A stretch of 64,000 bases of DNA from Acidimicrobiales bacterium (lineage in GTDB: Bacteria > Actinomycetota > Acidimicrobiia > Acidimicrobiales > SHLQ01), in contig JAHDEJ010000024.1 in assembly GCA_020628865.1 (NCBI GenBank), positions 1 through 64,000 of the forward strand, in the 5' to 3' direction. This document shows positions 1 to 64,000 of this stretch, piece by piece (positions within the stretch are counted from its first letter, which is position 1; every line of letters starts with the position of its first letter). The translations under genes and the position numbers were made by a program. The notes beneath the pieces were generated by a model, which was given only the letters and a program-made list of their open reading frames with translations, searched no databases and was not told where the DNA came from.

Positions 1-164
1 GGCTGCGCCTTCCGTCGAGTTCGACTGCGTCGAACCTCGCAGGGCACGGCCTCAGTGGGGAAGTTCCGGAATGACGACTAGCCTGTAATGGTGCCCGTTT
101 TGCGGGCAGCGTGAGGCTGTGCATTCCTCACGACGATGACCCCTACCAGTATCCGAGAACAACA

Positions 165-1520
165 ATGTCAGACACTGCCACTTCCGAATTCGGCACCTTC
201 GACGCCGAAGGCAACTACATCCCCCGTGCCATCACCGAGAACGACGTCGCCGACGCCGACCTCGAAGATGCCTACTCCGCATCAATGGTCACCGTCGAGG
301 ACGGTCAGCTCGTCGAAGGAACGGTCGTCAAGATCGACCGCGACGAAGTGCTCCTCGACATCGGATACAAGGCGGAGGGCGTCATTCCCTCCCGCGAGCT
401 CTCCATCCGCAACGACGCCGATCCCTTCGAGATCGTCAAGCCCGGCGAGGTCGTCGAGGCACTCGTCCTCCAGAAGGAAGACAAGGAAGGCCGCCTCCTC
501 CTCTCCAAGAAGCGTGCGCAGTACGAGCGTGCCTGGGGCCGTATCGAAGAGGTCAAGGAAGCCGACGGCATCGTCAAGGGCAACGTCATCGAGGTCGTCA
601 AGGGCGGCCTGATCGTCGACATCGGCCTCCGTGGCTTCCTCCCCGCGTCGCTCGTCGAGCTCCGTCGTGTGCGCGACCTCCAGCCCTACGTGGGCAAGGA
701 GATCGAGGCCAAGATCATCGAACTCGACAAGAACCGCAACAACGTGGTGCTTTCCCGTCGTGGTTGGCTCGAAGAGACGCAGCGTGAACAGCGCGAAGAG
801 TTCCTCGACAACCTCAAGCCGGGCGAGGTTCGCACCGGTGTCGTGTCGTCGGTCGTCAACTTCGGTGCCTTCGTGGACCTCGGCGGCATGGACGGCCTCG
901 TCCACGTGTCCGAGCTGTCTTGGAAGCACGTCGAGCATCCCGGCTCGGTCGTCGCTGTCGGCGACGAGATCGAGGTCCAGGTGCTCGAGGTCGACCTCAG
1001 CCGTGAGCGCATCAGCCTCTCGCTGAAGGCCACCCAGCAGGATCCGTGGCAGGAGTTCGCCTCCGACCACCGCGCCGGCGAGCTCGTCTACGGTCGTGTC
1101 ACCAAGCTCGTGCCGTTCGGTTCGTTCGTCCAGGTGGGCGACGGCATCGAAGGCCTCGTGCACATCTCCGAGATGTCCGCCCACCACGTCGATCTGCCCG
1201 AGCAGGTCGTCACCCCGGGCGAGGAACTCTGGGTCAAGATCATCGATCTCGACCTCCAGCGTCGCCGCATCAGCCTGTCGATCAAGCAGGCTGCCGAGGG
1301 TGGCGTCGTGGCTGCCGAGTACCAGGAGCACTTCGGCGAGCACGCTTACGACGACGAAGGCAACTACATCGGTGCCGAGTACTCCGAGGGTCAGGAAGCC
1401 TGGGAAGAGTACTTCGCCGAGCACGGTACGGATGCCCCGGTCGTTGCCGGCGAGGAGGGCGAAGCCCCCGCTGCTGAAGCTCCGGCCGAAGCCGAAGCGG
1501 TCGAGGCCGAGGAGGCCTGA
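165..1520 (+). CDS. rpsA: 30S ribosomal protein S1
   Basis: Ribosomal protein S1 binds mRNA on the 30S subunit and helps translation start. The 451-residue product shows four S1/OB-fold RNA-binding repeats at roughly residues 46-113, 131-196, 219-288 and 304-375; the last two carry the clear 'FGAFVDLGGMDGLVHVSELS' and 'FGSFVQVGDGIEGLVHISEM' signatures. A four-repeat S1 with an acidic, Ala/Glu-rich tail is typical of Actinobacteria (proteobacterial S1 has six). The ATG at 165 was chosen over an in-frame GTG at 111, because the region before it encodes no S1-like sequence and the protein then begins MSDTA. A strong terminator follows directly, so it is probably transcribed alone. Confidence 0.95.
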   Translation: MSDTATSEFGTFDAEGNYIPRAITENDVADADLEDAYSASMVTVEDGQLVEGTVVKIDRDEVLLDIGYKAEGVIPSRELSIRNDADPFEIVKPGEVVEALVLQKEDKEGRLLLSKKRAQYERAWGRIEEVKEADGIVKGNVIEVVKGGLIVDIGLRGFLPASLVELRRVRDLQPYVGKEIEAKIIELDKNRNNVVLSRRGWLEETQREQREEFLDNLKPGEVRTGVVSSVVNFGAFVDLGGMDGLVHVSELSWKHVEHPGSVVAVGDEIEVQVLEVDLSRERISLSLKATQQDPWQEFASDHRAGELVYGRVTKLVPFGSFVQVGDGIEGLVHISEMSAHHVDLPEQVVTPGEELWVKIIDLDLQRRRISLSIKQAAEGGVVAAEYQEHFGEHAYDDEGNYIGAEYSEGQEAWEEYFAEHGTDAPVVAGEEGEAPAAEAPAEAEAVEAEEA

Positions 1521-1560
1521 TTCGTTCGGCCCCGAGTGGGCCATTCGACCTGAAACCGAC

Positions 1561-1597
1561 GGAAACCGCCCCCGCTGGGGGCGGTTTCCTCATTTTT
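1561..1597 (+). terminator. Rho-independent terminator of rpsA
   Basis: A perfect 13-bp stem (GGAAACCGCCCCC, loop GCT, then its reverse complement) spans 1561-1589 and is followed by TCATTTTT. It lies 40 bases after the rpsA stop codon and separates rpsA from the pilus locus. Confidence 0.9.
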
Positions 1598-1720
1598 CAA
1601 CGATTTCGTCGTCTGAGAATTCACTTCGCAACCACCGTTTGTGCTCAATTCACCCGCCGTCACGCCGACACAACACATAACGCATCAGATGGCCGTAGGG
1701 GCCGAACAAGCGAGGTTGTC

Positions 1721-2689
1721 GTGGGATCGCGAAAAATCATCATGTTGGTTGGCTCCATTCTCATTGGAGCGTTGGCAGGGTTCGCCCTCCTGAACTATGT
1801 GCAGGGAGTGGAAAATCAGGCGGTGATCGACAGCCAGCCTGTGTCGGTCTGGGTCGTCGCCGACAACATTCCTGCTGGCACGACGGCCAGCGACGTTCTG
1901 TCGACTGGCCGTGTGGTCCAGCGTCAGATCGACCCGGACTTCCGTCCGGCAACGGCGATCGCCGACACCGTGCAGATTGAGGGCCGCGTTGCGGTCAACA
2001 ACCTGGCGGCCAACCAGATCCTGGTGCAGGGCATGTTCGACGACCCGGAGGTCGTCGAGACCACCTTCGCCGACCTGGTGCCGGCCGAGCACGTCGCCGT
2101 GTCCTTTGCGATCGACAGCGTTCGAGCCGCCGGTGGCTTCGTGAAGCCCGGCGACTTCGTGGACATGATCGCCCTCGGCGATCCGCTCCCGACGCTCGGT
2201 GACGAAGATGCGTTCGACACCTCCGCTTCCTCGACCCCGTACCAGCGTCCGGCCCGTTATCTCTACCGTGGCGTTCGCATCATCGCCGTCAACAGCGCCA
2301 TCGTCGGCGAAGCGGTCCCCGAAGGCGGCGAAGCTGCCGGAGGCGAAGAAGCCAACAGCGGTTCGCTCACCATGACCATCGCCGTCCCTGCTGACGCAGC
2401 TCAGCGCATCCTCTCCGTGCCGGAGAGCAACCTGGTGCTCAGCCTCCTCCCGGACGACTGGTCGCCCGAGGCCCTGCCGAACATCATCGTCGAGGACATC
2501 CTCATCGACGCTGAGCTCCCGGCAGAGCAGCCGGGCCTGATCACTCCGTACGGTCCCGAGGGCTTCATCGATCTCTTTGAAGAGGCCGTGGAACAGCAGA
2601 ACGAAGAGCTTGGAATCGGTGAGGGCGACGCAGCTGCCGAGCCCGATCCCGAGGAAGAGGCAGACGATGCAGGATCTGGAGAGGGCTGA
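1721..2689 (+). CDS. cpaB: Flp pilus assembly protein CpaB/RcpC (SAF domain)
   Basis: Likely periplasm/cell-wall-side component of the Tad (Flp) pilus machine. The 322-residue product has a short N-terminal membrane anchor (about residues 7-25, IIMLVGSILIGALAGFALL), then a SAF-type domain (about 42-105, PVSVWVVADNIPAGTTASDV) and an RcpC/CpaB-like region, ending in a Glu/Asp/Ala-rich tail. The start is a GTG; no in-frame ATG precedes the hydrophobic segment. It is the first gene of the Tad operon and its stop overlaps the ATG of the next gene by one base, which suggests translational coupling. Family assignment rests on the SAF domain, length and position before cpaE/cpaF. Confidence 0.85.
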   Translation: MGSRKIIMLVGSILIGALAGFALLNYVQGVENQAVIDSQPVSVWVVADNIPAGTTASDVLSTGRVVQRQIDPDFRPATAIADTVQIEGRVAVNNLAANQILVQGMFDDPEVVETTFADLVPAEHVAVSFAIDSVRAAGGFVKPGDFVDMIALGDPLPTLGDEDAFDTSASSTPYQRPARYLYRGVRIIAVNSAIVGEAVPEGGEAAGGEEANSGSLTMTIAVPADAAQRILSVPESNLVLSLLPDDWSPEALPNIIVEDILIDAELPAEQPGLITPYGPEGFIDLFEEAVEQQNEELGIGEGDAAAEPDPEEEADDAGSGEG

Positions 2690-3906
2690 TGGCAGCATTC
2701 GATTTCAACGAAACCCAACCTCCGAGCCAACCCGTGCAACTCGCCGTCGCCGTCGTTGAAGAGATCGCCGCAGTGCGGGTCGATCTCGAGGAACGACTCG
2801 GCCCGGGCGTCACCTCGTTCGAACGGATCGAGGACGTTCTTCCCCGGCTGAACGGCAGCCCGGTCGTGGTCGTGCTCGGCCCGTCGTGCTCGTCGGCTGA
2901 CGTGCTCGCCACCGTGGAACGCAGCCTCAACGGCCGCCCCGACGTGGGTGCCGTGCTCGTGGCCGACGAACTGTCGACGACGGTGCTGCAGCTCGCGCTG
3001 CGCTCCGGCGTCAAGGACGTGCTCACCCTCCAGGGCGACACGCTCCAGATCGTCGAAGCGATCGAACGTGTGGGCTCCGGCCTCAGCACCCGAACGGGCC
3101 CCGGTCCGGCAGCCGCTGCACCGGCGACCATCGGTTCGGATGACGGCGGCCTCGGTCGAGTCACCACCGTGTTCTCCACGAAGGGCGGCTCCGGCAAGTC
3201 CGTGCTCGCCACGAACCTCGCCGTCGTGCTCGCTGAGCGAGCCGAAGGTCCGGTCTGCCTCGTGGACGCCGACCTGCAGTTCGGCGATGTCGCCGTCATG
3301 ATGAAGCTCGCACCGACGCACACCATCGTCGACGCCGTGAGCAGCATCGAACAGCTCGACACCTCCCTGCTCGAGAGTCTCCTCTCGACGCACCAGGCCT
3401 CCGGGCTCCGGGTGCTCCCCGCACCGCTGGAGCCGGCGTTCGCCGACCAGATCGGTGCCGCCGAGATGGTGAAGATCGTCGAAGTGCTCCGTCGCTTCTG
3501 CAGCCACGTGGTCATCGATACGCCGGCTTACTTCAACGACGTCGTGCTCGGCCTCGTCGAGGTCTCCGACGACGTGCTCCTGGTTGCCGGCATGGACATT
3601 CCGAACATCAAGAACGTGAAGATCGGTCTGCAGACGCTGCGCCTCCTCAACACGCCGATGGAGAAGCTCCGGCTCATCCTGAACCGTGCGAACTCGAAGG
3701 TGAAGCTCGACATCGGTGGCGTGGAGCGAACGCTTCAGGTGACCGCCGACGCACTCATCCCGAGTGACGTGGTCGTGCCGCAGTCCGTGAACAAGGGCGT
3801 GCCCTTCGTGCACTCACATCCCAAGAGCGGCGTGGCCAAGGCCGTGCGTGCGCTCGCTGACAAGCTCACCGATTCCGAGGCCGAGAGCCGCCGCAAGCGC
3901 GGCTGA
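2689..3906 (+). CDS. cpaE: Tad pilus localisation ATPase CpaE/TadZ
   Basis: MinD/ParA-type ATPase that positions the Tad pilus machine at the membrane. The 405-residue product has an N-terminal receiver-like domain (about residues 20-140) lacking an obvious phosphorylation pocket, followed by a ParA-fold ATPase. The deviant Walker A motif KGGSGKS lies near residue 165, and the Walker A' region (CLVDADLQFGDV) and HVVIDTP motif follow. The length and the receiver-plus-MinD layout match CpaE/TadZ. It sits between cpaB (1-base overlap) and cpaF, 34 bases upstream of the latter. Confidence 0.9.
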   Translation: MAAFDFNETQPPSQPVQLAVAVVEEIAAVRVDLEERLGPGVTSFERIEDVLPRLNGSPVVVVLGPSCSSADVLATVERSLNGRPDVGAVLVADELSTTVLQLALRSGVKDVLTLQGDTLQIVEAIERVGSGLSTRTGPGPAAAAPATIGSDDGGLGRVTTVFSTKGGSGKSVLATNLAVVLAERAEGPVCLVDADLQFGDVAVMMKLAPTHTIVDAVSSIEQLDTSLLESLLSTHQASGLRVLPAPLEPAFADQIGAAEMVKIVEVLRRFCSHVVIDTPAYFNDVVLGLVEVSDDVLLVAGMDIPNIKNVKIGLQTLRLLNTPMEKLRLILNRANSKVKLDIGGVERTLQVTADALIPSDVVVPQSVNKGVPFVHSHPKSGVAKAVRALADKLTDSEAESRRKRG

Positions 3907-3940
3907 CGCCACACCACTCGTTCGCATCTGAGGAGACACG

Positions 3941-5335
3941 ATGTCGCTCTACCAACGCCTTTCCGAAGTCCAGGGCGGAGCCGCCCAAGGCGGCGGGGCA
4001 GCCCAGGACCCCAACGCCGCTGCCCAGCAGCAGCAGAACCAGGCCCAGCAGGCCGTCAACCAGGGTCTCGAGCTCCGGCGTCGGGTGCATGGACGACTGA
4101 TCGATGATCTCGGCTCGACGCTCTACGACAGCGACATGCCCGAAGGCGAGCTGAAGACGCTCGTCATCAGCAAGCTGGAACAGGCGATTGTCGACGAGCG
4201 GGTTCCGCTGTCGATGGCCGACAAGCAGGCGCTGATCGACTCCATCGCGAACGACGTGTTGGGCTACGGCCCGATCGATCCGTTGCTCCATGACGAGAGC
4301 GTCACAGAAATCATGGTGAACGGCCCGGAGCAGGTCTACGTCGAACGATCCGGCAAGGCCGGTCTCGCCCCGGTGAAGTTCCTCGACGAGGACCACCTTC
4401 GCCGCGTGATCGAAAAGATCGTCGCCCAGGTCGGCCGTCGTATCGATGAGTCGTCGCCACTGTGTGATGCCCGTCTTCCGGACGGCTCCCGTGTGAACGC
4501 CGTCATTCCGCCGCTCGCCGTGGGCGGCCCGTTCCTCACCATTCGTAAGTTCTCGAAGGACCCGCTGGGCATCGAGGACCTCATCGGGTTCGGCACGCTG
4601 ACCCCGTCGGCAGCCCGCTTCCTGCAGGCCTGCATCATCGGCAAGCTCAACGTGATCATCTCCGGTGGTACCGGTTCCGGTAAGACCACCACGTTGAACG
4701 TGATGTCCTCCTTCATCCCCGATGGCGAACGAGTCATCACGGTGGAGGATGCGAAGGAGCTCCAGCTCCGCCAGAACCATGTGCTCTGCATGGAGTCCCG
4801 TCCGGCCAACGTGGAAGGCAAGGGCGAGGTGTCCATCCGTGACCTCGTCAAGAACTCCCTCCGTATGCGCCCCGACCGCATCGTCGTCGGTGAGTGCCGT
4901 GGCGGCGAAGCGCTCGACATGCTCCAGGCCATGAACACGGGTCACGACGGCTCGCTCACCACGGTGCACGCGAACACGCCTCGTGATGCAATGACTCGTA
5001 TCGAAACGCTGACGATGATGGCCGGCTACGACCTGCCCATCAAGGCGATCCGTGAGCAGATGTCCTCCGCCGTCGACCTGGTCATCCAGATCGGCCGTCA
5101 GCGTGATGGCTCCCGCAAGATCTCGCACATCACCGAGGTGCAGGGCATGGAGGGGGAGGTCATCATCCTCCAGGACATCTTCCTGTTCGACTTCGGCGCC
5201 GGTGTCGGTGAAGACGGCAAGCTGCAGGGAACGCTCCAGCCGACCGGTGTGCGACCGAAGTTCGCCGAGAAGCTCTCGGATCACGGCATCAAGCTCGGTG
5301 CTGAGGTCTTCACTCCCACGAGGGGACTGCGATGA
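3941..5335 (+). CDS. cpaF: Tad pilus assembly ATPase CpaF/TadA
   Basis: Type II/IV secretion-type hexameric ATPase that powers Flp pilus assembly in the cytoplasm. The 464-residue product has a Gln/Ala-rich N-terminus, the CpaF N-terminal domain (about 60-200, including DPLLHDESVTEIMVNGP), Walker A GGTGSGKTT near residue 243, an Asp box (ITVEDAKELQL), Walker B-type segment (RPDRIVVGECRGGEALDML) and the His box (GHDGSLTTVHAN). All key motifs appear intact. An AGGAG Shine-Dalgarno precedes the ATG. The stop overlaps the next ATG as ATGA, which couples it to the TadB fusion. Confidence 0.95.
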   Translation: MSLYQRLSEVQGGAAQGGGAAQDPNAAAQQQQNQAQQAVNQGLELRRRVHGRLIDDLGSTLYDSDMPEGELKTLVISKLEQAIVDERVPLSMADKQALIDSIANDVLGYGPIDPLLHDESVTEIMVNGPEQVYVERSGKAGLAPVKFLDEDHLRRVIEKIVAQVGRRIDESSPLCDARLPDGSRVNAVIPPLAVGGPFLTIRKFSKDPLGIEDLIGFGTLTPSAARFLQACIIGKLNVIISGGTGSGKTTTLNVMSSFIPDGERVITVEDAKELQLRQNHVLCMESRPANVEGKGEVSIRDLVKNSLRMRPDRIVVGECRGGEALDMLQAMNTGHDGSLTTVHANTPRDAMTRIETLTMMAGYDLPIKAIREQMSSAVDLVIQIGRQRDGSRKISHITEVQGMEGEVIILQDIFLFDFGAGVGEDGKLQGTLQPTGVRPKFAEKLSDHGIKLGAEVFTPTRGLR

Positions 5336-7284
5336 CATCCGCCACCACTCGCCGCGGCAAGCGGATGGCGCTTCTGGCGCTCATCGGCATGCTGGCGTCG
5401 TTCTTCTTTGCGGGGCCGCTGGCCGCGCAGTCGACCGATGCGGAACTCGAGGTGCTGCGGGCGGATCTGCGATCCGACCGTGGGCAGCTGACGATTCGTC
5501 CGGCCGAAGCACCCGAGGTGCTCGAGGTCGAGCTCAAGTCGGACGGCGAGATCATTCCGGCCGCCGTTCGGTCGCTTGGCCGCTCGTCGGTCGACAGCTA
5601 CACGGTGCTGATCGTCGATGACTCCGAGACCGCCGACCAGGTCGTCGGCTTCTCCCAGATCCGCGAAGGCGCGCTTCGCTACCTCGATTCGTTGAGCGCA
5701 AATACGAAAGTCATGCTCGTCGCCGGTGGCGGCGGTAACCCCGAGGTCGACGCGCTCGTCCCGTTCACCAACGATCACGCGGAGGTTCGTGCGGCGATCA
5801 ACGACATGGAACCGGGTGGCGGCAGCGTCATGTGGAACTCCATCTCGCGTTCCGCGCAGGCGCTGCTCGGCCAGGGTGACGGCGTGCGCAACGTTGTCGC
5901 CGTCATGGCGAGCACAGGCACGTCATCGACGATCCCCGGTTCGGTTGCCCGAGGCAACCTGCTCAACGCAAACGCCGGCTTCGCCGTCGTCGCACCGGGC
6001 ATCGACAACCTCCAGATCGGCGAGTTCACCGACGTCGCCGCAACCCTCCGTGGTGGCTTCAGCGTCCGCACGGACAACGATTCGACCATGGCCGACGCCG
6101 GACGTCGTGCCGCAGAGATTCACGAGGGAACCCTCGTCGTCGAGTTCGACTCCACGCTCGTGCCTGAGGCCGCAACGACCCTCGAGGTCGCAATCGGCGG
6201 AAACAGCACCGAATTTCGCTTTGTTCCCGGTGGCATCGCCGTCGGTGAAGGCCTCACCCCACCGCAGGTCCAGAACACGTCTCGTCTCGAGATCCTCCGT
6301 GGCGACCGTGGTGCGGTCATCGCCGTGACGCTCGGTGTTGTCGCTGCGCTGCTCTTCTCGTTTGCGATGATGCAGATCTTCGCTGGAAACGACAACACGC
6401 TGAACAACACGCTCGCCGTCTACGGCGCCGACGAGATGACCGAGGAGCAGCGAGCGGCCGACGCCGCCTTCGCCAGCGTCCGGTCTCGCATCGTCGAACA
6501 GGTCGTCGAGAAAGCGGAGAGCGCGGCGGAGTCCCGCGGCTCGCTCCAGACGACCACCAACATGCTGCAGAAGGCCGAGATCCCCCTGCGGGTCGGCGAG
6601 GCCATGGCGATCCAGGTCGGCATCGTGGTTCTCGCTGCGGTCCTCGGATTCCTGTTCTTCGGAAGCCCGGTCGGCGCACTCATGCTGATCATCCCGGCGG
6701 CGATCTTCCCGTCGATGTTCGTCAAGCTCAAGGTCAAGCGCCGTATGGCGAAGCTCGAAGCGCAGCTTCCCGACACACTCAACCTGCTGTCGAGCACGCT
6801 CAAGGCCGGCTACAGCTTCCTCCAGGGCATCGATGCCGTGGGCAACGAGGCCGAGGAGCCGCTTGCGGGCGAGTTCCGTCGGACCGTCAACGAGGCTCGC
6901 CTCGGCCGTGACATCGATGACGCCTTGGACGATCTGGCCGAGCGGGTCGACTCTGTCGATCTGCTGTGGGCCGTCGTGGCCATCAAGATTCAGCGAGAGG
7001 TGGGCGGCAACCTGGCCGAGCTCCTCTCCACCGTCGCCAACACGATGACTGCTCGTGAGCGCCTGCGGGGCGAAGTCGCCGCACTCACGGCAGAAGGAAA
7101 GATGTCGGCCTACGTGCTTGTCGCACTGCCGCTGCTCGTCGGTGTCGCGATGTACTTCATGAACCCGGAGTACATCTCGAACCTGTGGAACCACACGATG
7201 GGCTTCGTTGCCATGGGCGCTGGAGCGCTCGGCATGGTGGTCGGCAGTTTGTGGATGCGCAAGATCATCGACATCAAGATCTGA
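5332..7284 (+). CDS. tadB: VWA-domain / TadB (type II secretion F) fusion protein
   Basis: Inner-membrane platform protein of the Tad pilus, fused to an extra N-terminal domain. Of 650 residues, 1-30 look like a signal peptide (MALLALIGMLASFFFAGPLAAQS). About 70-270 form a von Willebrand A-like domain (TVLIVDDSETAD, later VVAVMASTGTSS), so the metal site is imperfect (D-D-S-E instead of D-x-S-x-S). A membrane segment follows at about 323-343. The C-terminal half has TadB/GspF hydrophobic segments and the GspF core (PDTLNLLSSTLKAGYS, IQREVGGNLAELL). Ordinary TadB is about 300 residues, so the VWA half is an addition, probably outside the membrane. ATGA overlap with cpaF. Confidence 0.85.
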   Translation: MTSATTRRGKRMALLALIGMLASFFFAGPLAAQSTDAELEVLRADLRSDRGQLTIRPAEAPEVLEVELKSDGEIIPAAVRSLGRSSVDSYTVLIVDDSETADQVVGFSQIREGALRYLDSLSANTKVMLVAGGGGNPEVDALVPFTNDHAEVRAAINDMEPGGGSVMWNSISRSAQALLGQGDGVRNVVAVMASTGTSSTIPGSVARGNLLNANAGFAVVAPGIDNLQIGEFTDVAATLRGGFSVRTDNDSTMADAGRRAAEIHEGTLVVEFDSTLVPEAATTLEVAIGGNSTEFRFVPGGIAVGEGLTPPQVQNTSRLEILRGDRGAVIAVTLGVVAALLFSFAMMQIFAGNDNTLNNTLAVYGADEMTEEQRAADAAFASVRSRIVEQVVEKAESAAESRGSLQTTTNMLQKAEIPLRVGEAMAIQVGIVVLAAVLGFLFFGSPVGALMLIIPAAIFPSMFVKLKVKRRMAKLEAQLPDTLNLLSSTLKAGYSFLQGIDAVGNEAEEPLAGEFRRTVNEARLGRDIDDALDDLAERVDSVDLLWAVVAIKIQREVGGNLAELLSTVANTMTARERLRGEVAALTAEGKMSAYVLVALPLLVGVAMYFMNPEYISNLWNHTMGFVAMGAGALGMVVGSLWMRKIIDIKI

Positions 7285-7307
7285 CCGGGTAGGGAGTGGA
7301 GTTCAAC

Positions 7308-8264
7308 ATGGAATTCTTGGATCAAATCGGGCCCTACATGGCAGTGCTCATGGCGGGCGCCGCCGTTGCCGGCATCGCCTTCACCGTGCTCAGCCGGATG
7401 GCCGAGCGCAAGGAGCTGCAGGAAACGCTTTCGCAGGTCGACGGCTACGACGTCGGTGCTGCCGCCGACGCCGGCATCGTCGAAGAGGGCGAGCTTGCTG
7501 GCTCGTTCATGGACCGCATCGGTCGCCAGCTGTTCACGAACATGGGTGGCCTCGGCCACCGGTTCACCCCGGCCGGCTACGTCGAAAAGGTGCGCCAGAA
7601 GTTCATCATGGCCGGTCGCGATTCGACCGCCGAGGTCGATCGGTTCCTCGCCGGGCGCGTGCTCTCGCTCGCTTCGGTGCCGTTCATCTTTGCCTTCTTC
7701 TTCATCTGGAACCCGCTGGCGTTTGAGGGCATGACCCGAATCATGATCGTGGGTCTCTCGCTCGCCATCATCATCCTCGGGCCGGAAGCCAAGCTCACCC
7801 GAGCCGTCGAGGCCCGTCAGACGTCGATCCTCCAGGATCTTCCCGACATTCTCGACCTTCTGACGATCAGCGTCGAGGCCGGTCTCGGCTTCGAACAGGC
7901 GCTCGATCGTACGATCGCCACCGTTCCCGGACCGCTCTCCACCGAGTTCGCTCGAATGTTGGGTGAGACCCGGGCCGGCTCGAGCCGAGCCGATGCGATG
8001 CGGGCCATGGACGCCCGAATCGACATCTCCGAGGTTCGATCGTTCGTTCTCGCCGTGCTCCAGGCCGACACCTTTGGTGTGTCGATCGGACGTGTGCTCC
8101 GGGCACAGGCCGACGAGATGCGAATCCGCCGCCGCCAGCGTGCACAAGAGATGGCCCAGAAGGCCCCGGTCAAGATGCTGATCCCCATGGTTCTCTGCAT
8201 CTTCCCGGCGTTGTTCGTGGTGATTCTCGTCCCCGCCATGATTTCGATCATGGGCAACCTCTGA
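7308..8264 (+). CDS. tadC: Tad pilus assembly protein TadC (type II secretion F domain)
   Basis: Second inner-membrane platform protein of the Tad machine, expected to work with TadB and CpaF. It has an N-terminal membrane segment, a cytoplasmic linker, two central hydrophobic segments (VPFIFAFFFIWNPL and MIVGLSLAIIILG), a GspF core (LPDILDLLTISVEAGLGFEQAL) and a C-terminal membrane segment. The 318-residue length fits TadC. The ATG at 7308 was chosen over an in-frame GTG at 7296, because AGGGAG at 7291-7296 can serve as its ribosome-binding site. It is 23 bases downstream of tadB. Confidence 0.88.
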   Translation: MEFLDQIGPYMAVLMAGAAVAGIAFTVLSRMAERKELQETLSQVDGYDVGAAADAGIVEEGELAGSFMDRIGRQLFTNMGGLGHRFTPAGYVEKVRQKFIMAGRDSTAEVDRFLAGRVLSLASVPFIFAFFFIWNPLAFEGMTRIMIVGLSLAIIILGPEAKLTRAVEARQTSILQDLPDILDLLTISVEAGLGFEQALDRTIATVPGPLSTEFARMLGETRAGSSRADAMRAMDARIDISEVRSFVLAVLQADTFGVSIGRVLRAQADEMRIRRRQRAQEMAQKAPVKMLIPMVLCIFPALFVVILVPAMISIMGNL

Positions 8265-8363
8265 TCGGCTCACATGAGGCCCGGTCCGTCCGATGGAGAC
8301 ACGGGCCAAAGCGGGCGCAACGGCTCCAGAACGACACACAGACACACGTACTGAGGGAATGAC

Positions 8364-9008
8364 ATGACCATCCGACTGATGCTTGCCGACGACCATCGCA
8401 TGCTTCGTGAGGGCCTGAGCCGTTCGATGCGAGAAGAGGGCTTCGACGTTGTCGCCGAAGCTCGCAACGGCGCCGAAGCGGTGCAGCTCGCAACCCAGGT
8501 CAAGCCGGAGGTCATCCTCATGGATGTGACCATGCCGGAGCTCGACGGAGTCGAGGCCTGCCGTCAGATCCGAGAGGCGATGCCGGGCGCCCGGGTCGTC
8601 ATGCTGACGATGCACGCCGATCAGGACGTGCTCGCCAACGCCATCCGCGCCGGTGCCTCCGGGTACCTGGTGAAGGATTGCTCCACGAACGAGATCGCCG
8701 CAGCCGTCCGTATGGCCGCTGCCGGTGACACTGCGCTTTCGCCCCAGCTCGCTGCCACGATGCTGGACGAGGTGCGCCGCATGGACCAGCCCGTTCCCGA
8801 GCAGGAGCGGGTCGTCACCAAGCGTGAAGAGGAAGTGCTGCAGCTCATCGCTGACGGCTGCTCCACGCCGGAGGTCGCCGAGCGGCTGTTCATCAGCCAG
8901 AAGACGGTGAAGAACCACCTGGCTTCGATCTACCAGAAGCTCGACGCCCGTGACCGTACGCAGGCCGTGTTGTCGGCCGTGCGGATGGGCATCGTCCACC
9001 TCGACTGA
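8364..9008 (+). CDS. NarL/FixJ-family response regulator
   Basis: Two-component transcription regulator. Of 214 residues, the first 120 form a receiver domain with the acidic pair in MLADDH, the phosphoacceptor near Asp54 (VILMDVTMPELDG) and a conserved switch Thr (MLTMHAD) and Lys (YLVKDC). About 150-210 form a LuxR-type helix-turn-helix (TKREEEVLQLIADGCSTPEVAERLFISQKTVKNHL, shown in part). It lies inside the Tad locus, between tadC and the pilins, so pilus genes are plausible targets. The HisKA_3-type kinase at 11782-13602 is the obvious candidate partner, as NarL regulators pair with that kinase class. The pairing is inference. Confidence 0.9.
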   Translation: MTIRLMLADDHRMLREGLSRSMREEGFDVVAEARNGAEAVQLATQVKPEVILMDVTMPELDGVEACRQIREAMPGARVVMLTMHADQDVLANAIRAGASGYLVKDCSTNEIAAAVRMAAAGDTALSPQLAATMLDEVRRMDQPVPEQERVVTKREEEVLQLIADGCSTPEVAERLFISQKTVKNHLASIYQKLDARDRTQAVLSAVRMGIVHLD

Positions 9009-9012
9009 GGTC

Positions 9013-10230
9013 GTGTCCACCACCACGAAGGAGCCGCGGGCAGCGAAGCTGTTCCGATGGCTGAGCATCGTCGTCGGCGGTGCCTTGGTGGTCATGCTGA
9101 TCAACTGGATCCTTGGCGATCCGGTCGAGCGGGTGTCCACCGACTGGACCGCGTTCGACCGTGCCGGGGACCGTGTCTTCACCGACGAGGCCGTCTACCG
9201 CTCGTACGATGAAGAACGGCTGCCGTACCTGTACCCGCCGTTCGTTCTCTGGCTGGCGCTGCCGCTTCGTTTCCTGGGTTTCTGGGGGTCGTTCGCGTTC
9301 TCGGTCACGCTGACGTTCCTGTCGAGCATGTGGGCCTACCGGACGCTGTTGCGGATGGCGCCGGCGAGCCCGGTGAACCGTGCGGTGATGACCGGGCTGG
9401 TGTTCTCGGGGACGACGATTTCGGCCACGCTGATCGGCCAGTACAGCGGCCTGTGGGCGCTGTCACTCGCCGCCGGGCTGTACTTCTGGGAGCGTGACCG
9501 GCCCGAACTCGCCGGCGTCGCTCTGGCGTTGCTTGCGTTCAAACCCAATCTCGGGATTGCGGTGCTGGTCGTCCTCGTCTGGTCTCGTTCGTGGCCCGTG
9601 CTGCGCGGCTACGTGGCCGCAATCGCGGCGATGCTGGTTGCATCGCTGCCCTTCGGAACGTCGGCGTGGGTCGGGTTCTTCGACAATCTCTCGAGCACCG
9701 CAGATGTGCAGCTGCGCAATCTGGCGAACGAAGAGAAGATGATCACCGTCCAGACCGCGTTCCAGACGTTGACGGAACTTCCGTCGCGTTCGCCCGCCGT
9801 GCTGGCAGTCTTTGCCGCGACGGCGTTGTTGACCGGCGTTGCGGTCCTGGCCTTGTGGACGCCCCGCTCACTCGCCGATGATCGGCTTCGAGCCGTTGGA
9901 GGCCTCGCCCTGTTCCTGGTGGCCGCAAATCCGCGTTTGTACTTCTACGACGGAACGCTGATGCTCGTCGGCCTGCTTGCGCTGTGGGCCACCCGAGAGA
10001 CCTGGGCGTCCGACCGTCTGCGTCGCATCGCCACCGTGCTCGCCGCTGGGCTCTGGGTCGGGTCGTGGGGCGGGATCTTCCTCACCTTGAACGTCGTCGT
10101 CGGCCCGTTGGCGGCCGTGCTCGTGGTCGTTTGGGCAGCTGATGCTCGGTTGGGCCTCAAGGCGACCACAGGCGTTCGAGAGGCCTCGGCAACGGCCGGG
10201 ACGGCTGATTCGCTCGCTGCAGCCGCCTGA
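9013..10230 (+). CDS. Integral membrane glycosyltransferase, GT87/DUF2029-like
   Basis: Polytopic membrane protein of 405 residues with about ten hydrophobic segments. The pattern resembles GT87-type polyprenol-phosphate mannosyltransferases of Actinobacteria: an early loop with acidic residues (DWTAFDRAGDRVFTDEAVYR), YLYPPFVLWLALPL, then GQYSGLWALSLAAGLYFWERDRPELAGVALALLAFKPNLG. The LLAFKPNLG stretch is typical of the family. Such enzymes transfer sugars from lipid carriers outside the cytoplasmic membrane. Start chosen at GTG 9013, four bases after the regulator's stop; an upstream in-frame start would overlap that gene. Its place beside the pilins raises the possibility of pilin or envelope glycosylation, which is unproven. 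Confidence 0.7.
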   Translation: MSTTTKEPRAAKLFRWLSIVVGGALVVMLINWILGDPVERVSTDWTAFDRAGDRVFTDEAVYRSYDEERLPYLYPPFVLWLALPLRFLGFWGSFAFSVTLTFLSSMWAYRTLLRMAPASPVNRAVMTGLVFSGTTISATLIGQYSGLWALSLAAGLYFWERDRPELAGVALALLAFKPNLGIAVLVVLVWSRSWPVLRGYVAAIAAMLVASLPFGTSAWVGFFDNLSSTADVQLRNLANEEKMITVQTAFQTLTELPSRSPAVLAVFAATALLTGVAVLALWTPRSLADDRLRAVGGLALFLVAANPRLYFYDGTLMLVGLLALWATRETWASDRLRRIATVLAAGLWVGSWGGIFLTLNVVVGPLAAVLVVVWAADARLGLKATTGVREASATAGTADSLAAAA

Positions 10231-10382
10231 GTGTCGGAATCCGGCGGAATTTCAACGGTTTTGAGAGGGCGAGCGGCCCAGTGCAAGGGGTCCTACGGCC
10301 TATCCAGCAGACCCCCCGGAGCGCCGTTTCCTTGGAGGACAGCGGGCCCATGTCGGGTCCGATCACAAGGAGAAAACCTGAC

Positions 10383-10568
10383 ATGATTACCCAGTTCAAC
10401 GTTCTCAGCACCTGGCTCAAGGCTCACACCAAGTCCGAGCGTGGCGCTGCCATGGTCGAGTACGCCCTGCTCGTCGCTCTGATCGCCATCGTCGCCATCG
10501 CCGCACTCCGTGCGCTCGGCGGCACCGTGTCGACCAACTTCAGCGAGATCGACTCCGACCTCCAGTAA
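10383..10568 (+). CDS. flp: Flp-type pilin, copy 1
   Basis: Type IVb (Flp) pilin of 61 residues. It has a basic leader (WLKAHTKSERG), then the prepilin processing region GAAMVEYALL with the conserved Glu of Flp pilins (cleavage expected after the Gly before AAMVEYA), followed by one hydrophobic helix (LLVALIAIVAIAALRALGG) and a short C-terminus. AAGGAG at 10367-10372 is a good Shine-Dalgarno. The protein is identical to the one at 10993-11178. It is the fibre subunit expected for the adjacent Tad machine. No prepilin peptidase (TadV) is seen in the window. Confidence 0.92.
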   Translation: MITQFNVLSTWLKAHTKSERGAAMVEYALLVALIAIVAIAALRALGGTVSTNFSEIDSDLQ

Positions 10569-10571
10569 TTG

Positions 10572-10638
10572 TCTGCCGGCTTCGCCGGCAGAACGAGTAT
10601 CGACTGCGTCGAACTCGGGGAACCTTCGGGTTCCACAA
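10572..10638 (+). repeat. Duplicated pilin downstream block with hairpin
   Basis: A 9-bp inverted repeat with a TTC loop (10572-10592) and the following roughly 45 bases (CGAGTATCGACT(G/T)CGTCGAA, CTCGGGGAAC) recur nearly identically at 11244-11311. The copies lie after the two identical pilin genes, so they were probably duplicated with them. The hairpin, plus GGAACC/GGTTCC at 10619-10634, may also act as a terminator or mRNA 3'-end stabiliser. Confidence 0.6.
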
Positions 10639-10700
10639 GGAACATCGGTGAAGCGGCTCCTCCGGGAGCCGCTTCACACGTTTTGCGCCGATGTCTCCTC

Positions 10701-10846
10701 AAGGTGCCTGGCACCTTTGCCCTTCGAACGTGCCTGGCACCATCCGGCCCGAAAGGGGCCTGGCACCTTTTGCGGCAAAAGGTGCCAGGCCTGTTGTCGG
10801 ACGCTAGGTGCCTGGCACCTAACCGGGCCTTAGGTGCCAGGCACCT
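10701..10846. repeat. Palindromic repeat cluster AGGTGCC-T-GGCACCT, array 1
   Basis: Six whole or partial copies of the 15-nt palindrome AGGTGCCTGGCACCT lie at 10702-10716, 10730-10741, 10757-10768, 10780-10791 (reverse), 10806-10820 and 10832-10846 (reverse). Facing copies make long perfect hairpins: 15 bp at 10757-10771 with 10777-10791, and 17 bp at 10806-10822 with 10830-10846. A very similar array is at 28771-28924 and two copies lie at 11395-11434. This fits a REP/BIME- or MITE-like intergenic family. The remainder of the gap to 10992 shows no gene, only the leader of pilin copy 2. Confidence 0.85.
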
Positions 10847-10992
10847 GAGCGCCTGAGCGTGGGCATGACGATCGTTTGGGCCTCTGGCCCACGGCAACGG
10901 GCCGCAATGACTATGTGGGGTTGCCGGAATCGGTCCGAACTTCTTTATATCAACGGGCCCGTGTCGGGTCCGGCCACAAGGAGAAACCTGAC

Positions 10993-11178
10993 ATGATTAC
11001 CCAGTTCAACGTCCTCAGCACCTGGCTCAAGGCTCACACCAAGTCCGAGCGTGGCGCTGCCATGGTCGAGTACGCCCTGCTCGTCGCTCTGATCGCCATC
11101 GTCGCCATCGCCGCACTCCGTGCGCTCGGCGGCACCGTGTCGACCAACTTCAGCGAGATCGACTCCGACCTCCAGTAA
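10993..11178 (+). CDS. flp: Flp-type pilin, copy 2 (identical to copy 1)
   Basis: Encodes the same 61 residues as the gene at 10383-10568, with the same GAAMVEYALL processing region and hydrophobic helix. The DNA differs by very few silent bases (for example GTT to GTC in codon 7), and the 5' leader with its Shine-Dalgarno is also duplicated (an ACAAGGAGAAA-type sequence). The near-identity at DNA level points to a recent duplication or ongoing gene conversion. Two copies may raise pilin dosage. Confidence 0.92.
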   Translation: MITQFNVLSTWLKAHTKSERGAAMVEYALLVALIAIVAIAALRALGGTVSTNFSEIDSDLQ

Positions 11179-11181
11179 TTG

Positions 11182-11203
11182 GGAACCCTGCGGGTTCCTT
11201 GCC
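11182..11203 (+). terminator. Putative terminator hairpin after pilin copy 2
   Basis: GGAACCC, loop TGC, GGGTTCC at 11182-11198, immediately after the stop codon, followed by a short TTGCCTT. The T-tract is weak, so it may instead stabilise the pilin mRNA. The stretch from here to 11551 holds the duplicated block at 11244-11311 and two palindromic repeats, and no recognisable gene. Confidence 0.5.
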
Positions 11204-11394
11204 TTCGACTACGTCGAACGCAGGCGCTTCGCAGGGCTCCGCTTCTGCCGGCTTCGCCGGCAGAGCGAGTATCGACTTCGTCGAACTCGGGGAACCCTTC
11301 GAGGTTCCGAAGAAGCCCTTTCGGGTGGAAACTTGTGGAACGAGCGGCCCTACGGGGTCGCTCGTTTCGCGTTTTGGTGGGCGGCCGATCGAAG

Positions 11395-11434
11395 AGGTGC
11401 CTGGCACCTTTCGGGGGTTGAGGTGCCTGGCACC
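11395..11434. repeat. Two palindromic repeat units
   Basis: AGGTGCCTGGCACCT at 11395-11409 and AGGTGCCTGGCACC at 11421-11434, both in the same orientation. They belong to the same family as the arrays at 10701-10846 and 28771-28924. Confidence 0.8.
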
Positions 11435-11551
11435 GTTTGCATCGCACGCGTCATGGAGAGGGGCCAAGAGGACTATCGGGAAGTTCCGGATCAGCGCCGA
11501 ATGGTTAGAGATGAACGGCGATCAACCGGTCGCAGAAGGACGGGGAATGAG

Positions 11552-11755
11552 ATGAAAGCGAACTACGACGTCTTCTCGACGTGGCTCACGCTCCGGATCC
11601 GCTCCGAGCGCGGCGCCATCTTGGTTGAGTACGCACTGCTGATTTCGCTCTTGGTCATCGTGTCGATCGGCGCCATCCGCCTCTACGGCTCGACCGTGCA
11701 AGGCAACTACAGCGATATCAACTCGACGATCGACGACAACCTCGGCGGTCCCTGA
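11552..11755 (+). CDS. Divergent Flp-family pilin-like protein
   Basis: A 67-residue protein with the same layout as the two Flp pilins: basic leader (WLTLRIRSERG), processing region GAILVEYALL with the conserved Glu, a hydrophobic helix (ISLLVIVSIGAIRLYG) and a polar C-terminus. It differs at most positions after the leader, so it is an older paralogue and could be a minor pilin. The ATG at 11552 was chosen because the leader then matches the Flp form. It is the last forward gene of the pilus locus and converges on the histidine kinase gene. Confidence 0.82.
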   Translation: MKANYDVFSTWLTLRIRSERGAILVEYALLISLLVIVSIGAIRLYGSTVQGNYSDINSTIDDNLGGP

Positions 11756-11781
11756 ACGCATCGGCCTCGCCGACGCATCGG

Positions 11782-13602
11782 CTACGCCGCTCGGGCGTTT
11801 GCGGCCTGTGCGGTGGTGAGGAGGCATCGGATCGTGGTGCCTTCGCCTGGTGCGCTCTGCACCTCCATGCTCGCTCCGACGCTGCCGGCGCGCTCTCGCA
11901 TGCCGACCAGGCCGTAGCTGTCCACCCGGCCGCTCTCTCCGAGCGTGAATCCGCGGCCATCGTCGATCACTTCGAGGACGCCGCTGTGTCCGTCGGTGGT
12001 GAGTCGCACGACGATCTTGCTGGCTTCGGCGTGACGTTCGACGTTCACCATCGCCTCCTGGGCGATACGCCAGAGCTCGCGCTCCTGCATGATCGGGAGT
12101 CGGGCGCTCGATTCGATGCTGAGCTCGATGTCGAGCCCGCTGCGTTCTCCGAGCCGTTTGGCGAAGTCCTCGAGCGTTTCCTCGAGTCCCTTCGCATCGC
12201 TGACGTCGGTGCGGAGATCGGAGAGCGTGTCTCGGATTTCACGGATGACGTTGCGGACGTCGTCCCGGAGCGTGTGGAGGGCCGGCCCGACGTCCTTCTC
12301 CTGCTCGTGGCTCTTGATCACGCGATCGAGTTCGAACGCGAGGAAGGCCATCGACTGGCCGATGCGGTCGTGGAGGTCGCGGGCGATGCGGGTGCGTTCC
12401 TCGTCGGCGCCCATGGTGCGCAGTCGGCCGAACCAGCGGGCGTTGTCGATGGCGAGGGCGACCGGGTCGACGAAGCCGTTGAACATCTGTACGGTGCGTT
12501 CGGAGTAGTGGCTGGGCAGCCGGTGTTCCATGGCGAGCAGGCCGATGATCTGGCCGCGGGCCGTGAGCGTCGTGTAGAGGCCGCTGGACGCGTTGGGGGA
12601 GAGGCCGGCGGTGTGGGCGGCGGCGAGGTCGGGGATGTCGACGAGTCGATTCTGGGCGATGGCGTTCTTGAGGGGGTTGGGGAGCATCGTCGGGCCGAGG
12701 CGCAGCGGGAGCGATGTGCCCTCGGAGCGCATGACCTGCCAGCTTGCGTCGGTCTCGTCGAAGATCAGGAGAGCGACGGCTTCGAAGTCGAACAGGCCGC
12801 GCAGTCGGCCCATCGTGGTGTCGAGCACTTCGTTGAGGTCCAGTGAGGCGGGAAGGGTCTGGGCGACCCGATGGAGTGAGTAGAGGAGGGAGTTGGCGTC
12901 GGTGAGCCGCTCCATGCGGTTCATGGCGAGCGTGTGTTGGCGGTCGGCTTCGCCGGAGATGCGACGGGCCTGGCCGGCGACGAGTCCGACCACGGTCAAC
13001 ACGAGCGACCATTGGATGACTTCCTGGATCACCTCGATGGTGAGGCCGTTGTTCCAGAAGCTGAGGGCGCTCGGGAGGATCGTGGAGATTCCGGCAACCC
13101 GGGCGGCGTAGATGTGGCCGCGAGCGAACCCGGCGACGACGATCGGGATTGACAGCGAGAAGGCGAAGGGCGATTGCCAGAGCCCACTCAGCGCAATGGC
13201 GAAGACGCTGACGATGATCTCGATGAGGAGCGCTGTGTCGCCGGAGTATTCGTCGTCGAAGCGGATGGGCCAGACGTGGCGGATGACGGTGAGCAGGATC
13301 AGCGTGGCGCCGATGACGCTGAGGACTTCTTCCTCGAATTCGACGATGCGGGGCGTGGCGAGGATGAGGGTGAGGCCGAGTACGCCCCACCGGATCACAG
13401 CGATCACGTTCTGGAAGACTTCGATACGGTCATGGGGCTCGAAGACGTCGGTCTCTTCGAGGGCATCGAGGTCGTTGCCGCGGCCGACCCGTGCGAGCGG
13501 ACGCATCAACGATCGGGGCCTGTGGCCGCCGGCCGCGCTGCGTCGGAGTTGTTCTGCGGTCTCCTTGGAGACGTTGTGTGGGAAGTCGTCGTCGTTCTGC
13601 AT
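11782..13602 (-). CDS. Membrane sensor histidine kinase (GAF, HisKA_3, HATPase)
   Basis: Two-component sensor of 606 residues. An N-terminal cytoplasmic stretch is followed by about six hydrophobic segments (about 65-225), a GAF domain (about 245-400), a HisKA_3 dimerisation helix with phospho-acceptor His411 (TRIARDLHDRIGQSMAFL) and a C-terminal HATPase domain with N box (IAQEAMVNVERHAEA) and G boxes (VIDDGRGF, YGLVGMRERA). The layout is that of NarX/DegS-like kinases, which phosphorylate NarL-type regulators such as the one at 8364-9008. It converges on the pilin genes and is divergent from coaE with 156 bases between. The sensed signal cannot be read from sequence. Confidence 0.9.
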   Translation of the reverse strand: MQNDDDFPHNVSKETAEQLRRSAAGGHRPRSLMRPLARVGRGNDLDALEETDVFEPHDRIEVFQNVIAVIRWGVLGLTLILATPRIVEFEEEVLSVIGATLILLTVIRHVWPIRFDDEYSGDTALLIEIIVSVFAIALSGLWQSPFAFSLSIPIVVAGFARGHIYAARVAGISTILPSALSFWNNGLTIEVIQEVIQWSLVLTVVGLVAGQARRISGEADRQHTLAMNRMERLTDANSLLYSLHRVAQTLPASLDLNEVLDTTMGRLRGLFDFEAVALLIFDETDASWQVMRSEGTSLPLRLGPTMLPNPLKNAIAQNRLVDIPDLAAAHTAGLSPNASSGLYTTLTARGQIIGLLAMEHRLPSHYSERTVQMFNGFVDPVALAIDNARWFGRLRTMGADEERTRIARDLHDRIGQSMAFLAFELDRVIKSHEQEKDVGPALHTLRDDVRNVIREIRDTLSDLRTDVSDAKGLEETLEDFAKRLGERSGLDIELSIESSARLPIMQERELWRIAQEAMVNVERHAEASKIVVRLTTDGHSGVLEVIDDGRGFTLGESGRVDSYGLVGMRERAGSVGASMEVQSAPGEGTTIRCLLTTAQAANARAA

Positions 13603-13758
13603 GATGATCGGCCGAGTGGGCCAAAGGACCCATCGGCAGGCAGGCCGTTCGGATTACCCGTTCCGCCGGTTTGTTGGCCGCTTTCTGGGCGAATTCGTCG
13701 GCGGGAGGGGCCCGTATCGGCAACGTGTTCGCGTCGGTTCCCGGATACGGTCTGGTTC

Positions 13759-14426
13759 ATGCGGCAGTTCGGGCTCACCGGTGGTATCGGTTCGGGAAAA
13801 TCCACGGTCTCTGCGCTTCTGGTGGAGCGCGGCGCAGTACTCATCGATGCCGATGCGATGGTGCGTGACTTGCAACGTTCCGGCGAACTAGTGTTCGATG
13901 CGATGGTGGAGCGTTGGGGAGATCGGATCGTGGGTGAGGACGGCGAACTCGATCGCCCTGCGGTGGCCGACATCGTGTTCAACGACGCCGATGAGCTCGC
14001 TGCGCTGAATGCGATCGTGCATCCCGCCGTGGGTGCGGCCATCAACGAACGGCTGGAGGCGCTGCACGACACCGACGAGGCGGTCATCCACGACATTCCG
14101 CTGTTGGTGCTGCCGGGCGGCGAGTTCGCTCCGGGTCGGGACCTGAGCGGCTGGAATGGGGTCATCGTGGTGGACACCCCGAGAGAGATGGCGTTGGCTC
14201 GCGTGGTCGAATCTCGCGGGATGCGGCCCGAGGATGTCGAGGCGCGTATGGACATGCAGGCGACGAATGAGGAGCGGCGGGCGAAGGCGGACTTCCTCAT
14301 CGACAATTCCGGCGACATGGACGCGCTCGTGCGTGCGGTGGACGCCTGCTGGGAATGGATCGAGGCGGGCGGGAGTATCGCGGCGAGCGCGGGCGTTGAC
14401 GCCGAGGAGACCGGAGGTGGGTGCGC

Positions 14427-14430
<4 letters not shown>
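13759..14430 (+). CDS. coaE: Dephospho-CoA kinase
   Basis: Catalyses the last step of coenzyme A synthesis, ATP-dependent phosphorylation of dephospho-CoA. The 223-residue product starts [17 protein letters not shown] with an intact P-loop (GGIGSGKS), then the family's LIDAD motif, a VHP-containing CoA-binding region ([11 protein letters not shown]), [10 protein letters not shown] and the late [13 protein letters not shown]/N segment. A lid-like stretch (FLIDNSG) follows. The C-terminus is slightly long and Ala/Glu-rich. The stop overlaps the uvrB start (ATGA), so coaE-uvrB are co-transcribed, a common actinobacterial order. Confidence 0.95.
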
Positions 14431-16481
<2,051 letters not shown>

Positions 16482-16525
16482 CCGGGTGAGCCGGGCCACC
16501 GAACCGCACAAGGAGACTTCCCCCA

Positions 16526-19390
<2,865 letters not shown>

Positions 19391-19456
19391 CCGACGCCGG
19401 GCCACCGGCGCACAACCCGCCCTCAAAAATCAGGCGTTTGCGCCGATTCTTCCTGC

Positions 19457-20848
19457 ATGGCACATGTGCAGGCTCAGCCCACCGCGTCCCTCGCGACGTC
19501 GTCGTTTCGGGACCCGAACAGCGTCGTTCGCAAGGTCGACGGCCGGGTCGTCCGCACCGTCGAACCGAAGGCCGCGGCCGCCCTCGCCGCGTTTCTCGAC
19601 AACCCCGTTCACGAAGGACTCATCGAAGACGGCCTCATCCACCGGCCGGCGTCGATCGAGCGGGCCGATGACGGTCGCCTGATCCTCGAGCATCGCGAGA
19701 TCGACGCCTGGTCCTACCCGTACGAGTGGTCCTGGTCGATGCTGCGCGACGCCGCGCTGTTGCACCTGGAGATCCTCGTTCGATGCGCGCCGATCGGGTT
19801 CACGATGAGCGACGCAACCTCGTTCAACGTCACCTTTGCCGGCGCCCGGCCGGTGTTCATCGACCACGGGTCGTTCGTTCGCCGTGAGGACGACGAGCCG
19901 TGGTGGGCGTACACCCAGTTCTGCGAGCACTTCCTCTACCCACTGCTCGTCTCGTCGCACACCGGTGCCGACCTGCAGATGTTGCTGCGCGGCGGGTTCG
20001 GACGTGTTTCGCTCAACGACGCACACGCGCTGCTCCGCACGCACAAGCGAAGGAAGGGCGTGCTGAAGCATGTGCTCCTCGCCCACGCTGCTGCGACGAA
20101 GAGCGACATGTCGGTCGATGAGGTGTCTGAGACGACGTCGGCGGCGATGACCACGGCGATCTACACGAACATCCTCACCGGGCTGCAGAAGCTGCTTCGG
20201 CAGTTGCAGCCGCACGGCAGTGCATCGACCTGGAGCGACTACGCCACCCGGAGTCACTACAGCGAACAGGGCCTGTCGGCCAAGGAACAGTTCGTGGACA
20301 CGGTGTGTGGGTCGGACGATTACCGAACGGTGCTCGACATGGGCACGAACGACGGTCGCTTCGCCGAGATCGCCGCGAACCACGCAGATCGGGTGATCGC
20401 TGCGGATGCAGATGCTCCTGCCTTGGACGCCTACTACCAGTCCGGTCCGTCGGTGAATGTGGTGCCGCTCGTGATCGAGGCGACGAATCCGTCCCCGTCG
20501 ATGGGTTGGCGCTCGATGGAGCGCACCGGCTTCAACGACCGCATGCAGCCCGACCTGATCCTGGCGTTGGCGGTCCTGCATCACGTGTCGCTGTCGGGCA
20601 ACGTTCCCCTCGACCAGGTGGCCGCCTGGCTGGCGGACTTCGAGGCCGACCTTGTGGTCGAGTTCGTGCATCGTGAGGACGAGAAGGTTCAGCACCTGCT
20701 TCGCCGCAAGACCGATCCGGACGATTTCGACTACGGCCTGGCCGCCTTCTTGCAGGCCACCGAGCCGTACTTCACGCTCGAGGCCTCCGAGGAGCTGTCG
20801 GGCGGAACTCGCACGATGCTGCATCTCGTGCGGCGTCGGGAGTCGTGA
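19457..20848 (+). CDS. Class I SAM-dependent methyltransferase-like protein
   Basis: A 463-residue protein whose C-terminal half looks like a class I methyltransferase: SAM-binding motif I (VLDMGTNDGRFAEIAAN, about residues 293-309), an acidic residue after the second strand (VIAADADAPALD), and DLILALAVLHHV as the motif IV region. The N-terminal 250 residues include YPYEWSWSMLRDAALLHLEI and IDHGSFV, reminiscent of NoeA-like nodulation methyltransferase homologues, but I cannot name a substrate. Its stop overlaps the GTG of the sulfatase-like gene (GTGA), so the two are coupled and may act on the same envelope polymer or glycan. Confidence 0.7.
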   Translation: MAHVQAQPTASLATSSFRDPNSVVRKVDGRVVRTVEPKAAAALAAFLDNPVHEGLIEDGLIHRPASIERADDGRLILEHREIDAWSYPYEWSWSMLRDAALLHLEILVRCAPIGFTMSDATSFNVTFAGARPVFIDHGSFVRREDDEPWWAYTQFCEHFLYPLLVSSHTGADLQMLLRGGFGRVSLNDAHALLRTHKRRKGVLKHVLLAHAAATKSDMSVDEVSETTSAAMTTAIYTNILTGLQKLLRQLQPHGSASTWSDYATRSHYSEQGLSAKEQFVDTVCGSDDYRTVLDMGTNDGRFAEIAANHADRVIAADADAPALDAYYQSGPSVNVVPLVIEATNPSPSMGWRSMERTGFNDRMQPDLILALAVLHHVSLSGNVPLDQVAAWLADFEADLVVEFVHREDEKVQHLLRRKTDPDDFDYGLAAFLQATEPYFTLEASEELSGGTRTMLHLVRRRES

Positions 20849-22347
20849 ACACCACCGATCGTCGACGCGTCGTGCGGGACGTCGTGGTGGCTGCGGCGGC
20901 CACCGTCGTTCCGCTGATGCTGCTGTTGGCCACGAACGCTGCGCAGATCGCCGATACCTCCTTGGTGTGGGCGACGGCCGCCGTGGCTGCCGTCGTGGCC
21001 GCGCTGGTCGTGCTGGCGGTGCGGCGAACCCGGGTCCGTCAGCCCGGGCTGGTGGTCGGTGCGTTCGGCTACACGTTCTTCTTCAACTCGTTCTTCGGGC
21101 CGGGTCCGTTGGCTGCTCGTCTCGCGCTCTGGTTGGTGATGGGCCTTGTTGCCGTCGTCGTCCTGCGTGTGCTGGTGGGAGAGGGCGAGCGTTCGCAGTG
21201 GGCGGTTGCGGGTGTGCTGACGGCGGTCGTGGCCGTCTGCGCCGTGCTCGGCACGACGTCTGGAGAACCGTCGGCGCCGGAGGCGATCGCCTTCGAGTCG
21301 GTCGATGCCGTCCGTCGTCCGAACATCTACGTATTCGTACTGGATGGGCTGGCCCGACCCGACGTGTACCGGGAGGAGTTTCCCACCGTCGATGTCGAAG
21401 CGATGGCGGACAACCTCGCCGAACACGGCTTCGACACCAGCGAGATCGCCACCGTCAACTACAGCCGAACCCACATCTCCCTTCCGTCGATGCTGATGGG
21501 CGAGTACCAGACCACTGCAGAAGCCCCGCTCGGGTTGGACGGCGAGTGGGCGTACGCCACCGAGACGATGGGCGGGAACAACCGGCTGGTGTCGATGCTG
21601 CGCACGGCCGGCTACAGCTATTGGCATTCCGAGTCCGGCCAGTGGGGACACTTCCCCTGCGATCGGAGCTTCGCCGACCGTTGCCTCAACGGCGATCAGT
21701 CGATCGAGCCGGAGACGGCGTCGGCCATCTGGTCGCTCACCCCCTTCGGTGGCGCTCCATGGCCGGGCTTGCGGCCGCAGGACCCGACGACGGTGGTAGA
21801 CAGCGTGTTGGCCGCCCGAGCAGAGGCTGAACGTTCGGGGGACGAGCGGCCGGTCGTGATGCTGTCGCACATCATCAGCCCGCACCATCCGTACCGTTTC
21901 GACGCGGATTGCGGCTCGATGCACGTGGGCACGTTGGGCGATGGCTGGCAGGACGAGTACCGCCAGCTGTATGCCGACCAGACGACGTGTCTCTTCCGTC
22001 AGCTCGACGAGTCGATGGAGCGGTTGATCGCCGACGATCCCGAGGCGATCGTCCTCCTGCTGTCGGACCACGGGTCGCAGTTCGGCATCGATTGGGTGCC
22101 GGGGGAGTGGAGCGACACCGACGTGCGCCGCCGCTTCACCAGCTTCCGGTCGGTTCGCCTGCCCGAGTCCTGTTCGACCGACGAGCCGCGAGCTCACACC
22201 CTCGTGAACGTGTCTCGGCTGCTCGCCTGGTGTCTGACCGATGAGCCGCCGGAATGGCTGGACTCGGTGCAGTACACGCAGAACTACCACGGGAACCGGG
22301 TGTCGGCCGTGCCTGACCATCAGCGGAGCCTGCTGGATCCCCGGTGA
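20845..22347 (+). CDS. Membrane sulfatase/phosphoglycerol-transferase-like protein
   Basis: A 500-residue alkaline-phosphatase-superfamily protein. The first 140 residues hold about four membrane segments. The extracytoplasmic domain begins NIYVFVLDGLARPDVYREEFP, with the metal-binding Asp of sulfatases and LTA-synthase-like enzymes, followed by a Thr/Ser-rich nucleophile region (NYSRTHISLPSML) and the C-terminal metal motif LLLSDHGSQFG. HIISPHHPYRF supplies further histidines. Known relatives hydrolyse sulfate esters or transfer phosphoglycerol groups; which applies is not clear. It begins with GTG inside the end of the methyltransferase gene. Confidence 0.75.
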   Translation: MNTTDRRRVVRDVVVAAAATVVPLMLLLATNAAQIADTSLVWATAAVAAVVAALVVLAVRRTRVRQPGLVVGAFGYTFFFNSFFGPGPLAARLALWLVMGLVAVVVLRVLVGEGERSQWAVAGVLTAVVAVCAVLGTTSGEPSAPEAIAFESVDAVRRPNIYVFVLDGLARPDVYREEFPTVDVEAMADNLAEHGFDTSEIATVNYSRTHISLPSMLMGEYQTTAEAPLGLDGEWAYATETMGGNNRLVSMLRTAGYSYWHSESGQWGHFPCDRSFADRCLNGDQSIEPETASAIWSLTPFGGAPWPGLRPQDPTTVVDSVLAARAEAERSGDERPVVMLSHIISPHHPYRFDADCGSMHVGTLGDGWQDEYRQLYADQTTCLFRQLDESMERLIADDPEAIVLLLSDHGSQFGIDWVPGEWSDTDVRRRFTSFRSVRLPESCSTDEPRAHTLVNVSRLLAWCLTDEPPEWLDSVQYTQNYHGNRVSAVPDHQRSLLDPR

Positions 22348-22470
22348 ACGGGGCGTCGTTCCCGTTGGCCCCGATCGGTGCCGGTTCGGGTGATGGGCCG
22401 TACGGGTCATACGGATCCGCTCGATCGTGTCGATAGATCAGCAGAGACGCAACCGTTCTGAGGAAGCCCA

Positions 22471-22638
22471 ATGCTCGCTTACATTGATGCAGGAACCGCA
22501 GCTGCGATCGCCGCAATGGCGACTGGTGGCATGGCCGGAGTGAAGGTTGCCGCACAGTCGGTCTTCTCCCGCCGCAAGGGCAAGGCGAAGACCGAGCCGG
22601 TGGCGAACACCGCTGCCGCAGCTGTCGCCGCCGACTGA
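22471..22638 (+). CDS. Small hydrophobic protein, MLAYIDAGT type
   Basis: A 55-residue protein beginning MLAYIDAGTAAAIAAMATGG, preceded by TGAGGAA as a plausible ribosome-binding site. One hydrophobic Ala/Gly/Met-rich helix (about residues 8-25) is followed by a basic patch (FSRRKGKAKTE) and an Ala-rich tail. The MLAYxDxGT opening is widespread in small membrane proteins encoded beside sulfatase or nucleotide-sugar genes, and here it lies 123 bases after the sulfatase-like gene. Function is unknown. The coding call rests on the start context, basic-hydrophobic pattern and the recurring N-terminal motif. Confidence 0.6.
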   Translation: MLAYIDAGTAAAIAAMATGGMAGVKVAAQSVFSRRKGKAKTEPVANTAAAAVAAD

Positions 22639-22667
22639 GCGACGTCCTCACGGGACGCCGCGATGGG

Positions 22668-23675
22668 TCAGTCCTGATAGTTGCGGATGCGTGAGCCGTC
22701 GATGGTGAGCGCAATCACCTGCGCGTCTGCGCGCAGCCGTTCGTCGAGTGCGGCCAACGTCTGATCGGCGACGCCCTCGGCGAGGCCGGGGACGAAACTT
22801 CCGGCGAGCGTGCCCCAGCCGTTCTGGACGGAGACGACCGCGGAGCCGATGAGACGCTCGCCCTGCCATACACCCCAGCTGCGTCGGCTGGCCTCGTACA
22901 GCGGGAATGGTTCGGGCGGATAGCCGATCGTCTCGGTGAACTCGGGCCGAGCAGCGACCACGTTGGCGCGGGCGACGCGAAGTCGTACCGGCTGGTCCGG
23001 GGACATTGGGCGGTCGTAGGAGAGGTAGGAGTCCCACGGCTTGCCGAGGTCGCCTCCGGACTTTGCGACGAGCTGGGTGACGCGGTCGGCCGACTCGGAG
23101 TCGGTCACGGCCCAGGCGTGGTCTTCGTAGTCGCCGGTGGCCACGACCGCATGCAGGTTGTAGTCGGACGGGCGACGCTGCACGAAGGTGGTGACGCCGG
23201 CACGCTCGCTGGCTGTGTTGGCCTGCTCGGCGGCGTCGAGCAAAGCGTCGGAGCGGATGACTTCGACATCGAGGCCCTGCGGATGGGTGCGCAGCAATGT
23301 GTTCGACGTGTAGTCGGCGTTGGCCGACAGGTGTGCCTGCACGATCTCGGACACGAGATGGTGATCGATGAGCGGCGAGTTGACCCGAAGGCGGACGAGG
23401 TGCTCGGCCGGGTAGTCGGCGATGACCTCGACGAAGCGTGCGAGGAGGTCGTCGGACGGCCCCCGAACGGTGGCCGCCTCGCGGTTGCGGGCGATCTCGT
23501 CGAGTGCGTTGTCGCCGGGCAGGTCGCTGGTGGCGAGCACGACGGGTCCGCCGTCGAAGGCCTGCAGGCGGCTGAGGGCGACGTCCAAAACGGTGGAGTC
23601 GCCGAAGGGCAGCATCTGGTGATCTCGGGTGCTGGTCGCATCATGGCCAGCTTGAACGACGAGCAAAATGCTCAT
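22668..23675 (-). CDS. Cytidylyltransferase-like protein (SpsF/NeuA-type fold)
   Basis: A 335-residue protein. The N-terminal two thirds resemble CMP-sugar-type nucleotidyltransferases: MLPFGDSTVLDVALSRLQAF in place of the usual LPxKPLxxxxxxxL opening, VVLATSDLPGDNALDEIA, a gene-typical EHLVRLRVNSPLIDHHLVSEIV where SpsF has RxxxDxPxIDxxxxxxxI, and EDHAWAVTDSESADRV. The NDP-binding lysine and the metal-binding Asp of the DxP motif are replaced (VNSP), so activity is uncertain. The C-terminus (about 255-335) is a separate small domain. Possible role in glycan or envelope sugar activation near the sulfatase-like gene. Divergent from uvrC. Confidence 0.55.
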   Translation of the reverse strand: MSILLVVQAGHDATSTRDHQMLPFGDSTVLDVALSRLQAFDGGPVVLATSDLPGDNALDEIARNREAATVRGPSDDLLARFVEVIADYPAEHLVRLRVNSPLIDHHLVSEIVQAHLSANADYTSNTLLRTHPQGLDVEVIRSDALLDAAEQANTASERAGVTTFVQRRPSDYNLHAVVATGDYEDHAWAVTDSESADRVTQLVAKSGGDLGKPWDSYLSYDRPMSPDQPVRLRVARANVVAARPEFTETIGYPPEPFPLYEASRRSWGVWQGERLIGSAVVSVQNGWGTLAGSFVPGLAEGVADQTLAALDERLRADAQVIALTIDGSRIRNYQD

Positions 23676-23831
23676 TGTGGTTGCCTCCTGAACCGCCCAA
23701 GGCCCGAGTACGGCACAAATCTAGCCGCTCTGCGCGCGCACATCGAAAATGGTCGGGGATTTCATGCGGAGGGCGGTTTCGCGATCGGAACGACGCCTCG
23801 GAGCGAGACGCGCGGCAGTAGGTTGGGATCG

Positions 23832-25682
23832 ATGGTTGTACGTCCTCCTGCCGGCACGATTCCCGACGCTCCGGGCTCGTACCAGTTCCGTGACGGCGAC
23901 GGCCGAATCATCTATGTCGGGAAGGCCAAGAGCCTCCGGAACCGGCTGGGCAACTACTTCCAGAAGAACCTGCCGATGCGGACGGCGACGATGGTCCGCA
24001 CGGCGGAATCGGTCGAGTGGATTCAGGTGGAGAACGAGCTCGAAGCGTTGATGCTCGAGTATTCGCTCATCAAGCAGCATCGGCCCCGGTTCAACATCCG
24101 GCTGGTCGACGACAAGAGCTACCCGTTCCTTGCGGTGACCGAGTCCGACGAGTGGCCGCGAGCCATGGTGATGCGAGGCAAGAAGCGGAAGGGTGTTCGG
24201 TACTACGGGCCGTTCGGCCACGCGTATGCGATTCGCGAGACGCTCGACCTGCTCCTTCGCACGTTCCCAATCCGCACCTGTTCGGACAACAAGTTGCAAC
24301 GGCACGAGAAGCTCGGCCGCCCATGCCTGCTGTTCCATATCGAGAAGTGTGCGGGTCCGTGTGTGGGCGAGATCAGCCGGGAGGACTACGACCAGCTCGT
24401 GGCCGACCTCATCGCCTTTCTCGACGGCGAGACGGACGACGTCGTGGACGATCTCGAAGGCCGGATGCGGGAGGCCGCCGAGAACTACGAGTTCGAGCTG
24501 GCCGCCCGATTGCGGGACCAGTTGGGGTCGGTGCGCAAGGCGATCGAGAAGCAGCAGATGGTCGGTAGCCGTGAGGACGACTACGACATCATCGGGATCC
24601 ACGATGACGAGCTCGAGGCGGCGGTGCAGATCTTCTTCGTGCGCCGCGGTCGGGTGGTTGGGCGGCGTGGCTTCATCGTGGACAAGGTCGAGGATCTGGC
24701 CGATGGGGAGCTGATCGATCGCATCCTCGAGGGCGTGTATTCGGAAGAACCGGCGGTTGGCTACCCCAAGCTGGTGCTCGTGCCGTCGGACAGCTCCGAC
24801 CCAGAGCTCTATGCCGCCTGGCTGGGGGAGCTGCGGGGGAGCGGTGTCGAGCTGCGGGTCCCGCAGCGGGGCGACAAGCGGGCCCTGTTGGAGACGGTGA
24901 CCCGCAATGCACAGGAGGCTTTCAACCGCCATCGTCTGAAGCGGGCGTCAGACCACAACAGCCGATCTCGGGCGTTGAACGAGCTGCAGGAGTACCTGGG
25001 GTTGGACGACGCGCCGTTGCGCATCGAGTGCTACGACATGAGCCACATCCAGGGAAGCGACTACGTGGGTTCGATGGTCGTCGTGGAGGACGGCTTGCCG
25101 AAGAAGTCGGACTATCGCCGATTCAAGATCAAGACGGTCGACGGCAACAACGACTTTGCGGCGATGGCCGAGGTGCTGGAGCGCCGGCTCACGAACTATC
25201 TCGCCGATCGGGAACGTCCGGTCGAGGAGCGGGGCAAGTTTGCGTATCCGCCGAACCTGATCGTGGTCGATGGCGGCAAGGGCCAGCTGTCCTCGTCGTT
25301 GGCGGTGCTCGAGGAACTCGGCCTGGTGGACGAGATCCCGATCGTGTCGCTGGCCAAGCAGTTCGAAGAGGTCTACGTGCCGGGCAAGTCGGACCCGATT
25401 CGGATTCCCCGCCAGTCCGAGGCCCTGTACCTGTTGCAGCGGTTGCGGGACGAGTCCCATCGCTTCGCGATCACCTATCACCGGCAGTTGCGGGGCAAAC
25501 GGATGACGGCGTCGGCCCTCGACGGGGTCACGGGCCTGGGGCCAACGCGCAAGACTCGGCTGGTGAAGGAGTTCGGCGGGGTCAACGCCGTGAAGAAGGC
25601 TTCGAAAGAGGAGCTCCTGTCGCTGTCGTGGCTACCGGACGACGTGGCGAACAACGTGTGGGACCACCTCCACGCGCCGTGA
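23832..25682 (+). CDS. uvrC: Excinuclease ABC subunit C
   Basis: Endonuclease of nucleotide excision repair that cuts on both sides of a UvrB-marked lesion. The 616-residue product has the N-terminal GIY-YIG domain (PGSYQFRDGDGRIIYVGKAKSL), the cysteine-containing linker (RPCLLFHIEKCAGPCVG), a UVR motif (about 200-235), the RNase H-like nuclease core (IECYDMSHIQGSDYVGSMVV and LIVVDGGKGQLSS) and a C-terminal helix-hairpin-helix region (GVTGLGPTRKTRLVKEFGG). The ATG at 23832 is where homology begins (MVVRPPAGTIPDAPG). It lies 6 kb from uvrBA, the usual actinobacterial separation. Confidence 0.97.
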   Translation: MVVRPPAGTIPDAPGSYQFRDGDGRIIYVGKAKSLRNRLGNYFQKNLPMRTATMVRTAESVEWIQVENELEALMLEYSLIKQHRPRFNIRLVDDKSYPFLAVTESDEWPRAMVMRGKKRKGVRYYGPFGHAYAIRETLDLLLRTFPIRTCSDNKLQRHEKLGRPCLLFHIEKCAGPCVGEISREDYDQLVADLIAFLDGETDDVVDDLEGRMREAAENYEFELAARLRDQLGSVRKAIEKQQMVGSREDDYDIIGIHDDELEAAVQIFFVRRGRVVGRRGFIVDKVEDLADGELIDRILEGVYSEEPAVGYPKLVLVPSDSSDPELYAAWLGELRGSGVELRVPQRGDKRALLETVTRNAQEAFNRHRLKRASDHNSRSRALNELQEYLGLDDAPLRIECYDMSHIQGSDYVGSMVVVEDGLPKKSDYRRFKIKTVDGNNDFAAMAEVLERRLTNYLADRERPVEERGKFAYPPNLIVVDGGKGQLSSSLAVLEELGLVDEIPIVSLAKQFEEVYVPGKSDPIRIPRQSEALYLLQRLRDESHRFAITYHRQLRGKRMTASALDGVTGLGPTRKTRLVKEFGGVNAVKKASKEELLSLSWLPDDVANNVWDHLHAP

Positions 25683-25786
25683 CGACGGCGGCATGAAATG
25701 CCACCACGCGCCCGATCCGTCGCCCGCTACGTCCGCGCGGCGGTTGTCATGAGTACCATCGTGGCGATGGAGAGGGCCGACCGCGC

Positions 25787-27961
25787 ATGAGCGAAGCCAA
25801 CGAGGTGGGATCTGACGCGGGCGACGCGTCGGAACAGCCGCTGTCGCCGTCGTCCGACAGCGCCGGAGAGACCCGTTGGGAGCAGCGTTCCGGGTGGATC
25901 GCCGAGACGGCCGAACCCGCTGCTTCGACGCCTCCGGTCGCGCCGCCGCCCACCCGTCCGGTGCGGACGCGGTCTCGAATCGTTGCCGCCGCCACCGGTG
26001 AATCCACCGACCCGACGCCCGTCCGGCCAGCGGCGGCCACCGCCGACAACGGCGCCGATGCCTCGATCGATCTGACGACGCCCACGCCGCCGGCGTTGCC
26101 GCCGCCCATCGGGGGTCATCCGGCCGATCCGACGCCCGAGCTCGTCGATCTCCGGTCGCACGAGGTGCGGTCCTTGCTCGAAGACGGAGTGAGCACTGCC
26201 TCGGAGACCGACGCGTCGCCTTCCGGTCCCGGCTCTCCTGCGCCTTCGGCATCGCCGGTGTCGCAGAAGTGGGGCGCGAGCCGTCCGGCGGCAACGGTGG
26301 AGCCGTCTCCGGTTCGCATCGAGGAGCCGGTTCCCGAATCGAAGTACGGGCCGTCGTTGGTGTCGCTGTCCGACGCGACCGATCCCGGTCTGCTGCTCAC
26401 GCCGGTTCTGGCTCCCACGCCCGACCCGGAACCTGAAGTCGTGCCGGCTCCGTCGGTCCCGTCCGCCGCTCTTTCTGAGGAGCAGGTGGAAGAGGTCCGA
26501 TCGCAGGACAGCCCGGACGAATCCGAAGCCGCAGCGGCCTCCGCTGCGGCGGTGCCGTCGACCCGGCCCGGTGGTCCGACCACCACCGGCGACCGCCCGA
26601 AGCCGGGGCCTCGCCCGACCGGCGAGCCGGTCACGTCGAAGTTCGGCATGGCGCCGGTTCCCATGGAACCGACCCCGCCGGAAGCCGGAGCGGACGTTCC
26701 GCCCGCCGAGGTCGCAACCCGTTCGCTCGCCCCGGTCGGTGGGCCACCGGCCACCATCGAAAACGAGAGCTCCGGGAATTCCCGTCTGCTGACCTCGGGG
26801 CTCTTCATCGTTGCGCTTGCGCTGTCCGTGGCCGCCGGCATCCTCGGAGCGCTCTGGCAGCGGGAGCGTTCGACCAACGAGGACCTTCGAGCCGAGATGG
26901 TTGCCTTGGCCGAGGCAGACCCGAACGAGGCGGCCGACATCGAAGCGCTCCTCGATCAGAACCGGACGCTCGAGCTGCAGAATCAGGAATTGCAGCGGGA
27001 GCGGGACGAACTGCAGACGCTGGTCGCTCCGGTTCCGGAGGGGCGCATCAGCGAGATCGACGTGCCGTTCGTCCCGGCCCAGGTCGACGAGTTCCGCGAT
27101 CGGTTGATCGCCGTCGATGCAAATGGCGAGTACGCAGTGTGGGGTACCGGCGTGGCCGGCGGCATCACGGACTCCGGCACGGTCGCCGGACCGCCGTCGA
27201 GCATGTTCGCCCACCGGGACAACGCCTGGATCGCAACCGAACAGGGCGGCATCGAGGTCATCTCGCTCATCGACGGCAGCGACGTGCTGGCGATCGCCAC
27301 CGCCGAGGTGTCGCTGATCGTGCCGAGCAGCCGAACCGTGTGGAGCTTCGTGCCCGGGAGCCGGGAGCTTCGGCGCCACCGGGAGACCAATGGAAACGTG
27401 CGGGCGACGGTGACGCTGCCGGTCGAGATTCGTGAGCTGTCTTCGGGAGCCGGTGCCATTTGGGCGTTGGGCGAGGACGGCCTCGTCTACCGGGTGAACA
27501 CGGCCGATCTGACGGTTGCGCCGATTCCGGCCGGTCAGGAAGTGGTGAGCATCGCCGCAGGCACGGATGCGCTGTGGGCGCTGTCGGCGGCGGACGGTTC
27601 GCTGCGTCGGGTCGATGCGGTTTCGGGCGAGGTGCTGGTGACGGTTCCGGTTGGCCGGGACCCGATCGCCGTCGAGTTCTCTGGCGAGTCGGTGTGGGTG
27701 GCGCTTCGGTCGGGCGAGACGCTCATCGAGGTCGACACCCGGACGGCCGCAGTCGTTTCGCGCACGTCGTTGCCGGGCGTTCCCCTCGATGTGACGTCGG
27801 GGAGCACCGGTGTGCTCGTGACGCTCGAGGGCGATGTGCCGTTGGTTCGTGTTGCCTCGATCGGTGGCGATGAGGCGACGACCCTGTTGGAGAGCGATGC
27901 CGAAGCAGCCGGGGACGATGCGGCTGCTGACGGCACCGAGGATGCTGCGACCGACGGGTGA
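25787..27961 (+). CDS. Single-pass membrane protein with YVTN-like beta-propeller
   Basis: A 724-residue protein of unknown function. Residues 1-330 are low-complexity Pro/Ala/Ser/Glu/Thr-rich and probably disordered and cytoplasmic. One membrane segment follows (about 334-354, LLTSGLFIVALALSVAAGIL). Then a predicted coiled coil runs about 357-412, rich in Glu, Leu and Gln. The outside domain (about 420-695) has repeats of the type SVWVALRSGETLIEVDTRTA and GAIWALGEDGLVYRVNTAD, as in YVTN/NHL propellers. The end is Ala/Asp/Glu-rich. The design suggests a cell-surface ligand-binding or scaffold protein. It lies between uvrC and a methyltransferase gene. Confidence 0.65.
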   Translation: MSEANEVGSDAGDASEQPLSPSSDSAGETRWEQRSGWIAETAEPAASTPPVAPPPTRPVRTRSRIVAAATGESTDPTPVRPAAATADNGADASIDLTTPTPPALPPPIGGHPADPTPELVDLRSHEVRSLLEDGVSTASETDASPSGPGSPAPSASPVSQKWGASRPAATVEPSPVRIEEPVPESKYGPSLVSLSDATDPGLLLTPVLAPTPDPEPEVVPAPSVPSAALSEEQVEEVRSQDSPDESEAAAASAAAVPSTRPGGPTTTGDRPKPGPRPTGEPVTSKFGMAPVPMEPTPPEAGADVPPAEVATRSLAPVGGPPATIENESSGNSRLLTSGLFIVALALSVAAGILGALWQRERSTNEDLRAEMVALAEADPNEAADIEALLDQNRTLELQNQELQRERDELQTLVAPVPEGRISEIDVPFVPAQVDEFRDRLIAVDANGEYAVWGTGVAGGITDSGTVAGPPSSMFAHRDNAWIATEQGGIEVISLIDGSDVLAIATAEVSLIVPSSRTVWSFVPGSRELRRHRETNGNVRATVTLPVEIRELSSGAGAIWALGEDGLVYRVNTADLTVAPIPAGQEVVSIAAGTDALWALSAADGSLRRVDAVSGEVLVTVPVGRDPIAVEFSGESVWVALRSGETLIEVDTRTAAVVSRTSLPGVPLDVTSGSTGVLVTLEGDVPLVRVASIGGDEATTLLESDAEAAGDDAAADGTEDAATDG

Positions 27962-27982
27962 CCGCTCGCGTCGTTGCCGGCG

Positions 27983-28762
27983 ATGATGTCTGACGAACCG
28001 GGGCAGAAGCCGAGCGCGCTCGACGGCTTGCGCGAGGGCGGCGCCGACGCGCTCTGGGAAACGCACGCCGACTGGTGGCAGGACGAGTTCACCGACGGGG
28101 CCGACCCGGAGTACGAGGAGCAGATTCTTCCCCTCGCTGCCCAGTTGTTGCAGGGCCACGAGCGCATTCTCGACCTCGGTGCGGGGGAGGGGCAGATCGC
28201 CCGCTTGGCGTCGCGGGCGGGGTCTTCGGTGGTCGGGGTGGATCCGACGTGGGCGCAGATGGCCGAAGCGCACAACCGTGGCGGCGGGCCGGCGTACGCG
28301 CAGGCGCCGGCTTCGAGCCTGCCGTTTCCGGATGCGTCGTTCGATGCGGTGGTTGCCTGCCTGGTGTTCGAGCACATCGATCCGCTGGAGCCGGCGGTCG
28401 AGGAGGTGGCCCGGGTGCTGCGTCCGGGTGGCCGTTTTGCGTTCTTCTTGAACCATCCGCTGCTGCAGACGCCGGGCAGTGGTTGGGTGGACGACCACAT
28501 CATGGAGCCGCCGGAGCAGTACTGGCGGATCGGTGAGTATCTGCAGGAGTCGGCGAATGTGGAGGAGGTGCGCAAGGACGTGTTCATCCCGTTCGTGCAC
28601 CGGCCGCTGCATCGCTACATCAACACGTTGGCGGCGAACGATCTCCTCGTGCGCGAGTTCCACGAGCCGCCGCCTCCGCCCGGTTTCCTGGACCAGTCAC
28701 CCTGGTATTCGGCCGCCTGGGCCATCCCCCGTCTCCTCGTCCTCGTCTGCGAACGCGCCTGA
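27983..28762 (+). CDS. Class I SAM-dependent methyltransferase (UbiE/Methyltransf_11 type)
   Basis: A 259-residue methyltransferase with motif I ILDLGAGEGQIARLAS, an acidic residue closing the second strand (VVGVDPTWAQMAEAHN), motif II/III regions ASSLPFPDASFDAVVACLVFEHI and the post-motif VARVLRPGGRFAFF. These are the standard Methyltransf_11 signatures; the substrate is not evident. The C-terminal half (HPLLQTPGSGWVDD, then the EQYWRIGEYL segment) resembles actinobacterial methyltransferases that accompany rapZ. Two adjacent ATGs (27983, 27986) are possible starts. It is followed by the second palindromic-repeat array. Confidence 0.8.
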   Translation: MMSDEPGQKPSALDGLREGGADALWETHADWWQDEFTDGADPEYEEQILPLAAQLLQGHERILDLGAGEGQIARLASRAGSSVVGVDPTWAQMAEAHNRGGGPAYAQAPASSLPFPDASFDAVVACLVFEHIDPLEPAVEEVARVLRPGGRFAFFLNHPLLQTPGSGWVDDHIMEPPEQYWRIGEYLQESANVEEVRKDVFIPFVHRPLHRYINTLAANDLLVREFHEPPPPPGFLDQSPWYSAAWAIPRLLVLVCERA

Positions 28763-28770
28763 CCCATCAA

Positions 28771-28924
28771 AGGTGCCTGGCACCTAGGAGGCGCTGAGGT
28801 GCCTGGCACCTTTCGGTGCAAAAGGTGCCAGGCCTGTTCGTGGAATCGTTGAATTCACGGGGTTTTCGTGAACGGAGCGTGAAAGGTGCCTGGCACCTAA
28901 CGGGGGTTTAGGTGCCAGGCACCT
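28771..28924. repeat. Palindromic repeat cluster AGGTGCC-T-GGCACCT, array 2
   Basis: Five copies: 28771-28785, 28797-28811, 28823-28834 (partial, reverse), 28884-28898 and 28910-28924 (reverse). The last two form a perfect 17-bp hairpin (28884-28900 with 28908-28924, loop CGGGGGT) matching the one at 10806-10846 in stem sequence and in loop size. The second and third form another (TTT, CGGTGC, AAA type), again as in array 1. The order forward, forward, reverse, forward, reverse is conserved, so the unit is a composite element of about 150 bases. It fills the gap between a methyltransferase gene and rapZ. Confidence 0.85.
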
Positions 28925-28966
28925 TTGGGGGAGGCGTTTGGTGGGGTGGGGAATTAGGGTTGGGTC

Positions 28967-29830
28967 ATGAGCGAGTTCGTGGTGATCACCGGCAACTCCG
29001 GCGCGGGGCGGTCGCACGCGGCGAACGTGCTGGAAGACCTCGGCTGGTTCGTGATCGACAATCTGCCGCCGTCGCTCATCTCCAAGGTGCGCGAGCTTGC
29101 GGAAGCGCCCGGCTCCACCTTCTCGAACGTGGCACTTGCGGTGCCTGCCGGTCCGGCGATCGATGAGCTCATGGGCGCGATCCAGGAGCTGGATGCGTCC
29201 GGCTCCCGGGTCCGCATCCTGTTTCTCGAGGCGAACAGCGAAACGCTGGTCCGCCGGTACGAGTCGACCCGGCGCCGTCATCCGTTCGGCGACATGGGCC
29301 TGGCCGCTGCGATCGACGGCGAACGGGCTGCGCTGGCCACCGTGAAGGCGGAGGCCGACGTGGTGATCGACACGTCCGACCTGAACGTGCACCAGTTGCG
29401 TGACCGTCTGGTGGACATGTTCGGGACGGAGTCGCCGTCGGGCGGGATGACCACCAAGGTCGTGTCGTTCGGGTACAAGCACGGTCTGCCCCGAGATGTG
29501 GATCTCGTGATCGACTGCCGGTTCCTGCCAAACCCGCATTGGATCGAAGAGCTGCGCCCGCAGACCGGGGTGGATGCTCCGGTGGCCGAGTACGTGCTGG
29601 GCCAGCCGATCACGGCGACGTTCCTCGAACGGATTGAGCGACTGCTGGGCCTGATCATGCCGGCGTACGTGGTCGAGGGGAAGAGCTATCTGACGGTGGC
29701 GTTCGGCTGTACGGGCGGGCAGCACCGCTCTGTGGCGATCGCCGAAGCGGTGGCCGAGATTCTGGAGCGGATCGGTCATGAACCGACGGTGCAGCATCGT
29801 GACATCAGCAAGGCGAGCCTCATCGGCTGA
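28967..29830 (+). CDS. rapZ: RNase adapter / nucleotide-binding protein RapZ (YvcJ family)
   Basis: P-loop nucleotide-binding protein of the RapZ/YvcJ family, 287 residues. The N-terminal Walker A is GNSGAGRS, with Arg in place of the usual Lys as is common in actinobacterial members, followed by LEDLGWFVIDNLPPSL. The C-terminal RNA-binding domain holds DLNVHQLRD, SFGYKHGLPRDVDLVIDCRFLPNPHW (shown in two parts) and IAFGCTGGQHRSVAIAE as VAFGCTGGQHRSVAIAE. In E. coli RapZ adapts RNase E to an sRNA; the actinobacterial role is less clear. The usual neighbours yvcK and whiA do not follow. Confidence 0.93.
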   Translation: MSEFVVITGNSGAGRSHAANVLEDLGWFVIDNLPPSLISKVRELAEAPGSTFSNVALAVPAGPAIDELMGAIQELDASGSRVRILFLEANSETLVRRYESTRRRHPFGDMGLAAAIDGERAALATVKAEADVVIDTSDLNVHQLRDRLVDMFGTESPSGGMTTKVVSFGYKHGLPRDVDLVIDCRFLPNPHWIEELRPQTGVDAPVAEYVLGQPITATFLERIERLLGLIMPAYVVEGKSYLTVAFGCTGGQHRSVAIAEAVAEILERIGHEPTVQHRDISKASLIG

Positions 29831-29872
29831 TTTGGGGAGCGATGGCCCATCGTTTCCTGTGATGGCCCTCTG

Positions 29873-29907
29873 AAACCCCTCACGAACTCGTGATAATCGT
29901 GGGTTTT
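29873..29907 (+). terminator. Putative terminator after rapZ
   Basis: AAACCC (29873-29878) and CACGA (29881-29885) can pair with TCGTG and GGGTTT (29897-29906), with a two-base bulge and an 11-base loop, ending in TTTT. It lies in the 161-base gap between rapZ and gap, and suggests gap has its own promoter. The rest of the gap holds an AAAGGA ribosome-binding site for gap. Confidence 0.5.
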
Positions 29908-29991
29908 CGCAACATGTTCGGGCAGTGTTGAAGGGAAAGACAACCCCTCCAGCACCAGCAACGTGTCCGTTGCGAAAGGATCCTGATCCAC

Positions 29992-31056
29992 ATGACCGTT
30001 CGTGTCGCCATCAATGGTTTTGGCCGTATCGGCCGCAACTTCCTCCGCGCCGCCAAGGCCACCAACGCCAAGATCGACTTCGTCGCCGTCAACGACCTCG
30101 GTGACATCGCCACCATGGCGCACCTCCTCAAGAACGACTCCGTGCACGGCCGCTACGACGGCAAGGTGTCGGCCGGCAAGACCGAGCTGCGCGTCGACGG
30201 CGACAAGATCAAGGTCTTCTCCGAGCGCAACCCCGCCGACCTGCCTTGGGCCGACCTTGGCATCGACGTGGTCATCGAGTCGACCGGCGTGTTCCGCACC
30301 AAGGAGACCGCTGGCGCTCACCTCGATGCTGGTGCCCGCAAGGTCATCATCTCGGCCCCGGCCAGCTGCGACGCCACCTTCGTGGTCGGCGTGAACGATG
30401 GCGACTACAACCCGAACAAGCACGACGTCGTGTCGAACGCCTCCTGCACCACGAACTGCCTCGCCCCGATGGCGAAGGTGCTCGACGATGCCTTCGGTCT
30501 CGAGAACGCTCTCATGACCACCGGTCACGGGTACACCGGCGATCAGGCGCTGGTCGACGGCCCGCACTCGGATCTCCGTCGTGCCCGTGCCGCCGCCGTG
30601 AACATCGTGCCGACGACGACCGGCGCCGCCCGTGCGACCGGCCTGGTGCTGCCCAAGCTGAACGGCAAGCTCGACGGCATGGCCCTGCGGGTGCCGATTC
30701 CTGACGGTTCCATCACCGATCTCACCGCCGTGCTGAAGAAGCCGGCCACCGAAGAGCAGATCAACGCTGCCTTCAAGGCCGCAGCGAGCAAGGGTCCGCT
30801 GGCCAAGGTCCTCGACTACACCGAGGAGCCCCTCGTGTCGTCCGACATCGTCGGCCGTGGCGCTTCCTGCATCTTCGATTCGGGCCTCACCATGTCCATG
30901 GGCACGCTCGTGAAGGTGGCCGGCTGGTACGACAACGAGATGGGCTACTCGACCCGCCTCGTCGACCTCACCAAGATCGTCGCCACCAAGAAGGCTCCGG
31001 CCAAGAAGAAGGCCGCTGCCAAGAAGCCGGCCAAGCGCGCCGCCGCCAAGAAGTAG
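29992..31056 (+). CDS. gap: Glyceraldehyde-3-phosphate dehydrogenase with basic C-terminal tail
   Basis: Glycolytic enzyme, NAD-dependent oxidation and phosphorylation of glyceraldehyde 3-phosphate. The 354-residue product has the Rossmann opening INGFGRIGRNFLRAA, catalytic SNASCTTNCLAP (Cys about 152), TTTGAARATGLVLP and WYDNEMGYSTRLVDL near the end. Ordinary GapA stops near residue 332. Here about 22 further residues follow, KKAPAKKKAAAKKPAKRAA and so on, a Lys/Ala/Pro tail like that of histone H1/HU-type proteins. The tail is in frame and ends at a normal TAG. The gap-pgk-tpiA-secG order is the classical actinobacterial one. Confidence 0.96.
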   Translation: MTVRVAINGFGRIGRNFLRAAKATNAKIDFVAVNDLGDIATMAHLLKNDSVHGRYDGKVSAGKTELRVDGDKIKVFSERNPADLPWADLGIDVVIESTGVFRTKETAGAHLDAGARKVIISAPASCDATFVVGVNDGDYNPNKHDVVSNASCTTNCLAPMAKVLDDAFGLENALMTTGHGYTGDQALVDGPHSDLRRARAAAVNIVPTTTGAARATGLVLPKLNGKLDGMALRVPIPDGSITDLTAVLKKPATEEQINAAFKAAASKGPLAKVLDYTEEPLVSSDIVGRGASCIFDSGLTMSMGTLVKVAGWYDNEMGYSTRLVDLTKIVATKKAPAKKKAAAKKPAKRAAAKK

Positions 31057-31067
31057 CACTGCTTGTG

Positions 31068-31093
31068 GGCCCTGGCCGTTGGTGGCCAGGGCC
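31068..31093 (+). terminator. Hairpin between gap and pgk
   Basis: GGCCCTGGCC, loop GTTGGT, GGCCAGGGCC: a perfect 10-bp stem 12 bases after the gap stop codon. No T-tract follows, so it may attenuate or protect the upstream mRNA rather than stop transcription fully. pgk starts 80 bases further on. Confidence 0.5.
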
Positions 31094-31172
31094 GCACAGG
31101 GCCCGTCGATCGGGCCGGTAGGATCGGGGCGCAACTCCACCCGCCGGTCGAACCAGAAGGCAGTCACCACCC

Positions 31173-32309
31173 GTGAGTCCAGTACCGCAGCTCGAGGATC
31201 TGGGGGACGTCGCCGGCAAGCGCGTCCTCGTCCGCACCGACTTCAACGTGCCGTTGAACGGCACCGAGATCACCGACGATCTTCGCATTCGTGCCGCCCT
31301 CCCAACATTGCGTTGGTTGCAGGAGCGGGGTGCCGAGGTCACGGCGATGAGCCACCTCGGCCGTCCGAAGGGTGAGCCGAACCCGGAGTACGACATCGAG
31401 CCGGTGCGCCAGCATCTGGAGTCGTTGCTTCCGGGCGTGAAGCTGCTCGACAACCTGCGGTTCGATCCGGGCGAGACCGCCAACGATCCGGCGTTCGTGC
31501 AGAAGCTGATCGAGGGGCAGGACCTGTACGTGAACGACGCGTTCGGCGCGTCGCATCGTGCCCATGCGTCCATCGTCGGCCCGCCGCAGCATCTTCCCGG
31601 TGCTGCCGGCCGTCTGCTGGCGAAAGAGGTCGAGATTCTGGGTGGTGTCCGAGACAGCGCCCGCAAGCCGTTCGTGGCGATCATGGGCGGCTCGAAGGTG
31701 TCGGACAAGGTGGCGATCATCGAAGCGCTGTCCGAGCGGGTGGACGAGCTGTTGATCGGCGGCGGCATGGCGTTCACGTTCTTCGCAGCACAGGGTCATT
31801 CCGTGGGCAACTCGCTGCTCGAGGAGTCCATGGTGGACTACTGCGCCGAGCTGTTGGCCAGCGATCGTCCGATCCGCCTTCCGCACGACACCACGGCGCT
31901 CGGCCCTGGCGGCCAGTTGTTCGACCCGGACGCTGGGGGAGATGTGCGCCAGATGGGCACCAGCATCCCGGATGGCTGGATGGGTGTGGACATCGGCCCG
32001 GGTACGGCGTCGGAGTACATGGAGATCGTGCACGACGCAGCGACGATCCTCTGGAACGGCCCGGTGGGTGTGTTCGAGGATCCGCGGTTCGAGGCCGGGA
32101 CGAAGACGTTGGCCATGGCTGTGGCGGAGTCTCGTGGCTTCAGCGTGGTCGGCGGCGGCGATTCTGCTGCGGCGGCCAAGCAGTTCGGCGTGGACGTCGA
32201 CATGGATCATGTGAGCACCGGCGGCGGAGCGTCGCTGGAGCTGCTGGAGAAGGGCGATCTGCCCGGCTTGGCAGCACTACGAGGTGAATTCTCAGAAGGG
32301 GGCCAATGA
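31173..32309 (+). CDS. pgk: Phosphoglycerate kinase
   Basis: Makes ATP from 1,3-bisphosphoglycerate in glycolysis. The 378-residue product has the N-terminal substrate site VLVRTDFNVPL, SHLGRPKGEPN, LLDNLRFDPGE, the hinge GGSKVSDKVAIIEAL, nucleotide-site GIGPGTASEY-like DIGPGTASEYMEIVHDA, WNGPVGVFEDPRFEAGT and GGGDSAAAAKQFG. It begins with GTG, placed by homology (MSPVPQLEDL), and is slightly shorter than the usual 390-400 residues. Its stop overlaps the tpiA ATG (ATGA), so the two are translationally coupled. Confidence 0.96.
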   Translation: MSPVPQLEDLGDVAGKRVLVRTDFNVPLNGTEITDDLRIRAALPTLRWLQERGAEVTAMSHLGRPKGEPNPEYDIEPVRQHLESLLPGVKLLDNLRFDPGETANDPAFVQKLIEGQDLYVNDAFGASHRAHASIVGPPQHLPGAAGRLLAKEVEILGGVRDSARKPFVAIMGGSKVSDKVAIIEALSERVDELLIGGGMAFTFFAAQGHSVGNSLLEESMVDYCAELLASDRPIRLPHDTTALGPGGQLFDPDAGGDVRQMGTSIPDGWMGVDIGPGTASEYMEIVHDAATILWNGPVGVFEDPRFEAGTKTLAMAVAESRGFSVVGGGDSAAAAKQFGVDVDMDHVSTGGGASLELLEKGDLPGLAALRGEFSEGGQ

Positions 32310-33085
32310 TGGCCGATCGCAAGCCGCTCATCAGCGGCAATTGGAAGATGAACCAGAACCACTTCGAGGCGATTCAGCTCGTCCAGAAGTTGTCGTATGC
32401 GTTGACGAAGGACGACATCACGGCGGTCGACGTGTCGATCCATCCGCCGTTCACGGACCTGCGTTCGGTGCAGACCGTGCTCGAAGCCGACAAGATCCCG
32501 ATCGCCCTCGGCGCCCAGAACTGCCACTGGGAGGCCAGCGGTGCGTTCACGGGCGAGGTGTCGCCGGCGATGCTGCAGAAGCTCAACGTGAGCTACGTGA
32601 TCTGCGGTCACTCCGAGCGTCGCCAACTCTTCGGCGAGACGAACGAGGACGTCAACAAGAAGGTCAAGGCGATCCTCAAGCACGAGATGACGCCGATCAT
32701 GGCGTGCGGCGAGACGCTCGAGCAGCGTGAGTCGGGCGAGATGGAGGACCACATCGTGGATCAGGTCCTCGAGGGTCTGGCCGGTGTGAAGAAGGACGCG
32801 GTGGGCGGCCTGGTGATCGCCTACGAGCCGATCTGGGCCATTGGCACGGGCATGACGGCCACGCCGGACGATGCCCAGCAGATGTGTGCGTTCATCCGCC
32901 AGACGGTGGAGGAGAAGTTCGGTGCTGCGGCGGCGAAGGCCGTGCGCATCCAGTACGGAGGCTCGGTGAAGCCGGGTACCGCTCCGGAGCTGATGAACCA
33001 GCCGGACATCGACGGTGCACTGATCGGTGGGGCGTCGCTTTCGGCCGAGGACTTCGCGCACTGCATTCAGTACCGGCTTCGCTAA
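32306..33085 (+). CDS. tpiA: Triosephosphate isomerase
   Basis: Interconverts glyceraldehyde 3-phosphate and dihydroxyacetone phosphate. The 259-residue barrel shows SGNWKMN with the catalytic Lys, CGHSERRQLFGE with the catalytic His95-type residue, AYEPIWAIGTG with the catalytic Glu, and IQYGGSVKPG plus GALIGGASL at the phosphate-binding end. Two adjacent ATG codons (32306 and 32309) are both possible starts. It overlaps pgk and is followed by secG 28 bases later. Confidence 0.97.
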   Translation: MMADRKPLISGNWKMNQNHFEAIQLVQKLSYALTKDDITAVDVSIHPPFTDLRSVQTVLEADKIPIALGAQNCHWEASGAFTGEVSPAMLQKLNVSYVICGHSERRQLFGETNEDVNKKVKAILKHEMTPIMACGETLEQRESGEMEDHIVDQVLEGLAGVKKDAVGGLVIAYEPIWAIGTGMTATPDDAQQMCAFIRQTVEEKFGAAAAKAVRIQYGGSVKPGTAPELMNQPDIDGALIGGASLSAEDFAHCIQYRLR

Positions 33086-33112
33086 CCTGTACTGGCTGAA
33101 GGAGACATTGCG

Positions 33113-33346
33113 ATGTTCTGGGTAGTTCTTGTAATCCATGTGCTGTTGGGTCTCGGCCTGATCTTCCTCGTGCTGCTGCACAGCGGCAAGGGTGGCGGCC
33201 TGTCCGACATGTTCGGTGGTGGCGCCGGTGCGGCGTCCGCCGGATCGACGGTGGTCGAGCAGAACCTGAACCGCATGACGATCCTTGTCGCCGTGGCGTT
33301 CACGTTCACGACGATTGCGTTGGCGCTGCTGTTCGACTTCGGCTGA
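33113..33346 (+). CDS. secG: Protein translocase subunit SecG
   Basis: Small membrane partner of SecYE in protein export. The 77-residue product has two membrane helices (VVLVIHVLLGLGLIFLVLLH and MTILVAVAFTFTTIALALLF) joined by the glycine-rich GKGGGLSDMFGGGAGAAS loop characteristic of SecG. A GAAGGAG site precedes the ATG. Its place right after tpiA is the conserved actinobacterial and bacterial arrangement. Confidence 0.95.
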   Translation: MFWVVLVIHVLLGLGLIFLVLLHSGKGGGLSDMFGGGAGAASAGSTVVEQNLNRMTILVAVAFTFTTIALALLFDFG

Positions 33347-33432
33347 CGCCGAGTCATCTCTGCGTCCCCCGTTTGCGTGTGATCTGACGCGCAGATTCAA
33401 TCGCCTGACCCTCGTGCCGATGGGCACGGGTC

Positions 33433-35052
33433 ATGCGTACGTTTCGTTTCCTTCTGTCGCTGCTTCTCGTGGCGTTTCTGGCTGCATGTAGCGGGCCCGA
33501 AGAGCCGTCCCTGACGGCACCTTCCCAGACGTTGCCGCCGACCGTGCCGCTCCCTGAGGAGCCGGACGCGTTGGCCTTCTCGGACCCGGTCGCTTCCGGG
33601 GACGTCGAGCCGCTCACGCTGCGAGTCAGCGTGCCTCGCATGACCTTCGTGGCTCCGCATGTGGTGGATGAGACCGACCCGATCGAGGTGTTGGTCACCG
33701 ACCTGCTGACGGACGGGTTGACCGAGCGCGATCCGTACACCGGCGAGGTTGGGCCTGGTCTGGCGCAGCTCTGGTCGGTGTCGGAGGATCGCCTCACGTG
33801 GACGTTCCTGTTGGGCGCCCGCGATTTCAGCAACGGATCGCCGATCACAGCTGATGATGTCGTGGCCAGCTTGAACCGGGTTGCTGCGCAGGGTGTGCAG
33901 TCGTTGAGCGGTGTGAATCTTGCGGTGGTGGACGGCTATGCCGCTGTTGCCGCCGGCGAGACCCCGGTGATGACCGGTGTGGTCGCCCCCGATGACGCCA
34001 CGGTCGTCATCACCCTGACCGAGCCATACGAGCCGCTGGCCGAGCTGCTGGCGGGCGTGACCTTTGGTGTGTTCCCGGTCGACATCGACACGACCGGAGC
34101 GCTGCCGCTCTCGTCTTCCCGTTCGTTTGTTCCCACGGCCATGTGGGATGAGGGGTTCCGGGTGAAGGCCGACGGTTTGGACGGCACGATCTCGGCGATC
34201 GAGGTTTGGGCCGACCCGGACGCAAGCCTGATCGCCGACGGCGAGGTCGACCTTGCCATCGGCGTACCGACCGACGACGTGCCCGACGGATTCAACAGCT
34301 CGTGGGCGCAACGTTCAGCTGACGCCTTCTTTGCCCTCAACCATGACGTGGCCCCATTCGACGATCCGGTCGTGCGCCGAGCGCTGCTGCGGGCGATCGA
34401 TCAGACGGAGCTGCGGGACGAGTTCTTCCCCGAGGCTGGCATCATGCAAGGCTTCGTGCCCCAGGACGTGCCCGGCGGCTCTCCGGACGCCTGCGGCGAG
34501 TACTGCGAGACGATTCTGCGCCGTGCCCGTGGAGCCGTGCGGGACACTGGCGCCGGCGACGTGCCGTTCACCGTGGACTTCTTCGTGGACGACATCGACG
34601 ACAGCGAGCAGCGGTTGGCCGAGGCCATCGTGGCGACGCTGCGCAACGTCGGCCTCAACGCCACCGCTCGAGCCCATTCGATCGACGACTACGGTGCCCG
34701 CATCGCTGCCGGCGACATGGCCATGTTCCGCTTCGGTTCGGTCTCCACCGCACTCATTGCCGATGCCGACCTGGCCGACATGTTCCACACGAACGGCCCG
34801 GACAACGTGACCAACACGTCCATCCCCGAGTTCGACGCTCTGGTGGAAGAAGCCCGGGTGACGATCGATGCCGACGAGCGTGCGGCCCTGTACGCCGAGG
34901 CCGAGAACCTGCTGTTCAAGGAAGCGGTTGTGGTGCCGCTGGTGGAGTTCCGCCAGCGCATCGTGTTGGGGGAGCGGATCGAGAGCGCCGGCCTCGAACC
35001 GGACGGTTCGCTGGACCTCGGTTCGGTCGTGTTCCTCGGCCCAGAAGAGTGA
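33433..35052 (+). CDS. ABC transporter substrate-binding lipoprotein, family 5 (peptide/nickel type)
   Basis: Surface lipoprotein of 539 residues that should capture a peptide or similar ligand for an ABC importer. The N-terminus MRTFRFLLSLLLVAFLAACSG is a signal peptide with lipobox LAAC. A Pro/Glu-rich linker follows, then the SBP_bac_5 fold: PYTGEVGPGLAQLWSVSEDRLTWTFLLG region, FSNGSPITADDVVASLNRV, VRRALLRAIDQTELRDEFFPEA and a typical C-terminal ARVTIDADERAALYAEAENLL-like stretch. No permease or ATPase gene is adjacent; a tRNA gene follows, so it either works with distant partners or has another binding role. Confidence 0.88.
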   Translation: MRTFRFLLSLLLVAFLAACSGPEEPSLTAPSQTLPPTVPLPEEPDALAFSDPVASGDVEPLTLRVSVPRMTFVAPHVVDETDPIEVLVTDLLTDGLTERDPYTGEVGPGLAQLWSVSEDRLTWTFLLGARDFSNGSPITADDVVASLNRVAAQGVQSLSGVNLAVVDGYAAVAAGETPVMTGVVAPDDATVVITLTEPYEPLAELLAGVTFGVFPVDIDTTGALPLSSSRSFVPTAMWDEGFRVKADGLDGTISAIEVWADPDASLIADGEVDLAIGVPTDDVPDGFNSSWAQRSADAFFALNHDVAPFDDPVVRRALLRAIDQTELRDEFFPEAGIMQGFVPQDVPGGSPDACGEYCETILRRARGAVRDTGAGDVPFTVDFFVDDIDDSEQRLAEAIVATLRNVGLNATARAHSIDDYGARIAAGDMAMFRFGSVSTALIADADLADMFHTNGPDNVTNTSIPEFDALVEEARVTIDADERAALYAEAENLLFKEAVVVPLVEFRQRIVLGERIESAGLEPDGSLDLGSVVFLGPEE

Positions 35053-35123
35053 TGGCCGAGGGTGGAGCTTCGGCTGCGACCCGATACGATTCTCCTCCGG
35101 TTCAGGGCAACCTGACCAGCCAC

Positions 35124-35210
35124 GTCGGAGTGGCGGAATTGGCAGACGCGCTAGCTTGAGGGGCTAGTGCCCGAAAGGGCGTGGGGGTTCAAGTCCCCCC
35201 TCCGACACCA
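35124..35210 (+). tRNA. tRNA-Leu (anticodon GAG)
   Basis: Class II tRNA of 87 bases including an encoded CCA. The acceptor stem pairs GTCGGAG (35124-35130) with CTCCGAC before A-CCA. The anticodon arm is CTAGC, loop TTGAGGG, GCTAG, giving anticodon GAG. A long variable arm (TGCCCGAAAGGGCG) and the T arm (GGGGGTTCAAGTCCCCC) follow. Its 3' part recurs at 41983-41997 and 55216-55239, so it seems to have been an integration site. Confidence 0.95.
35187..35210 (+). other. Putative attL: 3' end of tRNA-Leu
   Basis: The last 24 bases of the tRNA gene (T loop to CCA) match 55216-55239 at 22 of 24 positions, and its last 15 (CCCCCTCCGACACCA) match 41983-41997 exactly. tRNA 3' ends are common targets of tyrosine integrases, and an inactivated integrase gene lies at 39193-39852. 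Confidence 0.6.
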
Positions 35211-35357
35211 CAGAAATCCCTGGTAGCAGTGGGGTGAATCACTCCCAGGGGTATCGTTTGCAAATGGATTTGCAAATGCCTGCGTCCGGTCCTGGCGAGA
35301 TGGCATGACATCCAGCGCTTGGTGTCGCAGCCCGAGCGAGAATCGGCGGACTACCCC

Positions 35358-38300
35358 TCATCTTCTTCGCCGTCGCTTCTGTTTCGACCTCCTGGTGTTC
35401 GGGTTCTGCTTGGTTCGAGCGACGAGCTTGTCGAGCTCGCGATCCGCCAGCTGGTCGTAGGTCACGAACCCAATGGCGCGAGCCTGCTTCGACGCCTTCG
35501 CAAAGTGAAGGCCGACGAGGTCCGAACTTGTAGCGATCAAGCCTTGGACTTGCCACCCCCGAGGGTCGCTCTGCGTCCCAATCATTCCTAGGAGTTCAGC
35601 CAGGTTGACTCTTAGGAACCTCAGGCGTTCTTGGTGATGGGCGAGCGCCGACGAGTCCCCTTCAAAGAGCTTGTCGACTTCGTTGCGCAGCTCCGCCGGA
35701 GTTCGGGCAAGTTCGAAGTCCTTGGTCTCGATCGCGACCACAACCTTCGTCGAGGGATCGATCACGAGAACGTCGACGTCGCCGATGTCCTCGCCAGGTC
35801 GTCGTTCGAGCCGGAGGCTGCCCAGCTTTTTCACGTTCTCGAAGACGACGAACCGGTTCGCTGCTCTATAGAGATCGGCGACGGAGCGGTTGAACTCGAG
35901 ATTCTGAGCTTGCCGCTGCTCCGTGATGTACGACTTCATCTGAGTCGAACGCGCCTTGAGCCGTCCTGCGAGGACTAAGGCGAGCAGCTGGCGACCAGCA
36001 TTCAGGACGGCTCGTGGACCCCACGCAAGATCGACTTTGTCGGTAGTATCTCCGCACTCGGCGATCGGGCGCCGAACTGCCGAGCGGTCCCTGGAGAATC
36101 GCCACGGATACGCATCCGCCGGGTTGCCGGGGTCGGGGAAGTCTGGCAGCGCAGAGAGTGTCAGCAGGCCGAGGGCCGAGTCGACTCGGGCCGGCGTCAT
36201 CTCCAACGCAACGGCCAGCTCCTCGATTAGTTCGGTGCGCTCACGTCGGGCGACCTGGCCCGTGGCGACACGAGCCAACTCGGCCAGTTCGCTGGTGATC
36301 TCGGCGAGCTCTGTCGCAGTGAGTCCGAACTCTGCCTCGAACGCTGCATTGAGGGTTGATGGATCGAAGGAGTTGTCTTCAGCTCGTTCTGGCGATGCCC
36401 AGTTTCGGCTGTAGCCAGCCGAAGCCCGATCTAGCGCCCGCTGCGGCAACAACTGACCGAAGCTCTCGACGGCGGATTGATATGCGCCCTCGCGCGAGAT
36501 GCCGAGTCGCCCGGACGGCAACATTGATACTTCTGGGTCGGAGAGCCCGTGGCGGATTGCATCGCTCGTATACCCGAGCTCGACGATTTGCCTTGCGAGC
36601 GCAAGGAGGCGGTCGTACTTGGCTAGTGAGAGGTGTTCCCCACCTGCGGGACGAACGGCCGTTGCCATCTCAAGCAAGAACCGACTTGGTGGTCCAGTTG
36701 CTATCAGCGCCCTTCGGGCTTCGATAGCGTCGAGTACCGCAGACGAGTCTCCACCAAAGCAAGCAGTTTGGGCGGGCACCAGAAGGTTGGTGCGATGATC
36801 TAGGAACGCGAGGCGCTCCTGCTCACATAGCAGGTGCTCTATGACCTCTTGCGCGTCCAGCCCCTCGATCTCGCTTCGGAGCCTCGAAAACAGTCCTGCG
36901 ACAAGCCCGTTCAGGATGTTCGTTCGATCGGCCGCGCCAAAAGTTTGCGGCGCATCCCCGAACTGGGCTCGCAGGTCCTCGCCGACTTCATCGAGAACGA
37001 ACTCGGTGTCTGGGTCCTGCACGAGTCGAGGCCGCGCTGTGTAGCCGAGTTGAGCAGCGACGTTATCTCCGTCGCCGAAGACATTCAGCATCTTCGTCGC
37101 TGGGTCGAGCCCCAAACCACGGAGACGCGAGCGGCAGTCTTCACTCGACACGCCAGCCAGGTCGCAGAGAGCTTCCGCAACAGAAGCGGCGTACTCCATC
37201 TCCGCCGCATTGTCCGCTCCTCTCAGTTGTCCTAGAGCACCGTCTAGCAGAGTGACGTGGACAGTCCTGGCAGACGGGTCGACTGCAATACTCAGCCATC
37301 GGTCCGAAGGCTCAAACCCGTTGCTGGAGTCATCAGGGAGTGACTGGGCCTCGCATCGGACACGTATTGTCAGTTGGTGCGTTCCAGATTGCCGAAGCTC
37401 GCTAAGCGCATGAGTGATTAGCGAGCGCGTGCGCCAGATCCAGAATGCCGTAGCTTCTGCCAGATCTTCCGAGAGTTCTTGCTGTGAATCGTCAGCGGGT
37501 GCCGGTTGTACCCAGCAGTCGATCTCGAGCTCAACGATGTGCACGTAGGAGTCGGGAGGGTCGAGTGGCCGGTAGACCGGGGAGGCATTGTCGGCAGGCC
37601 ACCGCATGACCTCGAGCAAACCGCCGGACGGCGCGCGCACGGCATGCCGGTCGTTCTCCATGCGTCTGCTGAGCACGAGGGAAGCTCCACTGCCCGGAGC
37701 AACCGACATGAATGTCGGCGGTTGGTCATCGCCGAGGTAGAACCCGGAGCCATGGTCAAGATAGATGGAGAAATCGTCGAGTGCTGAGAAGGACATCGTC
37801 CTGCTCCGGGTCCGAAGACGATCCGATGCAAGCGCGAATTTCCATAGGGCAACAGGGTCAGGAGCGAGCGTCGACGCGAAGATCTCAAGCTCGTCCAGTC
37901 GGACGGTGAGGATTGGGGATCCGTCGCGGTGGCTTGCACGCGTGAATCCGACGAATTGACTCCGACCAAGTGGTGCCGAGATGACTAGGTGAAGGCAGTT
38001 CGCAAACCTCTGGGTCTTGTCGATCGCAGTTCGCACCTCAAGGATTCGCTCCTCGAGCCGCTTGGCTAGCTGACGGTCACCCATCATCTCGAACGGATAC
38101 CCGGGCCTGTAGCCGTCGAGACTGTCCGTTAGGCAAACGACATGGGCCACTTTGTCGGAGTCGAAGCTGTAGTAGCGCTCGCTGAACGCATCCGTGGGCG
38201 CAATGGCCCCATTCGGTGGCTGGATCGGGATCCACCGCATCCGGAGCAACTGGCTCGCGACGGTCTGTTGAGCTGTCTCCTGAAGCACTGAGGTCAGCGG

Positions 38301-39101
38301 CTCGGTGAGGTTGTTCTCGACAGCTCGAGCCAGCGTCCGGTGTGTGACTGAGGCCGCAAGACCACTTGGGAGACCTACGACCAGTCGGCCGTCGGAGAGT
38401 CTTTCAAGCGGATAGAGGTAGGACCGATCATCGGTTGGCGACTCCTGCTCGTGGTCGAACAGCGCCCTGGAGCCTGGAGCAACGAGCTGGTCGATGTCGA
38501 CATCGGGGCCGAGGTGTTGGAGGATCTCGGCGTCACTGAATGTGACCATGTCCATCAGATCTCTGAGCTCCGCCTCGTTCGGGACGATGAGACGCGATCT
38601 TGGTGATAGCTCAGGGGCTTCGTAGCGACGCAGCCCAGCTCGTTCGCAGACCGCCTCCGAAAGCTTCAGAAGCACCCGAGCGTCATGGAAGACGCTCGAA
38701 CGAAAGCCCTCTTGGTCTTCCGGCAGGGACCGCACGGAATCAAGAACGAGCTGACAACCCGCATGGGACCCCGAGGCGCCTCCTGCTACGACACGGTGAC
38801 CTCCGCCGAAGAAGGTGATCGAGCCAACGAAGCTCTCCTCAAAAGGGTCCTCGCCGGAGACAGTAGAAGCGCTTGCGATCGGCTCCTGCGTCAACATACG
38901 ACGCAGCTCTTGCCCGGTTACTCGACGCTGTTCCTCACCGATTGGGGCCCCTGCAGCCGTTTCGAGCAGTCGCTCGAAACGGGCCCACTTCGTAGCGTTT
39001 CCCGGGATGATCTGCAGTGCCCCGGCGGCGCGCAGGAGATCGTCTCGAACACCCCCGGACGAGGCAGCGAGCTCGGCAATGGTAGTCGGCCGCAAGTTCA
39101 T
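35358..39101 (-). CDS. Large uncharacterised protein with C-terminal PD-(D/E)XK-like nuclease motif
   Basis: A 1247-residue protein that I cannot assign to a named family. Near residues 1105-1130 it has GDVDVLVID followed 8-10 residues later by VVVAIETKDF, the D...ExK core of PD-(D/E)XK nucleases (as in Mrr/NERD-like domains), with an upstream helix containing Glu (NLEFNRSVADLY). The C-terminus is very basic (RRSKQKRRRRR). The first 1000 residues show no P-loop, helicase or membrane motifs that I can see. Third-position A/T is higher than in the flanking genes, which suggests transfer. It sits next to tRNA-Leu on an apparent island, so a stand-alone defence nuclease is a reasonable guess. ATG 39101 chosen; a TTG at 39137 is possible. 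Confidence 0.6.
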   Translation of the reverse strand: MNLRPTTIAELAASSGGVRDDLLRAAGALQIIPGNATKWARFERLLETAAGAPIGEEQRRVTGQELRRMLTQEPIASASTVSGEDPFEESFVGSITFFGGGHRVVAGGASGSHAGCQLVLDSVRSLPEDQEGFRSSVFHDARVLLKLSEAVCERAGLRRYEAPELSPRSRLIVPNEAELRDLMDMVTFSDAEILQHLGPDVDIDQLVAPGSRALFDHEQESPTDDRSYLYPLERLSDGRLVVGLPSGLAASVTHRTLARAVENNLTEPLTSVLQETAQQTVASQLLRMRWIPIQPPNGAIAPTDAFSERYYSFDSDKVAHVVCLTDSLDGYRPGYPFEMMGDRQLAKRLEERILEVRTAIDKTQRFANCLHLVISAPLGRSQFVGFTRASHRDGSPILTVRLDELEIFASTLAPDPVALWKFALASDRLRTRSRTMSFSALDDFSIYLDHGSGFYLGDDQPPTFMSVAPGSGASLVLSRRMENDRHAVRAPSGGLLEVMRWPADNASPVYRPLDPPDSYVHIVELEIDCWVQPAPADDSQQELSEDLAEATAFWIWRTRSLITHALSELRQSGTHQLTIRVRCEAQSLPDDSSNGFEPSDRWLSIAVDPSARTVHVTLLDGALGQLRGADNAAEMEYAASVAEALCDLAGVSSEDCRSRLRGLGLDPATKMLNVFGDGDNVAAQLGYTARPRLVQDPDTEFVLDEVGEDLRAQFGDAPQTFGAADRTNILNGLVAGLFSRLRSEIEGLDAQEVIEHLLCEQERLAFLDHRTNLLVPAQTACFGGDSSAVLDAIEARRALIATGPPSRFLLEMATAVRPAGGEHLSLAKYDRLLALARQIVELGYTSDAIRHGLSDPEVSMLPSGRLGISREGAYQSAVESFGQLLPQRALDRASAGYSRNWASPERAEDNSFDPSTLNAAFEAEFGLTATELAEITSELAELARVATGQVARRERTELIEELAVALEMTPARVDSALGLLTLSALPDFPDPGNPADAYPWRFSRDRSAVRRPIAECGDTTDKVDLAWGPRAVLNAGRQLLALVLAGRLKARSTQMKSYITEQRQAQNLEFNRSVADLYRAANRFVVFENVKKLGSLRLERRPGEDIGDVDVLVIDPSTKVVVAIETKDFELARTPAELRNEVDKLFEGDSSALAHHQERLRFLRVNLAELLGMIGTQSDPRGWQVQGLIATSSDLVGLHFAKASKQARAIGFVTYDQLADRELDKLVARTKQNPNTRRSKQKRRRRR

Positions 39102-39192
39102 GGAAAGGCGGGGCCGCCGTTCACGGTCATCCAGCAAGCCTAGAATTCCCCGAGGGCTACAGCCGCTCTTTCGATTGGCGCGGGCGGCCCGG

Positions 39193-39852
39193 CTACCTAC
39201 CGACGACGAGGTCGAGAACGTTCAGCCCGGCAGAATCAGCCCGGCCCACTCGCTCGGCGGCGTCGGACTGGAGCGGTGCTCTGACGTGGGTGTAGATGTC
39301 GGCGGTGATGCGTTCGCTGGCGTGGTTGAGCCGGTCTTGGACGACCTTCATCGGGACGTCGGCTTCGAGGGCGACGGTGGCCCAGCCGTGACGGAGGGCG
39401 TGGACGCTGATCGTCGGTAGCGGCTCGGCGGAGTGGTCGCGGTTGTAGCGGACTTGGGCTCGCTTGAACTCTCGGCTGAAACGTTCGGGGTGGAGGTAGT
39501 CGCCGTTCGGCTGAGCGAAGACGAGGTCGCGGACGTGGTAGCCAGCGAGGTCGCAGCCGGGTTCGGGCGATGCGCATACGTGGCTGGTGCCGGCGGCGAG
39601 GCGTTCCTGGTTCTGGATCGATCGCCAGGTCTTGAGGATGGCGAGGGTGCCTTGGTCGAGGATGATGGCGTGGTTCTCGCCGGTCTTGCCTTAGGTCTTT
39701 ACGACGAGCTGGTGGTTGACGCAGGTGACGGTCCAGATGAGGGCGGCGGTGCCTTGCTCGAAGTCGATGTCTTGCCAGCGGATTCCGAGGTTGGCGCCTC
39801 GACGGTCGCCGGATGTGGCGATGAACGCCCAGTCCCTGGGATCTACAGCTAG
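39193..39852 (-). pseudogene. Tyrosine integrase remnant (catalytic domain, nonsense codon)
   Basis: The reverse strand encodes a phage-type integrase C-terminal domain: GANLGIRWQDIDFEQGTA, then GKTGENHAIILDQGT, HALRHGWATVALEADVPMK with the H-x-x-R box, VVQDRLNHASERIT and the catalytic Tyr in ADIYTHV. The N-terminal arm and core-binding domain are missing, since the frame opens only near 39852. An in-frame TAA interrupts it near 39692 (VVKT-stop-GKTGE). It is therefore a truncated, inactive gene, plausibly the recombinase that once moved the segment anchored at tRNA-Leu. Confidence 0.8.
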
Positions 39853-39866
39853 ATCGAAACCTGTCC

Positions 39867-39902
39867 GCTCATCCGGTCAACGGTTTCGTTGACCGGATGA
39901 GC
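39867..39902. repeat. Perfect 16-bp inverted repeat
   Basis: GCTCATCCGGTCAACG, loop GTTT, then its exact reverse complement. It lies just upstream of the truncated end of the integrase remnant. It may be a terminator without a T-tract, a recombination junction or a regulatory site; the sequence alone does not decide. Confidence 0.6.
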
Positions 39903-39992
39903 ATCGGCGCAGACGACTATTCTTTTCAACTCGGGAACCAGATGCGCCGTTCAGACGTCAAAGTAGTAACTCACGCGAAAGGACTGCGACGG

Positions 39993-40631
39993 ATGAAGAG
40001 AGGTGCAGCTCGAAGAGCGACCCTACTGGTTGTCGTCTGCCTCACGCTGTACGGATGCTCCTCCGAGCCGAGCGACGTACTCGCCGCGGGGACCGGTGGC
40101 GAACCCACTCCCGAGTCGTCCGAAGCGTCCGTGACCGAGGTGAGGGATCTGTTGTTCGAGGACTCGCTCGACCAGATCGTCTCGCCCGCCCCTGACGAAG
40201 AGGCGCTCTCTCAACGAACCTCGTTCGTTCTGCTCGACGAGGACGGCTCGCAGCTCGCCACGCCAGGGGCCGAGACTCGTCGCTGGAGCATCCAGGCATG
40301 GAGGGAACGATCCGGCGACGTGAGCTTCGCCACAGAATTTCACCACTTCAGTCAAGACGATTCCGGTGCGCCGACAATATTCACCTGCGCATTCAACAGC
40401 GGCCTGATCGTGGGCGACGCTGTCGCGGGGTACCGGTACTTCGAGGGTCGCCGACCCAACGTGACGCAGCGGCTCGACATCGACGGATTCGATTGTGACG
40501 ACGAGCCGCATCTCCTGAGCGAAGAAGAAGCTCTCTTTAGCGATGTCTTCTTCGTCGACGTAGTGGACGGAGGTTTCGAGGTGACTTCAGCCGACGGTCA
40601 GGTGCTCCGACTGGTCCGGCAGGACTCGTAG
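39993..40631 (+). CDS. Putative lipoprotein of unknown function
   Basis: A 212-residue predicted lipoprotein. MKRGAARRATLLVVVCLTLYGCSSEPS gives a short signal peptide with lipobox LYGC (shown across two motifs: basic start, then hydrophobic core). An acidic Ser/Glu/Thr-rich linker follows, then a compact domain with SFVLLDEDGSQL and FFVDVVDGGFEVTSADGQVLRLV-type beta segments. I see no catalytic motif or family match. The ATG at 39993 was chosen because it places the signal peptide at the N-terminus; an in-frame ATG at 39897 would add 32 residues. It lies in the integrated segment beside the integrase remnant. Confidence 0.6.
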   Translation: MKRGAARRATLLVVVCLTLYGCSSEPSDVLAAGTGGEPTPESSEASVTEVRDLLFEDSLDQIVSPAPDEEALSQRTSFVLLDEDGSQLATPGAETRRWSIQAWRERSGDVSFATEFHHFSQDDSGAPTIFTCAFNSGLIVGDAVAGYRYFEGRRPNVTQRLDIDGFDCDDEPHLLSEEEALFSDVFFVDVVDGGFEVTSADGQVLRLVRQDS

Positions 40632-40785
40632 TCGAGCGCCCCAGGGGTCGTTGCGAGCAGGGTGCGGCTGCCGTTGGGTGTGTGCCAGCTTCAGGACAGC
40701 CCGCTGGCCTTCGGCCGGCCGTGCCGACCGTCGGTAAAGGTGATCTGATTGGGGTTGTCGGGCAGTCGATGCGGCTGAGACTGCC

Positions 40786-41004
40786 GTGAGCAACGTGCCC
40801 GAGACGCTTCAAGGCCGCGGTCGGGACGGTTCGACGGTGCCGAAGGCGAAGCGGGCTGGCGATGAGGCGTGGTGTTCGGGGTCGCATTCGGAGCCTCGGT
40901 CGGCTTCGGCGTATTCGAGTCGTGCGGTCTGTCGAGCGTGTGGCGACGATGTGTTGATCAACCGCAGCGGGCTTCTTCGCAAGCACCGTCGCTGGCGCTG
41001 GTGA
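40786..41004 (+). CDS. Small zinc-ribbon-like protein of mobile-element type
   Basis: A 72-residue product from a GTG start. Its second half, WCSGSHSEPRSASAYSSRAV then CRACGDDVLINRSGLLRKHRR, has the spacing C-x-G-S ... C-x2-C-G ... G-x-L-x-x-H-R seen in many small actinophage and integrative-element proteins. Two cysteine pairs plus histidines suggest a zinc ribbon. It lies between the lipoprotein gene and the SSB remnant and ends just before a strong hairpin. Small size makes the call uncertain. Confidence 0.45.
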   Translation: MSNVPETLQGRGRDGSTVPKAKRAGDEAWCSGSHSEPRSASAYSSRAVCRACGDDVLINRSGLLRKHRRWRW

Positions 41005-41013
41005 ACGCACCTA

Positions 41014-41034
41014 GGGCCCGGAGGTTCCGGGCCC
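41014..41034. terminator. Convergent hairpin terminator
   Basis: GGGCCCGGA, loop GGT, TCCGGGCCC: a perfect 9-bp stem between the end of the small zinc-ribbon gene (forward) and the end of the SSB remnant (reverse). It has no clear T-tract on either strand. Confidence 0.45.
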
Positions 41035-41050
41035 GCCCGCCGGCTGTGGG

Positions 41051-41252
41051 TTAGAAGGCTTCCTCGCCGGGCTTCGGGTCGTCTGTGGCCTTGGTCTTGG
41101 GGCCGTCGAGGTAGCTGACCTGGTTGGCGATGACTTCGTAGCGTTCCCGGTTGTTGCCGTCGTCGTCGGTCCAGGTGTTGGGGTTGAGGCGTTCGGCGAT
41201 GGCGACGAGTCGGCCTTTGGAGAGCCACTTGGCGTCGTTCTCGGCGGGTCTC
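41051..41252 (-). pseudogene. Single-stranded DNA-binding protein remnant (C-terminal part)
   Basis: In a frame different from the IS481 reading frame, the reverse strand encodes AKWLSKGRLVAIAERLNPN, TWTDDDGNNRERYEVIANQV and SYLDGPKTKATDDPKPGEEAF before TAA. This resembles the second half of the SSB OB fold (KGxxVxVxGRLxxxxWxDxxGxxRxxxEVxAxxVxFL) and a short acidic tail. The first half is absent, because the sequence switches into the IS481 remnant near 41252. It is a deletion relic of a plasmid- or phage-type ssb gene. Confidence 0.6.
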
Positions 41253-41254
41253 GA

Positions 41255-41927
41255 TCTGGTTCCGTCCGCCCGGGTAGCCGGCGAACCGGACCGTGTAAAC
41301 GAGGCCGTTGTCGGTGAGCACGGACGCCGGGAACCCGTGTGTTTCAGCGGTTTGGTCGAAGGTGTCCCGAACGATGTCGCCGGTGACCCGTCGGTGGCAG
41401 CTGACGTGGAGGGCGTATCGGGAGTGATCGTCGAGCCACGTGATGGTTTCGGTGTCGGTGCCGTCAGCGAGCCAGATGTGGGTGAAGTCTGATTGCCAGG
41501 TTTCGTTCGGCAACGCGGCTTCGAACCGGATATAGCTCGACTTTGGCCGTTTCTTCGGTGCTGGTTCGACGAGCCCGGCAGCGACGAGCCGGCGTCGGAT
41601 CGTTGAGACGGAAACGTCGAGCTCGTGCTCGTTGTGGAGGTGCCATTGGATCGTGTGAGGGCCGGCGTCGAGCCCGTCTGCGGTGAGTTGTTCGCGCAGG
41701 TTCACGATCGTGGCGTTCACGACATCTGCGAGCCGGTTCGGTGACGTGTGCGGCCGCCGTGACCGTGGTTCGAACGCCGCGTCACCCTCTGCGCGGTGCC
41801 GGGCCATCGGCTTGGAGACCCAGCCGCGCGATACCCCGAACCGCCTCGCTGCCTCGGATTGTGAGATCCCCTCCACCGTGACCGCCGTGATGATCGCTCG
41901 AGCCTTCGACATCACCCACGATGCCAA
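41255..41927 (-). pseudogene. IS481-family transposase, truncated
   Basis: Starts MASWVMSKARAIITAVTVEG with the IS481 helix-turn-helix (SQSEAARRFGVSRGWVSK, then a second HTH), and enters the rve integrase core: TWQSDFTHIWLADG with the first catalytic Asp, TWLDDHSRYALHVS, and SVLTDNGLVYTVRFAGYPGGRN with the second Asp. The family's next segment with the catalytic Glu is missing: after GGRNQIE the frame runs out of phase through the SSB remnant. Inactive. Its right end carries two copies of an IS-end-like repeat. Confidence 0.85.
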
Positions 41928-41933
41928 CCCGCC

Positions 41934-41975
41934 TGTTTCCTATGTCCTGAACAGCATGTTTCCTATGTCCTGAAC
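41934..41975. repeat. IS481 end: tandem 19-nt repeat
   Basis: TGTTTCCTATGTCCTGAAC occurs at 41934-41952 and again at 41957-41975, just upstream of the transposase start. Read on the reverse strand it begins GTTCAGGACATAGGAAACA, typical of IS481-family terminal repeats. No matching opposite end was found near the SSB remnant, in line with a truncated element. Confidence 0.65.
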
Positions 41976-41982
41976 CAGAACA

Positions 41983-41997
41983 CCCCCTCCGACACCA
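41983..41997 (+). other. Partial tRNA-Leu 3'-end repeat (possible internal att site)
   Basis: CCCCCTCCGACACCA is identical to the last 15 bases of tRNA-Leu (35196-35210). It immediately follows the IS481 end and precedes the halohydrin-dehalogenase-like gene. It may be the junction of two successively integrated segments. Confidence 0.55.
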
Positions 41998-42118
41998 GCA
42001 GGAGTCCGATTGAACACGAGGGCCTTGGGGATAGACCCATGTGGACCGGCCACTCGATACGATGACCTTTGGAGGGATCAGCATCGGTCCTGTTCGACTC
42101 TTTTGTGGAGCTCCTGAA

Positions 42119-42784
42119 ATGACCCGTCGGGTGCTGGTAACCGATGCCGAAGACTTCGTCGGCCCAGCCGCGGTGCGGCGCTTCCACGACGGAGGCGACA
42201 CAGTCGTCACTCATACAGTTCCACTCGACACCCGAGCTGACGTCGCCGCCCTTGTTGCCGACGAGGGACCCTTCGATGTTGTGATCGCCAACCTCGACGC
42301 CCCGATCACGGTTGCGCCGATCACCGACCACAACGACGACATCACCAGCAGGCTCTTCGGGCGTCTCGTCAACCCGCTGTTCTGGCTCCTCGAAGAGTGC
42401 CTCCCGTCGATGTACCGGGCTGGGTGGGGCGCGATCGTCGTCCCGACCTCGGCAACGGCGATCCGATCCTCATCGCACCCGATCGCTGGCTACGAAGTGG
42501 CCCGAGCGGCGCAGATGCAACTCGTCCGCAGCGCCGGCAGAGAAGCCGCTGCACACGGAGTGCGGGTCAACGGCATCGCCCCCAACTTCATCGAGAACCC
42601 TTCCTACTTTCCGCCAGAGACCGTCGGTGAGCCCGAGTTCCAAGAGTCGTTGCGTCGTGAGGTGCCAGCACAGCGCCTGGGGCGAGGAGAGGAAGCCGCC
42701 GCGGCTATGTGGTGGCTGGCATCGGACCATGCCTCGTACATCTTCGGCGCGATCATCCCTACCGACGGCGGCTGGACCCTCTAG
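42119..42784 (+). CDS. Halohydrin-dehalogenase-like short-chain dehydrogenase family protein
   Basis: A 221-residue SDR-fold protein that lacks the NAD(P)-binding TGxxxGxG motif. In its place is T8-DAED-F13-V-G15, matching the T-x4-[F/Y]-x-G signature described for halohydrin dehalogenases. The catalytic triad is present as Ser111 (VVPTSAT), Tyr125 and Arg129 (YEVAR), where ordinary SDRs have Y-x3-K; the Ser-Tyr gap is 13 rather than 12 residues. The enzymes interconvert vicinal haloalcohols and epoxides. SDR-like NGIAPNFI and the C-terminal GAIIPTDGGWTL are kept. It is convergent with the IclR gene; their stop codons share CTAG. Substrate unknown. Confidence 0.65.
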   Translation: MTRRVLVTDAEDFVGPAAVRRFHDGGDTVVTHTVPLDTRADVAALVADEGPFDVVIANLDAPITVAPITDHNDDITSRLFGRLVNPLFWLLEECLPSMYRAGWGAIVVPTSATAIRSSSHPIAGYEVARAAQMQLVRSAGREAAAHGVRVNGIAPNFIENPSYFPPETVGEPEFQESLRREVPAQRLGRGEEAAAAMWWLASDHASYIFGAIIPTDGGWTL

Positions 42785-43605
42785 CGACCGCCGCGCAGCG
42801 GTGCGCCTGAGGTTTGGTGGTTCAGGTGTGGGGCCTGCGTGCCCGCAGCGGAAGCGAGGTCGTTCGAGATCTGAGTCGCGAGGCGCCGGACGGTTCGGGC
42901 GGCGTCGATCAGCGAGTCCTCGAATCGGAACTTCGGAGCAGTGATGCCGAGCGCAGCCACTGCCACGCCCGAAGGGCCACGGATCGGCGCGGAGCAGCCG
43001 ACGACACCCTCCTCGAACTCGTCGATGACGATCGCGTAGCCGGCCTCCCGGGCCCGGGCGACTTCTGCCGCGAACTTTGCAGGAGTCGTGCATCGAAGCC
43101 CGGGAGCTTCGGCGATGCGTCCGGGGGTGAGCCACGTGGCGGCGAGTTCGGGCGGTTCCGTCGCAAGAATCGCCCGGCAGGTCGAGCTGCTGGCGGCTGG
43201 GCCGGCGGCCCCGACCCGGGCATACAACGCCAGCGCATGCCGTGACGCCTCCGAGGCGATGATGATCGTCTCGTCTGCTCGAAGCACGACGACCTCGGCT
43301 GTCTCGCCGTAGGCCGAGGCGAGCTGCCGGAGGAAGGGGCGGCTCGCCGCGGCGACATGTGCTTCGAGGCTCTGCGCCGCGATGGTGTGCATGCGCCACC
43401 CGATCACGTAGCCCCGCGAGGAGCCGTCGCGATCCAGAATGCCCGCATCGGCCAAGGTCGAAAGGGCCCGTGAGACCTGACTCTTGTCTCGTCCGGTCTG
43501 GGCGGCCAACTCGCTGACCGAACTCGGCGAGCCGTTGGCGGCGACGATGTGGTCGAGCAGATCGATGTCTCGGCTCAGTCCCGCTGCGTTCTTTCGCGGT
43601 GCCAT
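42781..43605 (-). CDS. IclR-family transcriptional regulator
   Basis: A 274-residue regulator. The N-terminal winged helix (DIDLLDHIVAANGSPSSVSEL, AAQTGRDKSQVSRALSTLAD, GILDRDGSSRGY) is followed by an effector-binding domain (about 90-255), which includes AEVVVLRADETIIIASEASRH and GYAIVIDEFEEGVVGCSAPIRG. Start set at ATG 43605; an open frame extends further upstream but would overlap the divergent operon's leader. Its divergent placement, 93 bases from the methyltransferase start with palindromes between, makes it the likely regulator of the demethylation/threonine operon, with an onium compound or a metabolite as effector. Confidence 0.88.
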   Translation of the reverse strand: MAPRKNAAGLSRDIDLLDHIVAANGSPSSVSELAAQTGRDKSQVSRALSTLADAGILDRDGSSRGYVIGWRMHTIAAQSLEAHVAAASRPFLRQLASAYGETAEVVVLRADETIIIASEASRHALALYARVGAAGPAASSSTCRAILATEPPELAATWLTPGRIAEAPGLRCTTPAKFAAEVARAREAGYAIVIDEFEEGVVGCSAPIRGPSGVAVAALGITAPKFRFEDSLIDAARTVRRLATQISNDLASAAGTQAPHLNHQTSGAPLRGGR

Positions 43606-43698
43606 ATGCACACATCGTAGGCAGCAGTTGCCATATACGCAATCCAACTTGTGCACAATCGACGCGCTGGTCACGATGCCGTGGAGGGGAGGGCTCTC
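43606..43698. promoter_or_regulatory. Divergent promoter region with candidate IclR operators
   Basis: The 93 bases between the IclR and MttB starts contain TTGCCATATACGCAA (43628-43642; TTGC/GCAA half-sites spaced by 7) and the perfect palindrome TTGTGCACAA (43649-43658). A strong GGAGGGGAGGG ribosome-binding site at 43682-43692 serves the ATG at 43699. Assigning the palindromes to IclR is inference. Confidence 0.5.
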
Positions 43699-45239
43699 AT
43701 GTCCGAACGAACGAGGCGTCGCCAGGGTCGGCGGGGAGCCGCGCAGGGACCGCCAGCGATCGAGCAGCCGCCGTTCCGCCTTCATCGGCGGTCTGTCGAG
43801 CCGACGCGTGTCGTCTCCGACGACGAGCTCGAAGCGGTGCACGAGTCATCGCTGGCGATCCTGCGCGATGTCGGCATCGACGTGCTCCTGCCCGACGCTC
43901 GAGCGAGGCTCGAGGCGGCGGGTTGCACGGTGTCGATCTCTGACGACCGCGTGCGATTCGATCCTGAGATGGTCATGGACTACGTCGGCTCTGCGCCGGC
44001 CGAGTTCACGCTGCATGCGCGCAACCCGGCTCACACCGTGCAGATCGGCGGCGACAATGTGGTGTTCTCCGCTGTCGCCAGCCCGCCCAATGTGAGCGAC
44101 GCTGCCGGTGGGCGTCGTACGGGCAACATGGAGGACTTTCAGAACCTCGTGCGCCTGAGTCAGCACCTCAACGCGGTCCAGGTCCATGCGGGCTACCCGG
44201 TCGAGCCTGCGGACGTCCACGCCTCGGTTCGCCATCTCCACGCCATCGCGGACATTGCAAACTCAGCGACAAGGCCGTGAACGCCTACAGCCTCGGAGCC
44301 GACCGCAACCGCGACGCCCTCGAGATTCTTCGGATTGCGCACCAACTCTCGGACGACGAGATCGACGTCAACACGATTGTGTACTCGGTCATCAACACAT
44401 CGTCGCCGCTGCGCTTGGACGAGCCGATGTGCACCGGCATCATCGAATACGCCGCCCGGAACCAGGCGGTCGTCGTCACCCCATTTACGCTCGCAGGCGC
44501 CATGGCACCGGTCACCATCGCCGGGGCCGTTGCGCAGCAGAACGCGGAAGCGCTCGCCGGCATTTGCCTCGCCCAGGTTGTGCGACGAGGGGCGCCGGTC
44601 TTGTATGGCGGATTCACGTCGAACGTCGACATGAAGTCCGGTTCGCCCGCGTTCGGCACGCCAGAGTTCATGCAGGCCGCAATGCTCGGCGGGCAACTCG
44701 CCCGGCGGTACCGACTTCCATACCGCTCGTCGAACGTCAATGCGGCCAACGCAGTCGACGCCCAAGCCGGCTACGAATCGGTCTTCTCGCTGTGGGGAGC
44801 GATCATGGGCGGCGCCAACCTCGTATTCCATGGAGCTGGATGGTTGGAAGGCGGCCTCCGCGCGTCGTACGAGAAGATGGTCCTCGACGCCGACCTGATC
44901 AACATGGTCGCCACCTGGCTTCAACCGCTCGTCGTCGACGACGCAACGCTCGCCCTGGAAGCGATCGCCGAGGTCGGTCCCGGTGGACACTTCTTCGGGG
45001 TGCAGCACACGCAGGACCGATACCGCAACGCCTTCTACTCGCCGATGGTGTCGGACTGGCGCAACTTCGAATCGTGGGCCGAGGCCGGCTCGCCCACTGC
45101 CGACACCAAGACGGCAGCTCTGGCAGCCCAACTGCTCGCCGAATACCAGCAACCTCCCATGGACCCCGCCGTGCTCGAAGAGATCGATGCATTCGTCGAT
45201 CGCCGAGTCGCCCAGGGCGGCGTCACGACCGACTTCTAG
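43699..45239 (+). CDS. MttB-family (trimethylamine/betaine) methyltransferase, one-base frameshift
   Basis: Member of the MttB superfamily, whose members move a methyl group from a quaternary or tertiary amine to a corrinoid protein. The first part (43699-44280) ends HLHAIADIANSATRP; the second (in the next frame, to 45239) continues AVNAYSLGADRNRDALEILR. Adding one A to the AAA at 44259-44261 joins them as ADIAKLSDKAVNAYSLG, giving about 513 residues, the normal size. The second part has GGFTSNVDMKSGSPAFGTPE and GAGWLEGGL. No in-frame TAG is seen, so this is a non-pyrrolysine member. The shift is a mutation or a sequence error. No corrinoid-protein gene is adjacent. First gene of the operon. 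Confidence 0.85.
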
Positions 45240-45266
45240 TCCGCACGAAAGAACGAGGAAGAAGTA

Positions 45267-47795
45267 ATGAAGACCAACGCACGAGTCGTCGTCGTCGGCG
45301 GAGGCGTCGTCGGTGCCAGCGTGCTGTACCACCTGACGAAGAACGGCTGGACCGACGTCGTCCTCCTCGAACGAACCGAGCTGACGGCCGGTTCAACCTG
45401 GCATTCGGCCGGTGGCATGCACACTCTCAACGGCGACCCGAACGTCGCCAAACTCCAGCAGTACACGATCGAGCTGTACAAGGAGATCGAGGCCCTATCG
45501 GGTCGCGACTGTGGAATTCATTTGACCGGCGGACTCATGCTGGCCGACAGCGAGGAGCGCATGGACTGGCTGCGCATGGCTCACGCTCGCGGTCGGTACC
45601 TCGGAATGGACACCGAGCTCATCAGCGTCGCGGAGGCGAAGAAGCTTATGCCGCTGCTCGAGGAGGAGTACTTCGTGGGAGCGATGTACGACGCCCACGA
45701 AGGTCACGTCGATCCCTCCGGCGTGACCCACGCGTACGCCCAGTGCGCCCGAGACAACGGCGCTTCCATTCACCGCAACAGTTGGGTCCGCTCGCTGGCT
45801 CGAACCGCCGAAGGCTGGGACGTCGAGGTCATCGAGACATCCAGTGGCGAGGTAAAGGGCACCATCAGCTGCGAACACGTCGTCAACGCCGGTGGCCTCT
45901 GGGCCCGCGAGGTCGGCCGCATGGCCGGCGTCGAACTGCCGGTGCTCGCCATGGAGCACATGTACCTGCTGACCGAGGACATTCCCGCCATCGCCGACTA
46001 CAACGCCGAACACGGCGAGGTCCTGCACTGCATCGACTTCGGCGGCGAGATCTACATGCGTCAAGAAGGCGGCGGGCTGCTGCTCGGCACGTACGAGCAA
46101 GGCGGCAAACCATGGTCGGTCGAGGAGACCCCATGGGACTTCGGCATGCGGCTCCTCACCCCCGACCTCGACCGGATCGCAGAGTCGCTCGACGTCGGCT
46201 TTCGTCACTTCCCCGTGTTCGAGGACGCCGGTATCAAACAGGTCATCAACGGCCCGTTCACCTTCGCCCCCGACGGCAACCCGCTGCTCGGTCCGATCCG
46301 CGGCCTCCCCGGCTTCTGGAGCGCATGCGCCGTCATGGCTGGGCTCAGCCAGGGCGGCGGTGTCGGTCTGTCGCTCGCCAACTGGATGACCGACGGCGAT
46401 CCAGGCTTCGACATCTGGGGGATGGATGTCGCACGGTACGGCGACTACGCCACGCTCGAATACACGAGCGAGAAGGTGCAGGAGAACTACAGCCGACGGT
46501 TCCGTATCCAGTTCCCTAACGAGGTGCTCCCGGCCGCACGCCCTTTTGAAACGTCGCCGATCTACGACCGGCTCGTCGCTGAAAACGCGGTCTGGGGCGA
46601 CGCGTACGGACTCGAAAGCGCACTGTGGTTCCAGAAGCCGGGACTCGACCCGGTCGAGGAGGTCACCTTCGGCCGCTCCAACGCCTGGGACTCCGTTCGC
46701 GAAGAATCCCTCGCTGTTCGCAGCGGCGTCGGGGTCATGGAGACGACCGGCTTCGCCAAGTTCGTCTTCAGCGGCGCGGATGCGCGGAGCTATCTCGATT
46801 CGATCATCACCAACCGACTGCCGGCTCCGGGACGAATGGTCCTGGCGCCGATGGTCAACCACAACGGCAAGCTCATCGGCGATCTCACCGTCGCCTGTCT
46901 TGGGCCGACGCCCGGCGTTGCCGAAGGTCCTCGCACCACACCGACCGGTGGCGCAACGCAGAACACGGGCGACCAGGAACGCTTCGTCGTGTTCGGTTCG
47001 GGCGTGGCAACCCGCTTCTACGAGCGTTGGTTCGATCAGACGATCCCGACCGGCGCCAACGTCGCATACAGCACGTTGGGCTGGGACCTCTGTGGTCTCG
47101 CCATCGCAGGACCACGGTCAAGAACACTGCTCGAGCGGCTCACCACGACCGACGTGTCCGGCGAGGCGTTCCGGTTCATGGACTTCCGACAGCTCGACCT
47201 GGGGCCGATCCCGGTGTGGTGCGGGCGGGTCTCGTTCTCAGGCGACCTGGGATATGAGTTCTGGATGTCGTCGAGTCGACAACGGGCGACGCTCGACCTG
47301 CTGCAACGAGAAGGTGAAGACTTGGGCCTGCGATTGTTCGGCCTGCACGCGCTCGATTCGCTTCGCCTCGACAAGGGCTTTGGCACGTGGGGCCGCGAAT
47401 ATCGGCCGATCTACGACCCTTACGAGGCCGGCCTCGGCCGTTTCGTGAAGCTCGACAAAGGCGACTTCATCGGCCGCGAGGCGTTGGTGGCAGCCCAAAC
47501 AACGGGGCCGGAGCGTCGACTGCTCACATGGACTGTCGACACCGACCCGGGGCGCGGCGGCGCCGACGTCATTGGCGACGAGCCGATCTGGCACGACGGC
47601 GAGGTCGTCGGGTGGGTCACCTCGGGTGGCTACTCCCATCACATGGATACCTCGGTGGCCATGGGTTACGTGCCTGCCGAACTCGCCGGTTCGGACGGAG
47701 CGTTTGAGATCGAGATCCTCGGGGTCCGCAGACAGGCGGCGCTCGTCGACGGTTGTCTCTGGGATTCCGCGGGCGAACGAATGAGAAAGGCCTGA
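45267..47795 (+). CDS. FAD-dependent dimethylglycine/sarcosine dehydrogenase-like protein with GcvT domain
   Basis: An 842-residue fusion. Residues 1-400 form a DAO-type FAD oxidoreductase (VVVVGGGVVGASVLYHL, then the H-containing AGSTWHSAGGMHTLN as in covalent-FAD DMGDH/SarDH), and NPLLGPIRGLPGFWSACAVM closes the FAD domain. Residues about 440-840 form a GcvT/aminomethyltransferase domain that can pass the oxidised methyl group to tetrahydrofolate. Such enzymes demethylate N-methylated amino acids (dimethylglycine, sarcosine). Substrate here could be an N-methylated homoserine, given the genes that follow. GAGGAAG is the ribosome-binding site. 28 bases after the MttB gene and 2 bases before the next gene. 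Confidence 0.9.
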   Translation: MKTNARVVVVGGGVVGASVLYHLTKNGWTDVVLLERTELTAGSTWHSAGGMHTLNGDPNVAKLQQYTIELYKEIEALSGRDCGIHLTGGLMLADSEERMDWLRMAHARGRYLGMDTELISVAEAKKLMPLLEEEYFVGAMYDAHEGHVDPSGVTHAYAQCARDNGASIHRNSWVRSLARTAEGWDVEVIETSSGEVKGTISCEHVVNAGGLWAREVGRMAGVELPVLAMEHMYLLTEDIPAIADYNAEHGEVLHCIDFGGEIYMRQEGGGLLLGTYEQGGKPWSVEETPWDFGMRLLTPDLDRIAESLDVGFRHFPVFEDAGIKQVINGPFTFAPDGNPLLGPIRGLPGFWSACAVMAGLSQGGGVGLSLANWMTDGDPGFDIWGMDVARYGDYATLEYTSEKVQENYSRRFRIQFPNEVLPAARPFETSPIYDRLVAENAVWGDAYGLESALWFQKPGLDPVEEVTFGRSNAWDSVREESLAVRSGVGVMETTGFAKFVFSGADARSYLDSIITNRLPAPGRMVLAPMVNHNGKLIGDLTVACLGPTPGVAEGPRTTPTGGATQNTGDQERFVVFGSGVATRFYERWFDQTIPTGANVAYSTLGWDLCGLAIAGPRSRTLLERLTTTDVSGEAFRFMDFRQLDLGPIPVWCGRVSFSGDLGYEFWMSSSRQRATLDLLQREGEDLGLRLFGLHALDSLRLDKGFGTWGREYRPIYDPYEAGLGRFVKLDKGDFIGREALVAAQTTGPERRLLTWTVDTDPGRGGADVIGDEPIWHDGEVVGWVTSGGYSHHMDTSVAMGYVPAELAGSDGAFEIEILGVRRQAALVDGCLWDSAGERMRKA

Positions 47796-47797
47796 TC

Positions 47798-49120
47798 ATG
47801 GCTAACGAGAATCAGTACGACGCCATCATCATCGGTGCGGGCGTGATCGGTGCGGCTATCGGCTACGAACTGTCGAAGGCAGGCCGTCGAACGCTCAACA
47901 TCGACAAGCTGCCCGCAGCCGGGTATGGGTCGACGAGCAATACGTGCGCCATCATTCGCTTCAGCTACAGCACCTACGACGGTGTCGCGATGGCGTGGGA
48001 GGGACAGCACTACTGGGTCAACTGGCGGGAGTACCTCGGCGGCGACGTCGACGAACGCGGTTTGATCGACTTCGTCCAGTGCGGCACCGCCCTGCTGAAG
48101 AAGTCCGGAGGGCACTCGCACCACGAGAAGGTCGTGCCGCTGCTCACCGAGCTCGACATCCCGTTCGAGGACTGGGACCTCCCTGCGTTGCTCGATCGGC
48201 TGCCTGCGCTCAACGGATCGGTGTTCGGCCCGCCGAAGCGTCCCGACGATGACGGGTTCTGGGCCGAGCCGACCGAACAACTTCTCGGCGCCGTGTGGAC
48301 GCCCGACGCCGGGTACATCTCCGATCCGCAACTGTCGACCCACAACCTCCAGCGGGCGTGTGAGAACGTCGGCGGCGAGTTCGTGTTCAACACCGAAGTG
48401 ACGGCCATCAACCAGGCCGCTGGTCGGGTCACCGGAGTCACCTTGTCGACCGGCGAGACGATCTCGGCGCCCGTGGTCGTGAATGTTGCCGGCCCCCACA
48501 GCTTCGTCGTCAATCGTATGGCTGGGCTCGAAGGCACCATGAACATCGGGACCAAGGCACTTCGCCACGAGGTGCACCACGTCGCCTCGCCCGACGGCGT
48601 CAACTACGGCGCGACCGGCTGCCACGTGCAGGACGGTGACACCGGCATCTATTTCCGGCCCGAGTCCGGCGACAACATCCTCATCGGTTCCGAAGACCCC
48701 GACTGCGACCCGCAGGAATGGATCGAGGACCCCGACGACTACGACACCGAGGTCTCACAGGAACAATGGGAAGCCCAGGTGCTCCGGCTCGCACGGCGAA
48801 TGCCCGACCTCGGTGTGCCCAACACCAAGCGGGGCGTCGTCGACCTCTACGACGTCGCCGACGATTGGATCCCGATTTACGACAAGACCGATCTCGGCGG
48901 CTTCTACGTCGCGATCGGCACGTCGGGCAACCAGTACAAGAACGCCGGAGTCGCGGCGGCCGCGATGGCTGAGCTCATCGACGCGGTCGAGGGCGGTCAT
49001 GACCACGACGCAGAGCCCGTCGTCCACGTGGGGCGCTACACCGGACTCGAGATCGACATGTCGAGCTTCGGTCGGAACCGTGAGATCAACCCGAACAGCA
49101 GCTTCTCGGTGAACGGTTAG
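47798..49120 (+). CDS. FAD-dependent oxidoreductase (monomeric sarcosine oxidase/SoxB-like)
   Basis: A 440-residue DAO-family flavoprotein: dinucleotide-binding IIIGAGVIGAAIGYELSKAG, then YGSTSNTCAIIRFSYST and VVVNVAGPHSFVVNRMAG, with a C-terminal FYVAIGTSGNQYKNAGVAA segment. Relatives oxidise secondary or tertiary N-methyl amino acids, releasing formaldehyde and H2O2. With the preceding fusion protein it would provide two successive N-demethylations. The ATG at 47798 is two bases after the upstream stop; an upstream in-frame GTG-type start would overlap the previous gene. No GcvT domain here. Confidence 0.88.
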   Translation: MANENQYDAIIIGAGVIGAAIGYELSKAGRRTLNIDKLPAAGYGSTSNTCAIIRFSYSTYDGVAMAWEGQHYWVNWREYLGGDVDERGLIDFVQCGTALLKKSGGHSHHEKVVPLLTELDIPFEDWDLPALLDRLPALNGSVFGPPKRPDDDGFWAEPTEQLLGAVWTPDAGYISDPQLSTHNLQRACENVGGEFVFNTEVTAINQAAGRVTGVTLSTGETISAPVVVNVAGPHSFVVNRMAGLEGTMNIGTKALRHEVHHVASPDGVNYGATGCHVQDGDTGIYFRPESGDNILIGSEDPDCDPQEWIEDPDDYDTEVSQEQWEAQVLRLARRMPDLGVPNTKRGVVDLYDVADDWIPIYDKTDLGGFYVAIGTSGNQYKNAGVAAAAMAELIDAVEGGHDHDAEPVVHVGRYTGLEIDMSSFGRNREINPNSSFSVNG

Positions 49121-49152
49121 TTGCGGGTACTGGCGATGGCGAGGAAGTAGCG

Positions 49153-49989
49153 ATGACCATCATCAGGGTCCCAGGATCGTCGGCGAATCTCGGCCCCGGT
49201 TTCGATGTGCTCGGGATGGCCGTCGACCGGTACCTCGACTTTCGACTGGTCGACGATGACGTCGATGCGAGCGACTCCAATTGGCGTCTCTACGACGCTG
49301 ACGAAACCCATCTCGCCGTGCGAACGTTTCGCGAAGCCGGGGGACAAGGCCGCGTCTGTATCGCGTCGGCGATCCCGCCCGCCCGCGGTCTCGGCTTCTC
49401 TGGCGCTGCGAGAGCAGCGGGGCTGTTCGCGGCAGCGATCCAGCAGGGTTCGTCGATCGAAGAGTCGCGAGACGAGGTCTTTGCGAGTGCCTCCGAGCTC
49501 GAAGGTCACAGCGACAACGTCGCCGCTTCGATCTACGGCGGCGTCACGGTCGCGGCCGGCGGAGTGGTCGAACGGTTTCCTCTCGGACAGGACCTTGCCG
49601 TCGTTTTGTGGATCCCCGCGAATGGTTCCGGAACCGACGCCTCACGTCGGTCGCTTCCCGAGCACTACCGACGCGACGATGTCGTCTTCAACCTGGGGCG
49701 GGTCGCGCTATTCGCCGCCGCCCTTGCGAGCGGGTCGCTTGATCGGCTGGAGCTCGCCACGCAGGACCGTCTCCATCAAGAGCAGCGGTTGTCGGATCTG
49801 CCAGAGTCGGCCATGGCGTTGCGCTGTGCCCAAGACGCTGGGGCGTACTGTGCCTGGTTGTCGGGTAGCGGCCCGACCGTCGCGGCGTTCTGCGACCCGA
49901 CCAATGCACGCGACATCGCCGCACGGCTTCCAGACGAGGCCGAGGTCGCGATCGCCGAAATCGACGACCGGGGCGCACGATGTCTGTGA
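49153..49989 (+). CDS. thrB: Homoserine kinase (GHMP family)
   Basis: Phosphorylates homoserine to O-phosphohomoserine. The 278-residue product has the GHMP opening VPGSSANLGPGFDVLGMAVD, an ATP-binding motif PPARGLGFSGAARAAG (a variant of PxxxGLGSSAA, with Phe-Ser-Gly in place of Ser-Ser-Ala), EGHSDNVAASIYGG, and the late glycine-rich AYCAWLSGSGPTVAAF. The variant motif hints at a specialised paralogue. Embedded in an operon with N-demethylating enzymes and overlapping thrC by 10 bases, so a catabolic use of homoserine is plausible; plain threonine biosynthesis is the alternative. Confidence 0.85.
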   Translation: MTIIRVPGSSANLGPGFDVLGMAVDRYLDFRLVDDDVDASDSNWRLYDADETHLAVRTFREAGGQGRVCIASAIPPARGLGFSGAARAAGLFAAAIQQGSSIEESRDEVFASASELEGHSDNVAASIYGGVTVAAGGVVERFPLGQDLAVVLWIPANGSGTDASRRSLPEHYRRDDVVFNLGRVALFAAALASGSLDRLELATQDRLHQEQRLSDLPESAMALRCAQDAGAYCAWLSGSGPTVAAFCDPTNARDIAARLPDEAEVAIAEIDDRGARCL

Positions 49990-51413
49990 ACAACAGGCGG
50001 GAGAGCGACACCGTGGTGTACAGGAGCACCCGCGGCGGTGCAGCTGGAGTGGGCTTTGGCGACGTGCTGCTCGACGGTTTGGCGCCAGACGGTGGGCTCT
50101 ATGTTCCGGATCGGATTCCTGGGCCGGTCCCGTCGGTGGCCGACCGGCCGTACGTCGACGCAGCCCCGGATCTCATGTGGCCCTTCGTCGCGGGAGCGAT
50201 CGATCGGGAGACCTTCGGCAAGCTCGTCAGGGAGGCGTACTCAACGTTTACGCACCCAGAGGTGATCCCGCTCGTCGCGCTGGGCTCTGGGCAGTGGATT
50301 GCGGAGCTCTTCCACGGACCCACGCTTGCGTTCAAAGATCTCGCGATGCAGCTGCTCGGAAAGCTGTTCGAACATCAGCTCACCGCAACCGGCCGACACG
50401 TCACGATCATCGGTGCGACCTCGGGCGACACCGGGGCCGCCGCGATCGAAGCGTTCCGAGGTCGCTCGAACATCGAGGTCGTGATCCTTCACCCCAACGA
50501 ACGGGTGTCGGAGGTGCAACGGCGCCAGATGACCACCGTGACCGACGACAACGTCGTCAACCTCGCGATCGACGGGACCTTCGACGACTGTCAGGATCTC
50601 GTCAAAGCGGCGCTCGCAGACAGCGAGCTCACCGGAGTCTTCGATCTGACGGTCGTGAACTCGATCAACTGGGGTCGCATCGTCGCCCAAACCGCGTACG
50701 TCCATTGGATCGCTCAGCGGTGTTCCAGCGACGGGCCGATCGACCTGGTGGTGCCGACCGGCAACTTCGGCAACATCTACGCGGCTCGCGTCGCCCAGCG
50801 GATGGGAGCGCCGATCGGTCGTCTCGTCGTGGCCACAAATCGCAATGCGGTCCTGGCCAGTTTCGTCAACGACGCGTCGATGACCATTGGGCCGGTCGAG
50901 CCATCCCTGTCCCCGAGCATGGACATCCAAGTGCCCAGCAATCTCGAACGACTGCTGTCCGAGCTCTTCGACGATGACGGTACGGCGGTCGCGCGAGCGG
51001 TCCACACCCTCAGAACCACCGGCTCGCTCGTGCTCGACGACGCGACCGCTACCCGCGTGGCTCAGGGATGGTCGGCAGCGACGATCGACGACGACGAAAC
51101 GGTCGAGATCATGACCGAGACGTACGCCGCGACCGGGCGTCTCGTCGATCCCCACACCGCCGTGGGGATCGGAGCAGCCCGGGCGGCATCGACCGAGCGA
51201 ACGCAGGTCGTCCTGGCCACCGCACATCCCGCCAAGTTCCCCGACACCGTCGAGGAGGCGACCGGGCGCTGGCCCGACCTTCCCCCTCACCTCGACAGTC
51301 TTTACGACCTCGACGAGCAGTACTCGATCGTGCCGAACGAACTCGCTGCAGTTGCGCGAGCAATGACGGACGCGCTCGGGGTCGGCTCGCCATCACATGT
51401 GAGGAGAAGCTGA
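49980..51413 (+). CDS. thrC: Threonine synthase
   Basis: PLP enzyme converting O-phosphohomoserine to threonine. The 477-residue product is of the longer (yeast/E. coli-like) class: VVYRSTRGGAAGVGFGDVLLDG at the start, PLP lysine in HGPTLAFKDLAMQLLG, the substrate/PLP motifs IGATSGDTGAAAIEAFRGR and LTVVNSINWGRIVAQTAYVH (PSINWGR-like), and VPTGNFGNIYAAR. It overlaps thrB by 10 bases and its TGA overlaps the next gene's ATG. Placing threonine synthesis next to threonine degradation is unusual unless homoserine is an intermediate. Confidence 0.92.
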   Translation: MSVNNRRESDTVVYRSTRGGAAGVGFGDVLLDGLAPDGGLYVPDRIPGPVPSVADRPYVDAAPDLMWPFVAGAIDRETFGKLVREAYSTFTHPEVIPLVALGSGQWIAELFHGPTLAFKDLAMQLLGKLFEHQLTATGRHVTIIGATSGDTGAAAIEAFRGRSNIEVVILHPNERVSEVQRRQMTTVTDDNVVNLAIDGTFDDCQDLVKAALADSELTGVFDLTVVNSINWGRIVAQTAYVHWIAQRCSSDGPIDLVVPTGNFGNIYAARVAQRMGAPIGRLVVATNRNAVLASFVNDASMTIGPVEPSLSPSMDIQVPSNLERLLSELFDDDGTAVARAVHTLRTTGSLVLDDATATRVAQGWSAATIDDDETVEIMTETYAATGRLVDPHTAVGIGAARAASTERTQVVLATAHPAKFPDTVEEATGRWPDLPPHLDSLYDLDEQYSIVPNELAAVARAMTDALGVGSPSHVRRS

Positions 51414-52666
51414 TGCACCGAACCGACTTCTACGAGCGCCTGGAGGGCACGCTCGAGGGCATTCGAGACGACGGCCTCTGGAAACACGAGCACGAACTCA
51501 CTTCGCCTCAATCGGGGGAGATCTCGCTGGCTGACGCCGGGACCCATATCAACCTCTGCGCCAACAACTACCTGGGCCTGGCGGATGATCCGAGTGTCAT
51601 CGCCGCCGCGAAGGATGCGATGGATCGGCTTGGGCATGGCATGGCATCGGTGCGCTTCATCTGCGGGACAACGGAGGACCACCGTCTTCTCGAGAACGAC
51701 ATCGCGGACTATCTCGGCACAGACGCTGCTATCACCTTCGCGGCGTGCTTCGATGCCAACGCCGCCGTGTTCGAACCGTTGCTCGGCGCCGACGACGCCA
51801 TCGTCAGCGACTCCCTGAACCACGCGTCGATCATCGATGGCGTCAGACTGTCGAAGGCGAGGAGGTACCGCTTCGCCACACGGGACATGACCGACCTTCG
51901 CACGCAGCTCGAAGTGGCGCGGGCCGAGGGCGACGGGGCCATCCTGATCGTGACCGACGGGGTGTTCTCGATGGACGGCTACCTTGCCGACCTTGGAGCG
52001 ATCTGCGAACTCGCGGACGAATTCGACGCCCTGGTCATGGTGGACGACTGCCATGCCACGGGGCTGATCGGTCCGGGCGGACGTGGAACGCCGACCCACT
52101 TTGACGTCGTCGATCGGGTGGACATCGTGACGAGCACGCTGGGCAAGGCGCTCGGTGGAGCGATGGGTGGCTTCGTCGCTGCTCGTCAGCCAATCGTCGA
52201 CCTGCTGCGGCAACGTGGCCGCCCGTACCTGTTCTCGAACGCGCTGTCTCCAGCTCATGTCGGGGGAGCGCGTGAAGCGATTCGTATTGCTTCTGCCAGC
52301 GACGACCGTCGCGACCGCCTGATGCGCCACGCCGAACGATTCCGCTCGGCCATGACTGCGGCGGGCTTCGAGCTCACGGGAGCGGGCCACCCGATCGTTC
52401 CGGTCATGTTCGGCGACGCGACGGTCGCCGTCTCGATGGCGGAACGGCTGCTGGAGTTCGGTGTCTACGTGACTCCCTTCTCGTTTCCGGTCGTTCCGCA
52501 CGGGCAGGCCAGGATCCGGACACAGATGAGCGCTGCGCTCACCGACGAGCACCTTGATACGGCGATCTCCGCCTTCATGCAGGCCGCCGACGACCTCGGC
52601 ATCGACCGGGCCAACGCGGCCTCGTCGGCAGAGCCGACAAAGAGCGGAAATGGAGGCGCGCGGTGA
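51413..52666 (+). CDS. kbl: Glycine C-acetyltransferase (2-amino-3-ketobutyrate CoA ligase)
   Basis: PLP enzyme of the alpha-oxoamine synthase family; splits 2-amino-3-oxobutyrate with CoA into glycine and acetyl-CoA. The 417-residue product has NLCANNYLGLADDPSVIAAA, GTTEDHRLLENDIADYLG, DSLNHASIIDGVRLSKA, FSMDGYLADL, VDDCHATGLIGPGGRG and the PLP lysine in TSTLGKALGGAMGGF, all matching KBL rather than BioF or HemA. It starts at 51413 by TGATG overlap with thrC and its stop overlaps the tdh GTG. KBL plus TDH next to it give the two-step threonine degradation route. Confidence 0.92.
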   Translation: MHRTDFYERLEGTLEGIRDDGLWKHEHELTSPQSGEISLADAGTHINLCANNYLGLADDPSVIAAAKDAMDRLGHGMASVRFICGTTEDHRLLENDIADYLGTDAAITFAACFDANAAVFEPLLGADDAIVSDSLNHASIIDGVRLSKARRYRFATRDMTDLRTQLEVARAEGDGAILIVTDGVFSMDGYLADLGAICELADEFDALVMVDDCHATGLIGPGGRGTPTHFDVVDRVDIVTSTLGKALGGAMGGFVAARQPIVDLLRQRGRPYLFSNALSPAHVGGAREAIRIASASDDRRDRLMRHAERFRSAMTAAGFELTGAGHPIVPVMFGDATVAVSMAERLLEFGVYVTPFSFPVVPHGQARIRTQMSAALTDEHLDTAISAFMQAADDLGIDRANAASSAEPTKSGNGGAR

Positions 52667-53733
52667 GAGCACTGATCAAGCCGGGCCCGGGAACGGGCCT
52701 CGAACTCATCGAACGACCGGAGCCCGACGTTGGGTCGACCGACGTGCTGATTGCTGTGAAGCGCGCCGCCATTTGCGGGACCGATCTTCACATCTTCGAC
52801 TGGGACGACTGGGCGGCGAGCGAGGTGGTTACACCGGTGACGGTCGGCCACGAGTTCTTCGGCATCGTCGAAGCGGTCGGCGACCAGGTCACGAACATCG
52901 AACCCGGCGAGCGCGTCGCTGGCGAAGGCCATGTCACCTGCGGGACGTGCCGCAACTGTCGCGCCGGAAACCAGCACCTCTGTCGGAACACGGTCGGCGT
53001 CGGTATCCATCGTGACGGCGGGTTCGCCGACCTCGTGGCCATTCCGGCGTCCAACGTCTACCGAGTACCCGATGGCATCGACGACAACGCGGCCGCGATT
53101 CTCGATCCGCTCGGCAACGCGGTGCACACCGCACTCTCGTTCGACCTCGTCGGCGAGGACGTGCTGATCACCGGGGCAGGACCGATTGGTCAGATGGCCG
53201 CCGGGGTTGCTCGCCTCGCCGGAGCCCGGCACGTTGTCGTCACCGACACCGTCGAAGATCGACGCGACAACGCGCTGCGGATGGGGGCGTCACTCGCAGT
53301 CGAGCCAGGGGTCGAATCGCTCCAGTCGGCCATGAGTGAACTCGGCATGTGCGAAGGGTTCGACGTCGGCCTCGAAATGTCGGGCCACGGTGGGGCGCTC
53401 GACGACTTGATCACGGTGATGAACCACGGTGGCCACATCGCCCTCCTCGGTCTCTACGGTCAACGGCCCGACATCGACATGAACGCGCTGATCTTCAAGG
53501 GGTTGACGGTCAAGGGCATCTACGGCCGTGAGATGTTCGAGACCTGGTACAAGGCGACCGCGCTGCTGGCCGCCGGCCTCGACGTGTCGCCGGTGATCTC
53601 GCACGTACTTCCGCTCGGGCGGTTCGAAGAGGCGTTCGACCTGTTGCGCACCGGAAGGGCGAGCAAAGTTCTGCTCGACATCGAGGCCGAGGGAGATACC
53701 GCATCCGACACAGCTGCAGGGGAGCCAGGATGA
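52663..53733 (+). CDS. tdh: L-threonine 3-dehydrogenase (zinc-dependent MDR family)
   Basis: Oxidises threonine to 2-amino-3-oxobutyrate with NAD. The 356-residue product has the catalytic zinc ligands in CGTDLHIFDWDDWA and GHEFFGIV, structural zinc cysteines in CGTCRNCRAGNQHLC, the Rossmann motif ITGAGPIGQMAAGVARLAGA and the TDH-typical VGIHRDGGFADLVAIPASNVY, NPLGNAVHTAL as DPLGNAVHTAL and GIYGREMFETWYKATAL. It starts with GTG in a GTGA overlap with kbl and ends in an ATGA overlap with the M24 gene. Product of TDH is the substrate of the adjacent KBL. Confidence 0.93.
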   Translation: MRALIKPGPGTGLELIERPEPDVGSTDVLIAVKRAAICGTDLHIFDWDDWAASEVVTPVTVGHEFFGIVEAVGDQVTNIEPGERVAGEGHVTCGTCRNCRAGNQHLCRNTVGVGIHRDGGFADLVAIPASNVYRVPDGIDDNAAAILDPLGNAVHTALSFDLVGEDVLITGAGPIGQMAAGVARLAGARHVVVTDTVEDRRDNALRMGASLAVEPGVESLQSAMSELGMCEGFDVGLEMSGHGGALDDLITVMNHGGHIALLGLYGQRPDIDMNALIFKGLTVKGIYGREMFETWYKATALLAAGLDVSPVISHVLPLGRFEEAFDLLRTGRASKVLLDIEAEGDTASDTAAGEPG

Positions 53734-55028
53734 CCGGAAAGATCGTCAACAGCATGAAGGCGTTGGCCCCAGAGGTGGCTGCGGCCGGCTCGGAGCTTCA
53801 CCACCTGATTCTGGGCCCCGGGGCAGACCTCGAGGCCGAGTGGGTGGCGGCCGGACTGGAACTGCCCGACCTCGTCGGCATGCGGGAGTACCGGCTCGCC
53901 CGGCTGCGGCGGCAACTGGACCAGATGGGCTACGACGGGGCGATCCTGTGGGATCCGATGAACATCCGCTACGCGACCGACACCACCAACATGCAGGTCT
54001 GGGCGGGGCACTTCCCGTCGCGCTACTGCTGGGTCGGCGCCGATGGGTCGTTGATCCTCTGGGACTTCTTCGAATGCGAGTTCCTGAGTGGACACAATCC
54101 CAATGTGTCCGAGGTCCGGAGCGCGGACGCACCGACATACTTCCTCGCCGGTCCTCGCTACGAGGAGGCGTCGAGGCGATGGGCGAACGAGATGCTCGAC
54201 GTGATCCGGCAACATGCGGGGGAGAGGCCACGAATCGCGGTCGACAATCTCAACTGGCCCGAAGCCGACAAGCTGAGAGCCGGCGGGGTGACGCTCGGCA
54301 GCGGCCAGGAGCTCATGGAGCTCGCCCGCTCGATCAAAGGGCCCGACGAGATCAAGGCCATGCGCTGCTCGGTGCACGCCTGCGAGACGACGATGGCCGA
54401 GATGCGGGCCGAGCTCCGCCCGGGCATGAGCGAACGCGAGCTGTGGGCGATGCTCCACGCCGGCAACATCCGCCGCGGCGGGGAGTGGATCGAAACCCAG
54501 ATCCTGTCGTCGGGACCGCGCACGAACCCGTGGATGCAGGAAGTCTCCAGTCGGATCATCGAGGACGGCGATCTCGTGGCGTACGACACCGATCTGGTCG
54601 GCGCCTACGGGATGATGTGCGACATCAGCCGTACCTGGCTCGCAGGCGACGGGAAGCCGTCGGCCCAACAGCAGAATACGTACGATCTCGCACGCCATCA
54701 GATCGAACACAACCTCGAGCTGCTGACGCCAGGGCGCACGTTCCACGAGTTGACGCACCAGTCGTGGATGCCGCCCGTGGAGGACTACCGCCACTACTGC
54801 GTCAACTATCACGGGGTCGGACAGTGCGATGAGTTTCCAGAGATCACCTTCCCGCACATGTGGGGCAAGATCGGCTGGGACGGCGTGCTCGAACCTGGCA
54901 TGGTGCTCACGGTCGAGGCCTATGTCGGACCGCGGGCCGGAGGCGAAGGGGTCAAGCTCGAGGAGCAGGTCCTCGTTACGAAGCGAGGTCCGGATCGTCT
55001 GTCGAACGCCGTGATCGACCTGGTGTGA
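53730..55028 (+). CDS. M24-family metallo-protein, DddP (DMSP lyase)-like
   Basis: A 432-residue 'pita-bread' protein of peptidase family M24. Candidate metal ligands are D286, D288, D298 (YDTDLVGAYGMMCDIS), H361 (NYHGVGQCDE), E396 (TVEAYVG) and E411 (KLEEQVLV). The steps 2, 10, 63, 35 and 15 nearly match those I recall for DddP (D295, D297, D307, H371, E406, E421: 2, 10, 64, 35, 15), an M24 enzyme that cleaves dimethylsulfoniopropionate to DMS and acrylate; ordinary aminopeptidases P have D-x-G rather than D-x-D. It is the last gene of the operon, so its true substrate may be another onium acid, such as a glycerol-linked trimethylhomoserine. Creatinase-like or peptidase activity is the alternative. 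Confidence 0.7.
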   Translation: MTGKIVNSMKALAPEVAAAGSELHHLILGPGADLEAEWVAAGLELPDLVGMREYRLARLRRQLDQMGYDGAILWDPMNIRYATDTTNMQVWAGHFPSRYCWVGADGSLILWDFFECEFLSGHNPNVSEVRSADAPTYFLAGPRYEEASRRWANEMLDVIRQHAGERPRIAVDNLNWPEADKLRAGGVTLGSGQELMELARSIKGPDEIKAMRCSVHACETTMAEMRAELRPGMSERELWAMLHAGNIRRGGEWIETQILSSGPRTNPWMQEVSSRIIEDGDLVAYDTDLVGAYGMMCDISRTWLAGDGKPSAQQQNTYDLARHQIEHNLELLTPGRTFHELTHQSWMPPVEDYRHYCVNYHGVGQCDEFPEITFPHMWGKIGWDGVLEPGMVLTVEAYVGPRAGGEGVKLEEQVLVTKRGPDRLSNAVIDLV

Positions 55029-55533
55029 AGCTCGGTTTCGCCGTGGCGTTCGGCAGCTGGGGCTGGAGGGGTGTCGCGCTGCAAATGGTTTGCTAATGGC
55101 ATTCAGCGTCCTGGAGCGGTGGGGCCCGGCAGAGGGTGGTTCGGCTCGTCGCCAGATGCCGCTCAACGCCGCTCGTTACCGCAGGACAACGCTGGATGGC
55201 TGGTGGGGGAGGTTTGTTCAACTCCCCCCTCCGACACCGAACATGTGTTCGATCATGATCGATCCCGCCGCACGGGTTCTTGGCCGGTCGGCGCGACAAT
55301 GCGATTGCCGCACTGGCAATGATTACGCTGGTGCCGGCGACTTGGTGGAAGCCGTGGACGCGGTCGCCCTGGAGGGCTCGTGAGTGGGCGACGGGCAGTC
55401 GGTAGAGGCTGAGGTCGGACTTGGTATGGCCTCAGGTGATGAACGCGACACCAACGGCTGCAGTGGTCGGGCGCATGATGCTGGTCATGGGTTCGCCTGC
55501 GCGAACCGACCGTGTCTCGGTGGGGGCTTCTGG
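55029..55533. other. 505-base region without a recognisable gene, island right end
   Basis: Contains the tRNA-Leu-like repeat at 55216-55239. Before it, 55079-55100 (CTGCAAATGGTTTGCTAATG) loosely resembles bases 35259-35280 just after the tRNA gene. After it, neither strand gives a protein that I can recognise. Probably a scar of integration and decay. Confidence 0.5.
55216..55239 (+). other. Putative attR: tRNA-Leu 3'-end repeat
   Basis: Matches tRNA-Leu bases 35187-35210 at 22 of 24 positions; the differences are C for G in the T arm and G for A at the end. Only the 3' part of a tRNA is present, with no acceptor 5' strand or anticodon arm, so it is not a tRNA gene. It marks a likely right border for the 20-kb segment from 35211. 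Confidence 0.6.
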
Positions 55534-56148
55534 TTAGTTGGTGACGGAGATCGCGGCGCGACTGTGGGTCGAGTCGGTGAGTTGGTCGACGAGGGCGGCG
55601 GCGGTGTCGGCTCGGGTGATGCGGGTGTTGGGGCCGGTGTTGGTGGCGGTGTAGTGGCCGGTGGCGGGGTCGTCTTTGAGGACGGCGGCCCGGACGATCG
55701 TCCAGTCCAGTGGGCTCTGTTCGACGATGGCTTCTTGTGCTTGGTGGTCGTTGAAGACGTTGCGGAGCATGGTGTGGAACAGCAGCCGCGAGCTTCGTGG
55801 GATCTGCCGCCAGCTGTCACCGACCCCTGCTGCGGACATCACCACGAGGCGTTGGACCTCGTGCGCGACCATCGCGTCGATCACCGCCGCGGTGCCGACG
55901 GCGAGTGTGGTCTTGTCGCGTAGGCCGGTGCTGCCGAGGCAGATGATCGCCGCGTCGTGGCCGGCCACCGCGTCTGCGACGGAGTCGGTGTCGAAGACGT
56001 CGCCCTTGTGGGTGTGCAATGCGGGGTCGTCGATGTCGATGCGGTCGATGGAGCGTCCGAATGCGGTGACCTCGTGGCCTTTGGCGAGCGCGGCGCGGAG
56101 CACGTGTTGGCCGGTCTTGCCTGTTGCTCCGAACACGATGACCTTCAT
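55534..56148 (-). CDS. NAD(P)-binding Rossmann-fold protein (NmrA/SDR_a5-like)
   Basis: A 204-residue atypical SDR with the N-terminal dinucleotide motif VIVFGATGKTGQHVLRAAL, then HEVTAFGRSIDRI and QRLVVMSAAGVGDS. The Tyr-Lys catalytic pair of classical SDRs is not apparent; the relatives include flavin reductase/biliverdin reductase-like and redox-sensing proteins. LDWTIVRAAVLKDDPATG and ITRADTAAALVDQLTDS are family-typical. It is divergent from the TetR gene with 77 bases between, so it is a probable TetR target. Specific reaction unknown. Confidence 0.85.
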   Translation of the reverse strand: MKVIVFGATGKTGQHVLRAALAKGHEVTAFGRSIDRIDIDDPALHTHKGDVFDTDSVADAVAGHDAAIICLGSTGLRDKTTLAVGTAAVIDAMVAHEVQRLVVMSAAGVGDSWRQIPRSSRLLFHTMLRNVFNDHQAQEAIVEQSPLDWTIVRAAVLKDDPATGHYTATNTGPNTRITRADTAAALVDQLTDSTHSRAAISVTN

Positions 56149-56225
56149 GGCTGAACCTCCCGTCGGTTATGAGACATCATGCCTCGAAACCTGTTGTGGG
56201 GCAACGTGTCTCGTAACATGTCTTG
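56149..56225. promoter_or_regulatory. Divergent promoter with possible TetR operator
   Basis: The gap between the oxidoreductase and TetR starts contains inverted half-sites GAGACA (56171-56176) and TGTCTC (56207-56212), with a further ACATGTCTT next to the TetR start. TetR regulators often bind such divergent regions. The half-sites are far apart (30 bases), so this is a weak prediction. Confidence 0.35.
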
Positions 56226-56798
56226 ATGGTTGAGGCGACCGATGCTCGTGTGGTCCGGACCCGGGGGGCGGTGCTTGAGGCCGGGGCACGGCTGTTGTTC
56301 ACCGAGGGCTGGCACGCGGTGACCCATCTTCGGGTGGCCGAAGAAGCCGGTGTAGGGCGAGCCACGATGTATCGCCATTGGCCCACCGTCGAAGACCTGC
56401 TGACCGACGTGCTCGTTGATTGCCAGGAACCGTGGGAAGCGGGGGAGTCCACTGGCGATCTGCGGGTCGACCTGATCGCCGAGCTCGAGACCTTGGTCGG
56501 AGCGCTACAACACAGCAAGCTGCCCGAGATCATGGTCGCAGCCATGGAACGCGCGCCCAGCGACCCGCGGATCCGGGCCATGCACGACTCCATGACACGC
56601 ATCAGTCGTGGCCCGGTCTGGACTGTTGTGAAGGCCGCAATCAAGGACGGCCAGCTCGACGACGGCCTCGACGAACCCACCGCCGCCGCCCACACCCTCG
56701 GCCCGATCCTCTACCAGTGCCTCTTCAACAACACACCGATCACACGGGCCGACATCGAACGCACCGCCGACGCCTTCCTCGCCGCCTTCGCGAGGTGA
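56226..56798 (+). CDS. TetR/AcrR-family transcriptional regulator
   Basis: A 190-residue regulator. The N-terminal helix-turn-helix reads GAVLEAGARLLFTEGWHAVTHLRVA, then EEAGVGRATMYRHWPTVEDLL (recognition helix), and the C-terminal all-helical ligand/dimer domain follows, ending PITRADIERTADAFLAAFAR. ATG 56226 was chosen; a TTG three bases earlier is also possible. It is divergent from the NAD(P)-binding gene and 36 bases upstream of the DMSP-lyase-like cupin gene on the same strand, so it may control both. Confidence 0.92.
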   Translation: MVEATDARVVRTRGAVLEAGARLLFTEGWHAVTHLRVAEEAGVGRATMYRHWPTVEDLLTDVLVDCQEPWEAGESTGDLRVDLIAELETLVGALQHSKLPEIMVAAMERAPSDPRIRAMHDSMTRISRGPVWTVVKAAIKDGQLDDGLDEPTAAAHTLGPILYQCLFNNTPITRADIERTADAFLAAFAR

Positions 56799-56834
56799 CG
56801 TGATGCCAACGGGCGAGCGGTTGAGGGGCGAGTG

Positions 56835-57458
56835 ATGCGGCGGCAGGCTGGGTTCGTTGCGGTTCTCGATGCTGTTGAGTGCTACCTGCGGGTCCGTCAC
56901 GGCGAGGACATCGGAGCTGTCCGGTTGCTGAATCGCCTGGGTGATGCTCGACCGGCGTCATCGGGTCCACCGATTGCGCCGATCCATGACCGATCCCTGG
57001 CCACGGCCCTTGCTCGCTTGTGCGGCTCCGGCGACGACTTGCTCGCAGAGGTGGGGCGCGCGATCCGAACCTGCGGACCGTTGTTCGAGTGGCGGGTCGA
57101 TGACGGGCTCTACTATCCGCCAGGTGCGCCAATCAGCGGTACTTACCGTGACGGCAACATGCACACGATCTTGGCCGAAGGCGACGACTTCGCGATGGGC
57201 CTGTTCTTGCTCGAACCCCAAGTGGACTATCTCGATCACCGGCACGCTGCGCCGGAGTTCTACTTGAACCTGACCGGCCCAACCGACTGGCGCTTCGACT
57301 TCGGGGCCTGGCTACAGCTGCCGGCCGGGTCAGTGTTGTGGAACGACCCTGGCCGAGTTCACGCCACCAGGACGGGTGCTGAACCATGGCTCTCGCTGTG
57401 GGCGTGGCTGTCTGATGTCGACCAACCCTGCGAGGTCCTGGAGTCCCGGCCAGACTAA
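56835..57458 (+). CDS. DMSP-lyase-like cupin protein (DddL/DddQ family)
   Basis: A 207-residue protein with an N-terminal helical part and a C-terminal cupin. YLDHRHAAPEFYLNLTGPTDW then LPAGSVLWNDPGRVHATRTGAEPWLSLWAWL (parts) match the DMSP-lyase cupin pattern H-x3-E-x-Y ... H: candidate metal ligands are H137, E141, Y143 and H176, spaced as in DddQ (H125, E129, Y131, H163, with one extra residue before the last His). Known relatives split dimethylsulfoniopropionate into DMS and acrylate. It lies 1.8 kb from a DddP-like M24 gene, outside the island repeat. ATG 56835 has GAGGGG six bases upstream. Activity towards DMSP is inference. Confidence 0.72.
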   Translation: MRRQAGFVAVLDAVECYLRVRHGEDIGAVRLLNRLGDARPASSGPPIAPIHDRSLATALARLCGSGDDLLAEVGRAIRTCGPLFEWRVDDGLYYPPGAPISGTYRDGNMHTILAEGDDFAMGLFLLEPQVDYLDHRHAAPEFYLNLTGPTDWRFDFGAWLQLPAGSVLWNDPGRVHATRTGAEPWLSLWAWLSDVDQPCEVLESRPD

Positions 57459-57501
57459 GGGGGGTTTCGATCATCTCCCCAGGCGGCGAAGGCGTAGCGT
57501 G

Positions 57502-58104
57502 TCAGGCCTCCGCCCGGATGAACGACATCACCTGCGAAGAGAGTCCATCGTCGACGGTGAGGTTCACTCCGATGGCTTGGTCAACGGTCGTCACGGTGTC
57601 GTCGCTCACGACGAGGGCGAGGTCGGCGAAGAACTGGCGCACGCCGATCACCACGTCTGCGCGACCCTCGATCGCGGCGGTGACACTCTCGGCGAAGGAG
57701 GTGCACCGAACCAGCGTCGCCGACGGCATGTGGCGTTCGAGCCACAGGGTGTAGGCCCCGCCGTCAAGGCACGCGATCCGTCCGGTCGCTGGGTCGAAAA
57801 CGTCGAGATCGGCCGTGGCGGATGCAGCGAAGCAGACCTCGAGCCGGGTCCACGGCTCGGTGAACTCCATCACTTCAGCTCGCGCCGGATCGGCCGTGAT
57901 GAAGCAGATGTCCCACTCGTCGCTGTGGGCGGCGGCGACGATCTCGGAGGGCAGCGTGTACTCGACCCACACCGGGTTGCGGTCGACAGCAGCCGCGACG
58001 CGACGAGCCATCTCCGGCGCCGGGCCGGTTGGGGAGCCGTCGGGGTCGTGGCCGGTGACGAGTTCGGTGTTGGCGAGGTTGAGCGCGATGCGCAGCGATT
58101 CCAT
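57502..58104 (-). CDS. Periplasmic-binding-protein-like domain protein without signal peptide
   Basis: A 200-residue protein with the family 3 solute-binding fold: RIALNLANTELVTGHDPDGSPTGPAPEMARRVA, here split, EWDICFITADPARAEVMEFTEPW and RADVVIGVRQFFADLAL. Such proteins usually begin with a signal peptide or lipobox; here the start MESLRIALNLAN leads directly into the first strand, so it is probably cytoplasmic, either a truncated binding protein or a cytoplasmic enzyme or sensor using the PBP fold. It is the last gene of the reverse-strand operon, 15 bases after the aldehyde dehydrogenase. Confidence 0.7.
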   Translation of the reverse strand: MESLRIALNLANTELVTGHDPDGSPTGPAPEMARRVAAAVDRNPVWVEYTLPSEIVAAAHSDEWDICFITADPARAEVMEFTEPWTRLEVCFAASATADLDVFDPATGRIACLDGGAYTLWLERHMPSATLVRCTSFAESVTAAIEGRADVVIGVRQFFADLALVVSDDTVTTVDQAIGVNLTVDDGLSSQVMSFIRAEA

Positions 58105-58119
58105 GTGCGTGACGAGCGT

Positions 58120-59592
58120 TCAGCGCATGATGAATGGATTCGCGACCGAGGACTCCTGGGCCATCCACACCGATTTGGTCTGGACGTACTCCATCATTCC
58201 CTCGATGCCCGACTCGCGTCCGAGGCCACTGCGCTTCCAGCCCCCGAACGGCGAGTTGAAGCCGACCGCGCGGTAGGTGTTGACCCACACCGTGCCGGCG
58301 TTGAGCGCGTCGGACGCGCGCATGGCGCGGCCCAGGTTCTGGGTCCAGACGCCGGCGGCGAGGCCGAAGTTGATGTCGTTGGCGATGGTGATCGCCTCGG
58401 CTTCGGTATCGAAGGGGATGACCGACAGGACCGGCCCGAACACTTCCTCCTGGGCGATCCGCATGTCGTTGGTGACGTTGGTGAACACCGTCGGCTGCAC
58501 GAAACGGGTGCCGGAAGCGCCCGGGCCGTCGTAGATGTCGCCGCCGAGCACGCACGTTGCGCCTCCCTCCTGGGCGATCTTGATGTAGTCGAGCACCTTC
58601 TGGAACTGCGGTTCGGTGGTGACCGGCCCCACGTGGGTGTCGTACGACATCGGATCTCCGATCGTGGCGCTCCCGGCCACTTCGACGAGCCGCTCGACGA
58701 ACGCATCGTGGATGCTGCGATGCACCAACGCCCGCGATCCGGCGATGCAGGTCTGCCCGGTGGCGGCGAAGATGCCTGAGATGACGCCCATGACGGCCGC
58801 TTCGAACTCGGCATCGTCGAACACGATGTTGGGTGACTTGCCGCCGAGCTCGAGGGTCACCTTCTTGAGGTTCTTGGCCGCGCCTTCGTAGATGCGCTGC
58901 CCGGTGGTGTCAGATCCGGTGAACGCGATCTTCACGATGTCGGGATGATCGACCATCGCCTGTCCGCACTCGTGGCCGAGTCCGGTGACAACGTTGACGA
59001 TGCCGGGCGGGAAGCCCGCCTCGCCGAAGAGCTCGGCGAACGCGAGGGTTGACGTGGAGGTGAACTCCGAGGGCTTGATGACCGCGGTGTTGCCCGCGGC
59101 GAGCGCGGCCGCCAACTTCCAGGCCAACAAGAGCAGTGGCGAGTTCCACGCGGTGATGAGGCCCACCACACCGAGCGGTTCGTGCTTGGTGTAGTTGAGG
59201 ATCCCAGGTCGGTCGAGCGGAATGACCGAACCCTCGAGCTTGTCGGCGAGGCCGCCGTAGTAGCGGTACCACTCGGCGGTGAGCTTGGCTTGGGCGCCCA
59301 TCTCCGCGATGAGCTTCCCGTTGTCCCGAACCTCCATCTCGCCGAGATGCTCCGCGTCGCGCTCGATCAGCTCGGCCAGCTTCACGAGCAGCTTCCCTCG
59401 GGCGGTTGGCGTCGTGGCCTTCCACCCGGGGAACGCGGCGGCCGCGGCAGCAGCCGCGGCATCGACGTCGGCCGCAGTGCCCCGGGCGATGCGGCCCCAG
59501 ACCTCACCGGTGTAGGGGTTGTCGGTGTCGATGTACTCACCCGACGCCGGGGCGACGGCAGCGCCGTTGATGAAGTGGTTGAAGGTTTCCAT
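58120..59592 (-). CDS. NAD(P)-dependent aldehyde dehydrogenase (betaine-aldehyde-dehydrogenase-like)
   Basis: A 490-residue aldehyde dehydrogenase. Key segments are TAWNSPLLLLAWKLAAALAAG (substrate channel; usual W/P-N-F-P variant), IKPSEFTSTSTLAFAEL (NAD site), FTGSDTTGQRIYEGA, the Glu of VTLELGGKSPNIVFDDA and the catalytic Cys in FAATGQTCIAGSRALV; VFGPVLSVIPFDTE and FGGWKRSGLGRESG close the protein. Relatives include betaine-, 4-trimethylaminobutyr- and hydroxymuconic-semialdehyde dehydrogenases. The operon context with an MttB homologue favours an aldehyde from an onium compound, but this is not shown. Confidence 0.9.
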   Translation of the reverse strand: METFNHFINGAAVAPASGEYIDTDNPYTGEVWGRIARGTAADVDAAAAAAAAAFPGWKATTPTARGKLLVKLAELIERDAEHLGEMEVRDNGKLIAEMGAQAKLTAEWYRYYGGLADKLEGSVIPLDRPGILNYTKHEPLGVVGLITAWNSPLLLLAWKLAAALAAGNTAVIKPSEFTSTSTLAFAELFGEAGFPPGIVNVVTGLGHECGQAMVDHPDIVKIAFTGSDTTGQRIYEGAAKNLKKVTLELGGKSPNIVFDDAEFEAAVMGVISGIFAATGQTCIAGSRALVHRSIHDAFVERLVEVAGSATIGDPMSYDTHVGPVTTEPQFQKVLDYIKIAQEGGATCVLGGDIYDGPGASGTRFVQPTVFTNVTNDMRIAQEEVFGPVLSVIPFDTEAEAITIANDINFGLAAGVWTQNLGRAMRASDALNAGTVWVNTYRAVGFNSPFGGWKRSGLGRESGIEGMMEYVQTKSVWMAQESSVANPFIMR

Positions 59593-59604
59593 GCTGGTCC
59601 TGTC

Positions 59605-60639
59605 TCAGAACTCGAAGACGCCCTTGCCGGTCGTCTGTTGATCGAACAGCTCGTAGGCCTCGTGAGCCTGGTCGAGCGTGAAGCGATGGGTGAACAAGCG
59701 ATCGACGTCGAGGCCGTGGTCGGCAACGTAGCGGGCGCACTCGGCTTGGCCGATGCTCGAGAAGGTCCACGAGCCGAGGATGGTGAGCTGGCGCCGCAAG
59801 ATGTCGGGGGTGACGTTGAGTTCGACCGTGCCGCCCTCGCCGACGAAGCAGCACGTGCCCCAGGTGCGCGTCGACCGGACCGCCTGGGCCCTCGCTGGAG
59901 CGGCGCCCGTACAGTCGAGGGTCTTCTCGGCGCCTCGGCCGCCGGTGAGTTCCATGACCGCTTCGACTGCGTCGACGACGGAGCCGTCGATCAGCTCGTC
60001 GGCACCCAACTGAGCGGCGAGCGCCAGTCGCTCGGTCGAGAGGTCGATCGCGATCACCCGCGCTCCCATGTGCTCGGCGAACAACGCGGCGCTGAGCCCG
60101 ACCGGCCCCAATCCGAAGATTGCGATCGTCTCGCCCGCGGCGAGGCCCATGCGGGCGAGCGCGGAGAACGCGGTGCCGGTGCCACACGAGATCGCCGCAC
60201 CTGCCGCGAACGACAGCTCGTCGGGGAGCGGCACCATTGTGTCGGCCTTGGCCGCCATGTACGGGGCATGCGCACCGTTGGCGGTGGCGCCGTACACCAC
60301 GAAACCGTCGTCGCACAGCTGCTGCCAACCGGCCTGGCAGTCGGCACACGAGCCGCAGCCGCTGTAGTGGTGGTTCATCACCCGGTCGCCGACCGCGAGG
60401 TGCTCGACCCCAGCGCCGACCGCAACCACCACGCCACACGGCTCGTGGCCGCCGATCTTGGGGCTGTCGACGACCAGACCGAGCGTCGCCGGGCCATCCT
60501 TGGCCCGGTAGAAGTGCAGGTCGCTCCCGCACATGCCCGACGCCTTGATCTCGAGTACCACCTCACCCGGACCCGGAGTCGGGTCGTCGAACTTGCGGAT
60601 CTCGAGTTCGCGATCTCCGAGAAACACCACGCCCTTCAT
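59605..60639 (-). CDS. Zinc-dependent alcohol/polyol dehydrogenase (MDR family)
   Basis: A 344-residue MDR dehydrogenase with the catalytic-zinc motifs [12 protein letters not shown] and [13 protein letters not shown], structural zinc cysteines in [16 protein letters not shown], and Rossmann motif [20 protein letters not shown]. The nearest recognisable relatives are threonine-/sorbitol-type and 'galactitol' dehydrogenases; substrate not clear. The ATG giving [14 protein letters not shown] was chosen, with GAAGGG upstream; an in-frame start nine codons earlier is possible. 30 bases after the ketopantoate-reductase-like gene, 12 before the aldehyde dehydrogenase: alcohol then aldehyde oxidation in succession is likely. 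Confidence 0.88.
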
Positions 60640-60669
60640 AGAACGTGGCCCTTCACTTGCTTGCACCCT

Positions 60670-61587
60670 TCACAGCTGTTCCTCCAGTGTTCGTACCTGT
60701 TCGCAGATCGTGTCGTTGTATGGCGTCGCGACGCCGACCCGGGCGGCCTGCACCGGGACCTGGCCGTTGATGGCGTCGAGCTCGCTACGCCGCCCGTTCT
60801 CGTAGTCCTGCAGCATCGATGGCTTGGCGTTCGGGAGCCTGGCGACGAACTCGTCGACGTACGCCTCGGGGTCGTCGAACGACAGGTTCACCCCGAGCGC
60901 CCTGGCGACGTCGTACGCCTCCGTCGCACAGCCAAGTGCGACCGGCCGCCATTCGTCGCTCGCGAGGAGCGCACCGATGGCCAGCCCGGACACGACGCTC
61001 GGCCCACCGACCGCCACGTTGCAGATGAACTTCTCCCAGATCAGCTGGTCGATGTCGTCGAAGGTCTGCACCGGGAAGCCGGCGCCGGCCCACACCTGGG
61101 CCAGCGCTCGGAGACGGGCGGTGTCGCCGCCGTCGAGCTCGCCGAGCCGGAGCATCTGCATGTTGTGCTGATGCGAGTGACCGGGCTTCACGATCTCGGC
61201 GCCGAACCCCTGCGCAACGCCCACCACGACCGCTGACGAGGGGAGGTGCTCAGTGATGCGCTCGGCGGCTCCCAATCCGTTCTGGATGGTGACTACGTCG
61301 GTGTTGGGGCGCACGAATGGCTCGATGGCGCTCCCCGCCGCGCCAGCGCCCGCGGCCTTGGTGGCGATGACGTACATGTCGCACTCGCCGGCGTCGGCGG
61401 CCTCGGTGCTGGCGTTCATGGGAACCGTGCGGTCGCCGGTGAAGCCGGTGAGAGTGAGGCCGTCTCGGTTGATGGCGTCGACGTGTTCGGTCCACTGATC
61501 GATGGCCCACACGTCGTGGCCGGCCTCGGCGAACAACGCGGCGTACACCGAGCCGATGGCGCCCACGCCCACAACGGCGATCTTCAT
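60670..61587 (-). CDS. Ketopantoate reductase (ApbA/PanE)-like oxidoreductase
   Basis: A 305-residue protein with the N-terminal Rossmann motif IAVVGVGAIGSVYAALFAEAG, the ApbA-typical YVIATKA and TIQNGLGAAERI, and the C-terminal helical domain with the catalytic Lys region DQLIWEKFICNVAVG and the SMLQDYENGRRSELDAINGQV segment. PanE itself reduces 2-ketopantoate, but paralogues in catabolic operons reduce or oxidise other 2-keto/2-hydroxy acids. It overlaps the stop of the aconitase-like gene as ATGA. In this operon a 2-hydroxyacid or 3-hydroxyacid substrate is plausible. Confidence 0.85.
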   Translation of the reverse strand: MKIAVVGVGAIGSVYAALFAEAGHDVWAIDQWTEHVDAINRDGLTLTGFTGDRTVPMNASTEAADAGECDMYVIATKAAGAGAAGSAIEPFVRPNTDVVTIQNGLGAAERITEHLPSSAVVVGVAQGFGAEIVKPGHSHQHNMQMLRLGELDGGDTARLRALAQVWAGAGFPVQTFDDIDQLIWEKFICNVAVGGPSVVSGLAIGALLASDEWRPVALGCATEAYDVARALGVNLSFDDPEAYVDEFVARLPNAKPSMLQDYENGRRSELDAINGQVPVQAARVGVATPYNDTICEQVRTLEEQL

Positions 61588-63554
61588 GCCCGGATGCGCC
61601 CTGATCGGAATGCGGCCTGTAGGTCGTCGAACGAGACGATCTCACCGGCGATCGCACTCGCCACGACGGTCGGAGGGCTGGCGAGCCACACCTGACCTGG
61701 CCCGCCTCGGCCCGCGAAGTTGCGGTTGATCGCCGAGATCGTGACCTGCTCGGGCTGCTCGGAGACCCCGGGGCCGCACTGCGCGCAGGCCCCGCAGGAG
61801 GGGCCGAGCATCTCGGCGCCGATCTGCTCGAAGGTTTCGAGGTAGCCGCGCTCGATGCAGTAGTCGCGCACGTCGACGGTGCCGCACTGGAGATACAGCA
61901 CGACGTCGTCCGCGACGCGAAGACCATTGGCGGCGGCCCAGCTGGCCACCGCGTGGTAGCGGTCGAAGTCCTCTCGCTTGCCAGCGGTGCACGAGCCGCC
62001 GTATGCGATGTCGATCTCGACCCGCTCGGTCAGCTCGGCGACGGCCACACCGTTGCCGGGGTCACCTGGACGGGCCAACATTGGCCCGACGGTCGCACAG
62101 TCGACGACGATCTCGTGGCGGTAGTGGGCATCGGGATCGGAGCGCATCCAGTCCTCGATCTCGAAGTCGATACCTCGCCGTTCACGCAGGAACCGAACCG
62201 TCTCCGCATCGGGTGCACAGATGCCGGTCAGGCCGCCCATCTCAGCGACCATATTGGTGAGCGTGGCTCGCTCGTCGATCGACATGGCGTCGATGACCGA
62301 ACCGGTGAACTCGAAGATGCATCCGAGCCCGCGTCGCTCTCGAAAGGTGGGGTGTGTGAGCAGGGTTAGCGCGATGTCCTTCGCGGTGATGCCGGTCGAG
62401 AGCTCGCCCTCGAGTCGGACGAGCAGGTTGTCGGCCATCGTCAGGCGGATGGCGCCGGTCATGAACGCGCTCGCCATGTCGGTGGTGCCCACACCGAACG
62501 CGAAACAGCCGAGAGCGCCGGAATGCGGGGTGTGGCTGTCGGTGCCGACGACGACGCGCCCCGGCAGTGCGTAGCGCTCGATCATGAGCGCGTGGCTGAT
62601 CGCCTCCGACCCTTCCTCGTTGGGCAACCAGCCATGATTCGTCAGTCCATACTCCTCGCCGAAATCTCGGTGGGCCTCGGAGAGCGATTCGACCTTGTCG
62701 AGCAGTCCGAGCCGCATGTGGGTGGGGGAGCGGTGGGCGTACGAGAGATGGTCCTCGAACAAGATGATGGTGTCGGGGTCGTGGAGGTTGAGCGGGCGGC
62801 CGAAGGTGGTGTGCAACAGGTGCGCCGCCATGGGGCAGTAGTGCTCGATGATGAAGCGGTAGTCGGCTCGGACGAAGCCGCCCGTGCCTGCGCGGCAGTC
62901 CCAGTCGATGCCGTCGACGTCGAGTGCGTATCTCGCCACGATCTTCTCCGCGAGCGTCTGCGGGCCCGTCGGCGGTCGGTCGAGCGAGCCGGCCGAGGCG
63001 AGCCTTTGCTTTGCGAATGGGAGCAGGCCGCCCGCGCGGAGAATCGTGGCGGCCAGGGGATCGCGGTCGGCGACCAGCTCGTCGACGGAGATCTGTTCGC
63101 CACCTCGGATGCGGTCGACCAGGCCCATGTCAGTTGAGGTGAACAGGCCCAGGTTGTCGCAGTTCTGCCGGTAGATGCGCTCGAAGCTCTCGGCGATCAC
63201 CAGCCGCACGCCAGCGGCTTGCTCCGCGAACGGGCTGTGCTCGCGTGACGACCCCTTGCCGTATCGGCGTCCGGCGACGATCACAGCGATGCCAGCCTCG
63301 GCGATGGCGCCAGTACCGATCGGGCGTTTCCCATCGATGGTCAGCCCGGTGTGGGCGTGCTGCGCGAGGGTCTCGTCGAAGGTCAGCAGCGTCGGCAACG
63401 GGGTGATCTCGTCGGTCGAGACGTCGTCGCGGAGCGGGCCGACCCGGTCGAGGGAGAGCTGCTTCCCCGCCAGTTGGAGGGTGATCGCATCGGGGGCGGT
63501 TCCGAGCAGCAGGATCGCGCCGTCGAGGTTCAGATGGCCGTCAGTACCAGGCAT
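61584..63554 (-). CDS. Aconitase/isopropylmalate-dehydratase-like hydro-lyase, swivel domain first
   Basis: A 656-residue aconitase-superfamily protein. The small swivel (LeuD-like) domain comes first (about 15-165, with GKGSSREHSPFAEQAAGVRLVIAESF, here split, and RQNCDNLGL); the large LeuC-like part follows (about 185-650) with GTDSHTPHSGALGCFAFGVG, GGSCTAGKREDF (aconitase SCTN replaced by SCTA) and LGPSCGACAQCGPG with the CxxC pair of the 4Fe-4S cluster. The order resembles AcnB rather than AcnA or LeuC+LeuD. Likely an isomerising or dehydrating step on a hydroxy-acid. The start overlaps the end of the second MttB gene by 14 bases. Confidence 0.85.
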   Translation of the reverse strand: MPGTDGHLNLDGAILLLGTAPDAITLQLAGKQLSLDRVGPLRDDVSTDEITPLPTLLTFDETLAQHAHTGLTIDGKRPIGTGAIAEAGIAVIVAGRRYGKGSSREHSPFAEQAAGVRLVIAESFERIYRQNCDNLGLFTSTDMGLVDRIRGGEQISVDELVADRDPLAATILRAGGLLPFAKQRLASAGSLDRPPTGPQTLAEKIVARYALDVDGIDWDCRAGTGGFVRADYRFIIEHYCPMAAHLLHTTFGRPLNLHDPDTIILFEDHLSYAHRSPTHMRLGLLDKVESLSEAHRDFGEEYGLTNHGWLPNEEGSEAISHALMIERYALPGRVVVGTDSHTPHSGALGCFAFGVGTTDMASAFMTGAIRLTMADNLLVRLEGELSTGITAKDIALTLLTHPTFRERRGLGCIFEFTGSVIDAMSIDERATLTNMVAEMGGLTGICAPDAETVRFLRERRGIDFEIEDWMRSDPDAHYRHEIVVDCATVGPMLARPGDPGNGVAVAELTERVEIDIAYGGSCTAGKREDFDRYHAVASWAAANGLRVADDVVLYLQCGTVDVRDYCIERGYLETFEQIGAEMLGPSCGACAQCGPGVSEQPEQVTISAINRNFAGRGGPGQVWLASPPTVVASAIAGEIVSFDDLQAAFRSGRIRA

Positions 63555-64000
63555 CGGCGGCGGCCCCCTTCTTGTCGGTCACGAAATCGACGAGTGCCGC
63601 GTGGATCGAGTCGTCGAGTGGCGGCGGCTCGTAGTCGGCCAGCATCTGCTTCCACTTCGCGTTGGCCCGTTCGGCGACTGTGAGCGACCCCTCTTCGGTC
63701 CACTGCTCGAATGACGCGGTGTCGGCGAGACCGGCATCGATGTTGGCAGTGCGCATGTTGGCGTAGGTGTGGGCCGCGCCCAAGAAGGTGGTTCCGCCGG
63801 CCTCCGCCACTTCGCGGTAGGCGTCGGCGGCGAACGCGTTGTCGTCGAAGGCGATGCCTTGCACGAGCCGTCCCATCGCCTCGCATCGTTGCGCATCGAC
63901 CACGAACTTCTCGAAACCGATCGTCAACCCGCCTTCGAGCCAACCCGCCGCTTGGAGCACATAGTTGGCGCCAGCCAGCACGGCCGCGGTGCACGCGTCG
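63541..64000 (-). CDS. Second MttB-family methyltransferase (C-terminal part, cut by window edge)
   Basis: About 152 C-terminal residues are in the window; the frame stays open to the edge (DACTAAVLAGANYVLQAAGW), so the gene continues beyond 64000. GANYVLQAAGWLEGGLTIG matches GANLVFHGAGWLEGGLRAS of the first MttB homologue, followed by the same C-terminal layout (ADAYREVAEAGGTTFLGAAHT; DYEPPPLDDSIHAALVDFV). It is the first in-window gene of the reverse operon that includes the aconitase-like, ketopantoate-reductase-like, alcohol- and aldehyde-dehydrogenase genes, so the operon probably starts with demethylation of an onium compound. Function by homology only. Confidence 0.85.
   Translation of the reverse strand, partial: DACTAAVLAGANYVLQAAGWLEGGLTIGFEKFVVDAQRCEAMGRLVQGIAFDDNAFAADAYREVAEAGGTTFLGAAHTYANMRTANIDAGLADTASFEQWTEEGSLTVAERANAKWKQMLADYEPPPLDDSIHAALVDFVTDKKGAAADAWY

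What the first reader, a model, noticed from the sequence alone, without database searches (positions are those of the whole stretch)
35358..39101. Large single-gene candidate defence protein next to tRNA-Leu
A ~1247-residue protein of no recognised family ends in a D...ExK nuclease-like core (GDVDVLVID ... VAIETKDF) and a very basic tail. It lies alone between a tRNA integration site and an integrase remnant and has a different codon bias from its neighbours. Large one-gene nucleases on islands are a common form of undiscovered anti-phage system. The 1000 residues before the nuclease are the unexplained part.
Basis: partly seen in the sequence, partly recalled or inferred. Interest (0 to 1): 0.68.

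Follow-up and report, generated by a model that had tools for sequence, protein, structure and literature searches.

The report
Distant Upx-type anti-phage nuclease
The gene is an intact, very distant relative of Upx, a known one-gene anti-phage nuclease, carried as cargo in a small tRNA-inserted element whose sister copies in two related species carry other anti-phage genes in the same slot.

Summary
In detail: one intact 1,247-residue ORF lies on the minus strand (35358-39101) between tRNA-Leu(GAG) and a broken tyrosine-integrase gene, with low GC3 and an invariant C-terminal D...ExK core. "No recognised family" is wrong. It is a full-length, about 18%-identical homologue of Upx, a known one-gene anti-phage protein (NCBIfam E 3.8e-52, PADLOC 1.3e-43). 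Its AlphaFold model superposes over its whole length on the cryo-EM structure of Upx (9wuf, Z 29.7, 1,092 residues). The "unexplained 1000 residues" are therefore the Upx body; part of it is a second PD-(D/E)XK-like fold (BspD6I/FokI/Rpb5-like) without a recognisable active site here. The protein scores far below NCBI's Upx cut-off and falls in a separate, fully supported clade spanning bacteria and archaea. The tRNA 3' end is repeated exactly at 41983-41997, bounding a 6.8-kb island. Two sister species carry the same integrase at a tRNA-Leu with other cargo between them: a TIR/8xMP pair in one, CBASS with NucC in the other. Relatives elsewhere sit beside R-M, Argonaute, Avs and Thoeris-type genes. 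The defence reading is well supported, but this is a diverged member of a known kind. Activity is untested.

The parts
35358..39101 (-). Upx-like gene, 1247 aa
   Evidence: Intact ORF; NCBIfam Upx E 3.8e-52; PADLOC Upx E 1.3e-43; fold of 9wuf
35457..35945 (-). C-terminal PD-(D/E)XK nuclease domain (residues about 1053-1215; D1110, E1125, K1127, H1156, R1159)
   Evidence: Secondary structure of the model, invariant residues, structural neighbours
35994..36317 (-). Probable winged-helix region (residues about 929-1036)
   Evidence: Weak: CRP and SarX-type structural matches, Z 6-8
37662..38759 (-). Second restriction-endonuclease-like fold (residues about 115-480), probably without a working active site
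   Evidence: Domain modelled alone; BspD6I, R.BspD6I2, FokI and Rpb5-type matches; TDS at the (D/E)xK position
35124..35210 (+). tRNA-Leu(GAG), integration site
   Evidence: ARAGORN
35196..35210 (+). Left att repeat, CCCCCTCCGACACCA
   Evidence: Exact 15-mer, only two copies in the genome
41983..41997 (+). Right att repeat, CCCCCTCCGACACCA
   Evidence: Exact 15-mer, only two copies in the genome
39196..39852 (-). Tyrosine integrase remnant (C-terminal part only, in-frame TAG at 39691-39693)
   Evidence: Pfam Phage_integrase E 1.5e-14; frames; 96.5% DNA identity to the integrase of G003
39897..40631 (+). Unknown 244-aa ORF in the island
   Evidence: No Pfam match
40809..41927 (-). Broken transposase with an rve domain (IS481-like)
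   Evidence: Pfam rve E 1.7e-11

Best explanation
The gene encodes a one-protein anti-phage nuclease of the Upx superfamily, carried as cargo of a small, now immobile, tRNA-Leu integrative element. Inferred mechanism: the large N-terminal body (helical parts, a PD-(D/E)XK-like pseudonuclease fold and a probable winged helix) binds or senses a feature of invading phage DNA or of a DNA-protein complex. That positions or releases the C-terminal PD-(D/E)XK domain, which cuts DNA with D1110, E1125 and K1127 and divalent metal. No Walker motif or NTPase domain was found, so recognition and cutting are probably not powered by ATP. Shown: intact ORF, full-length homology and fold match to Upx, invariant catalytic core, island boundaries, and defence cargo in the same slot of sister elements. 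Inferred: DNA as substrate, phage as target, the sensing role of the N-terminus, and metal dependence.
For: NCBIfam Upx_antiphage E 3.8e-52; PADLOC Upx E 1.3e-43; phmmer to PDB 9wuf E 7.6e-26 over residues 19-1151. 9wuf is Upx (title; a Salmonella ORF that scores 1483 bits with NF042954 matches it over 844/844 residues). AlphaFold model pLDDT 85, pTM 0.84; Foldseek E 4.9e-46, TM 0.75, and VIA Z 29.7 over 1092 residues to 9wuf. C-terminal D...ExK...HxxR invariant in 27 diverged homologues. Island bounded by an exact 15-mer found twice only in this genome and twice only in sister species G003. The same integrase (607 bp at 96.5% in G003, 586 bp at 81% in G006) lies at tRNA-Leu with ThsB_TIR + 8xMP genes in G003 and CBASS cyclase/E1-E2/JAB/NucC in G006 between integrase and tRNA. 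Homologues elsewhere lie beside type I R-M, pAgo, Avs2, Avs1b-like, ThsB-TIR, HamB/TIR/caspase and SIR2 genes. Patchy distribution: 7 of 395 genomes of the class, none of ten other same-genus genomes.
Against: Identity to characterised Upx is only about 18%, and the score is far under NCBI's Upx cut-off (176.8 against 1900 bits), so shared function is extrapolated. There are no activity data. The neighbour survey has no background control. The literature I could read only lists Upx as a nuclease-type system, so the mechanism of Upx itself is not established by it.
Confidence: 0.78

Rival explanations
1. A DNA nuclease that mainly serves competition between mobile elements (plasmid or ICE exclusion) or stabilisation of its own island, rather than phage defence.
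For: Several relatives lie on plasmids, and the gene is on an integrative element at a site with tandem att-like sequences. The nuclease domain of the plasmid-defence protein DdmD is among the structural neighbours of the N-terminal fold.
Against: The slot in a sister element holds CBASS-NucC, a recognised anti-phage system, and the nearest characterised homologue is annotated as anti-phage.
Confidence: 0.12
2. An effector that needs a partner, for example a type I R-M enzyme or an Argonaute, and is therefore orphaned and inert in this window.
For: In Flagellimonas the homologue is surrounded on one strand, with short gaps, by type I R-M genes and a Piwi/pAgo gene; Flavivirga has the R-M genes, and Sinomicrobium has the same ORF layout. 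One Acidobacteriota locus has two Upx-like genes in tandem.
Against: No R-M or pAgo gene was seen in the window island or beside the relative in Acidimicrobiales mtb01, and Upx is catalogued as a single-gene system.
Confidence: 0.06
3. A decayed gene in an immobile remnant, no longer expressed or selected.
For: The neighbouring integrase and IS481-like transposase are both broken.
Against: The 1247-codon ORF is uninterrupted, every family-invariant residue is present, and the model is confident nearly throughout.
Confidence: 0.04

Closest known systems
Upx (NCBIfam NF042954, PADLOC PDLC02221; Gao et al. 2020; structure 9wuf)
   Same: Length, full-length fold, C-terminal PD-(D/E)XK core, one-gene layout, mobile-island setting.
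   Different: About 18% identity and far below the family's curated cut-off. It lies in a separate clade (100/100) of actinobacterial, archaeal, Bacteroidota, Deinococcus and other sequences, apart from the proteobacterial clade that holds Salmonella Upx.
Nt.BspD6I, R.BspD6I2 and FokI cleavage domains
   Same: The N-terminal half has a fold like their catalytic domains (Z 10.4 to 8.3).
   Different: No sequence similarity. The (D/E)xK position reads TDS in the window; only the Bosea and Mesorhizobium relatives have EAK there.
Card1, Can2 and McrC nuclease domains
   Same: Fold of the C-terminal domain (Z about 7 to 9).
   Different: No CARF sensor and no GTPase partner was found with this protein.

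Membership tests
Upx (NCBIfam equivalog NF042954) | Score above the curated cut-off of 1900 bits | tested here: not met
   176.8 bits, E 3.8e-52
Upx superfamily (wider sense) | Full-length homology and the same overall fold as Upx 9wuf | tested here: met
   phmmer residues 19-1151, E 7.6e-26; TM 0.75 and Z 29.7 over 1092 residues
Upx superfamily (wider sense) | C-terminal PD-(D/E)XK active site shared with Salmonella Upx | tested here: met
   D1110, E1125, K1127, H1156 and R1159 invariant, Salmonella row included
Upx superfamily (wider sense) | One-gene system | tested here: met
   No intact partner gene between the tRNA and the integrase remnant
Upx superfamily (wider sense) | Protects cells against phage | not testable with these tools
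   Needs a phage challenge
PD-(D/E)XK nuclease superfamily | Alpha/beta core of the superfamily carrying D...(D/E)xK | tested here: met
   Order of strands and helices and placement of DVDVLVID and AIETK in the model; neighbours
PD-(D/E)XK nuclease superfamily | DNA cleavage | not testable with these tools
   Needs a biochemical assay
FokI/BspD6I-type nuclease (N-terminal half) | Restriction-endonuclease-like fold | tested here: met
   Domain modelled alone, pLDDT 84; BspD6I Z 10.4, R.BspD6I2 8.9, FokI 8.3, Rpb5-type 6-8. Foldseek E-values for these are weak, 0.2-0.4
FokI/BspD6I-type nuclease (N-terminal half) | Catalytic D...(D/E)xK on the hairpin | tested here: inconclusive
   Residues 325-327 are TDS and no (D/E)xK is conserved in the clade; the position is inferred from alignment and secondary structure, not from an inspected superposition

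The most novel reading that the evidence does not exclude
The 21-member clade that holds the window protein is a functionally separate lineage from proteobacterial Upx. It uses its conserved FDxDK-bearing pseudonuclease fold as the sensor for a different phage signal, and in some hosts it is wired to type I R-M or Argonaute operons.
Probability: 0.2. Interest if true: 0.55.

Novelty: new member of a known kind. Interest (0 to 1): 0.42.

Why it matters
It extends the Upx superfamily far beyond the annotated equivalog family, into Actinomycetota, archaea, Bacteroidota, Deinococcus and others, and supplies an alignment deep enough to name catalytic residues for mutation. It also reveals a cargo slot between a tRNA-Leu and its integrase that holds different defence genes in each of three species of one actinobacterial genus: a ready place to look for further systems.

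Tried and rejected
Pfam gave only a chance-level HTH_18 match. Single-sequence pattern scans of genome and viral contigs found no relatives; the alignment-based genome scan found 24, and the viral scan again none. No relatives in phage records. Middling matches of the central region to M1 aminopeptidases (Z 6.5-7.7) were not believed: no HExxH motif, and Z is within the noise stated by the tool. No P-loop motif was found. A paper on the 9wuf structure and the original Upx paper were not in the library.

Full report
Observation. The window holds one uninterrupted minus-strand ORF, 35358-39101, of 1247 codons from ATG. It lies 147 bases past tRNA-Leu(GAG) at 35124-35210, pointing towards it, and next to a broken tyrosine-integrase gene (39196-39852) that keeps the C-terminal catalytic part (Pfam Phage_integrase, E 1.5e-14) but has an in-frame TAG at 39691-39693 and no N-terminal part. 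GC3 is 0.68 against 0.79-0.89 for most flanking genes.

Identity. Pfam sees nothing, but NCBIfam gives Upx_antiphage at E 3.8e-52 (176.8 bits, curated cut-off 1900) and PADLOC gives Upx at E 1.3e-43. The only PDB sequence match is 9wuf, E 7.6e-26 over residues 19-1151. Its title is 'Cryo-EM structure of Upx', and a Salmonella ORF truncated by its contig matches its C-terminal 844 residues end to end and scores 1483 bits with the NCBI Upx model. A paper table lists Upx among nuclease-type systems and cites Gao et al. 2020 for it (PMC10855318). From my own knowledge, the name there stands for an uncharacterised PD-(D/E)XK defence protein.

Homologues. A genome scan with a five-row alignment found 24 loci in Acidimicrobiia, Propionibacteriaceae, Bacillus, Acidobacteriota, Planctomycetota, Chloroflexota, Bacteroidota, Alphaproteobacteria, Methanosarcina and Helarchaeota; this is a lower bound because only one pattern was used. 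Plasmid copies occur in Deinococcus, Bosea and Sinorhizobium. The family is rare near home: 7 of 395 genomes of the class, and none of ten other same-genus genomes. In 27 aligned proteins the C-terminal G1107, D1110, E1125, K1127, H1156 and R1159 are invariant, as are E634, E811, R1004 and P1012. A maximum-likelihood tree separates, at 100/100, a proteobacterial clade with Salmonella Upx (7 rows) from a 21-row clade with the window protein; its nearest rows are Acidimicrobiales and Acidimicrobiaceae sequences at 40-43% identity. It is thus a superfamily member, not a member of the NCBI equivalog family.

Structure. AlphaFold on residues 18-1215 with 21 sequences gave pLDDT 85 and pTM 0.84. Foldseek puts 9wuf first at E 4.9e-46 with TM 0.75 and nothing else significant; VIA-align gives Z 29.7 over 1092 residues. 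The last 160 residues have the PD-(D/E)XK order of strands and helices, with DVDVLVID and VVVAIETK on adjacent strands, and resemble AF1548, Card1, Can2, Cdn1, EndoMS and McrC nuclease domains. The N-terminal half, modelled again alone (pLDDT 84), matches 9wuf (Z 24.7) and then the cleavage domains of Nt.BspD6I (10.4), R.BspD6I2 (8.9) and FokI (8.3), followed by Rpb5 and many other members of the same fold. Foldseek E-values for these are weak, so this is a fold resemblance, not proven descent. The hairpin strands are residues 307-314 and 317-325. The conserved FDxDK (313-317) sits at their turn, and the place where (D/E)xK would be expected reads TDS in the window but EAK in Bosea and Mesorhizobium. 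I infer a second, probably catalytically dead nuclease fold in this protein. The unexplained 1000 residues are therefore the Upx body.

Island. The last 15 bases of the tRNA gene, CCCCCTCCGACACCA, recur exactly at 41983-41997. The 15-mer occurs only at these two places in the 5.36-Mb assembly, and in sister species G003 only at the same tRNA-Leu and 75.6 kb downstream; chance would give about 0.01 copies per genome. G003 shares 206 bp at 94% across the tRNA and its flank, and 607 bp at 96.5% across the integrase. Between tRNA and integrase G003 carries a ThsB_TIR-like gene (E 5e-5) and an 8xMP membrane protein (E 4e-37). A third species, G006, carries the same integrase (586 bp, 81%) beside tRNA-Leu(AAG), and between them a complete-looking CBASS set: cyclase (E 9.6e-114), E1-E2 (1.4e-129), JAB (3e-16) and NucC (5.8e-84). 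The slot that holds the Upx-like gene in the window thus holds other defence genes in two sister elements. A weaker att-like site at 55215-55238 resembles the right end of the G003 element, so the locus looks like tandem accretion.

Context elsewhere. Neighbours of homologues include a ThsB-type TIR gene directly downstream in Acidimicrobiales mtb01 (PADLOC E 2.9e-78), Avs2 in Deinococcus sp. QL22 (1.5e-94), a HamB-like helicase, TIR and caspase genes in Bosea, type I methyltransferase, specificity and restriction subunits with an Argonaute in Flagellimonas and type I R-M in Flavivirga, a DUF1156 methyltransferase in Methanosarcina and an Avs1b-like gene in Helarchaeota, SIR2 in Hymenobacter, and a second Upx-like gene in tandem in a Pyrinomonadaceae MAG. 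The survey has no random-gene control, so I use it as consistent evidence, not as a measured enrichment. No constant housekeeping context was seen.

Mechanism. Shown: intact gene, full-length Upx fold, complete conserved active site, mobile-island cargo position. Inferred: the N-terminal body recognises a phage-associated DNA feature, and the C-terminal domain cuts DNA. No ATP-binding motif was found, which argues against a translocating restriction enzyme. How self is told from non-self remains open; no methyltransferase was recognised in the island.

Verdict. The most useful new points are the size and separateness of the clade, the second nuclease-like fold, and the three-species defence-cargo slot.

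Noticed in passing
L065:6130-7010 (G003:C31, next to tRNA-Leu): ThsB_TIR-like protein followed by an 8xMP octameric-membrane-family protein, no ThsA seen nearby: a possible two-gene TIR/membrane-effector defence pair in the slot that holds the Upx-like gene in the window.
   Followed up: partly
L088:2142-5966 (G006:C105): CBASS-like set (cyclase, E1-E2, JAB, NucC) between the same integrase and tRNA-Leu(AAG).
   Followed up: yes
L030:3804-16840; same ORF layout in L033; L024 in part: Upx-like gene embedded in an apparent operon with type I R-M genes (hsdM, hsdS before it, hsdR after it); in L030 a Piwi/pAgo gene and an unknown 287-aa protein lie directly upstream.
   Followed up: partly
L020:10034-17400: Two diverged Upx-like genes in tandem, a few bases apart, in a Pyrinomonadaceae MAG.
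   Followed up: partly
window 55215-55238: Second att-like site; 171 bp ending there are 82% identical to the right end of the G003 element, suggesting a second tandem element covering about 41998-55238.
   Followed up: partly
window 42041-55025: The proposed second module carries metabolic genes: SDR, IclR regulator, a MttB-type trimethylamine methyltransferase split over two overlapping ORFs (43651-44280 and 44277-45239), DAO oxidoreductase, GHMP kinase, threonine-synthase-like, alcohol dehydrogenase, M24 peptidase.
   Followed up: partly
L023, L024, L027, L029-L031, L035, L038: N-termini of the Upx-like proteins: Methanosarcina and Bacteroidota homologues start with a SEC-C-like cysteine motif (such as IGRNDPCPCGSGKKYKHC) that the window protein lacks.
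   Followed up: no
L028:13809-17840, L022:4877-7906, L037:13760-16117: Large proteins (1344, 1010 and 786 aa) near Upx-like genes with no hit in Pfam or PADLOC: candidate unknown defence proteins.
   Followed up: no

Follow-up and report, generated by a model that had tools for sequence, protein, structure and literature searches.

A candidate operon for homoserine betaine degradation, with demethylase and extra threonine-synthesis genes, in an Acidimicrobiales bacterium

Gene content and layout of the operon

The window analysed here, a stretch of 64,000 nucleotides of contig JAHDEJ010000024.1 of an Acidimicrobiales bacterium, carries eight same-strand genes (43699–55028, plus strand), whose families, as proposed in the first-pass annotation, were confirmed with Pfam and NCBIfam. 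They encode an MttB/MtgB-type corrinoid methyltransferase (mttB, in two parts at 43699–44280 and 44277–45239), a dimethylglycine-dehydrogenase-like FAD demethylase with folate-binding GcvT domains (dmg, 45267–47795; Pfam and PDB matches), a DAO-family FAD oxidoreductase as candidate third N-demethylase (dao, 47798–49120; PF01266), a second homoserine kinase (thrB, 49153–49989; TIGR00191), a second threonine synthase (thrC, 49980–51413; TIGR00260), glycine C-acetyltransferase (kbl, 51413–52666; NF005394 and TIGR01822), L-threonine 3-dehydrogenase (tdh, 52663–53733; NF003808) and a DddP-like M24 protein with no role assigned (m24, 53730–55028; PF00557). Within the operon, the threonine cassette (thrB to tdh) is flanked by dao and m24. 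All of these frames are long and match their families strongly, so that chance is of no concern.

The overlaps of 1 to 10 bases described for most of these genes were found in the second half of the operon (thrB/thrC 10, thrC/kbl 1, kbl/tdh 4 and tdh/m24 4 bases), but dmg, dao and thrB are preceded by gaps of 27, 2 and 32 bases, respectively. A divergent IclR-family regulator gene (42781–43605, minus strand; Pfam IclR_C and HTH_IclR) is located upstream, and IclR-like genes of one cluster also adjoin mttB in loci L159, L162, L230 and L167. No transporter gene was found in the operon, and a consensus promoter scan found no promoter. Directly upstream is an integrase-core (transposase-like) frame (40809–41927), whose Pfam match ends at domain position 80 of 102; judged by eye, its translation past the match end looks out of frame. 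Further gene labels borne out with Pfam were TypA, aldehyde dehydrogenase, alcohol dehydrogenase and Flp pilin. The G+C content was 0.654 in the cassette and 0.652 in the whole window, and GC3 was 0.74–0.80 in the cassette, 0.81 in dmg and 0.85–0.86 in dao and m24. A foreign origin of the cassette by base composition was dropped, given the equal G+C and a cassette GC3 close to that of dmg.

The methyltransferase gene had been taken for one uninterrupted frame, which it is not: a one-base frameshift splits mttB, the 5' part ending at a TGA after the shift, with PF06253 covered by the two halves (positions 4–177 and 179–499 of 500) in different frames. A stretch of 12 bases in the relatives of loci L152 and L045 corresponds to one of 11 in the window. 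The break adds doubt to the homoserine betaine reading given below; a single assembly error would equally produce it.

The demethylases and their relatives

The window MttB scored far below the cut-off of the trimethylamine enzyme model TIGR02369, and its 3' part was 71% identical to an intact paralog on contig C112. The best PDB matches of its L152 homolog were a "putative trimethylamine methyltransferase" and a glycine betaine methyltransferase. According to the available text of PMC8604678, the MttB superfamily includes MtpB, acting on proline betaine. A tblastn search with proteins of locus L169 located MtgC-like (82%), MtgD-like (68%) and RamA-like (55%) sequences together on contig C29; among these queries, the pterin protein passed its domain cut-off (347.7 over 259), and the MtgC and RamA/AcsV models matched below theirs. 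Candidates for a corrinoid protein, a folate methyltransferase and a reductive activase are encoded in the genome, and may serve the window MttB.

The domain order of Dmg (DAO, FAO_M, GCV_T, GCV_T_C in Pfam) was that of a dimethylglycine dehydrogenase, and its best PDB match was human DMGDH (E 1.6e-148, residues 2–828 of 842), while Dao matched sarcosine and glycine oxidases of the PDB weakly. Additional copies of all three demethylase genes were present in the genome (mttB approximately 70%, dmg 69% and dao 60%). Of 316 plasmid records with a dmg match, every one was below 60% identity. When compared with 58, 83 and 14 homologs, respectively (a small set for dao), the MttB 3' part kept 144 of 149 conserved columns, Dmg 324 of 330 and Dao 163 of 169, similarly to relatives in sox loci. 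Judged on these conserved columns rather than on mapped pockets, the window demethylases gave no sign of a changed substrate pocket.

The M24 protein had its best PDB matches in 4rzy, 4s01, 4s00 and 4b28, and retains the Asp residue replaced by Asn in 4s01. It scored 450.5 bits against the DddP model NF043017, with a cut-off of 600. A function as DMSP lyase was dropped on account of this score and of the presence of m24 together with mttB and dmg in at least 14 of the best 80 dmg loci (80 of 582 confirmed candidates), none of which had a thrB, thrC or kbl match.

The mttB-dmg pair is a widespread module. Among the same best 80 loci, mttB, dmg and soxB were found together in at least seven (L157, L208, L209, L211, L212, L214 and L225), six of which also had soxA called; in the two checked against NCBIfam cut-offs, soxB and soxA were above them in L208 and below in L157. 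Five other loci combined mttB, a Rieske oxygenase gene, dmg, m24 and a ProX-cluster gene, which is likewise a lower bound; the one Rieske protein checked had GbcA as best model, far below the cut-off, and the one ProX checked was above its cut-off. Dao accompanied mttB and dmg in at least 8 of 87 loci. The module counts are lower bounds because the ORF caller, trained on the window, missed genes in low-G+C loci such as L085, and those for the sox, M24 and ProX neighbours stand without a background rate for the vicinity of FAD demethylases in general.

The presence of soxB beside the module points to a conversion of glycine betaine, via sarcosine, into glycine. Along with the conserved residues kept in the window enzymes, it makes glycine betaine the favoured candidate for the ancestral substrate of mttB-dmg. 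It is therefore quite possible, if well short of probable, that the window demethylases take glycine betaine through dimethylglycine and sarcosine to glycine and that the threonine cassette is a separate supply of glycine and acetyl-CoA, co-regulated for no other reason than the common end product glycine and with an incidental link to homoserine. The similarity of Dmg to human DMGDH, the closeness of the L152 homolog to the glycine betaine methyltransferase and the five Rieske/ProX loci are all in agreement with this explanation; the close coupling of the genes and the extra thrB and thrC in the operon are left by it without a reason.

The threonine cassette and its counterparts

The window ThrB passed TIGR00191 narrowly (170.2 bits, cut-off 168.25) and did not reach the cut-off of a second homoserine kinase model, PRK01212 (116.6 under 194). 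ThrC was well recognised by TIGR00260 (243.5 bits, cut-off 167.1) and, in the alignment to 4f4f, keeps the motif AFKD, whose Lys we take to be the PLP lysine of threonine synthase. Kbl passed both its NCBIfam models (584.3 over 460 and 560.1 over 493) and Tdh one of two (488.9 over 380 for NF003808; 428.4 under 458.35 for the other).

The first-pass annotation had counted it against its own proposal if these were the only thrB and thrC genes of the genome and no co-occurrence existed elsewhere; the first half of this is not the case. A housekeeping thrC, 58% identical to the window copy, is located on contig C51 after genes for homoserine dehydrogenase, a LysA-type decarboxylase and arginyl-tRNA synthetase (Pfam), and a housekeeping thrB (60%) is on contig C74, so that the operon copies are extras; the housekeeping genes sit on separate contigs, whereas their relatives in the operon adjoin. 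No second kbl was found in a search of the own genome, and among the 6 of 34 tdh candidates that were scored, a single one matched at E <= 1e-60. As no second copy of either was found, kbl and tdh may be the ordinary threonine-degradation genes of this genome, which is in line with the glycine betaine explanation. The operon has no homoserine-making gene (Pfam), making homoserine the entry point of the cassette.

In a 21-row tree, the window ThrC grouped with ThrC of its own genus (100/100), on an end branch of 1.04 as against 0.17 for the housekeeping copy, and this long branch makes its exact place within the genus clade unsure; 19 of its 169 conserved columns were changed. The window ThrB was sister to the nine ThrB of the genus in an 18-row tree (97/97), and paired with the housekeeping copy of its own genome in a 31-row tree (95/99), from which other genus members were absent, accounting for the pairing.

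The expected co-occurrence of the demethylases with thrB, thrC, kbl and tdh in other genomes was not found in any of the searches made. None of the best 80 dmg loci, whose flanks were in part short (43 of at least 20 kb, 55 of at least 15 kb), had a thrB, thrC or kbl match, and none of 20 regions around dao relatives from 296 class genomes had a match to thrB, thrC, kbl or tdh among the called genes. In the same 296 genomes, with at most six best tdh candidates scored in each, kbl adjoined tdh in 30 of 30 class loci, and thrC adjoined tdh in one of them, the window itself. Two thrC were found in this genome only among 397 genomes of the order (229 with a thrC match; at most four best candidates per genome scored). 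More than one thrB match was present in 6 of the 296 class genomes, including the own genome (at most eight best candidates per genome); the neighbourhoods were covered as 1.5-kb flanks of 31 loci, with the second copies of the five other genomes included in part. At the family level, thrB was matched in 12 of 19 genomes at E <= 1e-30, twice in the own genome only, and the same operon was not found via thrC in the 19 family genomes. With the best 4 to 8 candidates scored per genome, second copies of low similarity may have escaped the large searches.

With the extra thrB and thrC, homoserine is better supported as an intermediate than in the initial reasoning; the lack of co-occurrence elsewhere, the module found with soxB and the unchanged conserved residues weigh on the other side. 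The long thrC branch with its changed columns, the mttB frameshift and the integrase-core frame with its incomplete domain match directly upstream would also fit a decaying or recently shuffled stretch, with mttB broken for good and a cassette without joint function. This is unlikely: the other seven genes are open along their full length, the overlaps present are tight, Dmg and Dao retain their conserved columns, the cassette has the G+C of the window, and one assembly error would also explain the break.

Possible routes and known systems

The explanation we tentatively put forward, with rather less than even confidence in the complete route, is that a betaine-demethylation operon (mttB, dmg and dao, with m24) gained a cassette converting homoserine to glycine and acetyl-CoA. 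MttB would transfer the first methyl group of homoserine betaine (N,N,N-trimethylhomoserine) to the corrinoid protein and further to folate, Dmg would pass the second to folate, and Dao would remove the third, freeing homoserine, which ThrB would phosphorylate and ThrC turn into threonine. Tdh would then oxidise threonine, and Kbl split the product to glycine and acetyl-CoA. The cassette might have arisen when additional thrB and thrC genes, related to those of the genus, and the kbl and tdh of the genome were joined to an old betaine-demethylation operon. The substrate, the order of the steps and the role of Dao are inferred. The homoserine betaine reading gives nearly every gene of the operon a job, and the gene arrangement in this one genome hints at this substrate, while the relatives of the enzymes argue for glycine betaine. 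The betaine lipid DGTS, previously named as the source, was dropped as a direct one: its use would need cleavage of an ether bond, for which nothing in the operon accounts. S-methylmethionine and acyl-homoserine lactones were considered as homoserine sources and set aside.

Homoserine betaine is a marine osmolyte. The available text of PMC5864184 names it as the major compatible solute of Trichodesmium, a nitrogen fixer of the ocean, and according to that of PMC13403184 it was found in reef and seagrass exometabolomes. The literature searched, with most subscription journals outside it, gave no description of homoserine betaine breakdown; possible uptake is mentioned in the text available. If the proposal is true, the operon offers defined genes for experiments and is an example of how additional copies of biosynthetic genes can serve to assemble a degradation pathway.

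Among known systems, the MtgBCD system of Ruegeria pomeroyi resembles the present one in combining an MttB-family protein with corrinoid MtgC, pterin-binding MtgD and RamA; the accessible part of PMC12478193 describes it as the glycine betaine demethylation system of aerobic marine bacteria, often with later demethylation genes nearby. The main text of that paper, as available, is free of the words "threonine" and "homoserine", whereas the four threonine genes thrB, thrC, kbl and tdh are part of the window operon, and another contig (C29) carries the mtgC- and mtgD-like genes of this genome. The mitochondrial and bacterial dimethylglycine dehydrogenases and oxidases (5l46, 4p9s, 1pj5) are matched by the window Dmg over nearly the full length, including the FAD and folate domains. 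The heterotetrameric sarcosine oxidase loci share the mttB-dmg pair with the window, but the window operon is free of sox genes and contains dao together with the threonine cassette. DddP, the DMSP lyase of the M24 family, is among the closest PDB relatives of the window M24 protein, yet the latter lies under the curated DddP cut-off.

Threonine degradation by Tdh and Kbl has its genes side by side as in the window, with thrB-thrC placed ahead of them in the window only (1 of 30 class loci). The synthetic serine-threonine cycle likewise makes threonine and cleaves it to glycine and a C2 unit via Tdh and Kbl, and the synthetic homoserine cycle makes and cleaves it with homoserine kinase, threonine synthase and LtaE (both in the available text of PMC8879981). 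The cassette corresponds to the glycine-regenerating part of the former, demethylation in the same operon yields C1 units and the demethylases resemble glycine betaine enzymes, so a natural C1-assimilation cycle can be envisaged in which betaine methyls and glycine give serine, pyruvate and, by housekeeping or aldolase steps, homoserine, from which ThrB, ThrC, Tdh and Kbl regenerate glycine and release acetyl-CoA. Such a cycle is still less probable than decay, with the steps from serine to homoserine absent from the operon and the homoserine dehydrogenase gene on C51; were it real, a C1 cycle described as engineered (PMC8879981, available text) would have a natural example. Both synthetic cycles differ from the window in being engineered in E. 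coli, according to the same text, and in having further steps that are absent from the window operon.

Layout of the operon and the mttB frame

The eight same-strand genes described in the first-pass annotation were all present at 43699-55028 (+) in the order mttB, dmg (DMGDH-like), dao (DAO-family), thrB, thrC, kbl, tdh and M24, with an IclR-family regulator gene divergent from the operon at its upstream side. The overlaps of 1 to 10 bases reported for most of the junctions held from thrB to M24 (10, 1, 4 and 4 bases), while the mttB-to-thrB side had gaps of 27, 2 and 32 bases. What that annotation missed is that mttB is in two frames: the 5' frame has 193 codons and a TGA at 44280, and the remainder is in a different frame from 44277. 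Between conserved codons the break has 11 bases, as compared to 12 in two related loci (L152 and L045), and it may be either an assembly error or a true mutation. The second frame starts at 44277 with a GTG that shares bases with the stop codon of the first (GTGA), as in coupled genes; that the protein is split by design is conceivable but improbable, since the break falls mid-domain. Decay or shuffling of the operon is an unlikely explanation.

Upstream of the operon, an integrase-core (transposase-like) frame at 40809-41927 (-) had an rve match ending at position 80 of 102, and its translation beyond the match, read by eye, appeared out of frame. Elsewhere in the window, three similar short frames in tandem at 10383-11755 (+), of 61, 61 and 67 aa, appear to be a repeated pilin gene, given that the first encodes a Flp/Fap pilin, and they follow a probable pilus cluster.

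Threonine genes in the same genome and in relatives

The own genome (5.36 Mb, 113 contigs) did contain the separate thrBC that the first-pass annotation had proposed to look for: a second thrC (58%) on contig C51, immediately 3' of homoserine dehydrogenase and downstream of genes for arginyl-tRNA synthetase and a LysA-type decarboxylase, and another thrB (60%) on C74, both taken as the housekeeping genes. A second kbl was not found among the candidates (30/30 scored; next match 26% identical, partial length), and tdh gave a single match at E <= 1e-60 (6/34 candidates scored). The operon thrC fell inside a nine-row clade of its genus (support 100/100, 21-row tree) with an end branch of 1.04 vs 0.17 for the housekeeping copy, and of its 169 columns with at least 95% conservation 19 were changed (four controls: 0-5). 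The operon thrB grouped as sister with nine thrB genes from the genus (support 97/97, 18-row tree), with 3 of 62 such columns changed (four controls: 0-2). Judged from this placement, branch length and column changes, thrC looks like a fast-evolving copy from the own genus, a reading to which long-branch error may apply; thrB appears to be an older copy from that line.

The suggested co-occurrence of these genes with the betaine module elsewhere was not observed: thrB, thrC or kbl matches (E <= 1e-10, 60 bits or more) were present in 0/80 dmg loci of the genome collection (the best 80 of 582 confirmed candidates), and two thrC were present only in the own genome among 397 genomes of the order, 229 of which had a thrC match (E <= 1e-80). 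Within the family 18/19 genomes matched, and the only other one with two thrC matches had two part-gene pieces on two contigs. The three tdh matches in dmg loci (23-38% identical) were taken as probable other alcohol dehydrogenases. A tdh match (E <= 1e-60) occurred in 82/296 class genomes; kbl adjoined tdh in 30/30 loci inspected with 1.5 kb flanks, and thrC in a single one, that of the window. In L152, the closest of the dmg loci (dmg 78%, dao 77%), mttB-dmg-dao is followed by a TypA gene.

The betaine module

Gene calls in the 80 dmg loci, to be read as lower bounds, included dmg (73), mttB (47, always with dmg), M24 (18), Rieske oxygenase (13), soxB (9), soxA (9), ProX (8) and dao (4); adding seven loci found through dao brought the total to 87, with respective numbers of 78, 54, 19, 14, 13, 13, 8 and 10. 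In 7/80 loci (L157, L208, L209, L211, L212, L214 and L225) mttB, dmg and soxB occurred together, accompanied by soxA except in L212, where the contig stops. This co-occurrence suggests that the module with sox genes leads from glycine betaine to glycine. In the two loci checked against NCBIfam cut-offs, soxB and soxA scored above in L208 and below in L157; the sole Rieske protein checked (L159) had GbcA as best model, far under cut-off, and the one ProX checked (L154) was above. A glycine betaine operon joined to a glycine-forming cassette would account for part of the evidence and is a possible, albeit doubtful, reading. Columns 85% conserved in homologs were mostly kept in the window (MttB 3' part 144/149, dmg 324/330, dao 163/169), as in the sox loci L208 (mttB 188/197, dmg 320/331) and L157 (178/196, 316/330); they give no sign of a substrate switch, and do not by themselves identify the substrate.

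The M24 protein matched the structure entries 4rzy (E 4.9e-107) and 4s01, which we take to be DddP, and scored under the DddP cut-off; it retains an aspartate, presumably the catalytic base, that is asparagine in 4s01. M24 accompanied mttB and dmg in 14/80 loci, none of which matched thrB, thrC or kbl, and so seems part of the betaine module rather than of the threonine cassette. A DMSP lyase family protein at 56835-57458 (+) (PF16867, 62.6 bits, cut-off 27) lies 1.8 kb past M24, placing two DMSP-lyase-like families in close proximity.

Further copies in the own genome were on three different contigs: mttB on C112 (about 70%), dmg on C78 (69%) and dao on C18 (60%). MtgC-like (82%), MtgD-like (68%) and RamA-like (55%) genes were grouped on C29, and the fourth gene of that group (46%) is presumably DUF1638. 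OpuAC was above cut-off at three places with four matches (C44, C62 and C18); therefore, betaine-type binding proteins are present. PF06253 was found at twelve places, corresponding to eleven genes (one split) with differing surroundings. A second MttB locus on the opposite strand, 57502-63999 (-), extends to about 65064 of the window's contig, with its mttB at 63568-65064 (-) next to aconitase-family, ketopantoate-reductase-like, zinc alcohol dehydrogenase, aldehyde dehydrogenase and small solute-binding-like proteins; its substrate may be another betaine.

Homoserine betaine as a candidate substrate

Our tentative reading, held at somewhat less than an even chance, is that the operon degrades homoserine betaine via homoserine to the threonine cassette. 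Three demethylases would convert homoserine betaine to homoserine, from which threonine would be made and then broken down, all by one operon. The arrival of homoserine would best explain why threonine is both made and broken in an operon without homoserine-making genes, and the reading gives every operon gene but M24 a use. Three points count against it: the arrangement occurs in a single genome, the relatives have a glycine betaine context, and the mttB frame is broken. A breakdown pathway for homoserine betaine was not found in the literature searched, which leaves out most subscription journals, and PMC13403184 states that microbial uptake was not directly tested there. One MttB relative acts on proline betaine, according to PMC8604678. 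A natural version of engineered C1 cycles would likewise account for part of the evidence and is rather improbable; PMC8879981 describes cycles of this type as engineered.
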